A stretch of 57,673 nt of DNA, taken from positions 1-57,673 of the IMG/VR virus record IMGVR_UViG_3300007754_000950, one strand, 5' to 3'. The notes under the pieces are model-generated. The model was not told the DNA's origin. It made no database searches and saw only the letters and a program-made list of their open reading frames with translations. Shown here piece by piece: positions 1 through 57,673 of this stretch. Both the position numbers and the translations under genes were made by a program. The stretch is from a virus. How positions within the stretch are numbered: the first letter of the stretch is position 1; every line of letters begins with the position of its first letter.

Positions 1-504
1 TATCAATTGATCTCACCCAGAGTAAAACAATGGTCCCCTGGTCAAAAAGCAGAGCTCGACCCACGTGTAATTTTAGAGAAATTTGGTATTCATCCTGAAA
101 ATTTTTGTGTTGCTCGTTGTTTTATTGGTGACGGCTCAGATGGGTTAAAAGGTGTACGTGGCGCTGGGTTTAAAGCCATGGCAAAGCGCTTTCCCGAGCT
201 TAAATCTTCTTCATTTGTGAGTGTTGAAGTTATACTTAGCTTATGTCGAGAACGGCGGGAACAAAAGAGGTTAAAGCTTTATGATAATATCGTGTCTGAT
301 CAAGAAATTGTCAAAAAAAATTGGAAACTCATGTACCTCGGAAGCGGAAACCTCTCCGGCACTCAAGTTCAAAAAATAGACGACATTATTTCGATGCAAG
401 CTGGGAAAAGGGACAAATTGGGTTTCATGCGTTGCTTAATTCAGCTGTGTATAAAAAATTTCGATACAGATAGACTTTTTATGACTTTTAAAGCATTAAA
501 TTAG
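1..504 (+). CDS. 5'-3' exonuclease, FEN/RNase H family (C-terminal part)
   Basis: The frame is open from the first base of the window, so the N-terminal nuclease half lies upstream. The visible part has the helix-3-turn-helix DNA-binding signature GDGSDGLKGVRGAGFKA (near codons 42-58), as in Pol I 5'-exonuclease, T7 gp6 and T4 RNase H. The family removes RNA primers and flaps during replication. It sits 9 bases before the replicative helicase gene, which fits a replication operon. The catalytic acidic residues cannot be checked here. A second, complete family member lies at 37006-37836. Confidence 0.82.
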   Translation, partial: YQLISPRVKQWSPGQKAELDPRVILEKFGIHPENFCVARCFIGDGSDGLKGVRGAGFKAMAKRFPELKSSSFVSVEVILSLCRERREQKRLKLYDNIVSDQEIVKKNWKLMYLGSGNLSGTQVQKIDDIISMQAGKRDKLGFMRCLIQLCIKNFDTDRLFMTFKALN

Positions 505-513
505 GAAAAAATT

Positions 514-1920
514 ATGACATCACCAGCTTTTGCATTGCTTGACTCGGTCCAACCGGGTCAATTCTCCCAATACAACAAGAATTTTCAAGAGAAAATTTTG
601 CAAGGGCTACTATCAGACAAACAATGGGCAGTACAGATGGTCGAGATTATGCGACCAGATTTTTTTGAGCTCAGGTACCTTGAGTACCTTTGTGAGAAGT
701 ACTTTGCGTATTTTTCAGAGTACAGATGTTTTCCGACGCAGCTCCTTCTTATAAGCATTATCAAAGATGCGCTGAATGAGGAAGGTGATGTCTTGCTACG
801 GGATCAAATTGTTTCTTACCTTGTGAGAATGAAGGAAAATCCCAACCCAAATGATCTTGCATATGTTAAAGAAAAGTCTCTTGACTTTTGTAAAAGGCAA
901 GCGTTTAAAGAGGCTCTTGAAGAGTCGGTTAATTTGATTTCTACAGGTGAGTTCGAGAGCGTAATTACGCTAATGAAGAATGCGGTGTCAATTGGTCTTC
1001 CAAACACTGTAGGTCATGATTTTTTTGAAGATATGGAAGCTAGATTTCAAAAGATTAATCGATGTGTTTGCCCAACAGGGATTTATGAGCTAGACTCGAA
1101 AGATATATTGAACGGCGGCTTGGGAAGAGGAGAAATTGGCGTTGTTACTGCAAATACCGGTGTTGGAAAATCACATTGGCTAGTGGCAATGGGTGCGAAC
1201 GCAATGCGATGCGGAAAAAATGTACTTCACTATACATTTGAATTGACAGAGCAAGCTGTTGGCCTGCGATACGACGCAAATCTTTGTAACATATCTGCTT
1301 CCAACGTGATAGATGAGAAAGAAGTTGTTCGAGACTTTTACGAGAAAAATGATGAGCTTGGTAGGTTGATTATAAAAGAATACCCAACTGGGTCAGCGTC
1401 GGTTGTTACGATTAAGAACCACATAGAGAAATTGTCACTTAGAAATTTTAAGCCAAGTGTAATAATCGTAGATTATGCCGACATTATGCGGTCTACACGA
1501 TCATATGATTCTCTACGTCATGAATTAAAGCTAATTTACGAGGAGCTTAGAAACCTTGCAATGGAACTGAATATTCCAGTCTGGACAGCCTCACAAGCGA
1601 ACAGGGATTCTGCGAATTCCGACATTGTTGGGCTAGAGAACATGTCAGAAGCATACGGGAAAGCTATGGTAGCCGACTTTGTTGTCTCACTCTCTAGAAA
1701 GGCAACAGAAAAAGCCTCCGGTTCAGGCCGTCTATTCATCGCAAAAAATAGGGCCGGAAAAGATGGGATCGTTTTTCCTATTCACATCGACACGGCTCTT
1801 TCTAAGATAGCTATATTGGATGAAGATGTGTCAACACTCGCAGAAGCTGTTGAAAATGATGAAAAAGAAATAAAAAGCGCGCTTAGAGAAAAATGGAAGT
1901 CAATCACCAACATTGGGTAA
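514..1920 (+). CDS. dnaB: Replicative DNA helicase, DnaB/gp41-like
   Basis: This 468-residue protein has an N-terminal helical domain and a RecA-like ATPase core. The Walker A motif ANTGVGKSH is near residue 212, Walker B VIIVDYADIM near residue 315, and the sensor segment TASQANRDS follows, the usual order in hexameric DnaB-family helicases. It would unwind the phage replication fork. It follows the FEN exonuclease directly and ends 11 bases before the ribonucleotide reductase start. No primase domain is fused. Confidence 0.9.
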   Translation: MTSPAFALLDSVQPGQFSQYNKNFQEKILQGLLSDKQWAVQMVEIMRPDFFELRYLEYLCEKYFAYFSEYRCFPTQLLLISIIKDALNEEGDVLLRDQIVSYLVRMKENPNPNDLAYVKEKSLDFCKRQAFKEALEESVNLISTGEFESVITLMKNAVSIGLPNTVGHDFFEDMEARFQKINRCVCPTGIYELDSKDILNGGLGRGEIGVVTANTGVGKSHWLVAMGANAMRCGKNVLHYTFELTEQAVGLRYDANLCNISASNVIDEKEVVRDFYEKNDELGRLIIKEYPTGSASVVTIKNHIEKLSLRNFKPSVIIVDYADIMRSTRSYDSLRHELKLIYEELRNLAMELNIPVWTASQANRDSANSDIVGLENMSEAYGKAMVADFVVSLSRKATEKASGSGRLFIAKNRAGKDGIVFPIHIDTALSKIAILDEDVSTLAEAVENDEKEIKSALREKWKSITNIG

Positions 1921-1931
1921 AGGGTAATACG

Positions 1932-4445
1932 ATGGCATGTGATTACGAAACTGCGATAAAAGAGTCACTAGAATTTTTTGAAGGTGATGAATTAGCTGCT
2001 AACGTTGTGGTCACTAAATACCTTCTAACGGATGCTGACGGAAATTATCTTGAATCATCCCCAGCCCAAATGCATGCTCGACTAGCGACGGAATTTCATA
2101 GAATCGAATCAAAATATGAAAACCCATTGACATATGATGAAATTTACGAACTGCTGGATGGTTTTAGTCAGGTAGTCCCACAAGGTTCCCCAATGGCGGG
2201 AATCGGGAATGATTGTAAGCTACAGTCTATATCTAATTGTTTCGTTATTCCCGCTCCAGAAGACAGTTACGGCGGAATTCTCTCCACAGATCAGCGACTA
2301 GTCCAAATTGCTAAGCGTAGAGGAGGGGTTGGGTTTGATATAAGCACAATTCGCCCGAAGGGCCTATCTACTGCGAATGCTGCAAAAACCACTGATGGAA
2401 TCGAGGTTTTTATGGATCGTTTTTCAAACTCATGCCGGGAAGTTGCTCAAGGCGGCCGTCGGGGTGCTTTAATGTTAACGATATCAGTCCATCATCCCCA
2501 GATTAGGGATTTTATAAAGATCAAGCAAGATTTAACTCGTGTGACCGGCGCAAATATTTCTGTAAGAATTTCTGACGAGTTTATGAGTGCCGTACGTGAT
2601 AATTCAACTGTGCATTTACGTTGGCCTGTAGACTCTAAAAAGCCGGAAATTTCTGAGTATGTGAATGCTTCAGAATTGTGGCATGAGATTATTGAGAGTG
2701 CACATGCAACAGCTGAGCCGGGGTTATTATTCTGGGACACTGCAAAAAAGATGACCCCAGCCGACATCTATAAAGATGAAGGGTTTAGTTCATCTTCGAC
2801 GAACCCATGCGGCGAAATTATCTTGTCTCCGTATGACAGTTGTCGATTGATGCTTATTAATTTGACAAGCTTTGTACAAAACAAATGGCAAAAATCGTCA
2901 AAATTTGATTTTGAAGGTTTTGGAAATGCTGTCCAAAAAGCGCAACGCTTGATGGACGATATGGTTGATTTGGAAATTGAGCAAGTTGAAAAAATTATTG
3001 CAAAAATTGATGGTGATCCAGAGTCTGCTGAAGTCAAGCAAATCGAAAAAAGCTTGTGGCAAAATATCAAGACAATGGCACAGCAGGGCCGACGAACCGG
3101 GCTTGGTATAACGGGCTTGGGAGATGTATTAGCGATGCTTGGTCATCGTTATGGAAGCAAGAAGAGTATTAAGGTTACAGAAGAGATTTATAAGGGCCTC
3201 GCCGTAAATTCATATTATTCGTCAGCTGTTTTGGCAAAAGAGCGAGGTGCTTTTCCCGTCCACGACCATGCTAAAGAAGATGGTCATCCATTTCTAGAGA
3301 GAATTTGGAAAGAAAAGCCTGAGATTAAGAAGTTGAATGAACAGTTCGGTCGTAGAAATATTTCCCTGACTACAACAGCACCGGCCGGATCAGTCTCAGT
3401 GTTAACACAAACGACATCTGGGATCGAGCCAGCTTACATGCTTCATTATACCCGTAGAAAAAAGATAACGGGCCAGGATGAGGATGCTCAAGTTGATTTT
3501 ATTGATGATAGCGGTGACAAGTGGCAAGAATATGCAGTTTATCATCATGGCTTTAGGCAGTGGATGAATGCCACCAATGTCGATGGCGGTACAACTATGG
3601 ACAATGAAAAGCTTGTTGCAATGAGCCCGTACGCCGGCTCAACAGCAGCAGAAATTGATTGGGTGGCGAAAGTAAAGATGCAGGCCGCCGCACAAAAATG
3701 GGTTTGCCACGCCATTTCAAATACTACAAATTTACCTGCAGATGCAGATGTTGAAACAGTTAAGAACGTTTACATGACAGGATGGGAATCTGGATGTAAA
3801 GGAGTGACAGTTTATAGAGACGGTTGTCGAGCCGGCGTTCTTGTTGCTGCTGAGGAGGAGGACGTGTCCGCTCGTGATAGCGAGAGGATTATTACGCGGT
3901 CTGCCCCGAGACGTCCCATCTTACTTGAGTGTGATATCCATCAAGCCACTATTAAGGGTGAAGAATGGACAGTGATGGTGGGTCTCATGGAAGGTACGCC
4001 CTATGAGGTCATTGGCGGATTGTCTGAGTACATTGAAATTCCTCGTCGATATGAGCGCGGGAAAATAAGGAGACGCGCTCGGAAATCTATGCCATCGAAA
4101 TATGACTTAATATTCGGCGAAAATGGTAACGAAATAGCTATAAAAGATATTGTGAAAGTCTTTGACAACCCCAACCACTCAGCGTTTACTAGAACCATTT
4201 CTCTTGCTCTACGCCACGGCGTTCCCACCCAGTATCTGGTTGAACAATTATTGAAGGATAGAGACGCTGATCTTTTTTGCTTTTCAAAAGTTATTGCAAG
4301 ATGCCTTAAAAAGTACATCGCAGACGGCACAAAAGTAAGCAATGGCGTCCTTGATTGTGAGTGTGAGGTTCCCGAATATAGCAACATTGTGTATCAGGAA
4401 GGGTGTGCAACTTGTCTTACCTGTGGCACCGCGAAGTGTGGATGA
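1932..4445 (+). CDS. nrdJ: Ribonucleotide reductase, adenosylcobalamin-dependent (class II)
   Basis: About 837 residues. It reduces ribonucleotides to deoxyribonucleotides for phage DNA synthesis. The core has RRGGVGFDIS, NPCGEI and SNCFVIPAPEDSYGG segments of the RNR alpha barrel, and TAPAGSVSVL of the class II type. The C-terminus ends EGCATCLTCGTAKCG, the Cys-rich tail typical of NrdJ. No NrdB partner is next to it, which fits class II and implies dependence on host cobalamin. The ATG at 1932 is chosen because AGGG lies 7 bases upstream; an in-frame ATG at 1893 lies inside the helicase gene. Confidence 0.9.
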   Translation: MACDYETAIKESLEFFEGDELAANVVVTKYLLTDADGNYLESSPAQMHARLATEFHRIESKYENPLTYDEIYELLDGFSQVVPQGSPMAGIGNDCKLQSISNCFVIPAPEDSYGGILSTDQRLVQIAKRRGGVGFDISTIRPKGLSTANAAKTTDGIEVFMDRFSNSCREVAQGGRRGALMLTISVHHPQIRDFIKIKQDLTRVTGANISVRISDEFMSAVRDNSTVHLRWPVDSKKPEISEYVNASELWHEIIESAHATAEPGLLFWDTAKKMTPADIYKDEGFSSSSTNPCGEIILSPYDSCRLMLINLTSFVQNKWQKSSKFDFEGFGNAVQKAQRLMDDMVDLEIEQVEKIIAKIDGDPESAEVKQIEKSLWQNIKTMAQQGRRTGLGITGLGDVLAMLGHRYGSKKSIKVTEEIYKGLAVNSYYSSAVLAKERGAFPVHDHAKEDGHPFLERIWKEKPEIKKLNEQFGRRNISLTTTAPAGSVSVLTQTTSGIEPAYMLHYTRRKKITGQDEDAQVDFIDDSGDKWQEYAVYHHGFRQWMNATNVDGGTTMDNEKLVAMSPYAGSTAAEIDWVAKVKMQAAAQKWVCHAISNTTNLPADADVETVKNVYMTGWESGCKGVTVYRDGCRAGVLVAAEEEDVSARDSERIITRSAPRRPILLECDIHQATIKGEEWTVMVGLMEGTPYEVIGGLSEYIEIPRRYERGKIRRRARKSMPSKYDLIFGENGNEIAIKDIVKVFDNPNHSAFTRTISLALRHGVPTQYLVEQLLKDRDADLFCFSKVIARCLKKYIADGTKVSNGVLDCECEVPEYSNIVYQEGCATCLTCGTAKCG

Positions 4446-4457
4446 ATATTTAGGGTT

Positions 4458-4844
4458 ATGGCGTATTCAGACAAAGTTATAGATCATTTTGACAACCCAC
4501 GAAACATAGGTTCGCTGGACAAAGATGCTTTCGATGTGGGTACAGGAATCGTCGGCGCCCCAGAATGTGGGGATGTAATGAAACTGCAATTAAAAATTAG
4601 TAATAACGGTGTTATTGAAGATGCAAAATTTAAAACATTTGGTTGCGGATCTGCAATAGCGTCTAGTAGTTTGGTTACAGAGTGGGTAAAGGGAAAGAGC
4701 ATCGAGGATGCTAATAAAATTAAGAATTCTGAAATAGCTCTAGAGCTTTGTTTACCACCAGTTAAAATTCACTGCTCTGTATTGGCTGAAGATGCCATTA
4801 AAGCTGCGATTAAAGACTATAGAGACAAGTATGACAAGGAATGA
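4458..4844 (+). CDS. iscU: IscU/NifU-type Fe-S cluster scaffold
   Basis: A 128-residue protein of normal IscU length. All three cluster-ligand cysteines are present, in GAPECGD, FGCGSA and LPPVKIHCS; the last is the HscA-recognition type loop followed by Cys. IscU assembles [2Fe-2S] or [4Fe-4S] clusters from sulfur given by a cysteine desulfurase, which is not encoded here and would come from the host. It is the first of three consecutive Fe-S genes, and overlaps the next gene by 14 bases. Confidence 0.93.
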   Translation: MAYSDKVIDHFDNPRNIGSLDKDAFDVGTGIVGAPECGDVMKLQLKISNNGVIEDAKFKTFGCGSAIASSSLVTEWVKGKSIEDANKIKNSEIALELCLPPVKIHCSVLAEDAIKAAIKDYRDKYDKE

Positions 4845-5094
4845 AATAGAAGAGTTTATTGCCGCCGATATAAATCCAGCTCTTGAAATGCATGGTGGTT
4901 ATCTTTCGATAGAGGGTTATAACGAAGATGATAAGATTCTTCATGTTGTAATGGGTGGTGGCTGTCAAGGGTGCGCATCTTCTAGCATAACGTTGAAATT
5001 ACAAATAGAAGCTACACTTAAAGAACAATTTCCAGAGCTAACTCAGGTCATAGATACAACAGATCACACTTCCGGTATAAATCCGTACTATTAG
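4831..5094 (+). CDS. Nfu-type Fe-S cluster carrier (NifU C-terminal domain)
   Basis: An 87-residue NifU C-terminal-like domain with the CxxC cluster motif in GGGCQGCASSS and the helical N-terminus INPALEMHGGYLS. Stand-alone Nfu domains carry a [4Fe-4S] cluster between two subunits and pass it to client enzymes. The ATG at 4831 fits the family N-terminus (TRNEIEEFI); an earlier in-frame ATG at 4792 would add residues unlike the family. It overlaps iscU, indicating co-translation. Confidence 0.9.
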   Translation: MTRNEIEEFIAADINPALEMHGGYLSIEGYNEDDKILHVVMGGGCQGCASSSITLKLQIEATLKEQFPELTQVIDTTDHTSGINPYY

Positions 5095-5105
5095 GTTAAC
5101 ACAAC

Positions 5106-5438
5106 ATGGCAATTACGATGACAGATTTTGCGATTGATCGAATTTCATCATTGATTGTAAGAAATCAAATGACGGTTGAAGAAGCTTATTTAAAGATCGG
5201 CCTCCGCGGGGGTGGTTGTTCTGGCTATTCTTATTCATTTGATTTCGTTACAGAGCCTGACGAACATGATAAGGTGCTTGATTTCGATTCAGTGAAGATT
5301 TGCATTGACAAAAAGTCTTATCTGTTTTTGAACGGGACGGAAATTGATTACGAAGAAACACCGTTTAAGTCTGGAATAAAATTAAATAACCCGCTTGTAA
5401 CCAGAACCTGTGGCTGCGGCGAATCGGTCGCGTTTTAG
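5106..5438 (+). CDS. iscA: A-type Fe-S carrier protein (IscA/ErpA/SufA family)
   Basis: A 110-residue HesB-fold protein with the three conserved cysteines, in RGGGCSGYSY and TRTCGCGESVAF. A-type carriers receive clusters from IscU and deliver them to apo-proteins. With the two preceding genes it forms a compact Fe-S trafficking operon. IscA, ErpA and SufA cannot be told apart reliably at this level. Confidence 0.92.
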   Translation: MAITMTDFAIDRISSLIVRNQMTVEEAYLKIGLRGGGCSGYSYSFDFVTEPDEHDKVLDFDSVKICIDKKSYLFLNGTEIDYEETPFKSGIKLNNPLVTRTCGCGESVAF

Positions 5439-5446
5439 GAGAGAAA

Positions 5447-6049
5447 GTGCATTGGACATCAGAAATTGATAACAAGATAGAGAAAGTTGAGTTACGAAAA
5501 AGCCCGCTCATTGTGAGAGTCAACAAATTCGATGAAGAATCCGCTAAGAAATTTAGCGATGAGATGGCTTTGGCTCACAATACAGGACAAGACATTATTC
5601 CAGTGGTCATTGATTCCTACGGTGGCCAAGTTTATAGTCTTATGGCAATGATAAGTGCGATTAAGCATTCAGAGCTTCCGGTAGCGACGATTGTTGAGGG
5701 AAAAGCAATGTCATGTGGCGCTATTTTGTTTTCTTTCGGTGAACAAGGCCGCAGGTTCATGGACCCAGACGCGACTTTAATGATTCATGACGTTTCTTCA
5801 ATGGACATGGGGAAAGTGGAAGAGCTAAAGGCTGGTGCCAAGGAAGCTGATCGGTTAAATGAAATTGTTTATAAGATGATGGCGCAAAACTGCGGAAAAG
5901 CAGATGATTATTTTATGCACATTGTTGATAAAAAGAAACATGCTGACTGGTTCTTAGATGCAAAGCAGGCGAAGCGGCATGGGTTAGCAAATCAGCTCCG
6001 TGTTCCAAAGTTAAGCATAAAAGTTACTGTTGACATTGATTTTGAATAA
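5447..6049 (+). CDS. clpP: ClpP-like serine protease (S14 family)
   Basis: A 200-residue ClpP fold with an oxyanion-loop segment VVIDSYGGQV, catalytic Ser in GKAMSCGAILFS, His in TLMIHDVSS, and a likely Asp in FLDAKQAKRHGLA. Start is GTG at 5447 with AGGAGAGAA just upstream. ClpP normally forms a barrel with a Clp ATPase. S14 enzymes also serve as head-maturation proteases in some phages, but this copy lies among metabolic genes, so a role in proteolysis or host takeover is as likely. Confidence 0.85.
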   Translation: MHWTSEIDNKIEKVELRKSPLIVRVNKFDEESAKKFSDEMALAHNTGQDIIPVVIDSYGGQVYSLMAMISAIKHSELPVATIVEGKAMSCGAILFSFGEQGRRFMDPDATLMIHDVSSMDMGKVEELKAGAKEADRLNEIVYKMMAQNCGKADDYFMHIVDKKKHADWFLDAKQAKRHGLANQLRVPKLSIKVTVDIDFE

Positions 6050-6462
6050 TGCTAGCTTACAGAACCAGGCGACTGGTAAAAACAGAAGACTTAAATTCAA
6101 GGGGAACTTTGTTCGGTGGTCGACTCCTGGAGTGGATTGATGAAGAGGCTTCGATTTTTTGCTTTTGTCAATTAGGGACTAGAAATATCGTAACAGTTCA
6201 CATGTCAGAGATCAATTTTAGACACCCTGCAAAATTGGGTGATGTTATTGAATTCGGTACTGACATGGTTTCATTTGGCAACTCTTCCATAACACTTAAA
6301 ATGATTGTAAGGAATAAGAGAACAAAGAAGACTCTTTTATCTGTTGAGAAGATTGTATTTGTGGCTTTGAATGAATTTGGTGAACCAGCGCCGCATGGAG
6401 TAACGAAATTTTCAGAACGAGGTAGATGGAAACAACTTAAAAAAGGGAACGAAGATGGATAA
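6049..6462 (+). CDS. Acyl-CoA thioesterase, hotdog fold (YciA-like)
   Basis: A 137-residue single hotdog domain. The segment GTLFGGRLLEWIDEEA carries the central helix with the catalytic Asp/Glu region of the acyl-CoA hydrolase family, followed by HMSEINFRHPAKLGD. It would hydrolyse acyl-CoA to free acid and CoA. It shares the TAATG junction with clpP and overlaps the endolysin start. The reason a phage carries it is unknown; membrane lipid remodelling is one guess. Confidence 0.82.
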   Translation: MLAYRTRRLVKTEDLNSRGTLFGGRLLEWIDEEASIFCFCQLGTRNIVTVHMSEINFRHPAKLGDVIEFGTDMVSFGNSSITLKMIVRNKRTKKTLLSVEKIVFVALNEFGEPAPHGVTKFSERGRWKQLKKGNEDG

Positions 6463-7405
6463 AGACTTTTATAATAGTTCAAGTGCGGCAAAGCTGGGGT
6501 GGGAACCATCGTGGTTCGGCTGTGATGAGTTCGATATTGATCTTGTGAAAGCAGTCAAGAAGTGGCAACGCGGTAACGGACTGACAGCAGACGGTCTTGT
6601 TGGCCCCATGACATATCGTAGAGTGTGGACAGAAAGAGAAGCAAGCATTTCTGACTGGATGGATACTCTTCCGTTAAAGAAAAGTTATAGACAAGGCGAA
6701 AAATATATTGTTCATAATGGTCATTTTATCCCTATAGAGTGGGATAATGTAATTTTATGGGACGAACCCAGTGGCCATAAGTCTAAGAAGGGATGTTACA
6801 CAGATTATTCTGGGAGAGAAGATAGGGCTCCTACGTTTTTTGTTAATCATTGGGACGTGTGCCTAAGCGCAGATAGCTGCGCGAAAGTCTTGAATAAGCG
6901 CGGTATCTCTGTGCATTTTTTAATTGATAATGATGGAACGATTTTTCAAATGCTGGATACGCAACACAAGGCATGGCACGCTGGTATACCGAATGGTGTC
7001 GGGGGAAATTCAAAAGGGATTGGTGTGGAAATTTCGAATGCTTATTATACAAAGTACCAAGACTGGTATGTTAAGCATGGCTATGGCGAACGGCCCATTC
7101 AAGAGCATGGTTACGTTCATGGCTCCACGCGGGAGCCATTTCTAGATTTCTATCCAATCCAACTTGAGGCTTTAAAGGCGCTATGGAAGGCTGTCCACGT
7201 CGGGTTAGGCATTCCACTGGAGTATCCGAAAAATTCGTCGGGGCATATCGAGACCAGCGTGCATAAAGAATGTGTACGAGGAAAATTTCAGGGATTCTGT
7301 AATCACTACAATTTTATTAGAACAAAAATTGATTGCGCTGGCCTGGATCTTCCCGCTCTTTTAGAGGAAGTTAAAAAAACGCCGATGTACTGTTTAGATA
7401 AATAG
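6455..7405 (+). CDS. Endolysin: peptidoglycan-binding domain plus N-acetylmuramoyl-L-alanine amidase
   Basis: A 316-residue protein. Residues about 15-50 form a PG_binding_1 repeat (AVKKWQRGNGLTADGLVGPMTYRRVW). Residues about 125-290 form an Amidase_2 domain: zinc-ligand histidines in FFVNHWDVC and HKAWHAGIPN and a late ligand region FCNHYNFIRTKIDCAG. It would cut the glycan-peptide amide bond for lysis. There is no signal peptide or SAR segment, so a holin is needed for export; candidates are the small membrane proteins at 27486 and 41605. Confidence 0.9.
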   Translation: MDKDFYNSSSAAKLGWEPSWFGCDEFDIDLVKAVKKWQRGNGLTADGLVGPMTYRRVWTEREASISDWMDTLPLKKSYRQGEKYIVHNGHFIPIEWDNVILWDEPSGHKSKKGCYTDYSGREDRAPTFFVNHWDVCLSADSCAKVLNKRGISVHFLIDNDGTIFQMLDTQHKAWHAGIPNGVGGNSKGIGVEISNAYYTKYQDWYVKHGYGERPIQEHGYVHGSTREPFLDFYPIQLEALKALWKAVHVGLGIPLEYPKNSSGHIETSVHKECVRGKFQGFCNHYNFIRTKIDCAGLDLPALLEEVKKTPMYCLDK

Positions 7406-7433
7406 CATATAATTGGTGTCATCAGGAGATGAT

Positions 7434-8441
7434 ATGCGAACAGTACATATAGATTATCTTTGGGTTGATGGGTTTGACACACCAGCAATTAGATCAAAGA
7501 CGAAAGTCCAGCCGCTGAAGAGTGACGACGACGAATCTTTTGAATTAGAAATTGAGCCGTGGAATTTTGATGGTTCCTCCACTGGGCAAGCCACCACAGC
7601 AGATTCAGAAAGAGTACTTCTTCCTGCTCGACTTTATCAAGTTTCTCCTGCGCATTATCTTCTTTTATGTGAAGTATGCAATGTTGATGAAACACCCCAC
7701 GAGACGAATTATCGCGAGACGTTGCGGATATTTTTAGATGAAAATCCTCAGAAAAATATGTGGGTCGGATTTGAGCAAGAGTTTTTCTTAACCGATCAGA
7801 ACAAAAATATTTTCTGGCCTGATGGAGCTGGTGAACCGATCAATGACCCGCGCTATTATTGTTCAGTTGGCGGTGATAGGGTAAAGAAGCGTAATCTGGT
7901 AAGGTCTCACGCAACAGGCTGTTGGGATATTGGAATTCAGATTGTAGGGTATAATGCAGAGGTGGCTCCAGGCCAGTGGGAATTTCAATGTTTTGCAGAA
8001 GACGCATTACGAGCGTGTGATGATTTGTGGGTTGCTAGATATATGCTATCTTTATTATCTGAAACCGAAGACTTGGGGGTCGATTGGTCACCCAAGCCCC
8101 ATGCCGGGTGGAATGGTAGCGGTTGCCACACAAACTTTTCTACAATGGAAATGAGAGATGTTGGTGGAGAGATGGCTTTTAACGAGATATTAGAGAAGAT
8201 GAAGCAATTTCATCCTTCAACAGTAGAAAATTACGGAACGGGAAACGATCTCAGACTCGTCGGTGCGTACGAAACATCAAGCTATAATAAATTTACACAC
8301 GGAATTGGCAGCCGAGATACATCGGTTAGAATACCCAATTCTGTCCCCAAGAATGAGTGGAAGGGATATCTCGAAGATCGGCGCCCTTCCTCTAATTGCG
8401 ATCCCTATCGGGTAGTGTTTGAACTGCTGAAATTTGTGTAA
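7434..8441 (+). CDS. glnII: Glutamine synthetase type II (eukaryotic-type GSII)
   Basis: About 335 residues, the GSII length rather than the roughly 470 of bacterial GSI. Motifs: WNFDGSSTGQA, metal-binding GFEQEFFLTD, NAEVAPGQWEFQ and GWNGSGCHTNFST. It makes glutamine from glutamate, ammonia and ATP. The start is ATG at 7434, with AGGAGAT 4 bases before it. A TATAAT at 7408-7413 in the short gap could be a -10 element, but no good -35 box is seen. All visible active-site motifs look intact. Likely an auxiliary metabolic gene supplying nitrogen. Confidence 0.92.
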   Translation: MRTVHIDYLWVDGFDTPAIRSKTKVQPLKSDDDESFELEIEPWNFDGSSTGQATTADSERVLLPARLYQVSPAHYLLLCEVCNVDETPHETNYRETLRIFLDENPQKNMWVGFEQEFFLTDQNKNIFWPDGAGEPINDPRYYCSVGGDRVKKRNLVRSHATGCWDIGIQIVGYNAEVAPGQWEFQCFAEDALRACDDLWVARYMLSLLSETEDLGVDWSPKPHAGWNGSGCHTNFSTMEMRDVGGEMAFNEILEKMKQFHPSTVENYGTGNDLRLVGAYETSSYNKFTHGIGSRDTSVRIPNSVPKNEWKGYLEDRRPSSNCDPYRVVFELLKFV

Positions 8442-8448
8442 TACTCAC

Positions 8449-8492
8449 TCACCACCGAATACTTAACAATAGTTCGTTCGTTTCCGTGGTGA
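8449..8492 (+). other. Inverted repeat in the leader before 8499
   Basis: TCACCAC (8449-8455) pairs with GTGGTGA (8486-8492), and the pairing extends inward as CGAA/TTCC with one mismatch. The loop is about 23 bases. There is no U-run after it. The right arm lies just upstream of the ATG at 8499, so it could mask translation initiation. Function unproven. Confidence 0.3.
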
Positions 8493-8498
8493 TAAAGT

Positions 8499-8741
8499 AT
8501 GTCTAACACAAAAGCTTCTGATACTATTTTGCGACTTCGCGCTCTTAGAGAGAAATTATGCGGTCACGATGTACCTTGGCAAGAGGCTTTTGAAGTTAGA
8601 GACGCTGTAGTCGAGCAGCTGTGTGAATTACATGCATGCGCGAGTAGAGATGGCGCTGAGCTTCATATTGTGCAAGCAAAAATTGTTTCTATTCTTGAAT
8701 ATTTACATGTAGAGATCGAGTGCAATGAGGAGAACAAGTAA
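8499..8741 (+). CDS. Hypothetical protein, 80 aa
   Basis: A small soluble helical protein, not recognised. It contains DTILRLRALREKLCGH and VRDAVVEQLCELHA, likely amphipathic helices. It is preceded by the inverted repeat at 8449-8492 and shares a TAATG junction with the next gene, so the two are probably translated together. Confidence 0.6.
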   Translation: MSNTKASDTILRLRALREKLCGHDVPWQEAFEVRDAVVEQLCELHACASRDGAELHIVQAKIVSILEYLHVEIECNEENK

Positions 8742-9070
8742 TGCCAGCTCAAGACAATGATGGGTGGAGTGAATATTCAAGACTAGTCCTCAAAGAGCTA
8801 GAGACCTTGGCCGCCAGTATTCAATCTTTGAATTCAGAAATTCAAGAGCTTAAGCAAGAAATTGCAAGAATGCGAGAACGAGAAGATCGCGTTGATGATC
8901 TTAAGATGTGGAAAGAAAAAATCGATGAGGTGGCTTCCCCCACCCAGCTACAGGTCATGGTAAAAGAAGTTGAAGACTTGAAGCTTTTCAAGACAAAAGC
9001 GATCACTGTTTTTGCGGTTGTACAGTTTGGTATGGCTCTTGCGATGTGGGCACTTAACTACTTTAAATGA
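8741..9070 (+). CDS. Coiled-coil protein with C-terminal membrane anchor
   Basis: 109 residues. Residues 10-85 form heptads rich in Glu, Lys and Leu (ETLAASIQSLNSEIQELKQ onward). The last 25 residues form one hydrophobic segment (AITVFAVVQFGMALAMWAL) followed by NYFK. This layout, cytosolic coiled coil plus C-terminal anchor, resembles XhlA-type haemolysin proteins of lysis modules, but the family is not certain. The endolysin lies two genes upstream. Confidence 0.6.
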   Translation: MPAQDNDGWSEYSRLVLKELETLAASIQSLNSEIQELKQEIARMREREDRVDDLKMWKEKIDEVASPTQLQVMVKEVEDLKLFKTKAITVFAVVQFGMALAMWALNYFK

Positions 9071-9119
9071 TGTAAATTTCGAATTTTTATATTATCATTT
9101 TTTGTAGGATGAGAGTATA

Positions 9120-9593
9120 ATGAATTCGTGGGTTCCACCAAGGTCGCCGTTTGATCTTTTGCAAGAGCGTTTCTGGCCAGATGGTTGGAAAATTCTTGTT
9201 ACGTGCTTATTGTTAAACCAAACATCACGTAAGCAGGTTGAACCGATGATTGAAAGGTTTTTCCAGCGCTATCCTTCCCCAGAAGTGCTAGCACACGCTG
9301 ATCAAGAAGAATTGTATCATTACATCAAGGCGCTTGGATTAGCAAACAAGCGGGTAAAAACGCTTAAACGCTTCAGTCAAGAATTTTTAGAGGGGAATTG
9401 GACATCTGCGAAGGACCTCTACGGGTGCGGAAAGTATGCGGATGATACATACCGCATTTTCATCGTTGGAGATTGGCGAGAAACCTCGCCAAATGATCAT
9501 GCCTTGAGCGATTATCACGGATGGTTACAATCTTCTGATAATTCCTATAATAAAAATCGATGTGTGGAGGAAATATGGACACCGAAGAATTGA
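9120..9593 (+). CDS. HhH-GPD DNA glycosylase, MBD4-like
   Basis: 157 residues, matching the glycosylase domain of eukaryotic MBD4: opening PPRSPFDLLQE, KILVTCLLLNQTSRKQV, the helix-hairpin-helix region LYGCGKYADDTYRIF and the catalytic-Asp region SPNDHALSDYHGWL. MBD4 removes T or U (and some modified pyrimidines) opposite G. No 4Fe-4S cysteine cluster of the EndoIII/MutY type is present. It may repair or act on modified bases in host or phage DNA. Its last 19 bases overlap the next gene. Confidence 0.8.
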   Translation: MNSWVPPRSPFDLLQERFWPDGWKILVTCLLLNQTSRKQVEPMIERFFQRYPSPEVLAHADQEELYHYIKALGLANKRVKTLKRFSQEFLEGNWTSAKDLYGCGKYADDTYRIFIVGDWRETSPNDHALSDYHGWLQSSDNSYNKNRCVEEIWTPKN

Positions 9594-9814
9594 AATTAAC
9601 AGATAACGCGATATCACATATCGCCCAGCTTTTGCAGATGGCAATCCTAACAGGAACAGACATCATGGACAATCTTCGATCTGCGACGTTTGTTGCATAT
9701 GAAGGGACAGTGGACATCCATCCGGATTACCATGAAACGTTCCAGGAGGGAATTCAGCGAATGGTTGAGGCAGTACAAGACGTCGCCTCTGATGGAGAAA
9801 CCACGGATGAGTGA
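9575..9814 (+). CDS. Hypothetical protein, 79 aa
   Basis: The ATG at 9575 is preceded by GGAGGAAAT, a strong ribosome binding site, so it is preferred over an earlier in-frame start. The product is acidic and helical, with no recognised domain. It overlaps both neighbours by a few bases (the next gene starts at 9807 within its end). Confidence 0.6.
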   Translation: MDTEELKLTDNAISHIAQLLQMAILTGTDIMDNLRSATFVAYEGTVDIHPDYHETFQEGIQRMVEAVQDVASDGETTDE

Positions 9815-10193
9815 GACTGTCAGCAATGAATTAGCTGAAATTTTTCGTTTACGTGAAAAGTTTATGCGTACATTACGAGCAAAGAAGCCCACCGAGTATC
9901 CGACTTGGCCGATTGATCTTTCTGATAAAAAGAACCAGCAACATGTTAGAGATATGGCTCTACGTGGTGTTGAAGAAATGTTTGAGGCATTACAACATTT
10001 GAAAAACTGGAAGCCTCATCGAGACACAGAATTACAAGAAGTTGATAGGGAAGAATTTTTAGAGGAAATTGTTGATGCATTCAATTACTTTTTCTCTGTG
10101 CTGGTCCTTGTCGGGGTTAATTCTGATGAGCTTTTTGCTGCGTATTGTCGAAAGGATGAAATCATTCATTCGCGATTGGAGACGGGATATTGA
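9807..10193 (+). CDS. All-alpha NTP pyrophosphatase, dimeric dUTPase-like
   Basis: 128 residues. The helical metal-binding pattern is present: GVEEMFEALQHLKNWK and DREEFLEEIVDAFNYFF, followed by GVNSDELFAAYCRKDEIIHSR, typical of dimeric dUTPases of the MazG/all-alpha superfamily. It would hydrolyse dUTP to dUMP, keeping uracil out of DNA and feeding thymidylate or modified-pyrimidine synthesis. The ATG at 9807 lies 9 bases after GGAG; the longer upstream frame has no family similarity. Confidence 0.78.
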   Translation: MSETVSNELAEIFRLREKFMRTLRAKKPTEYPTWPIDLSDKKNQQHVRDMALRGVEEMFEALQHLKNWKPHRDTELQEVDREEFLEEIVDAFNYFFSVLVLVGVNSDELFAAYCRKDEIIHSRLETGY

Positions 10194-10211
10194 CGATACT
10201 TATAGTACGCT

Positions 10212-10967
10212 ATGTCGTCGACTTCCCGTCAAATTCAGAGAAGAGTCCGGATGCTGAAGGCAGAATTGCGAATGTTGCAAAATTATTATGATGAGTCTTC
10301 TATTGTTTTAGTTGAGTATGAAGAGGAGTGGACTTCTGATCTCACTTATTTTCTTTTAAAGTACAATAATGAAAAAAAGTCTCTCGCCAGCTCAGATAAC
10401 CAGTCTTTTGATATTGGACCCGTAAAGGGAGATGGTTGGGAAGAGAGGAATGCTCGTCGAAAACAACGCGATGATCGTATCAAGGCTCGCCGCGGCAAAA
10501 AGTGGGGTAGAGAAGCAAAAGAAAAGAATGCTAATACCCCACTTGAAAAAGACACCACGCCAGAATGGGCAAGAAAACTTTTTCGTGAAATTGCGAAATT
10601 AACGCATCCTGACAAAGCGCCAGAAGATTCAAAAGAGAAGTTTTCAAAAATATTTCGGCGGGCATCTGCAGCAATTGATGGCGAAGACTATAAAGAGCTA
10701 CTATCTCTTGCAATGGATTTAGATTTGTCTTTTGACATGTTAGATCAAGAGTTACGTCCCTTATTAGAACAACGAGTAGTTGATATGAGGGCTAAAATAA
10801 AGGCTCTTGAGGAAAAAGCCTCATGGATTTGGGGTGAGAATTTCGGTATGTCTGCCCTCCGTGCAGAAGTCCTACAGCGGATATTGACACAGTCTGGAAT
10901 AAGCAGATCGTTAGAAGAGCTAAAAGATGAAATTGAGAAAAGAGAAGAGCAAAGTACAAGAGGGTAA
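10212..10967 (+). CDS. J-domain (DnaJ-like) protein
   Basis: 251 residues. A J-domain-like segment lies at about residues 118-170: WARKLFREIAKLTHPDKAP has the diagnostic HPD tripeptide, followed by a helix with FSKIFRRASAAI. Flanking regions are coiled coil, with a basic stretch before the domain (DDRIKARRGKKWGREAK). J proteins stimulate Hsp70 ATPase; a phage version could redirect host DnaK to replication or head assembly. No zinc finger or DnaJ C-terminal domain is seen. Confidence 0.75.
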   Translation: MSSTSRQIQRRVRMLKAELRMLQNYYDESSIVLVEYEEEWTSDLTYFLLKYNNEKKSLASSDNQSFDIGPVKGDGWEERNARRKQRDDRIKARRGKKWGREAKEKNANTPLEKDTTPEWARKLFREIAKLTHPDKAPEDSKEKFSKIFRRASAAIDGEDYKELLSLAMDLDLSFDMLDQELRPLLEQRVVDMRAKIKALEEKASWIWGENFGMSALRAEVLQRILTQSGISRSLEELKDEIEKREEQSTRG

Positions 10968-11139
10968 GATAGCGCATGTGGTCGATACCCACTGCGGTAT
11001 CGGTGATGACGGTCTATCTTATATTCTTGAACCTGGAATGAGCGGTCTTGTGGTGTCTATCACACCAGAAATTACGACGTTGCTTATTCATGATAGACTT
11101 GTAGACGTTAGAGGATATAGCCTGGAAGCTTTATCATGA
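10927..11139 (+). CDS. Hypothetical protein, 70 aa
   Basis: A small beta-rich protein (KIAHVVDTHCGIGDDG, TPEITTLLIHDRLVDVRG) that overlaps the J-domain gene by 41 bases and the next gene by 4 (ATGA). The fold could be a small SH3/KOW-like barrel. Not recognised. Confidence 0.55.
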   Translation: MKLRKEKSKVQEGKIAHVVDTHCGIGDDGLSYILEPGMSGLVVSITPEITTLLIHDRLVDVRGYSLEALS

Positions 11140-11972
11140 AACGTATTTCAAGAAAGTATTTAAGCAAAATAATAAAAGAAGAGCTACATCTGCATAATCT
11201 CTTGGAATCGAATGTGAAGTCTGCTCGTGGGATGTCCAATCGTGTTACAAGAGCGATTATGGACCTTGTAAAGGATGGTGCCACAAATAGAGAGCGCTAT
11301 GTTGTATTAACAATAGATGACTTAATCGATGACGAAGGATATCGGTCGCAAGCCACGACTGCGTATAATCTGGATATTGACTTTATTCCCGGAAAAATAA
11401 ACAGGCAGGCCGCTGATGAGGACTTCGAAGAATCAGACGCTTATTTAAGCGTTTCTCTTTTCGTAAACGAGGGTTCAGAACTGCATGTTTCGGGAGATGA
11501 TATTAACAGGACGGGTGACCCTGGAATTCATTTAACGATTATAAAGCCTGTAGAGTTAACAGGTGCAGATTTATCGACACTTCGAACAGAAATTTCAAAT
11601 TCTGTTCGTCATGAAATGGAACATATGACACAAAACCTTCCTCGCTATTATCAAGGGATGGAAAAACCTGACGGTGGTCGGTATGCATATGACGAATTTG
11701 ATATTTCTGGAGAGCCAGAATCTGATCGCGCGAAAGACTATTATCTCGATCCGAAGGAAGTGTCCGCTCATATTATGGGTTATGCACAGAATACATCATC
11801 AATAAGCGATTTAGAAGAAGAAATTCGAGAGATGCTTGATAATTGGGCTAGCCCAGACTGGGAGAAGCGTAAAAATGTTTTAATAGCTCCTGGTGACGTA
11901 GACATAATAGCGAATGCTTGGCTAGATTGGGCAAAGAAGCATCTTCGAGGGAAACGATTTCAAGGGAAATAA
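11136..11972 (+). CDS. Putative zinc metallopeptidase with N-terminal capsid-targeting-like tag
   Basis: 278 residues. The zinc motif HEMEH is at 159-163; a likely third ligand lies in the later segment DYYLDPKEVSAH, an arrangement seen in several phage metallopeptidases. Residues 1-24 (KRISRKYLSKIIKEEL, then HNLLES) are a basic amphipathic helix ending in an LxE site, like the tags at 26-35 kb and 45-57 kb. It may be packaged in the head and cut from its tag there. It lies far from the other tagged genes, next to replication genes. Confidence 0.65.
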   Translation: MKRISRKYLSKIIKEELHLHNLLESNVKSARGMSNRVTRAIMDLVKDGATNRERYVVLTIDDLIDDEGYRSQATTAYNLDIDFIPGKINRQAADEDFEESDAYLSVSLFVNEGSELHVSGDDINRTGDPGIHLTIIKPVELTGADLSTLRTEISNSVRHEMEHMTQNLPRYYQGMEKPDGGRYAYDEFDISGEPESDRAKDYYLDPKEVSAHIMGYAQNTSSISDLEEEIREMLDNWASPDWEKRKNVLIAPGDVDIIANAWLDWAKKHLRGKRFQGK

Positions 11973-12017
11973 AAGTGAGTGATCATTCTAAAGGACATAT
12001 ACTGAGGTTAGAATATA

Positions 12018-12941
12018 GTGTTTGAAATTTATATTCCATTTTATAACAGCCCGTTTTGTGCTGAGTATCAAGCGAAAACGCTGCGAGCATTTATGCGTGA
12101 CGAAGATGTTACACTAATCTTTGTTGATAACAATATGGGGTATCACCCAGAGGCCTCTTTACGAATTATTGAGATTTGCAAAGAGTATGATATAGAGCTT
12201 ATTGTTAACAATGATCCGCTCTGTGCGAAATTTCAAGAGGGAATAGCGCAAGGTCATGTATCTACTTCCGATAAGCTGGGCCATACGCTTAATTTGATTT
12301 ATGGCGTAGTCCAGCAAAGAAAACCTGATTATTTTGGGTTTCTCGATCAGGATTGTTTCGCGTTTAAGCCCGTTCAGCTTAAAGAATATCTAGATGAGCA
12401 CGGCGCGTACGGAAAGGTGGTCCCAACACATCCGGACGAAAGTCATGTGACACGATCTGGCGAGCATGTGTGGAATTTACATGTGATGTGTAATTTTTTT
12501 AAGCGAGATTTTCTTTCTAACATGAACGTTAATTTTATGCCAGGGAGCTGGTGCGAGAGGCTTGGTTATGGCTATGATGTCATACTAGACACGGGAGGAG
12601 TTAATTGGTGGACAATGTATAAAGACATGGATCGATCTCAGTATGTGCTACCAGAAGAACATTTTCTGTATTATGATGATATTTCTCTCCTTGACCCCAA
12701 TAATGATAGTCCTACTAAGACTCTTTATGAAGTGCTTGACAACAAGTGGGTGCATATGGTCCACGCCGCAAATTCTGGTGCAGCAGCAGACTATCTTAAG
12801 CCAAAAACTTCATATATGAAGGGATTCCTTGATTTTGCGTTATTGGATGCGGGTGCCGTTGGTGCCAGCCCTCGTCCAGAGTCTGACTTCATACCGTCGT
12901 ACAGAGACCCGAACCGTCATTTTTCTTTTGAGGGTTCCTAA
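12018..12941 (+). CDS. Glycosyltransferase, GT-A fold
   Basis: 307 residues, GTG start. The N-terminus FEIYIPFYNSPF and VTLIFVDNNMG match a GT-A nucleotide-sugar fold, and FLDQDCFAF holds the DxD metal motif. The acceptor is unknown: a phage DNA base, or host surface sugar. It lies just before the DNA polymerase and 4.7 kb before the galactofuranose-type operon, which may supply its donor. Confidence 0.7.
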   Translation: MFEIYIPFYNSPFCAEYQAKTLRAFMRDEDVTLIFVDNNMGYHPEASLRIIEICKEYDIELIVNNDPLCAKFQEGIAQGHVSTSDKLGHTLNLIYGVVQQRKPDYFGFLDQDCFAFKPVQLKEYLDEHGAYGKVVPTHPDESHVTRSGEHVWNLHVMCNFFKRDFLSNMNVNFMPGSWCERLGYGYDVILDTGGVNWWTMYKDMDRSQYVLPEEHFLYYDDISLLDPNNDSPTKTLYEVLDNKWVHMVHAANSGAAADYLKPKTSYMKGFLDFALLDAGAVGASPRPESDFIPSYRDPNRHFSFEGS

Positions 12942-12966
12942 ACCCACAAGATTAATTTACGTTAAG

Positions 12967-12995
12967 CTGAAAAAACCTCTCATACCCTCTATAAT
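12967..12995 (+). promoter_or_regulatory. Sigma70-type promoter before dnaE
   Basis: CTGAAA (12967-12972), a 17-base spacer and a perfect TATAAT (12990-12995). It lies in the 73-base gap between the glycosyltransferase stop and the GTG of the polymerase at 13015. Confidence 0.55.
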
Positions 12996-13014
12996 ACATC
13001 ACATTGGAGGTTTT

Positions 13015-16000
13015 GTGCGTAAGACTAAACTGGTTCCCCCAAATAAGTTCATCTCCCTTCATTCTCATGATGGGTTTTCTACTTTTGATGGGCTGGGCTA
13101 TCCACAAGAGCACATCGACTTTGTCATTGAGAACGGCATGGACGGATGGTGTCTCACAAATCATGGTCATATGAATTCATTTGGGCATGCTTTTCTTCAT
13201 GCGGAAAAGGTCCAGAAGCGTGGGGGTACCTTTAGGTTTGTCCCTGGTTGTGAAATGTACGTTCATCCAGACCTTGACGCTTGGAAGCTGGATTACGAAA
13301 TTCGCCAGGCTGCAAAGAAGGGTGATAAAGAAGCGTTGTTCTCATTACGAGAACAGCGGGAAGCAATTACGACTCCGCTCACCGCCGTCACAGACCGCGA
13401 CGATGAAATTATTGATATCGGTAAAGAAGAAGCTGGGCTTACCGTAGAAAATGAAGAGGAAACGAAGTCTGGAAAGTTTTACGATCCAGTGAAGCGTCGC
13501 CATCATTTGGTAGTTTTGCCCAAGACCAGCGAGGGTCTCCAACGTTTGTTCCACCTCGTTAGTAGGGGTTACAGAGAGGGCTTCTATAGGTTCCCGCGTG
13601 TTGACTATAGGATGCTAAGGGAAGCTGCTGAGGGAGGCCATCTAATGGTCTCAACAGCATGTATTGGTGGCCCAATCGCATACGAGGTCTTTAGGCACGC
13701 TCAACAGGTCGAGTTTGATGATTTAAAGCATACGCTGCTTGACGATCCGTCATTTCACCGTAACGTTATGACGGGAGTTGGAAATGCGTATCAAGGGCTT
13801 GTTGATGCTGTCGGAATTGATGATGTACACCTCGAGCTTCAATTTAACAAACTTCCAGCTCAGCATCTAGTAAATCGGGCGATCATTGAATTTGCAAATA
13901 ACCAGGGGCTTCAAGACAAGCTGGTTGTTACAACAGATTCTCATTATGCCCGACCAGAGCATTGGCGTGAACGTGAGCTTTATAAAAAGCTGGGATGGCT
14001 AAACTATCGTGAATTCGATCCATCGAAATTGCCCCAATCAAGAGATGATTTGAAGTGCGAGCTTTATCCTAAGAACGCTCCTCAGGTTTGGGATACGTAT
14101 CTAGAGTCAACAGACGGAATGGATTTTTACAATGACCAAGTGGTAAAGGACGCAATCGAGCGTCCGCATACGCTTGTTCACGAGGCTATCCAAGACATCG
14201 TTCCCGATCGTACCATGAAGCTTCCTTCTTATGTTGTACCTGAAGGTATGACAGATGATAAGGCTTTGCTTGAGGCATGTAAGAAGGGTCTTGTTGAGCG
14301 AGGGTTGGCAAACGATCCAAAATATATCGAGCGAATAAAGCAAGAACTAAAAATCATCAAAGATAAGAATTTTTCTCGATATTTCTTAACAATGGAAGCG
14401 ATTATTAAGATTGCCAAGAAAGCCATGCTTGTCGGACCAGGACGCGGTTCGGCCGCGGGTAGTCTAGTTGCCTATGTTCTTAAGTTGACAGACGTTGACC
14501 CGTTCGAATACGATCTTATGTTTGGTCGTTTTCTAAACCCAAGTCGTGAGGGTGCCCCAGATATCGATACCGATGTTGGTGACCGAGATTTGCTTCTCCA
14601 GCTAATGAAAGATGAGTGGGGAGATGAGAATATTATCCCCATCTCGAATTATAATACTTTCAAGCTTAAGTCCCTTGTGAAGGATATCTCTCGTTTTTAT
14701 GGAATTCCATTTAACGAGGTAAATAAGGCTCTGTCAACTGTAGATGAAGATGTGAAGCGTGCAGTGTTTAAGCAGGGGACTGATAAAAACCTGTTCGTTC
14801 TACTTTACGAAGATGCTCTAGCTCATTCTAAGAAGTTTAGAGCGTTTATCGAGGCGCATCCAGAGGTCGCCGCCCCTATCCAGGTTTTGTTTAAACAGAA
14901 CAAGGCTCTTGGTCGTCATGCAGGAGGTTGCATTGTCGCAGAAGATATAGCTGAAAGAATGCCGCTGATCAAAGCTCGAGGTGAGCTCCAGACCCCCTGG
15001 GCTGAAGGCATGAACTATAAGCATCTTGAAACATTTGGCTGGATTAAGTTCGATCTTCTCGGTCTTGAAACGCTACGGATCATTCAAAGAACGATTGAGC
15101 TGATTCTTCAAAGAAAAGAGGGTATTGAGGACCCAACATTCGAGCAGGTCTATGAGTGGTTCAATGCAAATATGGATCCCAAGGTTCTTGATATGGATGA
15201 CCAGCATGTCTATGAGCATGTTTATGCAGGTGGTCGTTGGGCCGGTATCTTTCAGCTAGCGGGAAGAGGTGCGCAAAACCTCTTTAAGAAAGCCAAGCCC
15301 AAGAGCATTATCGATATTGCTACGCTGACCTCTATCTATCGTCCAGGCCCACTCACTGCGAAGGTCGATAGATTGTATATCAAGGCCAAGAATAATCCTG
15401 AGAAGATTGATTATGGGCATCCACTAATCAAAGAAGTACTAGAAGAAACATACGGCTTGATAGTCTTTCAAGAGCAGATCATGAAGCTTTGTTCTGTTGT
15501 AGCTGGTTTCCCAGAGGAAGAAACAGATACTGTTCGTCGCAGTATTATGAAGCGTAAAGCATCAGAGGCTGCAGAAAGTCTTGCTAAGGCTCGATCTATT
15601 AAGGAGCAGTTTGTTGCTGGCTCTGTTAAGAATGGAGTGGATAGTCAGCTTGCAGATGATTTGTACGAAAAGATTCTCTTCTTCGCAGGATACGGCTTCA
15701 ATAAGTCTCATGCAGTTTGTTACGCTATTGACTCTTACTACTGCGCTTGGCTTTTAACATATTTCGAAGAGGAATGGTTATGCGCTTATCTTGAAGCGAT
15801 GTCGGGTAATGATAAGAAGCGAGCCAAGGCTTTCGCTGAGGTTAAGACGCTAGGGTATCGAGTTGTGCCCCTTGATATTAATTACGCGACCAAGGATTGG
15901 ACAATTCTTGAAGGTAAGAAATTTATGCCTTCTCTTTTGTCTTGTAAGGGTATTGGTGAATCTGCAATCGACGAACTTGTGACTAGTCGACCGTATAAGC

Positions 16001-16629
16001 ATATTGACGACTTGTTGTGGGATGATATCGGAAAGTGGAGGCATTCCAAATTTAACAAGCGTGCTTTGGAGGCGTTAATCAATATTCAAGCATTCGAGTC
16101 TATGGATCTTATTGGTGACAACAAGACATTTGAAAGCTACAAACAAATGCATGAAGTGTTGATTGGTAAAAATTCTGAAATCAAGAAATGGACAAAGAAG
16201 GATCCAGAACGTGGTCGTAGAAACTTTAACGAGGCGTTGCTTGATACTCAGGGAGCTGGTGTCTGGACACGACGAGAGCGAGTTGAGAATAACGTGCGAC
16301 ATTTCGGTTCATTTAATGCAGCTACACTAGTCCCAAGCGAGGTTCAAGAAAAGCTTGCTAAAATGGACATTTTTCCCATTGATGAAATTAATGGTCATGA
16401 CTTGTATTGGTTCCTCGTGTCAGATGTGAAGCCGAAGCTAACAAAGAACAAGCGGCCCTATCTACTGGTTACAGCAACTGCATTGTCTGGTCAGACCTAT
16501 CGGATGTTTTGCTGGAGCTGGGATGGTGAAACCGAACTGCCGCTTTACAGTCTGTGCGTAGCTGAAGTGAAGAAAAATGATTTTGGATATCAAACTTCTA
16601 TGAGAAAAATCAAAGTTCTTCAGTTATGA
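13015..16629 (+). CDS. dnaE: DNA polymerase III alpha subunit (family C)
   Basis: 1204 residues, normal DnaE size. An N-terminal PHP domain starts with ISLHSHDGFSTFDGLG; the palm has VGPGRGSAAGSLVAY and catalytic aspartates in APDIDTDVGDRD (near 513); later come LGRHAGGCIV and YGFNKSHAVCYA. It replicates the phage chromosome. The start is GTG at 13015 because GGAGG precedes it by 4 bases; an ATG at 12829 would lie in the glycosyltransferase gene and add non-homologous residues. No separate clamp or clamp-loader gene is in the window. Confidence 0.93.
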   Translation: MRKTKLVPPNKFISLHSHDGFSTFDGLGYPQEHIDFVIENGMDGWCLTNHGHMNSFGHAFLHAEKVQKRGGTFRFVPGCEMYVHPDLDAWKLDYEIRQAAKKGDKEALFSLREQREAITTPLTAVTDRDDEIIDIGKEEAGLTVENEEETKSGKFYDPVKRRHHLVVLPKTSEGLQRLFHLVSRGYREGFYRFPRVDYRMLREAAEGGHLMVSTACIGGPIAYEVFRHAQQVEFDDLKHTLLDDPSFHRNVMTGVGNAYQGLVDAVGIDDVHLELQFNKLPAQHLVNRAIIEFANNQGLQDKLVVTTDSHYARPEHWRERELYKKLGWLNYREFDPSKLPQSRDDLKCELYPKNAPQVWDTYLESTDGMDFYNDQVVKDAIERPHTLVHEAIQDIVPDRTMKLPSYVVPEGMTDDKALLEACKKGLVERGLANDPKYIERIKQELKIIKDKNFSRYFLTMEAIIKIAKKAMLVGPGRGSAAGSLVAYVLKLTDVDPFEYDLMFGRFLNPSREGAPDIDTDVGDRDLLLQLMKDEWGDENIIPISNYNTFKLKSLVKDISRFYGIPFNEVNKALSTVDEDVKRAVFKQGTDKNLFVLLYEDALAHSKKFRAFIEAHPEVAAPIQVLFKQNKALGRHAGGCIVAEDIAERMPLIKARGELQTPWAEGMNYKHLETFGWIKFDLLGLETLRIIQRTIELILQRKEGIEDPTFEQVYEWFNANMDPKVLDMDDQHVYEHVYAGGRWAGIFQLAGRGAQNLFKKAKPKSIIDIATLTSIYRPGPLTAKVDRLYIKAKNNPEKIDYGHPLIKEVLEETYGLIVFQEQIMKLCSVVAGFPEEETDTVRRSIMKRKASEAAESLAKARSIKEQFVAGSVKNGVDSQLADDLYEKILFFAGYGFNKSHAVCYAIDSYYCAWLLTYFEEEWLCAYLEAMSGNDKKRAKAFAEVKTLGYRVVPLDINYATKDWTILEGKKFMPSLLSCKGIGESAIDELVTSRPYKHIDDLLWDDIGKWRHSKFNKRALEALINIQAFESMDLIGDNKTFESYKQMHEVLIGKNSEIKKWTKKDPERGRRNFNEALLDTQGAGVWTRRERVENNVRHFGSFNAATLVPSEVQEKLAKMDIFPIDEINGHDLYWFLVSDVKPKLTKNKRPYLLVTATALSGQTYRMFCWSWDGETELPLYSLCVAEVKKNDFGYQTSMRKIKVLQL

Positions 16630-16674
16630 TTAAGGACTAAAGGGTATCGCGCTTAAAGATGAACGGGGTAAAAA

Positions 16675-17706
16675 TTGTTTGCTGGAAAATTTGAAAACTT
16701 CACTGAATGTTATCTATCATTGATTGATGATGTCTATAATAATTCGACGTATTTATCTGCACCGAGAGGTCAGAAAATTAGGGAAAAACTTGGAGTATCT
16801 TTTACGATTGAGAATCCTCGTCACCGCATCCCCTACGTTGCGGGAAGAAAGTTTAGTGTGACGTATATGGTTGCCGAATTGTTGTGGTATCTTTCTGCAA
16901 ATAATAAAACTGAATGGATCTCGAAGTACTCAGCTTTCTGGAAAGATATTAGTGATGATGGTGTGACAGCAAACTCTGCTTACGGTGCTCGGCTTTTTGC
17001 CCCTAATGAGAAGATTGCCAATGGTAGATTTACGCAATGGCAATATGTCGTAAACGAACTAAGAAGAGATCCAGACTCCCGCAGGGCAGTAATGCACTTG
17101 AGAATGCCGGCAGACGGAATTGATGCGAAGTTAGATGTACCATGCACACTTACGCTGCAATTTTTTATTCGAGATAATGAGCTGCATATGATTGTTAACA
17201 TGCGAAGCTCTGATTTGATTTTTGGAATTGCTTATGACATCCCTGCTTTTACATTTTTTCAAGAAATTTTAGCTGGACAATTGGGTGTCGAGCTTGGATC
17301 TTATACTCACATGAGCAATTCTCTTCACATTTACGAACGTCATTTTGAGATGGTCGAGACGATTTTAAGCGAAAAATGTCTAGCTAAAACGCGCAAGCTA
17401 ACTGATATTCATGGTCCAATGCCAGCGATTGACGCTGCTGGGTGCAACCAGCAGGCATTAACATACTGGATTAAGAAGCTAATGACATTTGAGAAAGCAC
17501 TTTCTGATGCTACAACTCCTCGAGATGCCGTTCGTCTGTGGACTGCTTATTTTGCTTATGCTAATAATTCTGATCAAATATGGGCTGACTGGGCTCGGGT
17601 CTTAGCTGCACAAAGAGCAAGAAGACTTGGCGAGCCAGCAGAAGCAAACGAAATTCAAGCTATCACAGATTTTAGTGGATATTCATTTAATATCAGGAGT
17701 CGTTAA
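16675..17706 (+). CDS. Thymidylate-synthase-fold enzyme, likely dCMP (hydroxy)methylase
   Basis: 343 residues, TTG start. The catalytic Cys is in DVPCTLTLQFF, the phosphate-binding Arg and Asp in NMRSSDLIFG, and the His and Tyr of SLHIYERH align with H207 and Y209 of E. coli ThyA. The residue equal to ThyA Asn177, which selects dUMP, is Asp here (GIAYDIPAF against GLPFNIASY). T4 dCMP hydroxymethylase also has Asp there, so a cytosine substrate is likely. His147 after the Cys is replaced by Thr. It could hydroxymethylate or methylate dCMP. It joins glf by TAATG. Confidence 0.75.
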   Translation: MFAGKFENFTECYLSLIDDVYNNSTYLSAPRGQKIREKLGVSFTIENPRHRIPYVAGRKFSVTYMVAELLWYLSANNKTEWISKYSAFWKDISDDGVTANSAYGARLFAPNEKIANGRFTQWQYVVNELRRDPDSRRAVMHLRMPADGIDAKLDVPCTLTLQFFIRDNELHMIVNMRSSDLIFGIAYDIPAFTFFQEILAGQLGVELGSYTHMSNSLHIYERHFEMVETILSEKCLAKTRKLTDIHGPMPAIDAAGCNQQALTYWIKKLMTFEKALSDATTPRDAVRLWTAYFAYANNSDQIWADWARVLAAQRARRLGEPAEANEIQAITDFSGYSFNIRSR

Positions 17707-18818
17707 TGACGTATCAGTATGATTATCTTATTGTCGGTGCTGGAATATTCGGCGCGACGTTTGCTAGAGAAATGACTGACGCGGGCAAAAAGTGCCTTGT
17801 CATTGATAAGCGGAAGCACATCGGTGGTAACGTGTATTCTGAAAAGCGAAATGGCATTGACGTACACGTATATGGTGCCCATATTTTTCATACAAACAAT
17901 GATCGAATTTGGGAGTACGTAAATCGATTTACGACATTCAACAATTACATCAATAAACCGAAGGTACGCTTTGGCGATCGCATTTTTTCGTTTCCCATTA
18001 ATCTAATGACGCTTCATCAACTATGGGGTGTTATGGACCCCGCTGAAGCGAAAGCAAAGCTTAATGAAGTGAGGATTCATTGTGAGAATCCTGAAAATTT
18101 AGAAGACTGGATCCTTTCCCAGGTTGGGCGAGAAGTATACGAAACGTTCATCCGTGGTTATACAATGAAGCAATGGCAACGCGACCCGCGGGAACTCCCT
18201 TCGTCTATTATCAAGAGACTTCCCATTCGTCTTACATTTGATGAAAATTATTTTTTCGACAAGTACCAAGGAATTCCTGTTGACGGCTACACTGCAATGG
18301 TTGATAATATGCTGGAAGGAATTGAGGTGAAGACAGGTATTGATTATTTTGAAAACAGAGCCGTCTTTATTCCTGCTGCAAAGAAGACTGTGTTCACTGG
18401 TAAAATTGATGAATTTTTTGGGTTTGTTCATGGTGAGCTTGAGTATCGCACTTTGCGGTTCGAGCATGAAGAGCTGATGGGTGACTTTCAAGGAAACGCT
18501 GTAGTGAACTATACTTCACCAGATGTCCCCTTTACTCGGATTGTAGAACACAAGCATTTTTTGCCTGAATCGGCTGGAAAACTGGATAACACGATTATCA
18601 CAAGAGAGTATTCCGCAGAGTATGACAGGAGCAAAACGCCATATTATCCTATCGGCGATGCGAAGAATATAGCAATGTATAAGAAGTATTGCGAGATGGC
18701 TGAATCGGCAAAGGATGTCATTTTCGGGGGCCGGCTAGCAGAGTACAAATACTACGATATGCACCAAGTTATCGGTTCAGCACTTGTAAAAGCGAAAAGA
18801 GAACTTGAAAATAAATGA
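17706..18818 (+). CDS. glf: UDP-galactopyranose mutase
   Basis: 370 residues. An N-terminal FAD-binding motif VGAGIFGATFA, HIGGNVYSE, then GAHIFHTNN and the substrate region FIRGYTMKQWQRDP are hallmarks of UGM, which converts UDP-galactopyranose to UDP-galactofuranose. Translationally coupled to the TS-like gene. The product could supply galactofuranose for modifying phage DNA bases or the host surface; the neighbouring TS-like enzyme makes the first worth testing. Confidence 0.92.
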   Translation: MTYQYDYLIVGAGIFGATFAREMTDAGKKCLVIDKRKHIGGNVYSEKRNGIDVHVYGAHIFHTNNDRIWEYVNRFTTFNNYINKPKVRFGDRIFSFPINLMTLHQLWGVMDPAEAKAKLNEVRIHCENPENLEDWILSQVGREVYETFIRGYTMKQWQRDPRELPSSIIKRLPIRLTFDENYFFDKYQGIPVDGYTAMVDNMLEGIEVKTGIDYFENRAVFIPAAKKTVFTGKIDEFFGFVHGELEYRTLRFEHEELMGDFQGNAVVNYTSPDVPFTRIVEHKHFLPESAGKLDNTIITREYSAEYDRSKTPYYPIGDAKNIAMYKKYCEMAESAKDVIFGGRLAEYKYYDMHQVIGSALVKAKRELENK

Positions 18819-18833
18819 AGATTTGGCTATAAT
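18805..18833 (+). promoter_or_regulatory. Strong sigma70-type promoter before 18857
   Basis: TTGAAA (18805-18810), exactly 17 bases, then TATAAT (18828-18833). The -35 box lies in the last codons of glf. It is the best sigma70 match in the window. Confidence 0.7.
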
Positions 18834-18856
18834 AAAATAGCAAATTTGGAGAATAG

Positions 18857-19909
18857 ATGAGAGTTTTGTATAGTTTTTGGGGGTTTATTACTCCGCTTGA
18901 AAAAAATAGTATTGTAAATACACCTGATGGTGAGCGTGGGAACAGGGTGGACTTTGTTACCGAGCTTATGAAGCGTGGCCACGTACCGATTCAACTTCAA
19001 AAGATGCGGGATATCGAGCGATATCCGGGTGTTGAATATGATGACGTAGGGTTTCCCGATGGTGATATTCTTTATGTCGAATGGCGTTGGCCCACTTGGA
19101 AGAACAGCGGCGATGACATTTTCGAGTCTGATTATACACGCCAGTGTAAGGTTCTTGACTATTATCATGATAAAGGAATACCCATCATTATTCATGACGG
19201 TGATTTGAAGATGACCCCTGAAGAAGAGCTCCGCTGGCCGAATGCAGTTCTAGCTGATGCGTGCGTGAACTCGCGACAGCAAACGAGGGAGCGTATTACC
19301 ATTCCGTGGTGCAATTATATGAAACGCTATCTTGACCCTGTCGAGTATTCCTACAATTACACGTACGTTGGGAACAATTATGAGAGAGACGATCAATTTC
19401 AGAAGTATTACATAAGTTCAAGTCGCTCGCTTCGAGATCGAGGAATTCAAACGTCTATTTACGGTAATTGGTTACAAAAGTCTCCAGAGCGAAAAGACCC
19501 AAAAGAATTGCTGCAGGGAACTCCCTATGTTGCCTTTGGCCCACGCTTGGCGTACAAAGATATTTTCGGAGTCTTGAATTCTTCTATCACTGTTACCCAT
19601 ATCACAAAAGACGCGTATACGCCGTATGGTAATATTACGGGGAGATTTTTTGAAGCGATCAAAAGCAACGTACCAGCGTTAGTCCCAATAGAATTTAAGC
19701 ACGCTCTTCCTGTTGGACTAAATGGTCAACTTGTGGTGGAATCAACTCGTGATGTAATAAGCAAAGTAAACTGGCTTTCATCGTTGAATGCCGAGCAAAG
19801 AAAAGCACTAGTAGACGAGCAGGAAGAGGCTCTTCGAACAGTGATTGATCCCAGACCAGAATACAGGGTAGATCTTCTTGAGCATATTTTGGGAGATTAC
19901 CACGGATGA
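18857..19909 (+). CDS. Glycosyltransferase, GT-B-like
   Basis: 350 residues. No DxD motif stands out; the C-terminal half has the GT-B-like segment GNITGRFFEAIKSNVPALVP, similar to the nucleotide-sugar-binding end of CgeB-type or GT1 enzymes. GGAGA precedes the ATG by 6 bases. It is in the sugar operon after UDP-galactopyranose mutase and is the best candidate user of UDP-galactofuranose. It overlaps the next gene by 4 bases. Confidence 0.65.
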   Translation: MRVLYSFWGFITPLEKNSIVNTPDGERGNRVDFVTELMKRGHVPIQLQKMRDIERYPGVEYDDVGFPDGDILYVEWRWPTWKNSGDDIFESDYTRQCKVLDYYHDKGIPIIIHDGDLKMTPEEELRWPNAVLADACVNSRQQTRERITIPWCNYMKRYLDPVEYSYNYTYVGNNYERDDQFQKYYISSSRSLRDRGIQTSIYGNWLQKSPERKDPKELLQGTPYVAFGPRLAYKDIFGVLNSSITVTHITKDAYTPYGNITGRFFEAIKSNVPALVPIEFKHALPVGLNGQLVVESTRDVISKVNWLSSLNAEQRKALVDEQEEALRTVIDPRPEYRVDLLEHILGDYHG

Positions 19910-20460
19910 AGGTAGCATTCATTGGACCCGACATGACAGGAAAGTCAAATATTGCTGAAGAACTGTCTCGTCAGACAGACGTTCCTGTGTTCAAAAATTC
20001 CAGTGAATGGAAAACGCAACTTGATAGTCCAGATTATTTTCTTAATCTACTCAAATATGGTGGCCCATTTTTAATGGACTTTATTCGCCAAACAGGCGTA
20101 TCAGTTATTTTAGACCGTTTTTATCCGTGTGAGTATGTCTACGCAGAAGCATTCGAGCGAGAGACAGATATGAATGCAATTTTGTGGATGGACGAGAATT
20201 TTTCTGAAGTAGGTGGGAAGTTTATCATATGTTTGCGGAAAGACTACTCTGGTCTGGTCGATGATCAATATCCTGACCAATTACCACCTGAAATGTTGAA
20301 AAAGTTAGACATTTATTATCGTAAGTTTGCTGAGCGTACAAGTTGTGATTATCTGATTTTAGAGACAGATGACATGGACTTGAACAAGCAGGTAAAAGAG
20401 ATTAAAATATTTTTAGGAATTAGAGAAATGGAAGCGGAGGATTTTTGTGTATACTCGTAA
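19906..20460 (+). CDS. P-loop nucleotide/nucleoside kinase (thymidylate-kinase-like)
   Basis: 184 residues with a Walker A motif FIGPDMTGKSN, a VILDRFYPCEYVYAEAF segment like the DRY/DRW region of dNMP and deoxynucleoside kinases, and a lid region rich in charged residues. It could phosphorylate dTMP or a modified dCMP, as T4 gp1 does for hydroxymethyl-dCMP. Its place within the sugar operon, after the TS-like gene, supports a modified nucleotide as substrate, but this is inferred. Confidence 0.65.
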   Translation: MKVAFIGPDMTGKSNIAEELSRQTDVPVFKNSSEWKTQLDSPDYFLNLLKYGGPFLMDFIRQTGVSVILDRFYPCEYVYAEAFERETDMNAILWMDENFSEVGGKFIICLRKDYSGLVDDQYPDQLPPEMLKKLDIYYRKFAERTSCDYLILETDDMDLNKQVKEIKIFLGIREMEAEDFCVYS

Positions 20461-21451
20461 AGCGTTAGTTACAGGGTGCTGTGGATTTATCGGCGGTCAT
20501 CTTACGAAGATGTTAGTTGAGCAAGGGTGGGATGTAACTGGTGTCGACGATTTGTCAAATGGCGACCCCTCTGTATTAGACGGTATAGATATTAGGTGTA
20601 TCCCACCTGCTCTTTTAGTGGCTTACGAAACACAGGCCGTCGATGCTAGTAAGACGCTGGTTATTACTGGTGATTTTGCTCATGAATATGTTCTTATGAA
20701 AATTGCTGAAGGTGAATTTGATGTAATTTTCCATCTGGCTGCCAATCCGCGTGTGGAGTTTTCTGTTAAGAATCCCGCATCGACTACCCATACAAACGTT
20801 CAAAAAACAATTGAATTAATGACAGCAGCTACCGGAAAAATTGATCGCTTTGTTTTTGCATCATCTTCGTCCAGCTATGGCAATACCGACCAATTTCCAA
20901 CAAGAGAATCTTCTCCCACAAATCCAGAGTCACCTTACGGACTACAGAAGCTTGTCGTGGAACAATTTGGTGAATTGTACAACCGATTGTACAGTATGGA
21001 TTTTGTTGCACTTCGGTTTTTCAATGTGTACGGCCCTGGCCAGGTGGGAGACTCTCCTTATTCAACTGCAATCGCTGCGTGGTGTACACGTCTTAAGAAA
21101 AATGAGCCCCTTCGAAGTGATGGAGACGGAGAACAACGGCGTGATATGGTGTATGTAAATGATGTTGCAAGTGCTATGGTGACAGCCGCTGATCACCCCG
21201 ATTCGTTAGGTTACGCAATGTATAATGTTGCAACAGGCGTAGCTGTTACTAACAATGAAATTCTTAAGACACTTAAAGAGTATTTTCCTGAGATGGTTAT
21301 CAATCATGCTCCCGCTCGCCCAGGCGACGTAAAATTTACCTTGGGTTCTATAGATAAAATTAATGAGGAGCTCGGATGGATTCCCCGAAAGGAGTTTTGG
21401 GCTGGGCTCAGAAGCACGTTAAAGTGGTGGGGCTTATTGGACGATGAATAG
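20447..21451 (+). CDS. NAD-dependent nucleotide-sugar epimerase/dehydratase (extended SDR)
   Basis: 334 residues. Rossmann motif VTGCCGFIGGHL, catalytic Ser region FASSSSSYG, and YxxxK in SPYGLQKLV, as in UDP-glucose 4-epimerase and related enzymes. GTG start at 20447, with GGAGG 6 bases upstream. It could make UDP-galactose from UDP-glucose for the mutase. The exact substrate is not settled. Confidence 0.83.
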   Translation: MYTRKALVTGCCGFIGGHLTKMLVEQGWDVTGVDDLSNGDPSVLDGIDIRCIPPALLVAYETQAVDASKTLVITGDFAHEYVLMKIAEGEFDVIFHLAANPRVEFSVKNPASTTHTNVQKTIELMTAATGKIDRFVFASSSSSYGNTDQFPTRESSPTNPESPYGLQKLVVEQFGELYNRLYSMDFVALRFFNVYGPGQVGDSPYSTAIAAWCTRLKKNEPLRSDGDGEQRRDMVYVNDVASAMVTAADHPDSLGYAMYNVATGVAVTNNEILKTLKEYFPEMVINHAPARPGDVKFTLGSIDKINEELGWIPRKEFWAGLRSTLKWWGLLDDE

Positions 21452-21875
21452 AAACGCATGGACCAGCAAATCGGTGACAGTAGAAATGCCATGGGGTATA
21501 GAGACTCGCTGGAGCGCTGTCCCCACAATTACTGGAAAAAAGCTTGAAATTTATTCTGGTTTATGTACAAGCTTAAAATTTCATAAACAAAAGAATGAAG
21601 TTTTGTTTGTTGCATCTGGGGAAGTGACTGTTATTTTTGCTTGCGAGCGACATTTTGAAGACCCAATTCAGTATCCATCGTCAAAAGAAGTTTTAGGTCC
21701 AGGTGGTATGCTGAATGTCCAAGCAGGGTGCCCTTATCGGGTGTGTGCAAATAAAGATTCTGTAGTATATGAAATTTCGGATGGAAGTAGTGAGAACAGT
21801 GTCCGGCTTGAGGACGAATATGGAAGAGCAATCGACACAATTGACGAGTTTCAGTTTATTTATCCAAAGGACTAA
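21444..21875 (+). CDS. Cupin, phosphomannose-isomerase type II-like
   Basis: 143 residues of one double-stranded beta-helix. LKFHKQKNEVLFVASGEVTV is cupin motif 1 with the His/His/Glu ligand pattern partly present (HKQKNE), and AGCPYRV is motif 2. Similar domains act in mannose-6-phosphate isomerase or sugar-nucleotide epimerisation. Last gene of the sugar operon, overlapping the epimerase by 8 bases. Confidence 0.7.
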   Translation: MNRNAWTSKSVTVEMPWGIETRWSAVPTITGKKLEIYSGLCTSLKFHKQKNEVLFVASGEVTVIFACERHFEDPIQYPSSKEVLGPGGMLNVQAGCPYRVCANKDSVVYEISDGSSENSVRLEDEYGRAIDTIDEFQFIYPKD

Positions 21876-21898
21876 GTCCTAATTCTAAGGAGAAGAAA

Positions 21899-22738
21899 AT
21901 GAGCTCGATCGACCCAAATTCAGTAGATGTAGTGATTTACCACGCTGATTGCACTGACGGTTACGGGGCTGCGTATTCAGCATGGAAGCTGTTGGGAAAA
22001 CGTGCCGAGTTTTATCCGTGTAAGCACGGTAATCCCCCCCCAAAAGTAAAGGGAAAGAACGTTGTTATTTTAGACTTCTCGTTTACGAATGCAGTTACAA
22101 AAAAGATGATAAAGTCTGCAAAAAACCTCATCGTGATTGACCACCATAAATCTGCAATGGTAGAATTACATGATATAACAAATACACATTTTGACATGAC
22201 TAAGTCGGGTGCAATGCTGGCTTGGGAATTTTTTCATCCTGGAAAAGATGCTCCCAAGTTTATTCAATATATTCAAGATCGTGATCTTTGGAAGTGGGAG
22301 CTCCCATACTCAAGGGAGTTCGCAGCAGCGTTTGATATGGTCCCCTTTGAGTTTGAGGAATTTGAAAAGTTTGAAGATGATTCGGTGTTTGATGACGCTG
22401 TTAAACGCGGTTCGTATATACTTGCTTATTCTAAGACAGTTGTAAAGAAGGTTTGCGAGAAAGCTGAGCCAAGAAAGTTTGAAGGGAAGGATGTTCTTGT
22501 TGTGAACGCTTCTCACTGGATGTCAGAAATCGGAGCAAGACTTTCACCAGATTGTGATTTTGCATTGATTTGGTACTGGGATCATGAAGATAAGGTTACG
22601 AAGGTCAGCTTACGTGCATTTCACGATTCTGTTGACGTATCTGAAATTTCGAAAAAGTTTGGTGGCGGTGGTCACAAAAAAGCAGCAGGATTTACGCTTC
22701 CTAAGGAGACTCACATTGAAGAACTCTTTGACACTTGA
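21899..22738 (+). CDS. DHH-family phosphoesterase
   Basis: 279 residues. The metal site residues are in YHADCTDGYGA, VVILDFS and VIDHHKSA (DHH motif), and the C-terminal DHHA1 domain has KFGGGGHKKAAGF. The family includes NrnA-type nanoRNases and cyclic-dinucleotide phosphodiesterases. In a phage it could recycle short oligonucleotides or destroy cyclic-nucleotide defence signals; sequence alone does not tell which. Confidence 0.85.
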   Translation: MSSIDPNSVDVVIYHADCTDGYGAAYSAWKLLGKRAEFYPCKHGNPPPKVKGKNVVILDFSFTNAVTKKMIKSAKNLIVIDHHKSAMVELHDITNTHFDMTKSGAMLAWEFFHPGKDAPKFIQYIQDRDLWKWELPYSREFAAAFDMVPFEFEEFEKFEDDSVFDDAVKRGSYILAYSKTVVKKVCEKAEPRKFEGKDVLVVNASHWMSEIGARLSPDCDFALIWYWDHEDKVTKVSLRAFHDSVDVSEISKKFGGGGHKKAAGFTLPKETHIEELFDT

Positions 22739-23312
22739 TAGAACGCCAAAGTTTGATATTGTTTATTTAGATCCGCCATGGGACTACAAAGGCCAGCTAC
22801 AACATAGTAAACCTGGAATGGGTGATACAGGTGGGGCTCGCAAGCATTATGGTACGCTCAAACTAAAACAGCTTAAGCAGTTTCCAATGCAGGAGCTTCT
22901 TAACGAAGACTCGCTTGTCTTTATGTGGGTAACAAACCCACACCTCGATCAGGGCATTGAGCTGCTTAAGAGCTGGGGGCTGAAATATTCTACAGTCGCC
23001 TTTGTGTGGAACAAGATGCGGGTTAATCCTGGGTTTTATACCATGTCGCAGTGCGAGCTTTGCCTTGTTGGAAAAAATGGCAAGATTCCTCGACCTCGAG
23101 GTGCCAGAAACGTGCGACAATATCTAGAGCACCTCCGTGAAGAGCATAGCAAAAAGCCGGATGAAGTTAGGGCTCGCATTGAGCAGATGTTTCCAGACCA
23201 GACGAAGGTTGAACTGTTTGCTCGCCACCAGTTACCTGGATGGTCAGTTTGGGGAGATGAAGTCGAAAGCTGTGACAGTCTTAAAGGGTACTTGAATGAG
23301 CTCGGATGGTAG
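22716..23312 (+). CDS. MT-A70-family adenine methyltransferase
   Basis: 198 residues. The catalytic motif DPPW (near residue 15) is in IVYLDPPWDYKG; later FMWVTNPHLDQGIELL and KVELFARHQLPGWSVWG match the family. It would make N6-methyladenine in DNA (or RNA) with SAM, possibly to block host restriction. The start is taken as TTG at 22716 with AAGGAG 7 bases upstream; the frame further upstream lies inside the DHH gene. Confidence 0.85.
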   Translation: MKNSLTLDRTPKFDIVYLDPPWDYKGQLQHSKPGMGDTGGARKHYGTLKLKQLKQFPMQELLNEDSLVFMWVTNPHLDQGIELLKSWGLKYSTVAFVWNKMRVNPGFYTMSQCELCLVGKNGKIPRPRGARNVRQYLEHLREEHSKKPDEVRARIEQMFPDQTKVELFARHQLPGWSVWGDEVESCDSLKGYLNELGW

Positions 23313-23724
23313 ACCGCCATGGGATGAAATCTGGATGGGGTTTGCTCATTCAATAGCTCGTCGTTCCTATGATCCGCGACATCAGGTTGGTGCTGTTGTT
23401 GTTACGAAAGAAAATACACAAGTGTTAGCTGTTGGGTATAACGGGAATTATACAGGCGGACCCAATGAGGCAGAGTCAGAAGTTCCGGGTGAGTCTGGAA
23501 TGATTCATGCTGAAATTAACGCGCTGCTTAAATGTGATTACAATATTCTTGCGGAAAAGATAATGTACGTTACACTAAGTCCGTGTCGAATGTGCGCAAA
23601 AGCGATGGTAAATGGTGGGATTAGCGAAGTCATTTATAACGAGCAGTATCGTGATATTTCTGGGCTGGATCTATTGAGGGCCGCTGGAGTAAAAGTAAGG
23701 CGCTATTCCTATAAGAAATACTAG
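23296..23724 (+). CDS. dCMP deaminase-like zinc enzyme
   Basis: 142 residues. Zinc and catalytic motifs: MIHAEINALL (HAE) and TLSPCRMCAKAM (PCxxC). N-terminal RSYDPRHQVGAVVV and GYNGNYTGGPNE match dCMP/ComE-type deaminases. It would convert dCMP to dUMP. If the TS-like gene works on dCMP, the two would compete for the same pool. It is the last gene before the structural block. Confidence 0.85.
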   Translation: MSSDGRPPWDEIWMGFAHSIARRSYDPRHQVGAVVVTKENTQVLAVGYNGNYTGGPNEAESEVPGESGMIHAEINALLKCDYNILAEKIMYVTLSPCRMCAKAMVNGGISEVIYNEQYRDISGLDLLRAAGVKVRRYSYKKY

Positions 23725-23772
23725 CCGCGCGTATATATTTAGTCTAGTGCTTTGTTTGCCGGAGTTGTTCTT

Positions 23773-25119
23773 ATGCGTAGAGGTCTAGTAGAAAATCTTG
23801 CTGAAATTTCTGTTTGTGCAGTTTTTCGAGCATATTCTAGCGAGCTAACTTATCTTGCGTTGCAAGAGGGCCAAGTCCGTGGAATGCTTCTAGTTGAGGA
23901 ATTCAGTAGTGAAGATGCCAACAAACTAGACGCAGCAGTAAAAGAAATAAAGGCTTTGGTCGCTGCAGCAACAGACAAATTTGCAGATGCGGCAGAGGTC
24001 TGGTCCAAGCCATTCGGTGAATTTGATACATTCATGACAGACATGCCTGATGCTGCGGAGATCGTTACTCTGATACAGGGTGGCGACGCAGACAAGCTTG
24101 GAAAGATGACAGCGGATTATACAAAAAAATTGCAAACAGTTGCTGGTGATATTGCCGCTTTGATCGCTGCGGTTGGCGCCGTGCAGAAAGATTTGGCAAA
24201 TTTTAAAGACGCAGTGGGTGAAAATGGTGCTCAGACCATCGGCGAGTTGGCCGGCCAAGAAGGCGGAGAGTTCCCGGCGCTCGATAAATTAGATGCAGGG
24301 ATTCAGCAAGCATATCAAATTCCTGGGTGGTTTGATAAGATTTGGGCCGCTGGCTCGAAAGCAGCAGAACAAGAAAGTGAGGGTGGCTTCTTTAAGAAGG
24401 CGATGGCGTTCATCGGCGGCTTATTTAAGAGCGATAAAAGTGGACGAGTTGTAGACGCTAGCCTAATCGCTGACGCCATTAAGCAGACTCCCTATGATGT
24501 GTTCATGGGCGTCGATCTTTCTGATGTGCAAACAAGCCTCGAAAGTGCCACCGAAGTCGCCGGTGAAGAAACGACACAGGCTACATCGGCAGCGCAATCA
24601 GCGGCAGGGGGAGCCGATGGCGTAACTGATGCTGGTGAGGGGGACGCCGACCCATCTGATGAGATAGAAACAGCAGCTAAGGAGCCAGAGGCTCCCGGGG
24701 TGGCTATTTCTAATGCCCTCGACGCTTGGTATGATGGGTTAGCCGCTGAGTCTCAAAAAACAATAAAGGCAAACGGTCGATATGACGCACTAAAGACCGG
24801 AATTAATGACACGCTTGATGGGCTGTCCAAAGCTGTAGAGAAGGAAGTTGGGAATGCCGTCGGCGCTTGGCGCAAGGAGCATGAAGAAGCTATGGGAAGA
24901 AGATTCTCTAAGAAAAATATGGACGCCCTGCAGGCCATGATTCCTAAATTGGCATCGACAATGATGCAGAAGAAAGAAGAATCAGTTGGACGATTTACTG
25001 TTGGCACAGTCCACAGAGCGGTTTATCGTTATCTTGATGCTTCGCATCGCAGTGATAAAATTTTATTTGAGTCCACGAGGTGGGGCCAATTAGCGGGTGT
25101 TGGAGAAGACAATGAGTAG
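23773..25119 (+). CDS. Ala-rich virion-type protein, 448 aa
   Basis: Not recognised. Helical, Ala- and Asp-rich, with heptad-like stretches (residues 45-75, 100-140) and a low-complexity region around 265-310 (GEETTQATSAAQSAAGG). It opens the block of acidic genes; the first 40 residues end in GMLLVEEFSS, a possible (L)xE cut site. ATG at 23773 preferred: GGAG lies 8 bases before; an in-frame TTG at 23752 has no site. A prohead-core or internal-head role is inferred from context. Confidence 0.6.
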   Translation: MRRGLVENLAEISVCAVFRAYSSELTYLALQEGQVRGMLLVEEFSSEDANKLDAAVKEIKALVAAATDKFADAAEVWSKPFGEFDTFMTDMPDAAEIVTLIQGGDADKLGKMTADYTKKLQTVAGDIAALIAAVGAVQKDLANFKDAVGENGAQTIGELAGQEGGEFPALDKLDAGIQQAYQIPGWFDKIWAAGSKAAEQESEGGFFKKAMAFIGGLFKSDKSGRVVDASLIADAIKQTPYDVFMGVDLSDVQTSLESATEVAGEETTQATSAAQSAAGGADGVTDAGEGDADPSDEIETAAKEPEAPGVAISNALDAWYDGLAAESQKTIKANGRYDALKTGINDTLDGLSKAVEKEVGNAVGAWRKEHEEAMGRRFSKKNMDALQAMIPKLASTMMQKKEESVGRFTVGTVHRAVYRYLDASHRSDKILFESTRWGQLAGVGEDNE

Positions 25120-25552
25120 TGTTGATTCGAGATATATTTTAGAGGTGCTGAAATTTGAATATAATCAAAGATTATCAGAGACCTTACGAGAAGCAGAAAT
25201 TTTTGATGCTCAAGGAAATATTATCATCAAACCTGATTTGAAAGTACGTCATAAGAAGTCTGGTTATGAATATACAGTCGATCGAGTCGAGGGTGATGTA
25301 CCCGGCAGCGTTAAGATTGTTTTACGAGAACCCGATGAGCCAAGGTTTGAACCCCCTCCAGAGGGTGAAGAAGTTTTAGGCGGACCCCAGGATGGAGTAT
25401 TGGCTGAAGATGATTTAACGATTCAGGGTAATGGTGTTGAAGTTGTGGTTCCAGGTGTCGCACCGGTGGAAGTACCGGAGGAAGAAGCCGAAGATGAAGA
25501 ATATTTCGTGGTCGATGAAAAAGACTTTGAAGAAGAATACGAGGTAAAGTAA
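25112..25552 (+). CDS. Acidic virion-type protein, 146 aa
   Basis: N-terminal helix SRYILEVLKFEYNQRL followed by ETLREAEIF with an LxE site. Middle: a short beta domain (LKVRHKKSGYEYTVDRVEG). C-terminal third: strongly acidic (EEEAEDEEYFVVDEKDFEEE). GGAGAAG precedes the ATG at 25112. Acidic tails are common in phage scaffold and core proteins. Function unknown. Confidence 0.6.
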   Translation: MSSVDSRYILEVLKFEYNQRLSETLREAEIFDAQGNIIIKPDLKVRHKKSGYEYTVDRVEGDVPGSVKIVLREPDEPRFEPPPEGEEVLGGPQDGVLAEDDLTIQGNGVEVVVPGVAPVEVPEEEAEDEEYFVVDEKDFEEEYEVK

Positions 25553-25553
25553 A

Positions 25554-26267
25554 ATGTCATTTGACGATAAAGAGATTAAGAAAGTTATTCGAGACACGCT
25601 TGGGTTAAATGAAGTAAAAGAGCGACTAGACGAAGCCTATGTGCTTCAAGCAAAGAAATACGATCTTAAGACAGATTTATTGAGCAGGAAAACAATCGAT
25701 ACACATCAGAAATTGTTACAAGGCTATGTTGAGACTGCAAATAATATTTCTGCTAAATTAGATTCTGTTGATAGAACAGAAGCGAATGCAAATGATTCTG
25801 CTTTTCGATCTTTGAAAATTGAGGAATCGTATAATTTAAATGCATCATTTCTTCATGCTTATTATTTCGATAATATTGCTGACCCCAACTCAAAGATAAC
25901 AATGGATTCGCTAGCTTATATGCGACTAGCCAGGGATTTTGGGACATTTGATGACTGGCAACGTGACTTTGTTGCATGTGCCTTGTCAGCGAGGAACGGT
26001 TGGGCAATGACTGTTTATAATTGCTTTTTAGATCGTTTCATGAACGTCGTTGTTGATCTACATAATATCAATATTCCACTAAATTGCTATCCAGTGATCG
26101 TTCTTGATATGTGGGAGCATGCATATTTCAGGGATTATCTCAGTGATAAGCAGAAGTACGTATTTGCTATGATGAAGGAACTAAACTGGGATGTTATAGA
26201 AGACCGTGTTAGCCGTGCCGATAAGCTTGCAAGGTTGTTTAACAAACCTTCGGAGACGAAGCAATGA
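25554..26267 (+). CDS. Fe/Mn superoxide-dismutase-like protein
   Basis: 237 residues. The C-terminal half has VLDMWEHAYFRDY, the metal-binding DxWEHAY motif of Fe/Mn SOD. Other likely ligands: His in KTIDTHQKLLQGYV (equal to E. coli H26) and His in ASFLHAYYFDNI; thus all four ligands seem kept. The first 45 residues are an added helix. SOD converts superoxide to oxygen and peroxide. It sits in the block of acidic virion-type genes, so it may be a structural or internal protein derived from, or acting as, SOD. Confidence 0.72.
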   Translation: MSFDDKEIKKVIRDTLGLNEVKERLDEAYVLQAKKYDLKTDLLSRKTIDTHQKLLQGYVETANNISAKLDSVDRTEANANDSAFRSLKIEESYNLNASFLHAYYFDNIADPNSKITMDSLAYMRLARDFGTFDDWQRDFVACALSARNGWAMTVYNCFLDRFMNVVVDLHNINIPLNCYPVIVLDMWEHAYFRDYLSDKQKYVFAMMKELNWDVIEDRVSRADKLARLFNKPSETKQ

Positions 26268-26917
26268 AAGAAAAAGATATACGAGAATTTTTTAATCGAG
26301 CGTATGCTCATCTTTTACGAGAGCAAGACGAAGAAGACCCGTTTGCGACGGACGATGAGGGTGGAGATGAAGGCGGTGACGAAGAAGCTGGTGACGAAGA
26401 AGCCGGTGATGAGACTGCTGAAGGTGAAGAGGGTGAAGAAGCTGAAGGTGAAGAGGAAGAGCCAGAGGTTGAGGTAGAAGAAGAAGACGAAGTTAGGTTT
26501 GGGAAATCGCTGGATGACCAATTACAGGCAATCTTTATTGATATAGAATCTGATTCGCTTAAGAGCGCCGCGATACAGGAAGAAGGATATTCGCTGTCTA
26601 GAATTCTTCTACGAGAGCAAGAAGATGACCCCGAAGCTCCTCCTATTGATATAGATAAATTTGCGAGTGAGACAGCTCGGCTTGTTAAGAACTTCGACGC
26701 CTTTTTTGATATTGAAGAGCTGCTCCAGGCGAAAGCTAGAAGCTTTTTGTTAGACAAGTATGGCGAGGAAATTGCTGATGAGTTTACTGACTTGCTAAAA
26801 GTGCGTCATGGTATCGAAACAAACGAAGAGGAGCGCGCTAAAAGAGAAGACCTCTCAACAGAAATACCAATTGCCGTTGGCGCTACTGCCGGTGGAGGTG
26901 GTGGTGGAGCTGTATGA
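26264..26917 (+). CDS. Very acidic prohead-core-like protein with two tag-like helices
   Basis: 217 residues. Residues 1-22 (EKDIREFFNRAYAHLLREQ) resemble the tag of other genes; a second copy lies near residues 107-118 (YSLSRILLREQE). Between them is a Glu/Asp/Gly repeat region (EEAGDEEAGDE). C-terminal helices and a Gly-rich end follow. This looks like a scaffold/core protein cut by the prohead protease. ATGA overlaps on both sides. Confidence 0.62.
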   Translation: MKEKDIREFFNRAYAHLLREQDEEDPFATDDEGGDEGGDEEAGDEEAGDETAEGEEGEEAEGEEEEPEVEVEEEDEVRFGKSLDDQLQAIFIDIESDSLKSAAIQEEGYSLSRILLREQEDDPEAPPIDIDKFASETARLVKNFDAFFDIEELLQAKARSFLLDKYGEEIADEFTDLLKVRHGIETNEEERAKREDLSTEIPIAVGATAGGGGGGAV

Positions 26918-27192
26918 GTGATTTTATTCGCAAGAAATCGGTCCACTTTAACTTGCTTACCGAAACCCACGCAGAGTTTCGTGTCTTGGCTTTTCGTAAA
27001 AAGCTCTCGATGCAAGAAATTGTTGAGGGTCTTATTTCACGTTTAGCAAATGGTAATCCAACGTTAGTGAGGATTGTTGATAAGATTGCTGAAGAAAAAT
27101 ATGACTCTGAATTGAGAAAGGTTGTGGGAACAGACGCAGACAGCTTATTCGATGCGATTGAGAAACATGACCAATTACGGGGAGACGAATAA
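26914..27192 (+). CDS. Ribbon-helix-helix-like small protein
   Basis: 92 residues. SVHFNLLTETHAEFRVLAFRK then LSMQEIVEGLISRLANG fits a ribbon-helix-helix DNA-binding unit (Arc/MetJ type). It lies between an acidic core-like protein and small membrane genes. It could be a regulator, but similar folds occur in virion proteins. Confidence 0.55.
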   Translation: MSDFIRKKSVHFNLLTETHAEFRVLAFRKKLSMQEIVEGLISRLANGNPTLVRIVDKIAEEKYDSELRKVVGTDADSLFDAIEKHDQLRGDE

Positions 27193-27473
27193 TGGGGTGG
27201 TTTTTTAGGTCACGGAAAAAAGAACGAGAGCGAGTAAGGGTTTTAGAGCAAAAAGTCTATGAGCTAGAAAAAACTCTTACTCTGGTGAAAATGACACTGC
27301 ATAATTTACAAAGTGCGCTACTAGCCATGTCGCGGACACAAGACAGCATAGGAAGAGATATTTCGAATATTGGCGAAGTTGTTGAAAATATTGTGGGGGT
27401 TTTTGAAGTTGATACTACATCCTCATTTCCTCTACAAACGACGCCCAGTAATGATGATGATTTACCAAATTAG
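27192..27473 (+). CDS. Coiled-coil protein, 93 aa
   Basis: Basic N-terminus (SRKKERERVRVLEQKV) leading into a long heptad coiled coil to about residue 75. No membrane segment. It shares a TAATG junction with the previous gene. Not recognised. Confidence 0.55.
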   Translation: MGWFFRSRKKERERVRVLEQKVYELEKTLTLVKMTLHNLQSALLAMSRTQDSIGRDISNIGEVVENIVGVFEVDTTSSFPLQTTPSNDDDLPN

Positions 27474-27485
27474 GGGGAGTTTAAG

Positions 27486-27722
27486 ATGAGTAAAGAAGAG
27501 TTACCCGCTGAGGTTTCGGTGTTGGTAGAGCGAGTTGGAATTTTAGACAGGGTTACTTCTAAAATAATATCACGTAAATTTTTGGTTTTCGTAACAGCGA
27601 CAGCTTTGCTAGCGTGGTCTGATTTGGAGAGTGACACTTGGGGAATGATCGCAATGATCTATATCGGCAGCCAAGCAGTAATTGATGCGGCTCTAGCGTG
27701 GAAGCACGGTCCTAACAGATAG
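27486..27722 (+). CDS. Small membrane protein, holin-like
   Basis: 78 residues with two hydrophobic segments, KFLVFVTATALLAW (near 36-49) and GMIAMIYIGSQAVIDAALAW, and a charged end HGPNR. GGGGAG lies 8 bases upstream. The layout suits a class II holin, but there is no family proof. Confidence 0.55.
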   Translation: MSKEELPAEVSVLVERVGILDRVTSKIISRKFLVFVTATALLAWSDLESDTWGMIAMIYIGSQAVIDAALAWKHGPNR

Positions 27723-27727
27723 GTGGC

Positions 27728-28108
27728 ATGATGGTTTGGGCAAAAATAAAAAATGCAGTTTGCGGTTGGTGCAAAAAGTATTGGCAGATTTTGGTGGGCT
27801 TTTTTGGAGCTTTATTTGCTGTTTTTGCTATATCTGGTGGTAATAAAGAAGCTAGAAAGATTTTAGATGCAAAAAATGATCTACTACGAAAAGAAGAAGA
27901 AGCGATCGCTGAGGCGCGAGATGCAGAAACCGAAGCAATTAAAAATAATATAGAAAAATATTTCGATGTTGAAGATGAAGCGAGGGAAGCTCTTCAAAAG
28001 TGGGTAGACGATTTAGATGAGCAAAAACGTAATCGAGTATTGGAGTTGCTTGAATCAGATACCCCAGAAGAAGAAATCGCCGCGGGTCTGCGTCGGTTTT
28101 TAGAATAG
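27728..28108 (+). CDS. Membrane-anchored coiled-coil protein
   Basis: 126 residues. One N-terminal hydrophobic segment (ILVGFFGALFAVFAISGG) followed by a long charged helix to the end. Signal-anchor plus periplasmic coiled coil resembles an inner-membrane spanin, which would act with the endolysin. ATG at 27728 or 27731 may be used. It follows a holin-like gene. Confidence 0.55.
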   Translation: MMVWAKIKNAVCGWCKKYWQILVGFFGALFAVFAISGGNKEARKILDAKNDLLRKEEEAIAEARDAETEAIKNNIEKYFDVEDEAREALQKWVDDLDEQKRNRVLELLESDTPEEEIAAGLRRFLE

Positions 28109-28160
28109 GAAGTTTGTTATAACACACCATATTTAAGTGTAGGTTTTTCGGAGAAACAAG

Positions 28161-29345
28161 ATGGCAAAGCGAACGTTAGCTGAATTATACGGGTATTCAA
28201 CCCCCAAGCGTAGGGCGAAAAAGCTCTCTTCTCGTAAATTACGGTCAGTTATTTTGCAAGAAATTCGGGGCATTCTAAATGAAGCAGGGGAGTCTGACGG
28301 TCCGGTCAACGTTGAGGGTGTTCCTGAGGCCTATCAAAAACCTGCGGGTACTGCGATGAAGGGCGGAGATAATATCAAGGGAGTCGATGCGACAGAAATA
28401 GTCGCACAGCTCGCTAGCGGTGATGTAAAAATGCCCATCTTTGCCGCCATTGGAGAGTATCATAATCCACAATTTACCCCAGGGATTCCAAAGGCCGACA
28501 CACCAGAAGGCGCTGCTGCGATTGCAAATTGGGTGAAGACGAAAGGCCCTGACTTTTTACAACAGAACATTATCAATATTCAAGGCAAGCTTCCCTCTAG
28601 TGGCAAGCCAAAATCCGATATGCCTGCCCTCGAGCCTATGGATGTTGTCCACGTTAAGGATGCACTAAGCCCCGGCGGACAGATCAATATCGATATGGAC
28701 GACCCTTCTGCTGATGATACAGCAGATGTTGAAAAATGGCATAAGGAACATGGCGATGAAGCAGAGTTAGGCGGAGCTAAAAAAGAATCAAAATATTCGT
28801 TAGCGGCGAGTTTGTTAGAAGACAAATTTCCCCAAGGTCATAAGGGCGGTATGCCAGGCGCGCCTGTGAAAGGTGAAAAAGATGCTGTCGACCTCAACGC
28901 GATCAAAGATTTGGCTCTTAGCTTTTTGACAAAAGGGCTTCAGTCATATGACGACGACGGTGGGGATGATATGATCGCAGTGCAGGAGAATGAACCGATT
29001 AAGGTGGCCGCAATGATCCCGACACAATCAAACGTTCTTCTTGGAAAATCACTCGCATTTGCAATCGGTGGCGGGTTCGGTGGTCAGGAACTCGGAGCTT
29101 ATATTACTGGCGGCAATGAGATTTTAGATGGTCACCACCGCTGGGCAGGAACAATGATTGTAGATCCGGGAGCTGAGATCAAGGGTCACAAGGTTATGGC
29201 TCCAGCTGCACAAATTCTCCCTGTTTTAACAACTTTGGGGAATGCATTAGGACGTCAACAGAAGGGGATGGAGCACAATGAATCTTTGAGCCCATCTGAT
29301 AATGTACTTCTAGAGCGCTGGCGCAAGTTAGCAGGTTTACTGTAG
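28161..29345 (+). CDS. Tagged internal-type protein with ParB/Srx-like domain
   Basis: 394 residues. The N-terminus holds a basic tag helix at about 22-42, SSRKLRSVILQEIRG then ILNEAGES, whose ILNE|A matches the T4 gp21 prohead-protease consensus closely. The C-terminal third has GNEILDGHHRWAGTMIVDPG, the DGHHR signature of the ParB/sulfiredoxin fold. The substrate is unknown; some members are nucleases or kinases. Likely packaged in the head. Confidence 0.65.
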   Translation: MAKRTLAELYGYSTPKRRAKKLSSRKLRSVILQEIRGILNEAGESDGPVNVEGVPEAYQKPAGTAMKGGDNIKGVDATEIVAQLASGDVKMPIFAAIGEYHNPQFTPGIPKADTPEGAAAIANWVKTKGPDFLQQNIINIQGKLPSSGKPKSDMPALEPMDVVHVKDALSPGGQINIDMDDPSADDTADVEKWHKEHGDEAELGGAKKESKYSLAASLLEDKFPQGHKGGMPGAPVKGEKDAVDLNAIKDLALSFLTKGLQSYDDDGGDDMIAVQENEPIKVAAMIPTQSNVLLGKSLAFAIGGGFGGQELGAYITGGNEILDGHHRWAGTMIVDPGAEIKGHKVMAPAAQILPVLTTLGNALGRQQKGMEHNESLSPSDNVLLERWRKLAGLL

Positions 29346-29369
29346 ACTTAATCACTCTACTATTTCGGT

Positions 29370-29822
29370 ATGAGAGTTTTTACAAATTTGCTTTGCGCAT
29401 ATATCTGCGCATGGCTTATCATATTCCCAACAATCGCATACGCTGACGATCCCCTTCCAATAAAAGCGGGCGATCCCGCTCCTCATGATGGAGTATTGTT
29501 TACCACCGAGGACGCCGCACGGCTTTTAGCGAATCTTGAGGTACAAGAAGCGACCTGTCAAGCGCAGATAGAATATGAGGTGGCAACAGCAGTGAATCAA
29601 ACGCAGCTATTATTAGATAATTGCCAGTCAGCGCTGGATATTAGAACACAATTATATGATGAAAGATTAGCTTTCCATACTGATTATAGTGAATATTTAG
29701 AGAATAGATTGACAAAGCCAAAAATATCACCAGAGGTTACTTTACTCATTGGAATATTAACTGGTGTGGGTTTGACAATCGGCGCTGGTGTTGCAATGAA
29801 CCAAGCAGCAATATCTCCGTGA
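29370..29822 (+). CDS. Secreted coiled-coil protein with C-terminal membrane segment (spanin-like)
   Basis: 150 residues. A signal peptide covers residues 1-25 (hydrophobic CAYICAWLIIFPTIAYA, cut before DDP). A coiled-coil middle with two Cys follows, then a hydrophobic end (SPEVTLLIGILTGVGLTIGAG). A periplasmic protein anchored in the inner membrane by its C-terminus. A lysis role is possible but unproven. No clear ribosome binding site precedes the ATG. Confidence 0.58.
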   Translation: MRVFTNLLCAYICAWLIIFPTIAYADDPLPIKAGDPAPHDGVLFTTEDAARLLANLEVQEATCQAQIEYEVATAVNQTQLLLDNCQSALDIRTQLYDERLAFHTDYSEYLENRLTKPKISPEVTLLIGILTGVGLTIGAGVAMNQAAISP

Positions 29823-29862
29823 AAACCGCTATTCTTGGTGATACTTATTGGTGAGGTAGGCC

Positions 29863-31098
29863 ATGAAACGAAATTTCGAAAATTTTAGAACACAAGCCAG
29901 AAAACTTTTGTTTGAAGACACATATAGCCTTTACAGCGATCAAGATAATCAGAGGGCAGGCACTCAGTTTGAAGAACCAGAGACCGCAGATCCCTATGAG
30001 CCTCCGATCACTGTTAACCCCCAGATGGCCACACAGCTATCAGTGGATGAACCCCCAGTTGACGACCCCGAATATAAGCCTGTAAGCAGTAAGGAGCTAG
30101 CAAAAGCAGTCGCAGTGTTGGCTCAGCGTTTACCTGACGAAGTAGCGGAGCTGACGTATGACAAATTTGAGAAATATGTTGTTGATAATGAAAGCGCTGG
30201 TGTTGAGGTCGTGGGTGAAGAAGAAGCCATGGCGGAAGAAGCTGAAGAGGATTCTGAGGTTAATGAGGTACGTAAGCTTGTCCAAACCGCGCTTTGGCGC
30301 CATCTAATCGCAGAGGGGGACTGGTCTCAATTTCGACTGGGAAGGCATGATCATGATGATGATGATCTCGGAGAGGAAGGGTCGTATTCAGAGGTAGAAC
30401 CCACCGAAGATGACTTAGACACAATTGAGTCTGGTGGTGGTATGTCATTCGAGGATCTTGCTCAAGAAATTCCAGGCGTTTCCGGGGCTTCTGGAGCGAA
30501 ACAAACCGTTAATAGAATCTTAAAAAAGATGGAGACATTGGCAAAACACTTTCCTGGAGATGTGGATGAAATTCGTCCTATAGCACGAAAAGCTTTTGTA
30601 GAAGGTAGCTTAGATCTTGGTCTTTTTGAACAAGAAGACGTTAGTGAAGTTGGTATTGATAATCCTATGTGGGATAAACTTGATGCGTTTCGGGCGTTTA
30701 TGGATGCTGGGTTTATTTTACCAGCGCATCAATCGCTACTAAGAGATATGGGAAAAGAGATTCGAAAAGAGATTTCAGCTTCTGGGCTGGATCCGCTTGT
30801 CCATGAAATGGTCTTCAACCAGGCTGTCGGGAATTCCCCAGTGTCACCTCGTAAGATTGGATTGAAGCTGCAACGAAAAAATCCTGATATGTCCATGGAG
30901 GAGAGAGATGCAGAAGTGAAAAAAGCTTCAGGACTGGTGAGGAAGCTTACCACACAGCAGGAAAATTTGGGGGTTCTCTCTCCTGGACTGGCTGAAAGAG
31001 CGATAAGCGCATGGGATGGAAAATCAAATTCTCGTCAATTAAAGATTTTGTCTGATGCGTGGGCAGACGCAGCAGATTTTCGAGCTGAAGATTCATGA
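29863..31098 (+). CDS. Tagged acidic internal-type protein, 411 aa
   Basis: Begins KRNFENFRTQARKLLFEDTY, a tag-like helix with a possible LFE cut. A Pro/Glu-rich region (about 40-70), an acidic helical region and a His/Asp run (RHDHDDDDLGEE) follow. No enzyme motif is recognised. GAGGTAGG precedes the ATG. A head-core role is inferred from neighbours. Confidence 0.6.
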   Translation: MKRNFENFRTQARKLLFEDTYSLYSDQDNQRAGTQFEEPETADPYEPPITVNPQMATQLSVDEPPVDDPEYKPVSSKELAKAVAVLAQRLPDEVAELTYDKFEKYVVDNESAGVEVVGEEEAMAEEAEEDSEVNEVRKLVQTALWRHLIAEGDWSQFRLGRHDHDDDDLGEEGSYSEVEPTEDDLDTIESGGGMSFEDLAQEIPGVSGASGAKQTVNRILKKMETLAKHFPGDVDEIRPIARKAFVEGSLDLGLFEQEDVSEVGIDNPMWDKLDAFRAFMDAGFILPAHQSLLRDMGKEIRKEISASGLDPLVHEMVFNQAVGNSPVSPRKIGLKLQRKNPDMSMEERDAEVKKASGLVRKLTTQQENLGVLSPGLAERAISAWDGKSNSRQLKILSDAWADAADFRAEDS

Positions 31099-31116
31099 TC
31101 TTGGATGGGCATTTTT

Positions 31117-31509
31117 ATGAAATTGGATAAATTAATGAGAGAATATTTGGGTGAATCTGTTCCGCAAAGGAACCCGCTCAAAGATATTATGCCCCCCGAT
31201 CTAGTGTGCGAAACAACAAGCCTTCCAGTGCAGGCAACTGAGGTTTCATGGGTTGTTGAAGAGGGGCCAGAAAGGCTTGTCCGGACATTTCATTTTCCAG
31301 ATTTATCGACCAGAAATTGGTTCGTTTCAGAGATTATGGAAAAAGAAAAAGAAACAGACCATTATGGGAAGATATTGGTTGAGGGAAATGATGTTAAAAT
31401 CGAGGTTCAAACTCACGATTTAAATCGAGTTACCGAGTTAGACCAGGAATACGCAGAGTATTGTGATGATGTCTTTGGAGACGTTGGGTTTATGAAGGAG
31501 CTGTTTTAA
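31117..31509 (+). CDS. Pterin-4a-carbinolamine-dehydratase-like protein with short tag
   Basis: 130 residues. The first 15 (KLDKLMREYLGESV) are a short tag with an LGE site. The rest resembles PCD/DCoH: LVRTFHFPDLSTRNWFV, then DHYGKILVEGNDVKIEV and THDLNRVTELDQEYA. The active-site HHP of true dehydratases is DHYG here, so catalysis is doubtful. The ATG at 31117 is preferred since it starts the tag. PCD-like folds are also used as dimerisation modules. Confidence 0.6.
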   Translation: MKLDKLMREYLGESVPQRNPLKDIMPPDLVCETTSLPVQATEVSWVVEEGPERLVRTFHFPDLSTRNWFVSEIMEKEKETDHYGKILVEGNDVKIEVQTHDLNRVTELDQEYAEYCDDVFGDVGFMKELF

Positions 31510-31937
31510 TGGCTGACATGAAAGTAACAATGGATTATGAAGAACTTGTAGATACTGACCATATTATCCTTTCGGAAGAGTTAAAAGATGCTCTTTTTAC
31601 CGACAAAGACCTGGGTAATATAGAAGCTGCAGATCACAGTAGATTAACAATTACTGTCGGTGATGATGGAACAACGGCGGTAGTAAATGGTGCGTTGCAA
31701 TCAATCGTGTCAGGTGCATATTTAACGATAGGATTTATTACGAGGAGTGATTGCAAAGAAATGTTAGGGGCTTTACAATCATGCGCGGTGAGCGATTCAA
31801 AGATCACGATCCGCGTAACGGGTGATTACAGCCTACAGGCATCTAGTGAGTGCTTTAAAAAATGGGATCTGACCATTCAAGAAGATAGATCGGCGTTATT
31901 AACTTTTACCATGGGAACTGAAAATGTCATATTTTGA
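31509..31937 (+). CDS. Hypothetical beta-rich protein, 142 aa
   Basis: Not recognised. Alternating beta segments (SRLTITVGDDGTTAVVNG, SKITIRVTGDYSLQ) suggest a compact beta fold, possibly virion-associated. TAATG junction with the previous gene and overlap with the next. Confidence 0.55.
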   Translation: MADMKVTMDYEELVDTDHIILSEELKDALFTDKDLGNIEAADHSRLTITVGDDGTTAVVNGALQSIVSGAYLTIGFITRSDCKEMLGALQSCAVSDSKITIRVTGDYSLQASSECFKKWDLTIQEDRSALLTFTMGTENVIF

Positions 31938-32100
31938 TAAGTTTATTAAAGATCTAGAAGATCGTCGTCAACGAAAGAAAGACTCAAAGACGATACTTGA
32001 GCAAGAGCAGCAGTACCAAGAGAAAAGAAGGGAGCGAATTCGTCGTTTTCAAGAGCGTTGGCAGAATACTGTTGTGTGGAAGCCGGTAAATAAAAAATGA
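31924..32100 (+). CDS. Small charged helical protein, 58 aa
   Basis: An ORF of 59 codons (ATG 31924, TGA 32098) bridging an otherwise empty 159 bases. It begins SYFDKFIKDLEDRRQRKK and is rich in Arg, Glu and Gln, a single long helix. It overlaps its neighbours by 14 bases (upstream) and 4 (ATGA, downstream), the pattern of real genes here. Confidence 0.6.
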   Translation: MSYFDKFIKDLEDRRQRKKDSKTILEQEQQYQEKRRERIRRFQERWQNTVVWKPVNKK

Positions 32101-33092
32101 AGCGTTTTGATCCCGAGGCCGTTGGTGCAAAAATAGCAAAGCTATTGCTATTAGAGCAGGTCGCTGCGAGCGAAGAAGAAAAGCTGCAAGATAAATTATC
32201 AAAACAAATTGATAAATTAAAGTTACGCGCTCCTGAAGGCTCTGATGAAGAAAAAATAACAGATGAGCAGGAAGATGAAGAAGAAGAGGGGGAAGAAAAA
32301 GAAGCTAAGCCCGACGCTGAAGATGTAGATATGGACCCAAAGCCTGTTCCTGAAGAGGGCGAAGAAGGAGGCGAAGACTCAGAGGGTGGTCAGGGCGAAA
32401 AATTTAAAGTAACCGCTCCAGCGTATATCCCTACGCAGCTCAGCATTGGTGACATTGAGCGCCAGCTAAACAACCTCAGGGCCGGCAAGAGCCTTAAAGA
32501 TAAGGTAATCGCAAAAGAGCTTGAAACATATTTTGGAGAGCTTGGACAGGGTGAGCAACAAGCTCTCTTCACCTATCTCGCTTCATTGGCAGCGATAATG
32601 ACGGGTGGTACATCTGGCGCAGCAGCCCCTCGTCCAGAGAATTTGGATGTTGATATTGATATTGAACCTAAGGCCGGCTCAGATGTTGCAAGAACAACGC
32701 AGTCTCGTCAACGTACATCATCGAGAAAGAAAGCTGCAACGCCTTCTGGAATTCCAGTTGACAGAGCAGCGCCGATAGTCGTTGGAGAGAGAGCGAATAA
32801 GCAGCTTGAACTAATGAGCGTTTTTGAGAATGCATCGTACGGCGATGATCACCGCTGTGTTGGGGGTCGTGTTGTTCCGTTCGGTTCCTCACGCTGCGTG
32901 CAAGATCTAGATATTAGAATTGAAGACCTCGTTCAACAGCGAGATGATTTGACAAGAGGGACTGCTGATAGAGCAAGCTTAAACGGAACGCTAAAGTTTA
33001 TGCGCCAAAAAAGAAGAAAGGCAAATAAGTTTGCTGAGCAACAAAAACAAGAAAAACTCCAAGGCAGGCTTGACACAGCAGACGAGCTATAG
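32097..33092 (+). CDS. Tagged acidic internal-type protein, 331 aa
   Basis: Starts KRFDPEAVGAKIAKLLLLEQ, a tag-like helix with an LLE site. Residues 45-100 are extremely acidic, then a helical domain (SIGDIERQLNNLRAGKSLKD). A basic linker (RQRTSSRKKAATPSG) and a Lys/Arg/Gln-rich C-terminus follow. The acidic-then-basic order suggests a head core protein that also binds DNA. No enzyme motif is seen. Confidence 0.6.
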   Translation: MKRFDPEAVGAKIAKLLLLEQVAASEEEKLQDKLSKQIDKLKLRAPEGSDEEKITDEQEDEEEEGEEKEAKPDAEDVDMDPKPVPEEGEEGGEDSEGGQGEKFKVTAPAYIPTQLSIGDIERQLNNLRAGKSLKDKVIAKELETYFGELGQGEQQALFTYLASLAAIMTGGTSGAAAPRPENLDVDIDIEPKAGSDVARTTQSRQRTSSRKKAATPSGIPVDRAAPIVVGERANKQLELMSVFENASYGDDHRCVGGRVVPFGSSRCVQDLDIRIEDLVQQRDDLTRGTADRASLNGTLKFMRQKRRKANKFAEQQKQEKLQGRLDTADEL

Positions 33093-33094
33093 AG

Positions 33095-33979
33095 ATGTTG
33101 TTCCACGTCAATCCTTTCTTGTGGTCTGTTGACGACTTAAGCCTCGACGATATACTTGAGATAGCAGATGTACTGACTCATCAGACGCCCGCAGTCCGAC
33201 CAATTTTTGAGTGCGTGAAGGTGTATGCTAAGCTGGATGAGAATGCCAAAGTGAGGTATGCTCGACACAAGTCAGACTTTCGTGGAGTTTACAAGCAGGA
33301 CATCATTGATCGAATGAAAGGCTCCGCCGTTTCAGACGCAGTGGCTGAAGCGCTTCAAGAAATTGAAGATAACATTATAGATGTATGGCCCTTTCGTCCC
33401 GGGTCTGCGACGTGGTGCTTGTTTGAAATACTTGACCCTGCAATATGTATCGCTGGTTGGGAAAATTCCCAGAGGGTAATCGTAAGAGAAGCAGTTCGGA
33501 TCGATATTAAGGGTAATAAGACTTCTAGTCCATTGATAGATCGCATGTTCGCAAGAATGAGAGAAGACATCAAGCGAAGTGACAGTTCACAGTTTATTTT
33601 TGATCCTGTTTTGCATCTTCGAAACATTAGTGGTACTGGAGTATATACTGACTTAAGGGCTGATGTTGCTGCAATTTCAGCAGCTGAAGGCGGGACACGA
33701 TTATCAGTGCGTGAATTAAGCGAGCAATCGCAGAATTTCCTTGTGGCTAGTTTAAGGAAGTTTGCTGATCGTCTGTTTCTCGCGAATTCTACAAGTTTAC
33801 TATATGAATCTTTAGAAGAATCAGAAGCTTTGCTTGACCATTTTCCCGGGATAAATGTGAAAATAGACGGCCTAGCATTTCGATTAAGCGGTTCTTTTCT
33901 GAGCAGAAAGGAAGAAATAGTCCTGGAGGGAGAGGCTCAAAAGAGTACACTCCCTCTTCCCCTTCCGTGGCGGTCGTAA
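33095..33979 (+). CDS. Hypothetical protein, 294 aa
   Basis: Not recognised. Mixed alpha/beta, not acidic like its neighbours and without a tag. Contains DVWPFRPGSATWCLFEIL and a C-terminal stretch of beta character. It may be a tail or neck component given its place, but nothing shows this. TAATG junction with the next gene. Confidence 0.55.
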   Translation: MLFHVNPFLWSVDDLSLDDILEIADVLTHQTPAVRPIFECVKVYAKLDENAKVRYARHKSDFRGVYKQDIIDRMKGSAVSDAVAEALQEIEDNIIDVWPFRPGSATWCLFEILDPAICIAGWENSQRVIVREAVRIDIKGNKTSSPLIDRMFARMREDIKRSDSSQFIFDPVLHLRNISGTGVYTDLRADVAAISAAEGGTRLSVRELSEQSQNFLVASLRKFADRLFLANSTSLLYESLEESEALLDHFPGINVKIDGLAFRLSGSFLSRKEEIVLEGEAQKSTLPLPLPWRS

Positions 33980-34212
33980 TGACACATAGCGAGATCCTTG
34001 AAGAAGCCATTGGTCTCGGGAGCGTTTGCGAGATAAACGAGTGGATGGAATTGAAAAAACTTTTACTAGTCAGTCTTCCCTCTGATGCTAGGAGAAATTT
34101 CTCCACTAGAGACCCAAAAACAAAAAGACAGCACCTAAATGATTTTGAGCATTGGTTGATTGATAATTACTTCCGTGCACTTGGCACAAAGCTTGGAGTT
34201 GAAGATGAATAG
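33979..34212 (+). CDS. Hypothetical protein, 77 aa
   Basis: Small helical protein (SEILEEAIGLGSVCEINEW, HLNDFEHWLIDNYFRALG). ATG 33979 overlaps the previous stop (TAATGA). It overlaps the next gene by 8 bases. Not recognised. Confidence 0.5.
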   Translation: MTHSEILEEAIGLGSVCEINEWMELKKLLLVSLPSDARRNFSTRDPKTKRQHLNDFEHWLIDNYFRALGTKLGVEDE

Positions 34213-35452
34213 AGCGCAGCGAGCCAATGAGCAGTTTATCAGGCAACAAATTAGGAAAATTCTTGCAGAGTCTTCTCAAGAGCTATTGCTTGAGAATGAG
34301 TTCGGAGACTTTGCATCACCTGATGAAGTCTATAAAACTTTCATTGGTCCATTTGTTAACGTGATGAAGGTTGCCAAAACAGCTTTCAAGGATGTGTCAT
34401 CCGCCACTCTTATTTCTCTGTCTCATGCATTTTCTTTCAGTGAAAAAAATCGTGAGAAGCTCCGGGCAAAGTATAAAATAGATCGTGACAAATACCGGCA
34501 AGAATATGCTGAAACGATGAAAGAGATTGATGAAACGTTGGCATCTAGCGATGCAAAGTTGATGGCTTTTATGTTCAACCCTGGTGCATTTTTGGGTGCT
34601 CAAATGCTATCTCAAGCCAATGACCTGAATGAGCCGGTTTATGACTATATAAAGATGAGGATGGATTGGATCAGTCCAGAGCTAGACGCAGTTTTTCGAG
34701 ATGTTGACACCAAGAGGGGCGCAGAGGCAGGACCCGCTCGTGGCCTGTTGGGAGACCTCAAGGTGCTATTTTTTGGCGAGGGATATCAATCGGTCACGCC
34801 CTTGTTAGAAGCAGAAGAAGAAGGAAAGAAGGAAAAGAAGGAAGAAGAGGAAGAGCCTCCAGCTGAATTATCTGAAGAAGAAGTGATAGAAAGAATTACT
34901 AAAGCTCTTAAGGCTTCGGCTTGGGGTAAGCAATTGCGGAAGGATGCTGAGAATATCGTAAAGATGAAGATGGCTGAAATCGAGGAAGTAAAAGGGATGG
35001 TTCAGGATCAAATGGCTGCCCTTTCGGAATTAACATCTGCAAAAAGTCTGGAAGAAATAGCACCGGTCGCTCAAAAACTAAAAACAATGGATGTAGATCT
35101 CACCTCCCAACTTCAGGAAGTCGAGAAGGTTGTCACAAAGAAGAAAGAAGAGTTAGCTGGCCCTGACGGAAAGACAATGATGGATGATCTTCGAAAGTTA
35201 CCTGATGGGAAGAGTCTTCCGAAAGATGCTGGACCGGAGGATTTTGCACCGCTTCTAGAGAAGGGTATACTTGCAAGTATGTTTCAGGGAGCAACCGCGA
35301 AAGCTCGTCAAGAATTGCTTCAAGGTGTGATGGACTATGTCGCAGAAGACATGAAGCCAAGCGAAGTACAGGAATTCAAAGAAGCTGGTCCATTAGGCGA
35401 AAAATATTCTGATGTAATAATGAATTTCTCTAAAGAGCTTGCAAGCCTTTAG
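34205..35452 (+). CDS. Tagged internal-type protein, 415 aa
   Basis: The start at 34205 gives the tag NEQFIRQQIRKILAESS with ILAE|S, a close match to the prohead-protease consensus. A helical domain follows, with a hydrophobic stretch near 120-140 (KLMAFMFNPGAFLGAQM), then a Lys/Glu-rich linker and long coiled coils. Possibly a core protein or membrane-active internal protein. Last gene of the virion-type block. Confidence 0.62.
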   Translation: MNRAQRANEQFIRQQIRKILAESSQELLLENEFGDFASPDEVYKTFIGPFVNVMKVAKTAFKDVSSATLISLSHAFSFSEKNREKLRAKYKIDRDKYRQEYAETMKEIDETLASSDAKLMAFMFNPGAFLGAQMLSQANDLNEPVYDYIKMRMDWISPELDAVFRDVDTKRGAEAGPARGLLGDLKVLFFGEGYQSVTPLLEAEEEGKKEKKEEEEEPPAELSEEEVIERITKALKASAWGKQLRKDAENIVKMKMAEIEEVKGMVQDQMAALSELTSAKSLEEIAPVAQKLKTMDVDLTSQLQEVEKVVTKKKEELAGPDGKTMMDDLRKLPDGKSLPKDAGPEDFAPLLEKGILASMFQGATAKARQELLQGVMDYVAEDMKPSEVQEFKEAGPLGEKYSDVIMNFSKELASL

Positions 35453-35465
35453 TTCTACTTTCCAG

Positions 35466-35493
35466 TTTTCATTTCGCGGTTTATGATTATAAT
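35466..35493 (+). promoter_or_regulatory. Promoter candidate before 35523
   Basis: TTTTCA (35466-35471), 16 bases, TATAAT (35488-35493), within the 70-base gap before the gene at 35523. Confidence 0.5.
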
Positions 35494-35522
35494 GAAATCG
35501 TACATGTCTGGGAGATGATGTT

Positions 35523-35882
35523 ATGAATGATGAGAGATGGATACCAGAAATTTGTTATGAAGAAGTTGAAGATGGACTGACATCTCATATTCCTTTTGTA
35601 GAAGTTCCAATTGGAGCTGAAATGCCGAAGGTTCTTTTCATTTTTGAATCTAGAAACACTGGTGAGACAGAGCCTGGTCTTGATGGCGAAGAAATGCCGA
35701 TCGTGGAATTAGATTTGCATCAATATGCTGATATGAATATTTTACGTGATCAATTGAGTACAGCCTTATATGATGAAGTAAGGCAAGCTCTAGGGCTAGA
35801 GTCTCTTTCGACGGCGATGCCAGCTGGCACGAAAATTACTGAAAATATTAGAAGTAAGCTGGGTAGTGAAACTAGTGATTGA
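35523..35882 (+). CDS. Hypothetical protein, 119 aa
   Basis: Acidic protein with a beta-rich first half (VLFIFESRNTGETEPG) and a helical second half (ILRDQLSTALYDEVRQALG). It has its own promoter candidate and GGAGATG upstream. Not recognised. Confidence 0.6.
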   Translation: MNDERWIPEICYEEVEDGLTSHIPFVEVPIGAEMPKVLFIFESRNTGETEPGLDGEEMPIVELDLHQYADMNILRDQLSTALYDEVRQALGLESLSTAMPAGTKITENIRSKLGSETSD

Positions 35883-35883
35883 T

Positions 35884-35912
35884 GTGTAAAATTTGCGGTT
35901 TTATGGTAAAAT
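35884..35912 (+). promoter_or_regulatory. Extended -10 promoter before 35945
   Basis: GTGTAA (35884-35889), 17 bases, TAAAAT (35907-35912) preceded by TGG (35904-35906), an extended -10. It matches the family of promoters at 39826, 42744 and 45101. Confidence 0.55.
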
Positions 35913-35944
35913 ATAGCTATATCAAATAATACCGGAGGTTTTTG

Positions 35945-36619
35945 ATGTCACACTCTTATCTTTCCCGTGAGGCAGCGATTGATGCTGTTAACAATATCAT
36001 GGGATTTGCAGATGATATGACTCGAACATACGCAAAACATGGAATAGATCTCGGTGGTGATGTTGGTAGACAAAATATCCTTCTGTCTCCCGCTCAAGAG
36101 CATTTTTTTGCTGATGCTATCCGGCAAGCCGTAGGCTCATGTCGTAACGATGGTAGGACTGGTGAACCTGATATCGTCATTACTGCATTGGGTGATAAAG
36201 AGCTTGAGTGTAAGGTTGTCTGCCAAGGAAAGTCCGGCGCATGGTCCCTCCAGGCAGATCGTACGTCACTGTCTGACGGTAGAACGTTAGATTTTCTATA
36301 TCTTATGTTCGATCGCTCATATGAGAATGTAGGCGTTTTCCTTTTTAGTGATTTAGGATATGATGATTTTAAGGTGGCTAGCCCTGGCTCAAGAGGGAAA
36401 TCCCGAATGCATAAATCATCGGCATTTCAAAAGTGCATTCCGTTGATTGGCGGTTTTTCTGATAGGAGCAAAAAATTCATCGCGCAATATACTAAGGCGC
36501 TAGAGGAAGCCGTTACACCAGCGCAACGTTCTCATGCTAAGCAAAAATTAGAGCTGTGGAAAACAAAGGGTCCGCAAATAGCAATTTCACTGGAGCCTAT
36601 TGATGACATTAGAAAATGA
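35945..36619 (+). CDS. Putative PD-(D/E)XK-fold nuclease
   Basis: 224 residues. GEPDIVITALGDKELECKV fits PD-x(n)-(E)xK, followed by GAWSLQADRTSL and TLDFLYLMFDRSYENVGVF, the usual alpha/beta core. This could be a restriction-type or DNA-processing endonuclease, or a structural relative. GGAGG lies 7 bases before the ATG. The call rests on one motif pair. Confidence 0.5.
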   Translation: MSHSYLSREAAIDAVNNIMGFADDMTRTYAKHGIDLGGDVGRQNILLSPAQEHFFADAIRQAVGSCRNDGRTGEPDIVITALGDKELECKVVCQGKSGAWSLQADRTSLSDGRTLDFLYLMFDRSYENVGVFLFSDLGYDDFKVASPGSRGKSRMHKSSAFQKCIPLIGGFSDRSKKFIAQYTKALEEAVTPAQRSHAKQKLELWKTKGPQIAISLEPIDDIRK

Positions 36620-37004
36620 ATCAGATTTTTCGGTTGGTCAAGTTGTTTATTTTATAGCAAACAAAACAGAGACAGTTATTCCAGCTTTGATTGCTGAAAA
36701 GATTGTTCGAACACGCATCGATGGTGAACAGGTTGGGTATATTTTAAGCGTTAGAACCAAGCAGGGCATTGAGCGTGCAGAGATTGACCCATCTAAAACT
36801 AAGCTTTTTTCCACAACTGTAGATGTTCGAGAGCACATGCTGACCTTGGCGACAGCAGCCATAGATCGATTGATCCTGACAGCTGAGAAAGCTGCTGAGG
36901 AATTCGGTCCGGCGCAAGAGGCAATCCCAATGAGCGAGACAGCAGGAGAGGAAGCTCAAGTTGTTTTAGAAGATGGCAAGATCGCAAGAATTAGGATGCC
37001 TTGA
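36603..37004 (+). CDS. Hypothetical protein, 133 aa
   Basis: N-terminal small beta domain (SVGQVVYFIANKTETVIPA, TRIDGEQVGYILSV) then a helix (LATAAIDRLILTAEKAAEE). Similar small phage proteins are of unknown role. Overlaps the previous gene by 17 bases. Confidence 0.55.
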   Translation: MTLENESDFSVGQVVYFIANKTETVIPALIAEKIVRTRIDGEQVGYILSVRTKQGIERAEIDPSKTKLFSTTVDVREHMLTLATAAIDRLILTAEKAAEEFGPAQEAIPMSETAGEEAQVVLEDGKIARIRMP

Positions 37005-37005
37005 T

Positions 37006-37836
37006 ATGAAACACTTGATTTTAGATGCGAACAACTTGATCTTTCGAGCGCGTCATTCTTGCTATCAGCGTAATTACGAGAATGTTATTGTCCATACATT
37101 CTTTCGGAGTCTGAAACCGATCGTTGAAAAGTTTTCACCTGATTACGTGTATTTTGTGCTTGATGGAAGACCGAAAAAAAGGTTAGAGGTTCTTCCCGAG
37201 TATAAGGCAAACCGCACTTACCATGATAAAGATGGCTTTAGTCATCAAAGAAAAGAAATTATAAGAATTGTTAGGGAGAAATTTCCATTTGTGACTTTAC
37301 GACATCCTGAAGCAGAGGCTGATGATGTAATAGCGCATTTGGCGCTTGAGTCTATTCCTGACGATCATGAAAAGATTATTGTTTCAAGCGATACAGATTT
37401 CATTCAATTGTGCCAAGATGCTCCGCTGACGCAGCTTTACAATCCCATCTCAAAAAGCTTTCGCCCGGCGCCCGCTTACCCCTACGCTATTTGGAAAGCG
37501 TTTCGAGGTGATGGGTCTGATAATATTCCCGGTATTAGGGGGATTGGGAACAAGCGCGCAGCTACTCTGGCTAGCGATCTTAATGCCAGATCGTTGTTTT
37601 TCGAAAGCAGTCCAGAGCATGAAGAGGTTTTTTTGCGAAACGTAGGGTTGATATCGCTGACTGCGCTTGAGGATATATCAACGCTACAAATTTCTTATAG
37701 CGAACAAGAATTTTCTAGTGTGCTGGAAACCTTTACTACACTTGGATTCAAGAGTATGATTAGTCAAAATGCATGGCAAAAATATTCTAAGCCATTTGAG
37801 GACTTGAAAGATGGAACAAGGTACATTACCTCCTGA
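37006..37836 (+). CDS. 5'-3' exonuclease, FEN family (complete)
   Basis: 276 residues. N-terminal HLILDANNLIFRARHS has the first metal Asp; PEAEADDVIAHLAL and VSSDTDFIQL hold the acidic cluster; the H3TH motif is GDGSDNIPGIRGIGNKRA. The full catalytic set is present. It resembles the partial gene at 1-504. Having two FEN paralogues suggests separate jobs, such as primer removal and recombination or host DNA breakdown. Confidence 0.87.
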   Translation: MKHLILDANNLIFRARHSCYQRNYENVIVHTFFRSLKPIVEKFSPDYVYFVLDGRPKKRLEVLPEYKANRTYHDKDGFSHQRKEIIRIVREKFPFVTLRHPEAEADDVIAHLALESIPDDHEKIIVSSDTDFIQLCQDAPLTQLYNPISKSFRPAPAYPYAIWKAFRGDGSDNIPGIRGIGNKRAATLASDLNARSLFFESSPEHEEVFLRNVGLISLTALEDISTLQISYSEQEFSSVLETFTTLGFKSMISQNAWQKYSKPFEDLKDGTRYITS

Positions 37837-38005
37837 GATTTTGGTAGAAATGCGCGCAAAAGGATTGATATCTGAGACTGAGATTGTCTATAAAGAGGGT
37901 GATCTTTATGTCGCAAAGGATGTTGTGACAAATTCAAAAAGAATTATTGAGTATGGAGGCCCAGTCCGTGAGGGCCGCGGCGGTAAGAGGCTGCTCAAAG
38001 GATGA
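37811..38005 (+). CDS. Hypothetical protein, 64 aa
   Basis: Small beta-rich protein (SETEIVYKEGDLYVAKDVV, basic end RGGKRLLKG). It overlaps the FEN gene by 26 bases and GroEL by 4. It is not GroES: too short and without the mobile loop. Not recognised. Confidence 0.5.
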   Translation: MEQGTLPPEILVEMRAKGLISETEIVYKEGDLYVAKDVVTNSKRIIEYGGPVREGRGGKRLLKG

Positions 38006-39585
38006 TTGATGAGTCTCCAAAATTAATCAGCTTTTCCGATGACGCCCGCGAAAAAGTAAAAGTGGGAGTTGATACCCTCAACTCTGCTGTCGAGGTTACA
38101 ATGGGCCCAAGCGGAAAAAACGTCCTAATTGAAAGAGACGGTATGTCTCCTATTTTAACAAAGGATGGGGTCACCGTAGCAAGAGCAGTTCATCTTCGCG
38201 ATCGATTTGCCAATATGGGTGTACATCTTGTACGAGAAGCAGCTCAAAGAACTGCTGAAGAGGCAGGAGATGGCACTACAACAGCCACTATTTTGGCATC
38301 TGCAATCTTCCACGAAGGGCTAAAGGCCCTTAATGCTGGTCATGAATTAAACGATATTAGAAGCGGTATCAGGTCTGCGACGTTAACGCTTATCGAGAAG
38401 CTCCAAAGCAAGTCAAGTCCCGTAAAGTCTGATAAAGATCTGTTAAGAGTCGCAAATATATCTGTTAATGGAGAAGAGGACCTTGCTGAATTGATCGTAG
38501 ACGCGTTGAAAGCTGTCGGTGAAACAGGTAGCGTGACAGTCGATGAAGCAAAAGGCTTTGAGTCGTCTTTGGAGGTTGTTGATGGGTGTGAAATTGATCG
38601 TGGTTATGTGTCACCATACTTTATAAACCGACCAGCGAGAATGTGTTGTGAACTTGAGAATCCTGCAATTTTAATTACAACACAAAAAGTCCACCTGTTG
38701 AGTCATATTATGCATTTTTTAGAAGAATCGGCTTCAACAGGTAGACCGCTTGTATTAATATCACCAGAAGTAACTGGCGAAGCGCTTCAAGCATTAATTC
38801 TAAATCATTCAAAAAACTTAATCAAGACATGCGTTCTTGCTGCTCCTGAATTTGGAGATGCAAGGATAGAGGCATTGAGAGATTTAGCGGTTTTATTTGG
38901 CTGCGAGATGTTAACAGACGAACCATCGACTTGGACGAACTATGGTTTAGGGGACATGGGTCGGTGTGATAGGTTGTTGGCGTATAGGTTTCGAAGCATT
39001 TTTATCGGAGCAGCAGGTGATGAGACAACTCGCTCTGAAAGAATTGACGATATTGTGGCTGCAAAAGAAAGCCAGCAAGAAAGCAATGAAATATACGCAG
39101 TTCTCGATCGTCGAATTCGGAGGATGAGTAGCGGTATCGGAATTTTACGAGTTGGCGGCGCGACAGAAGCAGAAATTCGTGAACGTAAAGACAGGGTTGA
39201 CGATGCCATTTACGCGACTAGAGCAGCGATAGAGGAAGGAATTATCCCAGGTGGTGGAGCAGTTTTAGCAAGGATTGCTTCAGATATTTTAGAGCCTGAA
39301 TCGGGGATAGGCGAGAAAATTTTATACAAGTCTGCAACGGCGCCGCTTAAACAAATTGCGAAGAATTGTGGTGCTGTGCCTGAGGTAATTTTAGAGAAAA
39401 TGCTTGAAAAACCCTCATCTTTTGGCTACAATGGTATATCTAATGAGGTGTGTAACCTTATGAAGGTAGGAATTGTGGATCCTGTGAAGGTTACTCGTTT
39501 GGCTCTTACAAATGCGTCCAGTGTTGCGATTAACCTGTTATCAATTGGTTGTGCAATGGTAAACGAAGAGGATAACAACGATTGA
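38002..39585 (+). CDS. groEL: GroEL-like chaperonin
   Basis: 527 residues. Typical motifs: EVTMGPSGKNVLIE, ILTKDGVTVAR, the ATPase motif EEAGDGTTTATILA and PGGGAVLARIA. The C-terminal GGM tail of bacterial GroEL is missing. No GroES is in the window, so it may use the host co-chaperonin or work alone like the chaperonin of phage EL. Likely folds phage proteins such as capsid subunits. Confidence 0.92.
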   Translation: MIDESPKLISFSDDAREKVKVGVDTLNSAVEVTMGPSGKNVLIERDGMSPILTKDGVTVARAVHLRDRFANMGVHLVREAAQRTAEEAGDGTTTATILASAIFHEGLKALNAGHELNDIRSGIRSATLTLIEKLQSKSSPVKSDKDLLRVANISVNGEEDLAELIVDALKAVGETGSVTVDEAKGFESSLEVVDGCEIDRGYVSPYFINRPARMCCELENPAILITTQKVHLLSHIMHFLEESASTGRPLVLISPEVTGEALQALILNHSKNLIKTCVLAAPEFGDARIEALRDLAVLFGCEMLTDEPSTWTNYGLGDMGRCDRLLAYRFRSIFIGAAGDETTRSERIDDIVAAKESQQESNEIYAVLDRRIRRMSSGIGILRVGGATEAEIRERKDRVDDAIYATRAAIEEGIIPGGGAVLARIASDILEPESGIGEKILYKSATAPLKQIAKNCGAVPEVILEKMLEKPSSFGYNGISNEVCNLMKVGIVDPVKVTRLALTNASSVAINLLSIGCAMVNEEDNND

Positions 39586-39836
39586 TGGCTCAAAGAAGAC
39601 AAACACGTCAGCCCTTTAGGAAAGTAGATATGCAAAATATCCAATATATGTCCGACTCTAAAGTCGAAATGTTACTGGAGCGATACAGACAAAAGAGGCG
39701 GTATAGTCCTCCTGAATTTTATAAGAGCTATGAAGAAGAAATATGTTATTTATTTCGAGAAGCGGAGTGTCGAAAAAATAGGAAAATTGCTCATCAAAAT
39801 TATTTGAGAAAAAAGACAAGATATCGTGCAAAGTAA
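39585..39836 (+). CDS. Small basic protein, 83 aa
   Basis: Strongly basic and helical: VEMLLERYRQKRRYSPPEFY and a C-terminus KIAHQNYLRKKTRYRAK. It may bind nucleic acid. Overlaps the GroEL stop by 1 base (TGATGG). Not recognised. Confidence 0.5.
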   Translation: MAQRRQTRQPFRKVDMQNIQYMSDSKVEMLLERYRQKRRYSPPEFYKSYEEEICYLFREAECRKNRKIAHQNYLRKKTRYRAK

Positions 39837-39855
39837 CGTACATATGGTGTATAAT
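39826..39855 (+). promoter_or_regulatory. Promoter candidate before the sigma factor gene
   Basis: GTGCAA (39826-39831), 18 bases, TATAAT (39850-39855). The leader to the sigma ATG is about 65 bases. Confidence 0.5.
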
Positions 39856-39921
39856 ATTAATGATGGATGGGGAAATACCTCTATCTGTGACTAACCTAAT
39901 TTACTCGGGGCTATAAAACAT

Positions 39922-40677
39922 ATGATGCTAGACCATTACTTTAAGGATGTGGGAAGCCATGATCTTCTCACGAGAGAAGAAGAAGTAGAGCTTGCAAAAG
40001 CAATTGAACTGGGTGACCAGTCTGCTAGAGAAAAGATGATTCAGTCGAATCTTCGTCTTGCGATCTCTATTGCAAAGAAATTCCGTGACCGCGGATGTTC
40101 GTTTGAAGACTTGATTCAAGAATCGAATATTGGCTTGATTAGAGCGGTCGATCGTTTTGACTGGCGTAGGGGTTTCAAGTTCAGTACATATGCTGTGTGG
40201 TGGATTCGTCAAGCCGTGCAATCTCACGTTGCTGGCCAGTCTGGCGCAATTAAGATGCCAACTTCTGCTCGAGCGCTAATGTACAGAGCGTACAAATTCA
40301 CGGAAGAATATACCGAAGAGTTTAAATGCGAGCCCTCTCCTGAAGAAGTCGCCGCGGCAGTTGGTGTTCCGGTTCAGACTCTAAAGGCAATCAGAAAGTC
40401 AGGAGCACCTCAACTATCACTGGACGCCCCGGTAGGGAAAAACGATTCGGGGAGTCGAACATTCGCTGAGCTTGTTGGAGGCACGGACGATCGTGATCCG
40501 GGCGATAGTCTGGATCGTATTGTTCTTCGGGGTGCTCTAGTTGGCGCTCTTAAGAAGCTATCTTCTCGAGAAGAAAAGATTATTCGTCTTCGATTTGGGT
40601 TGTCTGAAGATGACCATGATTCTGAGAATTTTCCAATTTCAAAAGCTGATTTTTTGAAGCTACAAGGGAGTAAGTAA
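39922..40677 (+). CDS. Sigma70-family RNA polymerase sigma factor lacking region 4.2
   Basis: 251 residues. Region 1.2/2.1: [17 protein letters not shown]; region 2: [38 protein letters not shown] and [13 protein letters not shown]; region 3: [12 protein letters not shown]; region 4.1: [19 protein letters not shown]. It then ends in [12 protein letters not shown] with no HTH of region 4.2, which normally contacts the -35 box. The next gene, overlapping by 1 base, looks like the missing part. No good ribosome binding site precedes the start. Probably directs host RNAP to phage promoters. Confidence 0.87.
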
Positions 40678-40955
40678 TGAGTATGCCAAAGGGATTCAAA
40701 GCCACACACGGCTACGCAACAGTAACTGAGCGGGGTGGCAAGGGCTATCGTGAAATTGCTGAAATTATGACAGAGCATGGCGATTCCATGAAGCACTCTG
40801 CTGCTAGAAACTATTTCTTAAGCGGAATGCGAAAGGTTGCGTCTGTCGTATGCGAGCTTTACGAAATGCCAAATGACGAGATTGAGCGGATCGCTCTTGA
40901 TCCAAGGTTCCAGGAAAGCGTAGCAGACATTATGTCAGAGGGAATTGATTTGTGA
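40677..40955 (+). CDS. HTH protein resembling detached sigma region 4.2
   Basis: 92 residues. GYREIAEIMTEHGDSMKHS followed by AARNYFLSGMRKVA can be laid on sigma 4.2 (T-EEIG...RERIRQIE..ALRKL): the recognition-helix Arg and the MRKV/LRKL end both line up. It overlaps the sigma stop by one base (TAATG). It may complete the sigma factor in trans. It could instead be an independent HTH regulator. Confidence 0.58.
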   Translation: MSMPKGFKATHGYATVTERGGKGYREIAEIMTEHGDSMKHSAARNYFLSGMRKVASVVCELYEMPNDEIERIALDPRFQESVADIMSEGIDL

Positions 40956-41278
40956 GCCTGCGTTTATTCATAGAGCAATTTCAGTCCTTGAGAGAAAGGA
41001 CTGAATTGCTTGAAGCGCTTGAGTGGGATGAAGAGCTATTAAACGAATTTTTAAATGAGCTAAGAGCAATGTTGTCCGCAGCCCCACCAGATCTAGGGAA
41101 AGCTTTGTTTTGGCTTAAGAACACTGGGTGGGAATGCTTCGATGGGAATCTAATGCCCGAAAACGTTTTTCGTACTGTTGAAATACTTATTTGTAATGCA
41201 AGAGATAGAATGCTAGCTGAAGAAGCTGCCAGAAAACGATATTATAGTTCAGGTAATGATGATGACAAATGGAATTAG
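40952..41278 (+). CDS. Hypothetical helical protein, 108 aa
   Basis: GTG start overlapping the previous gene by 4 bases. Helical throughout (FIEQFQSLRERTELLEALEW). No recognised domain. Overlaps the next gene by 23 bases. Confidence 0.5.
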   Translation: MSLRLFIEQFQSLRERTELLEALEWDEELLNEFLNELRAMLSAAPPDLGKALFWLKNTGWECFDGNLMPENVFRTVEILICNARDRMLAEEAARKRYYSSGNDDDKWN

Positions 41279-41624
41279 AAAACGCTCATTTGAAAGCTGG
41301 ATCCACCGCCGACAGATAAATTTAGGCGAATGGTTAAAAAACAAACAGATTACTAGCTTGAGCCATCTCAAAAAGTGGTGCAATGAGAATAATCTGGTTC
41401 CCCCCAAGACCTCAGACGTATCTTCATTGTTTATAGACACCTCTATAGCAGAAAAAGAACACACCGCTCCCGACAAGCCTGTACCCTCGTTGTCTTCTGA
41501 AGAAGTAAAGTCAAAACAAGCAGAGAAGACTTCTTCTAAGAAAGAAGCGTGGCATACTCCTGCCGCCGAGCGCCCACGTCGAGCGAAGAAAAAGAGAGTA
41601 ACCAATGATTCCAAAAAGCGTTAG
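41256..41624 (+). CDS. Lys-rich hypothetical protein, about 122 aa
   Basis: First 45 residues form a small helical unit (FESWIHRRQINLGEWLKN, SLSHLKKWCNENN), perhaps nucleic-acid binding; the rest is a disordered Lys/Ser/Glu-rich tail. Three ATG codons in a row make the exact start uncertain. Not recognised. Confidence 0.48.
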   Translation: MMMTNGIRKRSFESWIHRRQINLGEWLKNKQITSLSHLKKWCNENNLVPPKTSDVSSLFIDTSIAEKEHTAPDKPVPSLSSEEVKSKQAEKTSSKKEAWHTPAAERPRRAKKKRVTNDSKKR

Positions 41625-41781
41625 AGGACGTATATTTGTTGTATTGACGTTTTTAAATTTTGGAATTGCTGCATTTTTTGCTGCGCTAGGAGAAGCGCAA
41701 CAAACGCTGTTCAGCGGTGTTACTGCAACTTTGTGCTTTTTTGTTTGGTGGGCTGAAATTATTAGGCAAGATAGGGACTAA
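41605..41781 (+). CDS. Small membrane protein, 58 aa
   Basis: ATG 41605, TAA 41779-41781, filling the space before the deformylase gene. Two hydrophobic segments, RIFVVLTFLNFGIAAFFAAL and TATLCFFVWWAEII, joined by a short polar loop (GEAQQTLFSG). Hairpin topology like a small holin; role unproven. Confidence 0.58.
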   Translation: MIPKSVRGRIFVVLTFLNFGIAAFFAALGEAQQTLFSGVTATLCFFVWWAEIIRQDRD

Positions 41782-41783
41782 CG

Positions 41784-42431
41784 ATGTATAAAAGTATTGT
41801 TACATGGCCGAATAAGACGTTGTCTAAAGTGTGTTCACCAATTACAACGGGAGAAGATTCATATCAATTCCTTGATGATCTAAAAGACACATTTCGAGTG
41901 CTCCAGGGATACGGTCTTGCAGCGCCCCAAATTGGATATTCGGTAAGCGCATTTGTTATAAACCCACAATTGCTTGAAATAGAGGACCATGAAGAAGAAG
42001 TTTTGGAAGTGATTAATCCCTCCATATCATGTAGCGGTGAGATTGTTCGCGTTGAAGAATCGTGTTTCTCTATTCCAGAAATTTCTGCTTACGTTCCTCG
42101 TTATGAAAAATGTGTATTAACTTTTTGTGATCGTGAGGGAAACCCTAGAGAATTAAATTTGTTTGGGTTCCCAGCAGCATGTGTTCAGCATGAATTTGAT
42201 CACCTGACAGGCCAGGTTTTTTTAAATCGACTTTCTAGATTAAAGCGATCAATGCTCATTAAGAAGGTAAAGAAGACTAGAAAGCGTGATAGGGAGCTCG
42301 CGGCGCTGGTGAAAGCGCAGTTTGAGCAAGACAGCGAGCTTTATAACGGCAAATCAAGCAAGTCCTCACCGCAAAAAACAGGACGTAGTCGTAAGAAAAA
42401 AATACGCAAGAAGCGAAATAAACGAAAGTAA
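41784..42431 (+). CDS. def: Peptide deformylase with Lys-rich tail
   Basis: 215 residues. All three family motifs occur: YGLAAPQIGYS (motif 1), EESCFSIP (motif 2, with the metal Cys) and QHEFDHLTG (HExxH, motif 3). It removes N-formyl from new proteins. The last 60 residues are a basic extension (TGRSRKKKIRKKRNKRK) not found in host enzymes, perhaps for ribosome binding. Confidence 0.92.
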   Translation: MYKSIVTWPNKTLSKVCSPITTGEDSYQFLDDLKDTFRVLQGYGLAAPQIGYSVSAFVINPQLLEIEDHEEEVLEVINPSISCSGEIVRVEESCFSIPEISAYVPRYEKCVLTFCDREGNPRELNLFGFPAACVQHEFDHLTGQVFLNRLSRLKRSMLIKKVKKTRKRDRELAALVKAQFEQDSELYNGKSSKSSPQKTGRSRKKKIRKKRNKRK

Positions 42432-42507
42432 TTCCGAGTGTGTGAGTACACCAGCGGGCTTGTTTTTATATTTACTTGATGTAACAAAAAAGGTGTTGGG
42501 AGAAAAA

Positions 42508-42747
42508 ATGCCAAGCATTAAACTACGAAAAGGTCAATCAGTTATTCGTTCTGTTAAGGGAGCCCGCGGTTTCTGTTATCCCGCTAGTTCTGTCGATGGT
42601 AAGCTTATTGTCGAAAAAAATTGCACTGCCGAAAAAATGATGTGGAAGGATCACCTTGGTCTGAATGCATATGCTGTCACCACATCAGCTTTCAGGATGG
42701 AAGATCGCTATCCAGGTCACGCTTCGAAGATGGTTGTCTGGAAGTGA
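42508..42747 (+). CDS. Hypothetical protein, 79 aa
   Basis: ATG at 42508 with GGGAG 5 bases before it; the open frame goes back to 42322 inside the deformylase tail but has no better start. Small beta-rich basic protein (PSIKLRKGQSVIRSVKGAR). Not recognised. Confidence 0.55.
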   Translation: MPSIKLRKGQSVIRSVKGARGFCYPASSVDGKLIVEKNCTAEKMMWKDHLGLNAYAVTTSAFRMEDRYPGHASKMVVWK

Positions 42748-42772
42748 AAAGCTGCTGAGTTTTTGGTATAAT
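42744..42772 (+). promoter_or_regulatory. Extended -10 promoter before 42791
   Basis: GTGAAA (42744-42749), 17 bases, TATAAT (42767-42772) preceded by TGG, an extended -10. Confidence 0.62.
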
Positions 42773-42790
42773 ATATCAAAAGGATTTTAA

Positions 42791-43135
42791 GTGGCAAAGA
42801 AAGTAAAAAGGCGCTCTAGAACCAGAAAAGGTGTTTCGAAAAGCTGGGGTCGTACAGCTGATGCACAGATAAATTACACACCAATGAAGTTAGCGATTCC
42901 TTCTGGAAAGTGTCCGATTGTTTTAGCTGATACAAGCTACGAAGCAGTTCGGGAGTGGGTCATTGCGATAACGTCAAGTAAGCCTGAACCTCACACATAC
43001 CAGCTTAGCGTTTACAGGTACTGGGTCAGGGATTTCTATGATATTTTCTCTGAAGAGTATAAGACAGTTGTCTCTGAATTAGAGAAAATAGTAACTCGTG
43101 ATATAAAGACTGTCGATGATTTGGGAGGGCAATAA
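42791..43135 (+). CDS. Hypothetical protein, 114 aa
   Basis: GTG start with AAAGGA upstream. Basic N-terminus (AKKVKRRSRTRKGVSKS), then alpha/beta region (CPIVLADTSYEAVREWVIA) and helices. Not recognised. First gene after a good promoter. Confidence 0.55.
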   Translation: MAKKVKRRSRTRKGVSKSWGRTADAQINYTPMKLAIPSGKCPIVLADTSYEAVREWVIAITSSKPEPHTYQLSVYRYWVRDFYDIFSEEYKTVVSELEKIVTRDIKTVDDLGGQ

Positions 43136-43143
43136 AATGCCGA

Positions 43144-43500
43144 GTGTATTATCGAGCTAAGGAATTGGCTGTGGCGAATGGACGATCTTATCATTTGGCT
43201 GCAATTCTTCGCCGGAACGGTAGGGTCGTTCGCATTGGGGAGAACACCGACAAGACACATCCTCGTTTTAAGAGGCAATACGCTGACGGAACTTGGGCTT
43301 CTCACATGCATGCGGAAATGAACGTTCTTCGTTTTGCCGAGCCTGGTGACGAGCTGGAAGTGATGCGCTTTAAGAAGTGTGACCACGGTCGGACAATGGC
43401 AAAGCCTTGTCAGCTCTGTGTTTCTGAGATTCAAAAAGCTGGTATTAAAAAGGTGAAGTTTACCAATTGGGACGGTGAGTGGGAGGAACTTGAGTTGTGA
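43144..43500 (+). CDS. Cytidine/deoxycytidylate deaminase-superfamily protein
   Basis: 118 residues. SHMHAEMNVLRFA holds HAE and AKPCQLCVSEIQKAGI the PCxxC zinc pair; the N-terminus VANGRSYHLAAILRRNGRVV fits the fold. Smaller and different from the dCMP deaminase at 23296. Substrate not clear: nucleotide, or a base in RNA or DNA. The start is read as GTG 43144; a nearby ATG (43137) is in another frame and ends after 7 codons. Confidence 0.75.
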   Translation: MYYRAKELAVANGRSYHLAAILRRNGRVVRIGENTDKTHPRFKRQYADGTWASHMHAEMNVLRFAEPGDELEVMRFKKCDHGRTMAKPCQLCVSEIQKAGIKKVKFTNWDGEWEELEL

Positions 43501-43784
43501 TAAAAAAAGGTTCATTAGTTTCTCGAAAGCCCGATGGTTATTGCGCACATCTTCGTGGAGATATTTTTAAAAATGATTATCCGCCCGCTGGAGAAGTGTG
43601 TATTGTGGTTTCGACGCCCAAAGAGAAAGACCTTTCATATCAGTTGCGACGAGTCAGCGAAGATTATATTGCTCTGAAAAAAGCTATTGATGTTATTTAT
43701 TGTGGAGCACTTTTTGAATTGTGTGACATGGCACTCTTTGAAGAAGTTAAGCCTCCCCGTAGCGATGGAGCGGCTATAGAGTGA
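43497..43784 (+). CDS. Hypothetical protein, 95 aa
   Basis: GTG start overlapping the deaminase by 4 bases. Beta-rich N-terminal (KKGSLVSRKPDGYC, GEVCIVVSTPKEKDLSYQ), perhaps an SH3/KOW-like barrel. Not recognised. Confidence 0.5.
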   Translation: MIKKGSLVSRKPDGYCAHLRGDIFKNDYPPAGEVCIVVSTPKEKDLSYQLRRVSEDYIALKKAIDVIYCGALFELCDMALFEEVKPPRSDGAAIE

Positions 43785-43984
43785 AGGGTCGTGTTTTGGA
43801 AATTCTAGACGTATTAAGTCAGCTACCGCTACCCAGCCTTTATCCCCCTCCAGGAGCTCGTGTTTTATGTATAAAAGAAGACCCTGGTTTAGATGTTGGA
43901 GAACCGTGGTACGAAGTGCTGTATGAAAACAAAGTTTATAAAGTTGACAAATATATGGTCGCAGAATGCAAGCACCGAAAATAG
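43781..43984 (+). CDS. Hypothetical protein, 67 aa
   Basis: GTG start, 4-base overlap. A small beta barrel is suggested by PGARVLCIKEDP and WYEVLYENKVYKVDK, similar in style to its neighbours 43497 and 43966. Not recognised. Confidence 0.48.
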   Translation: MKGRVLEILDVLSQLPLPSLYPPPGARVLCIKEDPGLDVGEPWYEVLYENKVYKVDKYMVAECKHRK

Positions 43985-44154
43985 AAGTAGGGGACTTAGT
44001 TCTTCTTAAAAATGGACTAACTGCGATGATTTTAGAAGAGCACCTGGGCCCGCCTGCTCTTGGGGTATTTTATACTATTCTTGTAGATTCGCAAAAGAAA
44101 GAGATACCAGGCTTTGAAATAAAGCGGGTTGTTGTTCAAAATGAGGAAAAATGA
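43966..44154 (+). CDS. KOW/SH3-like small protein, 62 aa
   Basis: KIEVGDLVLLKNGLTAMILEE is a KOW-type strand pair, with a later strand FYTILVDSQKKEIPG. One of three adjacent genes of the same style, perhaps duplicated. Function unknown. Confidence 0.48.
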   Translation: MQAPKIEVGDLVLLKNGLTAMILEEHLGPPALGVFYTILVDSQKKEIPGFEIKRVVVQNEEK

Positions 44155-44492
44155 AGATTATCTACGCTGCAGCCATGTTCACTCTTCTCCACACGCTTGT
44201 ATGGTTTGCGGCAAATACACAGTTTATTTCACCTGAGTGGAAAGAAAAATCTCTTCAGATAGCGATTTTAACAGCGGTTCCCGCATCGCTATGTGCTTAT
44301 TACGGGGCGCGGTTTGCGTATACTGCGCTAAATGATAGCGTTTGGGCATCCAGGTTCTTGGCTTTTGGGATTTCATATCTTGTGTTCCCCATCTTGACAT
44401 ACGCCCTTTTGGGGGAATCGATGCTTACTATGAAAACGATGCTTTGTGTTGGACTTTCTTTTACTATAATCTTTATTCAAGTTTTTTTGTAA
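44151..44492 (+). CDS. Integral membrane protein, 113 aa
   Basis: Three or four transmembrane helices (IYAAAMFTLLHTLVWFAA, LQIAILTAVPASLCAYYG, FLAFGISYLVFPILTYALL, CVGLSFTIIFIQVFL). Not recognised. It might act in superinfection exclusion or lysis; unproven. Confidence 0.6.
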   Translation: MKIIYAAAMFTLLHTLVWFAANTQFISPEWKEKSLQIAILTAVPASLCAYYGARFAYTALNDSVWASRFLAFGISYLVFPILTYALLGESMLTMKTMLCVGLSFTIIFIQVFL

Positions 44493-44528
44493 TAAGCTAA
44501 TTTGCTATGTTGCACGATATTTAGTAAT

Positions 44529-45128
44529 ATGGAACAAGCGTTTTCGAGAGAAGATTACGAAGATGTTTATGCGACTGCGAGGATGGCCCACATGGGTCAG
44601 AAGCGTCGCTCTGGAGCCCCGGGATTTTCTCACCCGAGCGCTGTACGTAATTTAGCAAGAAAATATTACCCTAATGATAAGCAAGCACAGTTTGTTGCCT
44701 TGTTACACGATACGCTGGAAGACGCTCCGAAGGAAGGCACTGTCGGCTCTGAGGAAGAAATGAAGTCCTGGATTAGGGGAGCGTTCGGTGATCCAAGCGC
44801 TGCCGAAAAAATTCTTGCGACTGTGGAGGCTCTGACGCACTCGGCGGGAGTACGCTACGACGTTTATATTTCCTCACTTTTGGGTGATGAACTGGCGCTT
44901 CGAGTTAAGCTTGTGGATATGCTTCATAATCTACGCACAAGCCCATCACCAAAGCAAGCACAGAAATACAAGAATGCGCTAGAGGTTTTAACTGATCTTG
45001 CTGGTGGAAAACCTACCGGAATAAGCCGTGAACACTGGGGCGCTCTGCAAACTGCCCTGACCGCGGTGACAGAAAGCAGAAAGAGGCAGATCGAAATTTC
45101 GTGCAAAATTCGATATGGTGTGGTATAA
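44529..45128 (+). CDS. HD-domain (p)ppGpp hydrolase-like protein (small alarmone hydrolase)
   Basis: 199 residues. Motifs follow the SpoT/MESH1 hydrolase: MAHMGQKRRSGAPGFSHPS, FVALLHDTLEDAP (HD) and LRVKLVDMLHNLRTSP. There is no synthetase, TGS or ACT domain. It would remove pyrophosphate from (p)ppGpp (or ppApp/NADPH), blunting a stringent response or alarmone toxin defence. Start taken at 44529; the first 9 residues of the longer frame do not fit the family. Confidence 0.83.
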   Translation: MEQAFSREDYEDVYATARMAHMGQKRRSGAPGFSHPSAVRNLARKYYPNDKQAQFVALLHDTLEDAPKEGTVGSEEEMKSWIRGAFGDPSAAEKILATVEALTHSAGVRYDVYISSLLGDELALRVKLVDMLHNLRTSPSPKQAQKYKNALEVLTDLAGGKPTGISREHWGALQTALTAVTESRKRQIEISCKIRYGVV

Positions 45129-45129
45129 T
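45101..45129 (+). promoter_or_regulatory. Extended -10 promoter before 45151
   Basis: GTGCAA (45101-45106), 17 bases, TATAAT (45124-45129) with TGG just before it. It lies in the end of the hydrolase gene. Confidence 0.6.
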
Positions 45130-45150
45130 AATAATGTAAAAGGAGCTGGG

Positions 45151-45336
45151 ATGCTTTGGAAGTTTACGAAGGGTCCACATAAGGGATCGACTGCTTTGGC
45201 GGTCGAAACATCGAAGCTAAAGACTGCTTCTCACTCTGAAGATAAAGACTTCGTTACTTTGTATGTTGATGGAAAGATGATCTCATTCCTGAGAGAAGCA
45301 CTGGAACAAATTGCTGTTTATGTCGATGAGCAATAG
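45151..45336 (+). CDS. Hypothetical protein, 61 aa
   Basis: ATG 45151 with AAAGGAG 6 bases before. Small alpha/beta protein (KTASHSEDKDFVTLYVDG, then ISFLREALEQIAVYV). It ends one base before the convergent stop of the kinase gene. Not recognised. Confidence 0.5.
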   Translation: MLWKFTKGPHKGSTALAVETSKLKTASHSEDKDFVTLYVDGKMISFLREALEQIAVYVDEQ

Positions 45337-45337
45337 A

Positions 45338-46219
45338 TTATTTTTTGCTTCTTCCAAATAAGCGGCCTCTTTCTTTTTTCGTTCCACCACCACGTTGTTC
45401 CAGTTCCGTTTCGATCCATTTTTTACCAATCGGATTTTTAATAGGTCGATTGACAAATCCACCCACCGCTTTCTGTACTGCTTCGTCGACAGGGCCGTAC
45501 ACTGTGTTGTCAACAATCGAAATGTTTCCCTGTCCAAATAATCCTTGGAATGCGCCAAGGTTTGCTTGAACGTCTGTCCAGATTTCTTCAACTTTTTTCG
45601 GCGGCAGCTTTCTTGGTCGGTTCATATTTCTTTCTTGCGCAACCTCAAGCGTTGTGTTGACAAAAATCATGTAGGTATCATAGCCAAGTTTTTCCATGGC
45701 CTCTTTTTTCTTTTCAATTTTGGCTAGATCATCACCGGTTCCATCGATAATAACACCGAGCCGTGCCGTTGACTTTGTGTATTGCTGCGTAGCTGCTGTC
45801 TTGTATTGTTTTGCTTTCCCTCGAGGTGAGCTGGCAGGTACACCACGTTCATCGTCAAGTCCTAGCTCATAAGCTTTTTCGGGATCTTCTCTTGCAATTC
45901 TTGCAAGATCGCCTGGGTCGACACCTGCTTCTTCAAGATATTTTTCAAAAGCTGGATCAGAGTTAATAATTTTAAGTCCCATGGCCGTCGAAGCCGACAA
46001 TTCATTTGCGAGGCTTCCGCCAAAGAGCACTTTTGCCGTAAAGCTTTTTCCGCTTCCTGGACCGCCAGCCATAAAGACAGCTTTAAGAATTCCAGGATCG
46101 TAGATACCTTCGCTTAATAATTCTCTGATCGCTTCTCGGAGCGTGATCAGTTCATGCTTTGAAAGCTCTTCTCTAATAATATACTGTAATTGCTGTTTAG
46201 AGACATTTAGCTTTTTCAT
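45338..46219 (-). CDS. Zeta-toxin-like P-loop kinase with two N-terminal tags
   Basis: About 293 residues. Two tag helices come first: NVSKQQLQYIIREELSKH and ITLREAIRELLSEG, the second ending in an LSE site. The kinase core has Walker A FMAGGPGSGKSFTA, IINSDPAFEKYL and VIIDGTGDD, as in zeta toxins/polynucleotide kinases. Zeta toxins phosphorylate UDP-N-acetylglucosamine; T4-like kinases act on nucleic acid ends; the substrate here is unknown. Packaged delivery is inferred from the tags. The ATG at 46219 is chosen as the start of the tag. Confidence 0.72.
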   Translation of the reverse strand: MKKLNVSKQQLQYIIREELSKHELITLREAIRELLSEGIYDPGILKAVFMAGGPGSGKSFTAKVLFGGSLANELSASTAMGLKIINSDPAFEKYLEEAGVDPGDLARIAREDPEKAYELGLDDERGVPASSPRGKAKQYKTAATQQYTKSTARLGVIIDGTGDDLAKIEKKKEAMEKLGYDTYMIFVNTTLEVAQERNMNRPRKLPPKKVEEIWTDVQANLGAFQGLFGQGNISIVDNTVYGPVDEAVQKAVGGFVNRPIKNPIGKKWIETELEQRGGGTKKERGRLFGRSKK

Positions 46220-46285
46220 TGCTATTCCATCGCACACATACGCTTTTCATAAATATGCGGTCCGGCCAGATAAAAATGCTTAAGC

Positions 46286-47518
46286 TTATAGTCCACCAAG
46301 TAATGTAATAGCAATCAACCCTGGAATTCCTTCTTTTACATAGATGCCAGAGAAAACAGTATTTGCTCGACCACCGACGTATGAGAATGCTGACTCAAGT
46401 CGTCTTCCGACTTCGGGGTCCGAAGCCATGTTATTGTCCACCACCAGCAGCAGTGCACCTGTTTCTGTGTTTCCGCTTGGTGTAGGACAAGGAGATGAAC
46501 GCAAGCACCCCTGATAGACAAGAGAACCAAGGTCGTTCCTATTAACATCTCTAACAACTGTGCTTCCGATAACCATACGACCTGCTGTGCTCAAGCAGCG
46601 CTCCAAGTCCTTTGTATCAAATGTCTGGATTTCTGTATGCTCTGACGCAAGCTTAAAGACTTGCCACAAAAGCTTAGCAAAGTTTTTATTGGCTACTGGC
46701 ATCATGTTGAGAAGACCAGTCCTACCACGGAGCAACTGTAATTGTCTCTCGTTGTCTATTACAATATGGGGGCTAGTGCCTACATCACTCATAAGTGATT
46801 GATAATTCGACTTGATAGTGGGGTTGAGAAGCTCTTGAGCTGTTGGTTTCGTTACGATATAGACAACACGACCTGCTGCTTCAATTGACTGTAGGTAGCG
46901 GCTTAATGAAGAATCTAATTCGTGGCACGCGCTACCGGTTCCTCCACCACCACCGGCGATAACGAATAACCAATCGACCTGTCCGATTCGTGTTCGAGCA
47001 GCATCTTCAACAAATGCGCTGTTTTCTGCTAACACTTTTTTTCCAAGTGTGATATCTTTTCCAACACCATCCGCTCCGGGAACAAGAACAAAATGTTGCG
47101 GATCAACTCCGCCCGGCTGGTCCTTTTCAGTTGTGTTAACAAGTATTGTCTTACTGAATCCGAGATCGAGAAATGCTTTTGCAATTTTCCCTCCCCCTCC
47201 GCCAACGCCTATGAATCCACAATTAATAGCTGAAACAGCTGTGTTGTCGGGGAGTAGTCTTTCGTCTGTGGCCGCGGGATCATCATCGTAGGCCATTACG
47301 AAATCAAAATCATCTCCCGCATCTGGGATGTTGATATGTGCATCGTCCGTAGGATTATCGCTTGTTTGCGCTTGCTCTTCGATAGCTTTGTCATTGTCGG
47401 GCATAATTTTTTTTAACCTCTCAGAAATAATAGTGTCTGGGTGTGGCTTTATTTTCTTGTTCTCTTCTATGTTGGTGGGTTGTTCTAGTCCAACGCGGTT
47501 CCAAGATGTAGAAGCCAT
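46286..47518 (-). CDS. FtsZ/tubulin-like GTPase
   Basis: 410 residues. The tubulin signature is AGGGGGTGSACH (near 188-199), with an N-terminal nucleotide-binding GFIGVGGGGGKIAKAF and ILVNTTEKDQ. Residues 1-97 are an acidic extension not found in FtsZ. Phage tubulins such as PhuZ and TubZ make filaments that centre the phage nucleus or move DNA; this could do the same or disturb host division. GAGG lies directly before the ATG. It is on the minus strand beside the kinase and tmRNA. Confidence 0.82.
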   Translation of the reverse strand: MASTSWNRVGLEQPTNIEENKKIKPHPDTIISERLKKIMPDNDKAIEEQAQTSDNPTDDAHINIPDAGDDFDFVMAYDDDPAATDERLLPDNTAVSAINCGFIGVGGGGGKIAKAFLDLGFSKTILVNTTEKDQPGGVDPQHFVLVPGADGVGKDITLGKKVLAENSAFVEDAARTRIGQVDWLFVIAGGGGGTGSACHELDSSLSRYLQSIEAAGRVVYIVTKPTAQELLNPTIKSNYQSLMSDVGTSPHIVIDNERQLQLLRGRTGLLNMMPVANKNFAKLLWQVFKLASEHTEIQTFDTKDLERCLSTAGRMVIGSTVVRDVNRNDLGSLVYQGCLRSSPCPTPSGNTETGALLLVVDNNMASDPEVGRRLESAFSYVGGRANTVFSGIYVKEGIPGLIAITLLGGL

Positions 47519-47532
47519 ACCTCGTTCCTAAA

Positions 47533-47538
47533 ATTATA
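47533..47538 (-). promoter_or_regulatory. Possible -10 element for the tubulin-like gene
   Basis: TATAAT on the minus strand, about 15 bases before the ATG at 47518. No convincing -35 box. A perfect palindrome, GTACAATTGTAC, lies about 40 bases further upstream (near 47574-47585), between this gene and the tmRNA end. Confidence 0.35.
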
Positions 47539-47590
47539 ATCGTATCCATGATGATATAAATATGTTGTTTTAGTACAATTGTACAAAGAA

Positions 47591-47935
47591 TGGTGGAGGC
47601 GGCGGGAGTCGAACCCGCGTCCAAAGCAGTTTAGGGATCAAGTCATTCACAGGTTTAGACAGTTTTTCTAAACTGACAAATCTTCCGCTGGTGAAACCCC
47701 CCTGCTCGCGGATACAAGGTTCGAGCATTATTTTATTTCAGTGATGCTACTTCACTTAGCCTAAATTGGATAGATGGTTTTAGGCAACCACCCGATTACG
47801 CAGCTAGGGCGTATTCGAAGTGATTGTTGTTATTGGCAACTATCTTTTTTGAAACCGCGATTTAGGTCTGCTGTTTCCTGAGACCACCTGCACTCTTATA
47901 CTCCTTTGCTACCCTGTCGAAGCCATATCGCCCCC
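47591..47935 (-). ncRNA. ssrA: tmRNA (one-piece), tag ANNNNHFEYALAA
   Basis: 345 bases. The tRNA-like ends match: 5' GGGGGCG (47935-47929) pairs with CGCCTCC before CCA (47591-47593), with the G3-U pair that alanyl-tRNA synthetase needs. A T-arm GGGTTCGACTCCC is present. The coding part (47837-47796) reads ANNNNHFEYALAA then TAA; with the alanine carried it becomes AANNNNHFEYALAA, ending in the ALAA degron. Pseudoknot-like segments lie between. Rescues stalled ribosomes and tags the product for proteolysis. No smpB is visible; host SmpB may serve. Confidence 0.95.
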
Positions 47936-47944
47936 AGGATGAAA

Positions 47945-47950
47945 ATTTTA
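47945..47950 (-). promoter_or_regulatory. Possible -10 element for the tmRNA gene
   Basis: TAAAAT on the minus strand, 9 bases before the mature 5' end at 47935. The -35 region is AT-rich and weak (TTAAAT). Remaining bases of the 470-base gap hold only the tmRNA and this element. Confidence 0.35.
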
Positions 47951-47988
47951 ACTATGTCTTTTATTATATTTAAGATTGAGGGAATTTC

Positions 47989-48744
47989 ATGCCTATACGA
48001 AAAATAGTTGCATTTGATTTTGATGACACGCTGGCGGTTACTGAATCGCGAATCGGTGTTCAGCGCCCAGAGGCAGCTGGAACGTCCTCTCCCACGTTAG
48101 AAGACTGGTTGCTAGACCACAATATTCAATATATGGATGTAACGGGTACGGGTGGTAATGAGTTTTATTGGTTAGATTCTGCAAATTTTGCATTGTATGA
48201 AGAGCATGCTGAAGGATTTGAGGATGTGATTGATTACGTTGGGACATCTTCATTTGATGTGAGCAAAGCTCAAGTGATTACCCCAATGTTAAAAAAGCTG
48301 GTTGAAGCAGAATCAGATCCTGATACGCTAGCATTAATCATAACGGCGAGAGCAGGGAAGAAGCAGATGTACAGTCCGTCTCAGGGAACGTCAGTAAAGC
48401 CCTTAAACCGCTCCCAGATCCTTCAGTTCTTAAAAGATAATGGAATCAGCTTTGATGACAGCAGATTACATACAGTGGGTGACCAGGGCTCTAATAGCGC
48501 TGCACACAAGGTCAACGTATTGACTGGATATCTAAACAAGTATAAACCAGATGAGTTAATTTTTTATGATGATAACGAAAATAATGTAAGGGCAGTTGCT
48601 GCATTGTGTAAGCAATTTGCTCCGTCAGTGAAGATATCAGCTTTCCGCGTGGCAGCGGGGTGGATTTCTTCGGAATCTGGGTGCAATGAAACGGTTAATT
48701 TACGCTTGAAAAAGATACTTAGTCGTACAGGCCGCGCTCGTTAG
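47989..48744 (+). CDS. HAD-superfamily hydrolase
   Basis: 251 residues. Motif I VAFDFDDTLAV (catalytic Asp pair), motif II LIITARAG, a motif III Lys region AAHKVNVL and motif IV FYDDNENN. It could be a nucleotide or polynucleotide phosphatase; a pairing with the kinase encoded nearby (45338) resembles T4 PNKP logic split over two genes, but this is conjecture. GAGGGA precedes the ATG. Confidence 0.78.
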   Translation: MPIRKIVAFDFDDTLAVTESRIGVQRPEAAGTSSPTLEDWLLDHNIQYMDVTGTGGNEFYWLDSANFALYEEHAEGFEDVIDYVGTSSFDVSKAQVITPMLKKLVEAESDPDTLALIITARAGKKQMYSPSQGTSVKPLNRSQILQFLKDNGISFDDSRLHTVGDQGSNSAAHKVNVLTGYLNKYKPDELIFYDDNENNVRAVAALCKQFAPSVKISAFRVAAGWISSESGCNETVNLRLKKILSRTGRAR

Positions 48745-48774
48745 ACGTTGGCCGCCCTAATAGGACGTGCCGGA

Positions 48775-49314
48775 ATGTCATTATTGCGAGAATATATCAA
48801 AGAAATTCTTAATGAAAGCATTGAGTTTCGGACGCTTGATTCTCCCCTTAAGTACAGTCGCGCTTCAGATATAAAAAGAATAGCACTTTGCGATACATCG
48901 GTAGAAGAACCCCACATGGGCCCTACTGGCAAGCCCAAAATAGATGCATACTTCAACCAAAGACAAGAGATGGAATATTATGGCGCTTCGGGTCGACGAT
49001 TAAAGAAACCGAGAAAGGGCCAGCTGGTTCCCGGGGTTTCTGATGCTTGCGTTATTGGATTTTTAGACTACCACAAAGAAGGTGTTTCGTCAGGCGGAAA
49101 TGATATGTGGTACATTGACTATATGAAGACTCGTGGTGATAAAGGTGGCCAAGGGACTGCCAGCATGCTGATTGATGAATTTTATAACACTGTTGCCAAA
49201 CCTGGTGACAACGTTAGTTTTGGTAAGATGATGCGGAAAGAGATCGGTCACCTCAAAGATAAGATGGTAGACAAGTATCCAGAAGTTAGCACTAGAGGAG
49301 CAGTGAATTTCTAA
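48775..49314 (+). CDS. Tagged GNAT-like acetyltransferase
   Basis: 179 residues. The tag SLLREYIKEILNES occupies residues 2-15, with ILNE|S. The domain has ACVIGFLDYHKEGV and DMWYIDYMKTRGDKGGQGTA, which resembles the acetyl-CoA loop (Q/R-x-x-G-x-A/G) of GNAT enzymes. It could acetylate host targets after injection. The start at 48775 is chosen because it opens the tag. First cassette of the tagged array. Confidence 0.62.
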   Translation: MSLLREYIKEILNESIEFRTLDSPLKYSRASDIKRIALCDTSVEEPHMGPTGKPKIDAYFNQRQEMEYYGASGRRLKKPRKGQLVPGVSDACVIGFLDYHKEGVSSGGNDMWYIDYMKTRGDKGGQGTASMLIDEFYNTVAKPGDNVSFGKMMRKEIGHLKDKMVDKYPEVSTRGAVNF

Positions 49315-49574
49315 TGAAAATCACAAGACGACAGATTAGACAGATCATTGCTGAAGAGCTTGCGCTCGATCTTGAGGTTGGAGACATCATACTAACCGGT
49401 CGCTTCAAGAACAAGCGAACGGTGGTCAAGAAACTTGGTACCGATGACCTGGGCCAACCGACTGTGAATGGCATGAAAGTGTTAGCGTTCAGGATTGAAA
49501 AATTGATGCCGAAAGAGAAGTGGAGCAAGAAGACAATCGCCGAACTTGAGAAGGAAGAGGAAGATAAGAAATGA
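49314..49574 (+). CDS. Tagged small protein, 86 aa
   Basis: Tag KITRRQIRQIIAEELALDL, with IIAE. The remainder is a small beta domain (VGDIILTGRFKNKRTVVKK) and a charged helix tail (IAELEKEEEDKK). It may bind nucleic acid. Not recognised. Overlaps both neighbours (ATGA). Confidence 0.58.
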   Translation: MKITRRQIRQIIAEELALDLEVGDIILTGRFKNKRTVVKKLGTDDLGQPTVNGMKVLAFRIEKLMPKEKWSKKTIAELEKEEEDKK

Positions 49575-50251
49575 GGTTAACTGAATCTGCTTTACGACAT
49601 TTGATACGCAGAACGTTGTTGGAAAAGAGCTGGGCTGATTTCCAGGCACCCAAGGGAAAGACCATCCCTATCGATCCTGCAGATTTTGCAACCAATACTC
49701 CGAACGTGCGTGACTTGGATGAAGAAATATTTGACCTGATACAAGTTGCATATCAAGATGTCGAGCTAACGCCGGCGTCGGAAGAGGGCCCAGCGACATT
49801 TGGCAACATCAAAATTCAAAGTCCAGGGGATCTACCCTATAAATACACTATCATGAAGGGAGCCGACATAGACGAAGATCCTGACCCCGATTATTTTCGC
49901 GGCGGAAAGATGGTCAAGGGCCGATTCAAGCTGGGCATCGTCGGCCATGATGGAACTCGTGCTGCAATCGATCGCTATCTCGAAGAGACAGCAGCAGATC
50001 TAAGAGCTGGTGCAATTGCAGAGATGTCAGGGAAGATTGCACATATCATGATCACTCGACATGGAGTCCCTGCAGTTCAGACAGAGGAGGCTGTGGAAGC
50101 GATGCTAGGTAAAGAGGTGGACTGGACAGGCCGACATCCTAACGAGAAATATGCGAATAGGTACGGGCCTGATTATGAGGCTTGGTATTGTCGTGGTATC
50201 TCGGGGGCATGCGCCGGAGACCACATGAAGATTCTACTGGGCGGCGGATGA
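49571..50251 (+). CDS. Tagged protein of a conserved phage type, 226 aa
   Basis: Tag RLTESALRHLIRRTLLEKS, with LLE. The body has ADIDEDPDPDYFRGG, KLGIVGHDGTRAAIDRY and an end AWYCRGISGACAGDHMKI. It feels like a recurring phage family, but I cannot name a function. The many conserved-looking Asp, His and Trp residues suggest an enzyme. Confidence 0.55.
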   Translation: MRLTESALRHLIRRTLLEKSWADFQAPKGKTIPIDPADFATNTPNVRDLDEEIFDLIQVAYQDVELTPASEEGPATFGNIKIQSPGDLPYKYTIMKGADIDEDPDPDYFRGGKMVKGRFKLGIVGHDGTRAAIDRYLEETAADLRAGAIAEMSGKIAHIMITRHGVPAVQTEEAVEAMLGKEVDWTGRHPNEKYANRYGPDYEAWYCRGISGACAGDHMKILLGGG

Positions 50252-50718
50252 TGCAATTATTGAACGAATATGCAAGAGAGATTATGACATCGCAGGTTGA
50301 CTCCGGATGTATTGATCTACGTGTACGTGGCTTTAAAGTTAACGCTGAGCTGGCAACAACGACAGAAGCAAGAAATCGAGGCTTGATGCATAGACAATCG
50401 ATGAATGAGGATGATGGTATGTTGTTCGTTTTCCCTGACACCGACTATCGTTCATTTTGGATGGAGAATACCTTCATCCCGTTGTCGATTGCTTATCTAA
50501 CAGAAGCTGGAAAAATTATTAATATAGAGCGGATGCATCCTTTTAACCGAACTTCTGTAAGGTCAACAGAGCCAGCAAAGTATGCGCTAGAAATGAATGC
50601 TGGCTGGTTTAAGAAGCGAGGCGTTCAAGTTGGTGATGTTGTAAGTGGTATTTCTTCCATGAACGAGTCTATGCTCCGCGAGTACGTAAGAACTTTGCTA
50701 ATAGAACAGAGCGGGTAA
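50251..50718 (+). CDS. DUF192 protein with tags at both ends
   Basis: 155 residues. N-terminal tag QLLNEYAREIMTSQ; DUF192 core with KVNAELATTTEARNRGLMHR, DGMLFVFPDTDYRSFWM and NTFIPLSIAYLTEAGKI; C-terminal tag NESMLREYVRTLLIEQ. DUF192 is a small, conserved domain, often exported or membrane-linked, of unknown function. The next gene begins with another tag, so the C-terminal copy may be left from a fused cassette. Confidence 0.75.
   Translation: MQLLNEYAREIMTSQVDSGCIDLRVRGFKVNAELATTTEARNRGLMHRQSMNEDDGMLFVFPDTDYRSFWMENTFIPLSIAYLTEAGKIINIERMHPFNRTSVRSTEPAKYALEMNAGWFKKRGVQVGDVVSGISSMNESMLREYVRTLLIEQSG
50659..50709 (+). repeat. Tag copy at C-terminus of the DUF192 gene
   Basis: Encodes NESMLREYVRTLLIEQ just before the stop. 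Confidence 0.75.
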
Positions 50719-50721
50719 TTC

Positions 50722-52359
50722 ATGACTCTCCTCCGCGAATGCGTAAAAGAAATGCTTGTAGAAAGTAATGTACTTGCTACAGGAATGTGTTTTCCTTTCG
50801 CATACCAGAAAGCTGAAGAGTGGTTTAACGATCACTTTACGAAGGCTAAGCCGGGCCGCGGCCCAAAGAGGCACCCGAACTTAAATGACAAGAGTAAGTT
50901 CAAAGTTGTTCATGGTACAGTAACAGATAAGTGGAAGAAGCCGCCGAAGCCAGTTGTTCATGGGTGGGTTGAAATGGGAGATCTAGTCTTTGATGATCAG
51001 ACCAGAATAACAAAACCAAATGGTATTGAAAAAGAATTCTATTACGATATGTATCAGCCTGAGGTGTACAAGGAGTTCACTGCTGAAGAGGCTATACTCA
51101 ATTGTGCGATGAAGGGTGGTGAAGGGCCTTGGGATGATGATCTCTATGTGATGATGCAGGACCGTGATGCATGGATGAATGAAGCGCTACTTCGAGAAGC
51201 TACCGCGATTCGTGAGCCGTTAAATCTCTCTGTACCAGAAGACTTGAAAGATATCCACCGTCGTATGCAGCAAGCGGGAAAAGAATTATATGTCGTTGGA
51301 GGTGCTGTTCGTGATGCGTTGATGGGGAAGACTCCCAAAGATTACGATGTCGCTACGAATGCAACTCCAGACCAGGTGATTCGAATTTTACAGAGCCATG
51401 GCAGACTCAGGCTTGACTTAACAGGAAAAGCTTTTGGTGTGGTGAGAGTGAAGACCCCCGACAAAAATGAATACGAGATTGCAACATTTAGAGAAGATAT
51501 AGGCCCCGGTCGTCGACCTGAGGGCGTGGCATTCACCAGTATAGAGGGTGATGTAAAAAGACGCGATCTGACAGTGAACGCGTTGTTCTATGATATGAAT
51601 ACAGGCGAGGTCGTTGATTACGTTGGTGGAATAAAAGACATTGAAGACGGCGTAATTCGAGCCGTTGGAGATCCAGCCCAACGTTTTGATGAAGACAGGC
51701 TACGTATTTTACGTACTATTCGATTCGCAGGCCGAATGGGCGCAGAGCTGGATCCTGCTACAAAGGCTGCAATTCTTAAAGACAATAGTTTGACTGATGT
51801 TAGCCCAGAGCGTATAAGGGAAGAATTTTTGAACGGTGTTAGTTCTGCTGCTAACCTTGATCACTTTATAAACCTGATAACAGAACTGGGATTGTTTGAG
51901 CAGATATTCCCGGGTCTTCAAATTACACCGCTTTCTGGTACAGCCAGCAATCCGTATGTACAGGTTGCAGCATTGCTGGGTGATAATGCATCACAAGATA
52001 CGCAGCAGGTGCTGGAAGAAATGCGTTATTCTCGTAAGCAGATTATTCTTATTAATTTTTTGATTCGATTGAAAAGCATCACAAAAGAAACTGCGCCCCA
52101 ATTAAAGAAGGACTTCATTCGACACAAGATTTCTATTAATGATATTGAGGATTTCGCAGCTGTCACCCCTCAGCTTTCTGATCGTGTTGTTCAGGGCTTT
52201 TTGAAATTTGTTTCAAATCCGCCAGCCAGCAATCCACAAGAGCTAATGGCTCAAGGCCTTGCAGGTGAAGCAATAGGACAAGCTATGAAGGCAGCTGAGG
52301 TTGATGCATATTCGAGTTTGGTTGGCGAGTTAAGGTCGTACATACGGGAGCTATTATGA
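50722..52359 (+). CDS. Tagged polyprotein: papain/transglutaminase-like N-domain plus CCA-adding enzyme
   Basis: 545 residues. Tag TLLRECVKEMLVES (1-15). Residues about 20-145: GMCFPFAYQKAEEWF and VVHGWVEMGDLVFDD suggest a Cys/His/Asp papain-like fold. A degenerate tag (NEALLREATAIRE) lies near 153. Residues about 180-470: tRNA nucleotidyltransferase with VVGGAVRDALMG, KDYDVATNA, KRRDLTVNALFYD and FDEDRLRILRTIRFAGRMG. The last 11 residues are another tag. The CCA enzyme repairs or adds tRNA 3' ends; if packaged, it would restore tRNAs cut by host defences, an inference. Confidence 0.85.
   Translation: MTLLRECVKEMLVESNVLATGMCFPFAYQKAEEWFNDHFTKAKPGRGPKRHPNLNDKSKFKVVHGTVTDKWKKPPKPVVHGWVEMGDLVFDDQTRITKPNGIEKEFYYDMYQPEVYKEFTAEEAILNCAMKGGEGPWDDDLYVMMQDRDAWMNEALLREATAIREPLNLSVPEDLKDIHRRMQQAGKELYVVGGAVRDALMGKTPKDYDVATNATPDQVIRILQSHGRLRLDLTGKAFGVVRVKTPDKNEYEIATFREDIGPGRRPEGVAFTSIEGDVKRRDLTVNALFYDMNTGEVVDYVGGIKDIEDGVIRAVGDPAQRFDEDRLRILRTIRFAGRMGAELDPATKAAILKDNSLTDVSPERIREEFLNGVSSAANLDHFINLITELGLFEQIFPGLQITPLSGTASNPYVQVAALLGDNASQDTQQVLEEMRYSRKQIILINFLIRLKSITKETAPQLKKDFIRHKISINDIEDFAAVTPQLSDRVVQGFLKFVSNPPASNPQELMAQGLAGEAIGQAMKAAEVDAYSSLVGELRSYIRELL
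51175..51222 (+). repeat. Degenerate tag copy between the two domains
   Basis: Encodes MNEALLREATAIREPL, between the papain-like region and the nucleotidyltransferase. Confidence 0.55.
52324..52356 (+). repeat. Tag copy at C-terminus of the CCA-enzyme gene
   Basis: Encodes GELRSYIRELL immediately before the stop codon. Confidence 0.7.
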
Positions 52360-53975
52360 AGATGTATCATGCAACCACTCCAGCAAATGCTCGTGATATA
52401 TTAGCGAACGGTCTTGAGGTTGATGCTACCGGCGAAGCGGGCTATACCCAGGTGCACGCTCAATGGGCAGACCAGCTTTATGGTATGCGGCCTGTTTTTC
52501 TATCTGTTAAAAAGGGAAAATTCGCCGGGATTCCCTTGTTGGTCGACACAGAGGGATTATCCCTTGTAGCGGATTTAGCAGCTGTCGCAGACCTGGGAGA
52601 CGAGCCCCCCAGCTTGGATGGAGATGAACTTATTTGGTGGGATGGAATCGGTCCAGAAGAATTATCCCCTATAGCAAGTGACGGCGCGGTCAATATAGAA
52701 AATTTGCTTGTTCCCGGAAGTAGGGAAGCCAAGTTAGCAATTGCAGTTACGGGAACAGCGGCAGTGTTGGAAGATATTCCGCCTGATAGAATCAAGATTG
52801 CTTCATATAATGAAGCTTTCCTACGCGAGTATGTAAGAGAGGTGTTGAGCGAAGAAGTGGAACGCCAAACGGTGGGAAGCGTTTTAGACGCTTTAGGAGC
52901 GATAAAGGGCGTCGATGATGAAGCCCAGCGCAAAGAGCGTATGAAAAAGCTTGCTAAGAAAATTGGTTGGGAAATGGTCAAATTCATTCCTGTGGTTGGA
53001 AAAGGAATCAAGATGGCCAAGACAATCGGTGATATTTACAAATTAGCAAAAGACACTCCCGATGATCTGGCCACGAAAGACAACGTCGTTCTAGACATGC
53101 TGGATGTTGATGATAAGTATCAGCAAATGTTGGATGATCGGCTTGAAGCTGCATTCGATGAGGTCGTGATTCCTTGGCTCGAAAGCCTTCCACCAGATGC
53201 TCCACTCCCTGACATGAATAATAAATTGGAGGCTTGGGTTAATCAAAATTTCGATGAGCGAGGAATCCACGGCGCAGCCGGGGGTGTACCAGCTAGTTCA
53301 TCTCCTGTAATGAAGCAAGAAAATGTCGAGTTATCGTTGCGTCAGTACGTAAGGACAATGTTGGAGGCCGGTGAACTTGGTCGGCAAATATTTTCTGATA
53401 GGGCTCCGCTGGGACGTCATATGGGATCCGAAAGAGACACAGAGCTAGAGGGAGAAATTTGGACGGCATTATGGGGTCACCTGCAAGGCCTTAGTTCAAA
53501 AGTGCCTACAAACTTGCTAGATGCGATGGTAAGTTTTTCCAAAGATCCAGCTTATAACGACGTTTTCATACTACATACGAGTGGCGACGCCTACCGCGGC
53601 ATGGAAGTTTCACAAGAATACTTGGATGAACACGCGCCTGGCTGGAAAGAAGCAACATGGCCAACATCGAAACTTCACTGGCAGTGGTCTGATGTTATCC
53701 CGGTTGATTTCGAATATCAAAACCGGAATGAATCAAGAACAGTGTCTTCATGGACTCCATCAAGAGACGTGGCCGAGCAATTCGGTCGAGCCGGACACGG
53801 TATGGTGGGAGTAGTTTTAATCGCAGATTCGGCAACGAATACGTTTCTTGACTTGAAGGAATTGTACAGATTCGATCGTCTAGACGACTTTCATTGGGAA
53901 GAGGAGATCGTCGGATTTGGTTCCGTTCGAGTTAAGGGAATTAAAATCTTGAAGAAACTCGGGGGGCTCGGATGA
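52356..53975 (+). CDS. Polyprotein: ART-like domain, membrane-active domain and RSE-type ADP-ribosyltransferase
   Basis: 539 residues in three cassettes separated by internal tags. 1-150: KMYHATTPANARDILANGL to VLEDIPPDRIKIAS, an ART/Tpt1-like YHxT fold. Tag at 152-167. 170-310: TVGSVLDALGAIK, then MVKFIPVVGKGIKMAKTIG, a hydrophobic helical unit also present in the next gene. Tag near 325-340. 345-539: an RSE-type ART with Arg414 (AYRGME), STS-like SSWTPS (464-469) and the catalytic ExE Glu515-x-Glu517. T4 Alt and ModA modify host RNAP in this way. Prohead-protease release is inferred. Confidence 0.72.
   Translation: MKMYHATTPANARDILANGLEVDATGEAGYTQVHAQWADQLYGMRPVFLSVKKGKFAGIPLLVDTEGLSLVADLAAVADLGDEPPSLDGDELIWWDGIGPEELSPIASDGAVNIENLLVPGSREAKLAIAVTGTAAVLEDIPPDRIKIASYNEAFLREYVREVLSEEVERQTVGSVLDALGAIKGVDDEAQRKERMKKLAKKIGWEMVKFIPVVGKGIKMAKTIGDIYKLAKDTPDDLATKDNVVLDMLDVDDKYQQMLDDRLEAAFDEVVIPWLESLPPDAPLPDMNNKLEAWVNQNFDERGIHGAAGGVPASSSPVMKQENVELSLRQYVRTMLEAGELGRQIFSDRAPLGRHMGSERDTELEGEIWTALWGHLQGLSSKVPTNLLDAMVSFSKDPAYNDVFILHTSGDAYRGMEVSQEYLDEHAPGWKEATWPTSKLHWQWSDVIPVDFEYQNRNESRTVSSWTPSRDVAEQFGRAGHGMVGVVLIADSATNTFLDLKELYRFDRLDDFHWEEEIVGFGSVRVKGIKILKKLGGLG
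52809..52856 (+). repeat. Internal tag copy 1 in the ART polyprotein
   Basis: Encodes NEAFLREYVREVLSEE with an LSE site, between the first and second cassettes. Confidence 0.78.
53328..53375 (+). repeat. Internal tag copy 2 in the ART polyprotein
   Basis: Encodes ELSLRQYVRTMLEAGE, before the RSE-type ART. Confidence 0.72.
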
Positions 53976-55780
53976 GCTTGCTTCGAGAATATGTTAACGT
54001 CCCTCCAGAGGAAGAACTCCACCCAAGTCAGATGAAGACTGTCGGTGAGATCTTGGATCTTATCGAACGTATCCAAGAAGAAACAGACGAAGCCGGCCGT
54101 CGGGTGCGTAGTGCAAATGTCGGGATTGAATTCATAAAGATCGCCATGGGGGAGATACCACTCGTTGGTGGTGCGCTTGGTGCCGCAGATGGATTATTTG
54201 CCATGTACCAAGCGGGGAAGAATGAGGAACACACCTGGGCCGAGCTGGAAGAGTATCCCATTCTGGCTCGGATGAAGATGCACCCTTCTTTGGCCAAACA
54301 CCTCGATCCTGTAACACTGAAAGAAATTGATAAAGCATATCAGGGCTATCTTCAGGGTCTTGGTCGCGAGACGCTAGTCAGCGAAATCACAGATATCGAT
54401 AATTTTACGCATGATTGGATTATGGGTGATACAGACAGCAAGCTTAGCGTGGAGCTCCTACGTGAGTACGTAAGAGAACAATTTCTACTTGAAAGAGAGG
54501 AAGCAGAAGCGTCCCTGCTTTCAGGGGTGAGTGACTTTATAGAGACTCGTCATTATGATGACGTGTTAGATGCTGCGTTTAAACGCATAGCCCCTGGTTT
54601 AGTTCGTCATGTCATGGAGCAAGAAATCAACGAGGATGTTGCTGAATTTCTTGATGGCGCAATAGAGGGTCGGTGGGAGAAACAAAAAGGGTGGTCTTTT
54701 GAAGATCCAAGTCCAAAACAGTTGGGTCACTCTGAGGATTCTGCCGATTACATATTGGGGTACTCATGGGGCTGGAATAATGCAGACTCGTGGGAAGGTA
54801 ATCGATTGCCGACCCAAGCCAGGAAAGAAGCAGTTGAGGCGCAGATCGCAGAATTTGAAGATCAAATATCTGAGCAGATGGTCATTGCGGCGCTGGAAAC
54901 TGCCAATGAAAAGGTTAACCCCGTTAAGCTCATCAAAAAGGCAATTGGTGCAATTCGTAGTGCAGTTCGGGAAGAGGGTCTTTCTGGTGGCCTCAAAAAG
55001 GGCTTGCCTATCGCGATAGGAATTATTGTAGGGGAGGCACTCGATAATTTTATTATACCCATGGCATTCTTTTCGATGACCGGCATTCCCATCCCTCCGC
55101 TTCCGATTGGAGTGGGGGAAATCATTAATCCCGTAGTGATCAGTATGGTCGGTGCCGATATAGAGTCAGACGAACTAGTTGATGAGCTAGGGTGGTACGA
55201 GGAAGAGTACGGAGAGGCATCTTCGCTGGGTCCTCGAGAGACGAACGAGTTACGTGCGTATATACGAGAAGCGTTACTTACAGAGTATTGGCCTGCCCGT
55301 ACAGAGGGCAAGAAAAATGTCTGGCGTGGCATGAAGATCAAGATGTCACCAGCTATTTTGGCTTCAAAGGTCCGTCAGTACATTAAGACTGGCGAAGAGA
55401 AAGGAATTACGCAGCAAGAATTGATAAGATTTTTGCTTGGCCGTCTTGAGGGCGAAAGTACGGGTGCATCATGGTCGCTCAGCTTTGATGTTGCTGTTAG
55501 TTTTGCAGATGCCTGGGGAGCAACAAACCGTGGCGCCGAACTCCACGTCATATTTCAAGCCACGGTCGATGAAGAAGCTGGATACGATCCTCAGGCTGCA
55601 GGCGAAGAGCCCGGCTTGTTTTACGATGAGGCAGAAGTAAGGTTTAAGCCTGGCGCTGAGATACCTCTCACTGGAATTTACGTCTTTATCAAGTCTAAGG
55701 ATCAGTGGGCCAAGCAAAGGACTCAGTTCCGGCCTCTAATGATAAAGGCAGAAGACAATCCGATGATGGTAAAGGCATGA
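53972..55780 (+). CDS. Polyprotein: two membrane-type domains and an RSE-type ADP-ribosyltransferase
   Basis: 602 residues. Tag SLLREYVNVPPEEE (1-16). 18-140: KTVGEILDLIERIQEETDEA and MGEIPLVGGALGAADGLF, homologous to the middle unit of the previous gene. Tag near 160-176. 180-410: a helical domain with a hydrophobic end (LPIAIGIIVGEALDNFIIP, then GEIINPVVISMVGA). Tag near 424-439. 440-602: ART with Arg452 (VWRGMK), SWS (500-502) and Glu553-x-Glu555. This could form a pore or cross a membrane and deliver the toxin. The stop overlaps the next start by 4 bases. Confidence 0.72.
   Translation: MSLLREYVNVPPEEELHPSQMKTVGEILDLIERIQEETDEAGRRVRSANVGIEFIKIAMGEIPLVGGALGAADGLFAMYQAGKNEEHTWAELEEYPILARMKMHPSLAKHLDPVTLKEIDKAYQGYLQGLGRETLVSEITDIDNFTHDWIMGDTDSKLSVELLREYVREQFLLEREEAEASLLSGVSDFIETRHYDDVLDAAFKRIAPGLVRHVMEQEINEDVAEFLDGAIEGRWEKQKGWSFEDPSPKQLGHSEDSADYILGYSWGWNNADSWEGNRLPTQARKEAVEAQIAEFEDQISEQMVIAALETANEKVNPVKLIKKAIGAIRSAVREEGLSGGLKKGLPIAIGIIVGEALDNFIIPMAFFSMTGIPIPPLPIGVGEIINPVVISMVGADIESDELVDELGWYEEEYGEASSLGPRETNELRAYIREALLTEYWPARTEGKKNVWRGMKIKMSPAILASKVRQYIKTGEEKGITQQELIRFLLGRLEGESTGASWSLSFDVAVSFADAWGATNRGAELHVIFQATVDEEAGYDPQAAGEEPGLFYDEAEVRFKPGAEIPLTGIYVFIKSKDQWAKQRTQFRPLMIKAEDNPMMVKA
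54449..54499 (+). repeat. Internal tag copy in polyprotein 53972 (first)
   Basis: Encodes VELLREYVREQFLLERE. Confidence 0.76.
55241..55288 (+). repeat. Internal tag copy in polyprotein 53972 (second)
   Basis: Encodes TNELRAYIREALLTEY with LTE, immediately before the ART domain. Confidence 0.76.
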
Positions 55781-56328
55781 ACCTCCTCCGTGAATGCATA
55801 GAAGAGCTGCTCCGTGAGTCTCATTTTCCATTGACAGGTGGAGAGAAGGTGCGCATCCACCACAGCCGACAAGACACTAGAGACGGTAAAGAACCACAGA
55901 TCAGTGGTTTTTCACAGAGGGTTGGCTACAAGCCCAGTGGTCTGTGGTATGAATGCAAAGACGGTAGCTCGATAGACTGGCTGGAATTTTGTAGGACGGG
56001 CCTAACGGACGGTGCAAGTAGATATGATAGCGCATATAACGTTGTCTTGAATGATTATGAAATCTTGTTCATAACAGATAATCATGATTTTAAGAAATTT
56101 GAGAAGATGTACGGCGTTCCCAATAGCTACGGGGACATCAAGATTGACTGGCCAAAGGTCGCAAGTCATTATGACGGTATTGAGATCTGTCCCTATCTAT
56201 GGAAAATGCGACCGGACTCGGACTGGTATTACGGGTGGGACGTAGCGTCAGGGTGCGTGTGGAACGCGTCTGGAATAAAAGAACTTATAAGTGCAGAGGA
56301 GGGTTGTGAAGATGAATCCGCTGCGTGA
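55777..56328 (+). CDS. Tagged protein of unknown family, 183 aa
   Basis: The start at 55777 opens the tag NLLRECIEELLRESH. The domain has KPSGLWYECKDGSSIDWLEF, YDGIEICPYLWKMRP and DWYYGWDVASGCVW, a pattern that recurs in phage and bacterial proteins. I cannot name it; the KPxGLWY start and YDGIE segment hint at an ART-like or nuclease-type enzyme, unproven. Confidence 0.6.
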   Translation: MNLLRECIEELLRESHFPLTGGEKVRIHHSRQDTRDGKEPQISGFSQRVGYKPSGLWYECKDGSSIDWLEFCRTGLTDGASRYDSAYNVVLNDYEILFITDNHDFKKFEKMYGVPNSYGDIKIDWPKVASHYDGIEICPYLWKMRPDSDWYYGWDVASGCVWNASGIKELISAEEGCEDESAA

Positions 56329-56794
56329 GTATATAAGAGAGATCTTGACCGAAGACGCTGACTCTTCTGGAGTCACTATCAGAGTACAAAATTATGGAAA
56401 TGGAGTCGCAGCTGCTATAATGATGAGCGGAATGAGAATAGGCTCAGCTACAGCTCGCGAAGTTCTTAAGTACGAGCACTGTACAGAAGATGTAGAGAAA
56501 CTCAAAGCTCAGGGTTATGATTACGATAATCCGAAATTTCCGACCCTGGGGCCGACGCTATATGCGATAGGAGAATCTCATGTGGATGAAGCTTTTAGGG
56601 GATTTGGATACGGTAAGAAGTTATACAAGGCAATAATTGAAGAGATTGGTAAGCATGTTGGTAATCGTGGTGCCTTTGTCGGCGCTGATGAGTGTGCAGC
56701 GGGTTCTACTTCCGGCACCGCGCAGCGAGTCTGGAAGTCGGTGGGTCGTGATTACCCATCATCTGGTAATGTAGTTTATGTGGGACCAAAATGA
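56312..56794 (+). CDS. Tagged GNAT acetyltransferase
   Basis: 160 residues. Tag NPLREYIREILTEDA (2-16) with LTE|D. GNAT motif A is clear: SHVDEAFRGFGYGKKLYKAI, the R-x-F/G-x-G-x-G/K acetyl-CoA loop. Likely acetylates a small molecule or host protein after injection. Overlaps its neighbours by 17 and 4 bases. Confidence 0.72.
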   Translation: MNPLREYIREILTEDADSSGVTIRVQNYGNGVAAAIMMSGMRIGSATAREVLKYEHCTEDVEKLKAQGYDYDNPKFPTLGPTLYAIGESHVDEAFRGFGYGKKLYKAIIEEIGKHVGNRGAFVGADECAAGSTSGTAQRVWKSVGRDYPSSGNVVYVGPK

Positions 56795-57435
56795 ACCTGC
56801 TTCGCGAATATATCCGAGCTCTGCTCACCGAAGCTGCCAAGACCGTGGAAGATCTTCCTGAGGGTGCTTTCGTGACAATACTAAAAAGGTACGGCGGTTC
56901 ATCAGTGTTCGTATACATCGGCGATGAGAAGGGAAATCGGTGGAGGACTAGAGAGGAGCACGGGGAGAGGTATGATAATTCCATACACGCAGGAATAGAA
57001 ATTGCCAAGCCAAGACCGTCAGAGACCGGACCTTGTGGCGATGCATTCGTGGTGGAAGGTTCTGGAGCAACTCACGGTTGGGGTCCGTTAGTATATGATG
57101 TTGCAATTGAGTACGCATCGCTTGACGGATCTGGCGGCTTAATTTCAGATAGAAGTTCGGTTTCTCCTTATGCTCGACGTGTATGGGAATACTATATGAA
57201 CAACCGACCGGACGTCACAGCGCATCAATTAGATGACATGAAAGATACGCTAACTCCAGAATGGGAAGATAACTGCCAGCAGTGGATAGCCATGAAGACA
57301 ACGGTACCAGCATTCACCGCAGAAAAATCTGATGATACTCGCTGGGTTGATTCACCGCTCAGTAAGAGATACACGGCACCTCCCAAAACCATCGATGCGC
57401 TTCGTGCAGCTGGAAAACTGGTGGAGATTGAATAA
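56791..57435 (+). CDS. Tagged protein of unknown family, 214 aa
   Basis: Tag NLLREYIRALLTEAA with LTE|A. The N-terminal part is a small beta domain (GAFVTILKRYGGSSVFVYIG); the rest has HGWGPLVYDVAIEYASLDG and DRSSVSPYARRVWEYY, a pattern I believe recurs in phage proteins but without a known function. Confidence 0.58.
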   Translation: MNLLREYIRALLTEAAKTVEDLPEGAFVTILKRYGGSSVFVYIGDEKGNRWRTREEHGERYDNSIHAGIEIAKPRPSETGPCGDAFVVEGSGATHGWGPLVYDVAIEYASLDGSGGLISDRSSVSPYARRVWEYYMNNRPDVTAHQLDDMKDTLTPEWEDNCQQWIAMKTTVPAFTAEKSDDTRWVDSPLSKRYTAPPKTIDALRAAGKLVEIE

Positions 57436-57673
57436 TGAACCTTCTCCGTGAATACATAAGCGAGCTTTTGACAGAGATAAATCTTGGTCAGGGCTATGGG
57501 ATAGAATATACAGCATTTGTTCTGGACGACGCGTCACATCAGAAGCTAGCCGCTTTTGCTCCCGAAGGCTGGAAAGTCTTTGCTCATCACATGACGATTA
57601 TTAATCCACCCAACCAGAAATTACGGTTACCGTCGCAATGGCTTGACCAAGACCTTTGCGTGAGAGTCGTGGG
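57435..57673 (+). CDS. Tagged 2H-phosphoesterase-like protein (partial)
   Basis: Runs off the end of the window. Tag NLLREYISELLTEIN with LTE. Then YTAFVLDDASHQKLAAFAP and VFAHHMTIINPP, where HMT is an HxT motif of the 2H phosphoesterase/RNA-ligase-like fold. The second HxT lies beyond the window. Such enzymes cut 2',3'-cyclic ends or cyclic oligonucleotides, for example anti-CBASS Acb1, so an injected counter-defence enzyme is possible. Confidence 0.55.
   Translation, partial: MNLLREYISELLTEINLGQGYGIEYTAFVLDDASHQKLAAFAPEGWKVFAHHMTIINPPNQKLRLPSQWLDQDLCVRVV

Follow-up and report, generated by a model that had tools for sequence, protein, structure and literature searches.

A 14-residue tag on diverse proteins of a large phage lineage as a probable variant of the T4 capsid-targeting sequence

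The stretch of viral DNA analysed here (57,673 nucleotides, hereafter the window) and its related contigs encode many different proteins that share one short tag, which very probably acts like the T4 signal, though 14 residues long, in capsid targeting and cleavage by the prohead protease; the cargo would thereby be packaged, cut and injected. The amphipathic helix of the tag, hydrophobic at residues 8, 11 and 12, might dock the new protein onto the prohead core, and after assembly a gp21-type protease might cut behind (I/L)xE at residue 14 and leave the cargo free inside the head, from which it would pass into the next host along with the DNA. Where tags lie inside a chain, cutting in the head could turn one polyprotein into several cargo proteins. 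The cargoes may then form the "injected effector set" of the initial annotation and might act on the host.

The window is contained in a 254,743-base phage contig at 99.998% identity. Kin contigs were located via a tubulin/FtsZ-like protein encoded in the lineage (weak Pfam match), and the matching contigs are not independent because several are near copies of one another. Tag counts are based on five related contigs with 1,800 ORFs, with T4, KVP40, phiKZ and Mel-JY01 as controls for the tag profile. INPHARED, searched with the FtsZ-like protein and with the protein of gene 53972 (genes are named by their first window position), gave no match.

The tag is real, well above chance and broader than initially described. 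The comparison across related genomes that the initial annotation had called for gave 244 matches to the iterated profile in the five kin contigs, versus 3.7 expected from shuffles; this profile was iterated on the same contigs that were later counted, and its first round, before iteration, already gave 104 matches (3.7 expected). Strict-score matches number 27-42 in each kin contig and 3 in Flavobacterium phage immuto, versus 0 in T4, KVP40, phiKZ and Mel-JY01, where the loosest threshold returned 2, 1, 1 and 9, respectively. Among the 244 profile matches, 11 are false positives in ORFs of more than 1,000 aa carrying the recurrent segment LDRVNVRRMLLE or similar; 10 of them were filtered out ahead of the cargo counts, none reaching a score of 18, and the eleventh, a long ORF with a score of 13.0, was excluded by score. 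These long ORFs are presumably tail-sheath-like. Moreover, tagged genes are adjacent to one another above all 1,000 label shuffles in 5/5 contigs.

Two flavours of the tag (A and B below) were found, LLREYIRELLxE and MKITKRQLRRIIKE, and both follow one ruler, with hydrophobic residues at 8, 11 and 12 and a near-fixed Glu at residue 14 from Met. This pattern occurs in 18, 34, 27, 20 and 32 proteins of contigs G001, G002, G003, G004 and G006, respectively (shuffled means 0.9-1.8), while Glu at residue 10 was found in 1-5 proteins per kin contig, so that the ten-residue length of T4 does not apply. In T4, the same pattern peaks at residue 10 (6 versus 1.5 shuffled) and includes IPII, IPIII, gp24 and Alt; this peak is partly built in because the T4 map was known when the Glu-offset pattern was drawn up, which does not apply to the peaks of the kin contigs and of Immutovirus. 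Among other phages with gp21, KVP40 has no clear peak at residue 10 (4 versus 2.4), Mel-JY01 gave none in the offset test, and immuto 2-6A has 8 ORFs with the pattern at residue 10 and 7 at residue 12, one ORF being in both.

Codons within the tags are somewhat more alike than usage predicts (identity 0.417 versus 0.348), most clearly in flavour B (0.542 versus 0.382), and therefore some copies are recent duplicates. It would follow from the extreme form of this idea that the shared N-terminus is a leader recently spread by duplication or recombination and functionless in itself, which is very improbable: where residues agree, roughly half or more of the codon comparisons show a difference although the residues stay fixed, two flavours obey one ruler, and the tag is kept over 94 cargo clusters in five contigs.

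The capsid-targeting sequence of T4 is the closest known parallel to the tag. In the passages of PMC9026906 that describe it, residues 4 and 7 are assigned to targeting, residues 8 and 10 to processing, and the specificity of gp21 is given as L/I-X-E; the four T4 residues correspond to tag residues 8, 11, 12 and 14. As in IPII, IPIII and the propeptides of gp24 and Alt, an N-terminal peptide is common to different cargoes, with hydrophobic positions at -6, -3 and -2 from the conserved Glu and an L/I-x-E end, and genes for a gp21-family protease and a gp23-family capsid protein are present in the kin contigs. In contrast to T4, the kin tag has 14 residues instead of 10, heads 20-36 ORFs per contig instead of a handful, has two flavours plus internal and C-terminal copies, and is attached to acidic cargo, and its profile does not match the T4 sequence. 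Because Glu stands at residue 14 and not at the ten-residue length, the tag is regarded as a variant of the T4 type. The proposal of the initial annotation that these proteins are targeted like T4 internal proteins is thus supported by the tag, which reproduces the functional map, and by the predicted gp23 site, which matches the tag end.

A T4-type prohead protease, on whose presence in the full genome the initial annotation had made its reading depend, gave no match (PF03420) within the window itself and is encoded in the near-identical 254-kb contig containing it (gp21-type, S77; E 2.3e-25), as well as in 20/23 contigs of 100 kb or more from the kin and tag searches. By record set, the gp21 family was found in 15/21 and 5/6 records, with gp23 in the same 15/21, and the gp21 match was absent from 6/21 and 1/6 records, all of which may be fragments. 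The gp23 propeptide region, delimited by position and motif, ends in [IV]L[RK]E in 6/6 kin copies; this is likely the gp23 cleavage site, as predicted from sequence, and it matches the tag end. Between gp21 and gp23, 5/5 kin contigs carry an ORF with LKxxVKECLxEILxE, 3/5 of which pass the tag profile, and the gp21 N-termini read LLTS or VITD instead of LLTE in 2/5. A consensus-tag search returned one record, the huge phage LR756508, as a weak match (E 3), and a 40-kb stretch of it, selected on account of a tag match, holds 7 strict tags among 46 ORFs and also gp21. These findings bear on whether the tag might instead be a docking helix for a non-capsid structure, such as a filament of the FtsZ/tubulin-like protein that the lineage encodes, a membrane site or a compartment, with Glu left uncleaved. 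Such docking is improbable, since Glu14, near-fixed in either flavour, corresponds to the site where gp23 is probably cleaved, tags placed inside chains where domains join suit a cut over a dock, and the LR756508 tags adjoin its gp21.

Most of the tagged genes of the window lie in one run (Table 1). Ten of them had been described as tag-led, and a full (I/L)xE tag is present in 8/10, the exceptions being 50251 and 53972, where it is degenerate (ending IMTS without Glu in the former, MSLLREYVNVPPEEE in the latter); seven of the eight, marked E14 in the table, obey the strict rule in which Glu is residue 14 counted from the start, with Glu at 18 in 49571. Tags that had gone unnoticed include two internal ones each in 52356, which has no N-terminal tag, and 53972, as well as those at the ends of 50251 and 50722, the latter a shortened ELRSYIRELL found by reading. 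The zeta-toxin-like kinase gene and ORF 34205 had also been missed.

Table 1. Tagged genes and related ORFs in the window
Feature	Position	Strand	Tag and content
Tagged gene	48775..49314	+	MSLLREYIKEILNE at 48775-48816, then GNAT-like domain; E14
Tagged gene, flavour B	49314..49574	+	MKITRRQIRQIIAE, small cargo; E14
Tagged gene	49571..50251	+	MRLTESALRHLIRRTLLE, domain without assignment; ends TLLE at residue 18
DUF192 protein	50251..50718	+	Pfam 1.3e-32; C-terminal tag MLREYVRTLLIE at 50671-50706
Tagged gene	50722..52359	+	MTLLRECVKEMLVE, conserved H/D-rich domain, then CCA/PolyA polymerase; E14
Polyprotein ORF	52356..53975	+	Internal tags 52818-52853, 53334-53369; three segments
Polyprotein ORF	53972..55780	+	Internal tags 54455-54490, 55247-55282
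Tagged gene	55777..56328	+	MNLLRECIEELLRE, domain without assignment; E14
Tagged gene	56312..56794	+	MNPLREYIREILTE, GNAT-like, weak (6.4e-4, just under curated cut-off); E14
Tagged gene	56791..57435	+	MNLLREYIRALLTE, domain family without assignment; E14
Tagged gene	57435..57673	+	MNLLREYISELLTE, cut by window end, 154 aa in larger contig; E14
Tagged zeta-toxin-like kinase	45338..46237	-	Tandem tags QLQYIIREELSK (score 12.7) and TLREAIRELLSE (score 23.2; 46109-46144)
Tagged ORF	34205..35452	+	FIRQQIRKILAE; tagged homologues in 3/4 other kin contigs
ORF with weak flavour-B tag	11136..11972	+	YLSKIIKEELHL, score 13.2

The cargoes behind the tag are highly diverse. In the five contigs, 148 N-tagged proteins fall into 94 BLASTP clusters, 69 of them singletons, and a Pfam scan, which covered 146 of the 151 proteins scoring at least 18 (5 spanning piece borders were left out), shows families including zeta-toxin-like kinase, HD_4, NUDIX, GNAT, CCA enzyme and DUF192. 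The earlier names DUF192 and CCA enzyme (CCA/PolyA_pol, 9.2e-37, in 50722) hold firmly. The GNAT label is matched weakly, under the cut-off, in 56312 and in a relative of 48775 (0.0018), and the 2H phosphodiesterase signal of 57435 is likewise weak (0.012). The ART label could not be confirmed; it is a motif reading (RGM...SW...E in the last segment of 53972), and Pfam yielded nothing for ART-like segments. Against PDB profiles, neither these segments nor four cargo alignments (A2-A5) had a significant match.

Homologous domains often retain the tag, whether N-terminal or internal. It lies at most 45 aa upstream of 74/127 homologous domains, versus 61/7,536 random stretches, the other 53/127 having no tag in the tested stretch; two of the fourteen domain queries overlap, and without one of them there are 117 domains, 70 tagged, 11 of these internally. 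In the GNAT-like family, the spacing from tag to domain is 11 residues in 10/11 tagged copies, 4/11 being internal, and homologues of 48775 have the same tag spacing. All members are tagged in the families of 49314 (6/6, itself included) and 49571 (10/10, itself included), and the 56791 family alignment comprises 17 sequences with 56791 included. Moreover, segments of 52356 and 53972 are homologous to separate genes, so that each chain holds several domains; AlphaFold2 models of these two ORFs made without alignment were unusable (mean pLDDT 32.6 and 36.0).

Median net charge per 100 aa is -3.7 for flavour A, -8.0 for flavour B, -0.9 for other tagged and -1.6 for untagged proteins, while the relevant passages of PMC9026906 call the internal proteins of T4 basic. 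It is possible, though on balance unlikely, that the tag does bring proteins to the head core, where it is cut, and that the cargoes act in the particle or in its assembly, by core filling, DNA condensation or NTP or RNA handling in the cell, rather than as injected effectors. The flavour-B cargoes, small (median 98.5 aa) and acidic, would suit such a role, as would the tag-like ORF within the head gene cluster and housekeeping-like cargoes such as the CCA enzyme and DUF192; on the other hand, the diversity of the cargoes, with singletons prevailing and with zeta-toxin-like kinase, HD_4, NUDIX and GNAT among them, is more suggestive of host-acting factors.

Other known systems share single features with the tagged proteins. 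Phages and conjugative elements encode polyvalent proteins, multidomain chains for which injection along with the DNA is proposed in the sections of PMC5512222 on them. These likewise join several different domains in one chain, whereas here tags, as predicted cut sites, separate the segments, and a large share of cargoes comes from single tagged genes; known polyvalent domains include ART of the HYD2 clade, MPTase and ParB. In phiKZ and SPN3US, which have head propeptides and ejection proteins, a distant relative of gp21 cleaves head proteins behind Glu, as outlined in parts of PMC9026906; in contrast to the kin lineage, phiKZ has the motif S/A-x-E (same source), no strict tag and no PF03420 match. 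The tag, as a sequence or a description, was not found in the open-access literature searched.

A lineage of very large aquatic phages has placed one helical label on dozens of proteins, most likely so that they are loaded into the head, relieved of the label there and injected, where T4 does so for only a handful. The label measures 14 residues in the kin lineage, compared with 10 in T4 and either 10 or 12 in Immutovirus, and immuto, a cultured relative, carries shorter tags of the same pattern. There is about an even chance that the label is length-coded, its length set by the core and protease of each phage, that in each phage it loads perhaps 20-36 different proteins into the head, and that its internal copies mark polyproteins to be cut into injected effectors; if the length is so set, injected cargo would be predictable from sequence alone. 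Identifying the proteins that enter the host with phage DNA usually takes proteomics. If packaging could be read from a code in the sequence, dozens of genes that lack annotation in each genome would become predicted sources of injected proteins, some of them perhaps affecting host defences or metabolism, and a T4 mechanism known for few proteins would widen into a whole cargo system.

The lineage possibly belongs to the moraphages, for which the portions of PMC12619734 concerned name a prohead protease and glutamine synthetase; a glutamine synthetase, assigned from reading, is encoded at window positions 7413-8441.

The window (57,673 bases) matches bases 180,575-238,247 of contig G001 (IMG/VR contig IMGVR_UViG_3300007770_001284, 254,743 bases) at 99.998%, and a search with its FtsZ-like protein as query gave 47 IMG/VR loci, 3 of them near-identical to the window. 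Five related contigs of 254-293 kb (G001, G002, G003, G004 and G006; counts below follow this order) were used entire, providing 1,800 ORFs of at least 50 aa under a simple longest-ORF rule. The query itself (window 46286-47518, minus strand) has a weak tubulin/FtsZ-like Pfam match (7.3e-5, below cut-off), and a phage tmRNA with the tag peptide ANNNNHFEYALAA is located at window 47591-47935 (minus strand).

A short helical peptide ending in (I/L)xE, referred to here as the tag, is abundant in these phages. A profile seeded from the window tags and then iterated on the same five contigs gave 244 matches in the 1,800 ORFs (104 in the first round), compared with 3.7 expected from shuffled proteins in either case; 157 matches lie at residues 1-30, 80 deeper in the protein and 7 at the C-terminus. 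False positives account for 11 of the 244, all from one recurrent segment which we take to be tail-sheath-like. The initial annotation had listed ten tagged genes at 48775-57673; by sequence reading, eight carry the full tag, while it is degenerate in 50251 and 53972. The comparison across related genomes that it proposed gave 27-42 strict matches (score of at least 18) in each contig (27, 34, 31, 35 and 42), and none among the ORFs of T4 (267), KVP40 (394), phiKZ (364) and Mel-JY01 (242). Among the 224 ORFs of Flavobacterium phage immuto there are 3, and the huge phage LR756508 has 7 in 46 ORFs of a 40-kb part that holds gp21 and was picked for its tag hit.

The tag occurs in two flavours, M(N/K)LLREYIRELLxE (A) and MKITKRQLRRIIKE (B), with 32 further tags outside both definitions. 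Of 51 A tags, 42 have the Glu of [LIVM]-x-Glu at core position 12; of 67 B tags, 65 have it at core position 8. In both flavours the Glu falls at residue 14 from the usual Met. A start-anchored pattern (hydrophobic at -6, -3 and -2 from Glu; Glu positions 8-30 scanned) was taken from the T4 map of targeting and processing positions, as given in a T4 review (PMC9026906). With this pattern, Glu at residue 14 was found in 18, 34, 27, 20 and 32 proteins per contig (shuffled means 0.9-1.8, maxima 3-8, 50 shuffles), and the second-best offset reached 6-9; 101 proteins are common to this set (131) and the N-tagged profile set (148). In T4 the peak lies at residue 10 and comprises 6 proteins (IPII, IPIII, gp24, Alt, 61.1 and one other ORF; shuffled mean 1.5, maximum 4). 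Immuto has 8 proteins with the Glu at residue 10 and 7 with it at residue 12 (shuffled mean 1.2 for both, maximum 4). In phiKZ, KVP40 and Mel-JY01, no offset from 8 to 30 exceeded shuffled maxima more than chance explains. T4 gene 61.1 (AF158101 18966-19130) is annotated as hypothetical; its product starts MKTFKEFIKED, similar to the IPII/IPIII capsid targeting sequence (CTS), and is possibly an unrecognised packaged protein. In cultured immuto (MW353175), these tag-like N-termini with Glu at residue 10 or 12 include those at 24569, 25061, 103366, 109856, 111675 and 113188; one of the whole set is on an annotated 5'-nucleotidase.

Among same-flavour tag pairs within one contig, codon agreement at positions sharing a residue was 41.7% for A and 54.2% for B, versus 34.8% and 38.2% expected from usage; the tag is maintained mainly at the protein level, together with some recent copies.

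The 148 N-tagged proteins (20, 32, 30, 30 and 36) carry diverse cargo, forming 94 clusters (69 singletons) by BLASTP at 1e-4 after tag removal, a level at which remote kinship between clusters is possible. Either flavour can sit on the same cargo. Pfam searches of 146 tagged proteins matched 19 families, including DUF192 (3 members), CCA/PolyA polymerase, zeta toxin, HD_4, GNAT and DUF2608 (2 each) and single members of NUDIX, PAP2 and DUF2201; as family counts total 29, at most 29 of the 146 have any match. DUF192 is present in 11 of 23 contigs, so cargo content differs from contig to contig. Two tagged genes lie side by side 8-17 times per contig, above all 1,000 label shuffles, and G003 has ten in one run. 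A superoxide dismutase domain (Sod_Fe_C, 7.2e-19) at window 25554-26267 follows an N-terminus that is tag-like by reading, MSFDDKEIKKVIRDTLGLNE, under the profile threshold, which would place SOD among possible packaged cargo.

Fourteen cargo segments of the window locus were traced through kin loci up to L173. A tag lies within 45 residues upstream in 74 of 127 homologous domains (identical ones dropped within each query; two queries overlap), 13 of the 74 being internal, compared with 61 of 7,536 random stretches. The GNAT-like family of 48775 has 11 tagged copies: tag core and domain are 11 residues apart in ten of them and 12 apart in the other; four of the 11 are internal to longer proteins, and 3 of 14 rows lack the tag. 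In seven other loci, the final segment of the 53972 polyprotein stands alone as its own gene, tagged close to the start. Given these upstream tags, near-constant spacing and separate tagged genes, the internal tags seem to reflect gene fusions in which the signal was retained, and a cut site at the domain join would fit them. Most misses in the 56791 family (tag in 1 of 20) come from a conserved part that begins more than 45 residues past the tag; some fused copies truly have no internal tag, such as the ART-like segment (247-398) of kin locus L010.

The initial annotation had suggested that the tagged genes are an injected effector set, and had proposed a search of the rest of the genome for a gp21-type prohead protease. 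PF03420, the gp21 family, had no match in the window itself. Of the 21 kin records, 15 match it (E 9e-25 to 4e-28), the same 15 that have gp23 (PF07068); so do 5 of another 6 tag-bearing contigs, each at least 100 kb long. Some contigs in these counts are near copies of each other.

Head genes of G001 in contig order, with other ORFs interspersed
Feature	Contig	Position
gp21	G001	144949
Tag-like ORF	G001	146122
Scaffold-position ORF (named by position)	G001	148008
gp23	G001	149802

The tag-like ORF and its homologues have LKxxVKECLxEILxE in all five contigs, 3 passing the tag profile. The gp23 propeptide region in the five contigs contains ILRE|Q, VLRE|S, VLRE|A (twice), VLRE|Q and VLKE|A, whereas T4 gp23 has FLTE|A at the corresponding site; kin gp23 is probably cut there. 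LLTE occurs within the gp21 N-terminus in three contigs, and the other two have LLTS and VITD. The T4 review gives L/I-x-E as gp21 specificity (PMC9026906). Two gp23 copies lie side by side in G002 (176269, 178261), and likewise in contig G005. In LR756508 (140-180 kb), tag-bearing ORFs adjoin gp21, whose match is in two pieces of one 576-aa frame. A highly acidic ORF with LLREQ sites (window 26264-26917) resembles T4 gp67 by reading alone.

The tag probably acts as the T4 CTS does, its helix docking on the core, and its L/I-x-E end would be the gp21 site. The kin tag departs from the T4 CTS in its length, in how many proteins carry it, in having two flavours and in its use within polyproteins. 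According to the same review, T4-like phages may be able to take up various proteins by means of the CTS (PMC9026906), so this kind of system is already known; the open-access papers searched did not describe this variant or a system on its scale. Several of the cargo enzyme types would be suited to taking over the host or to counter-defence.
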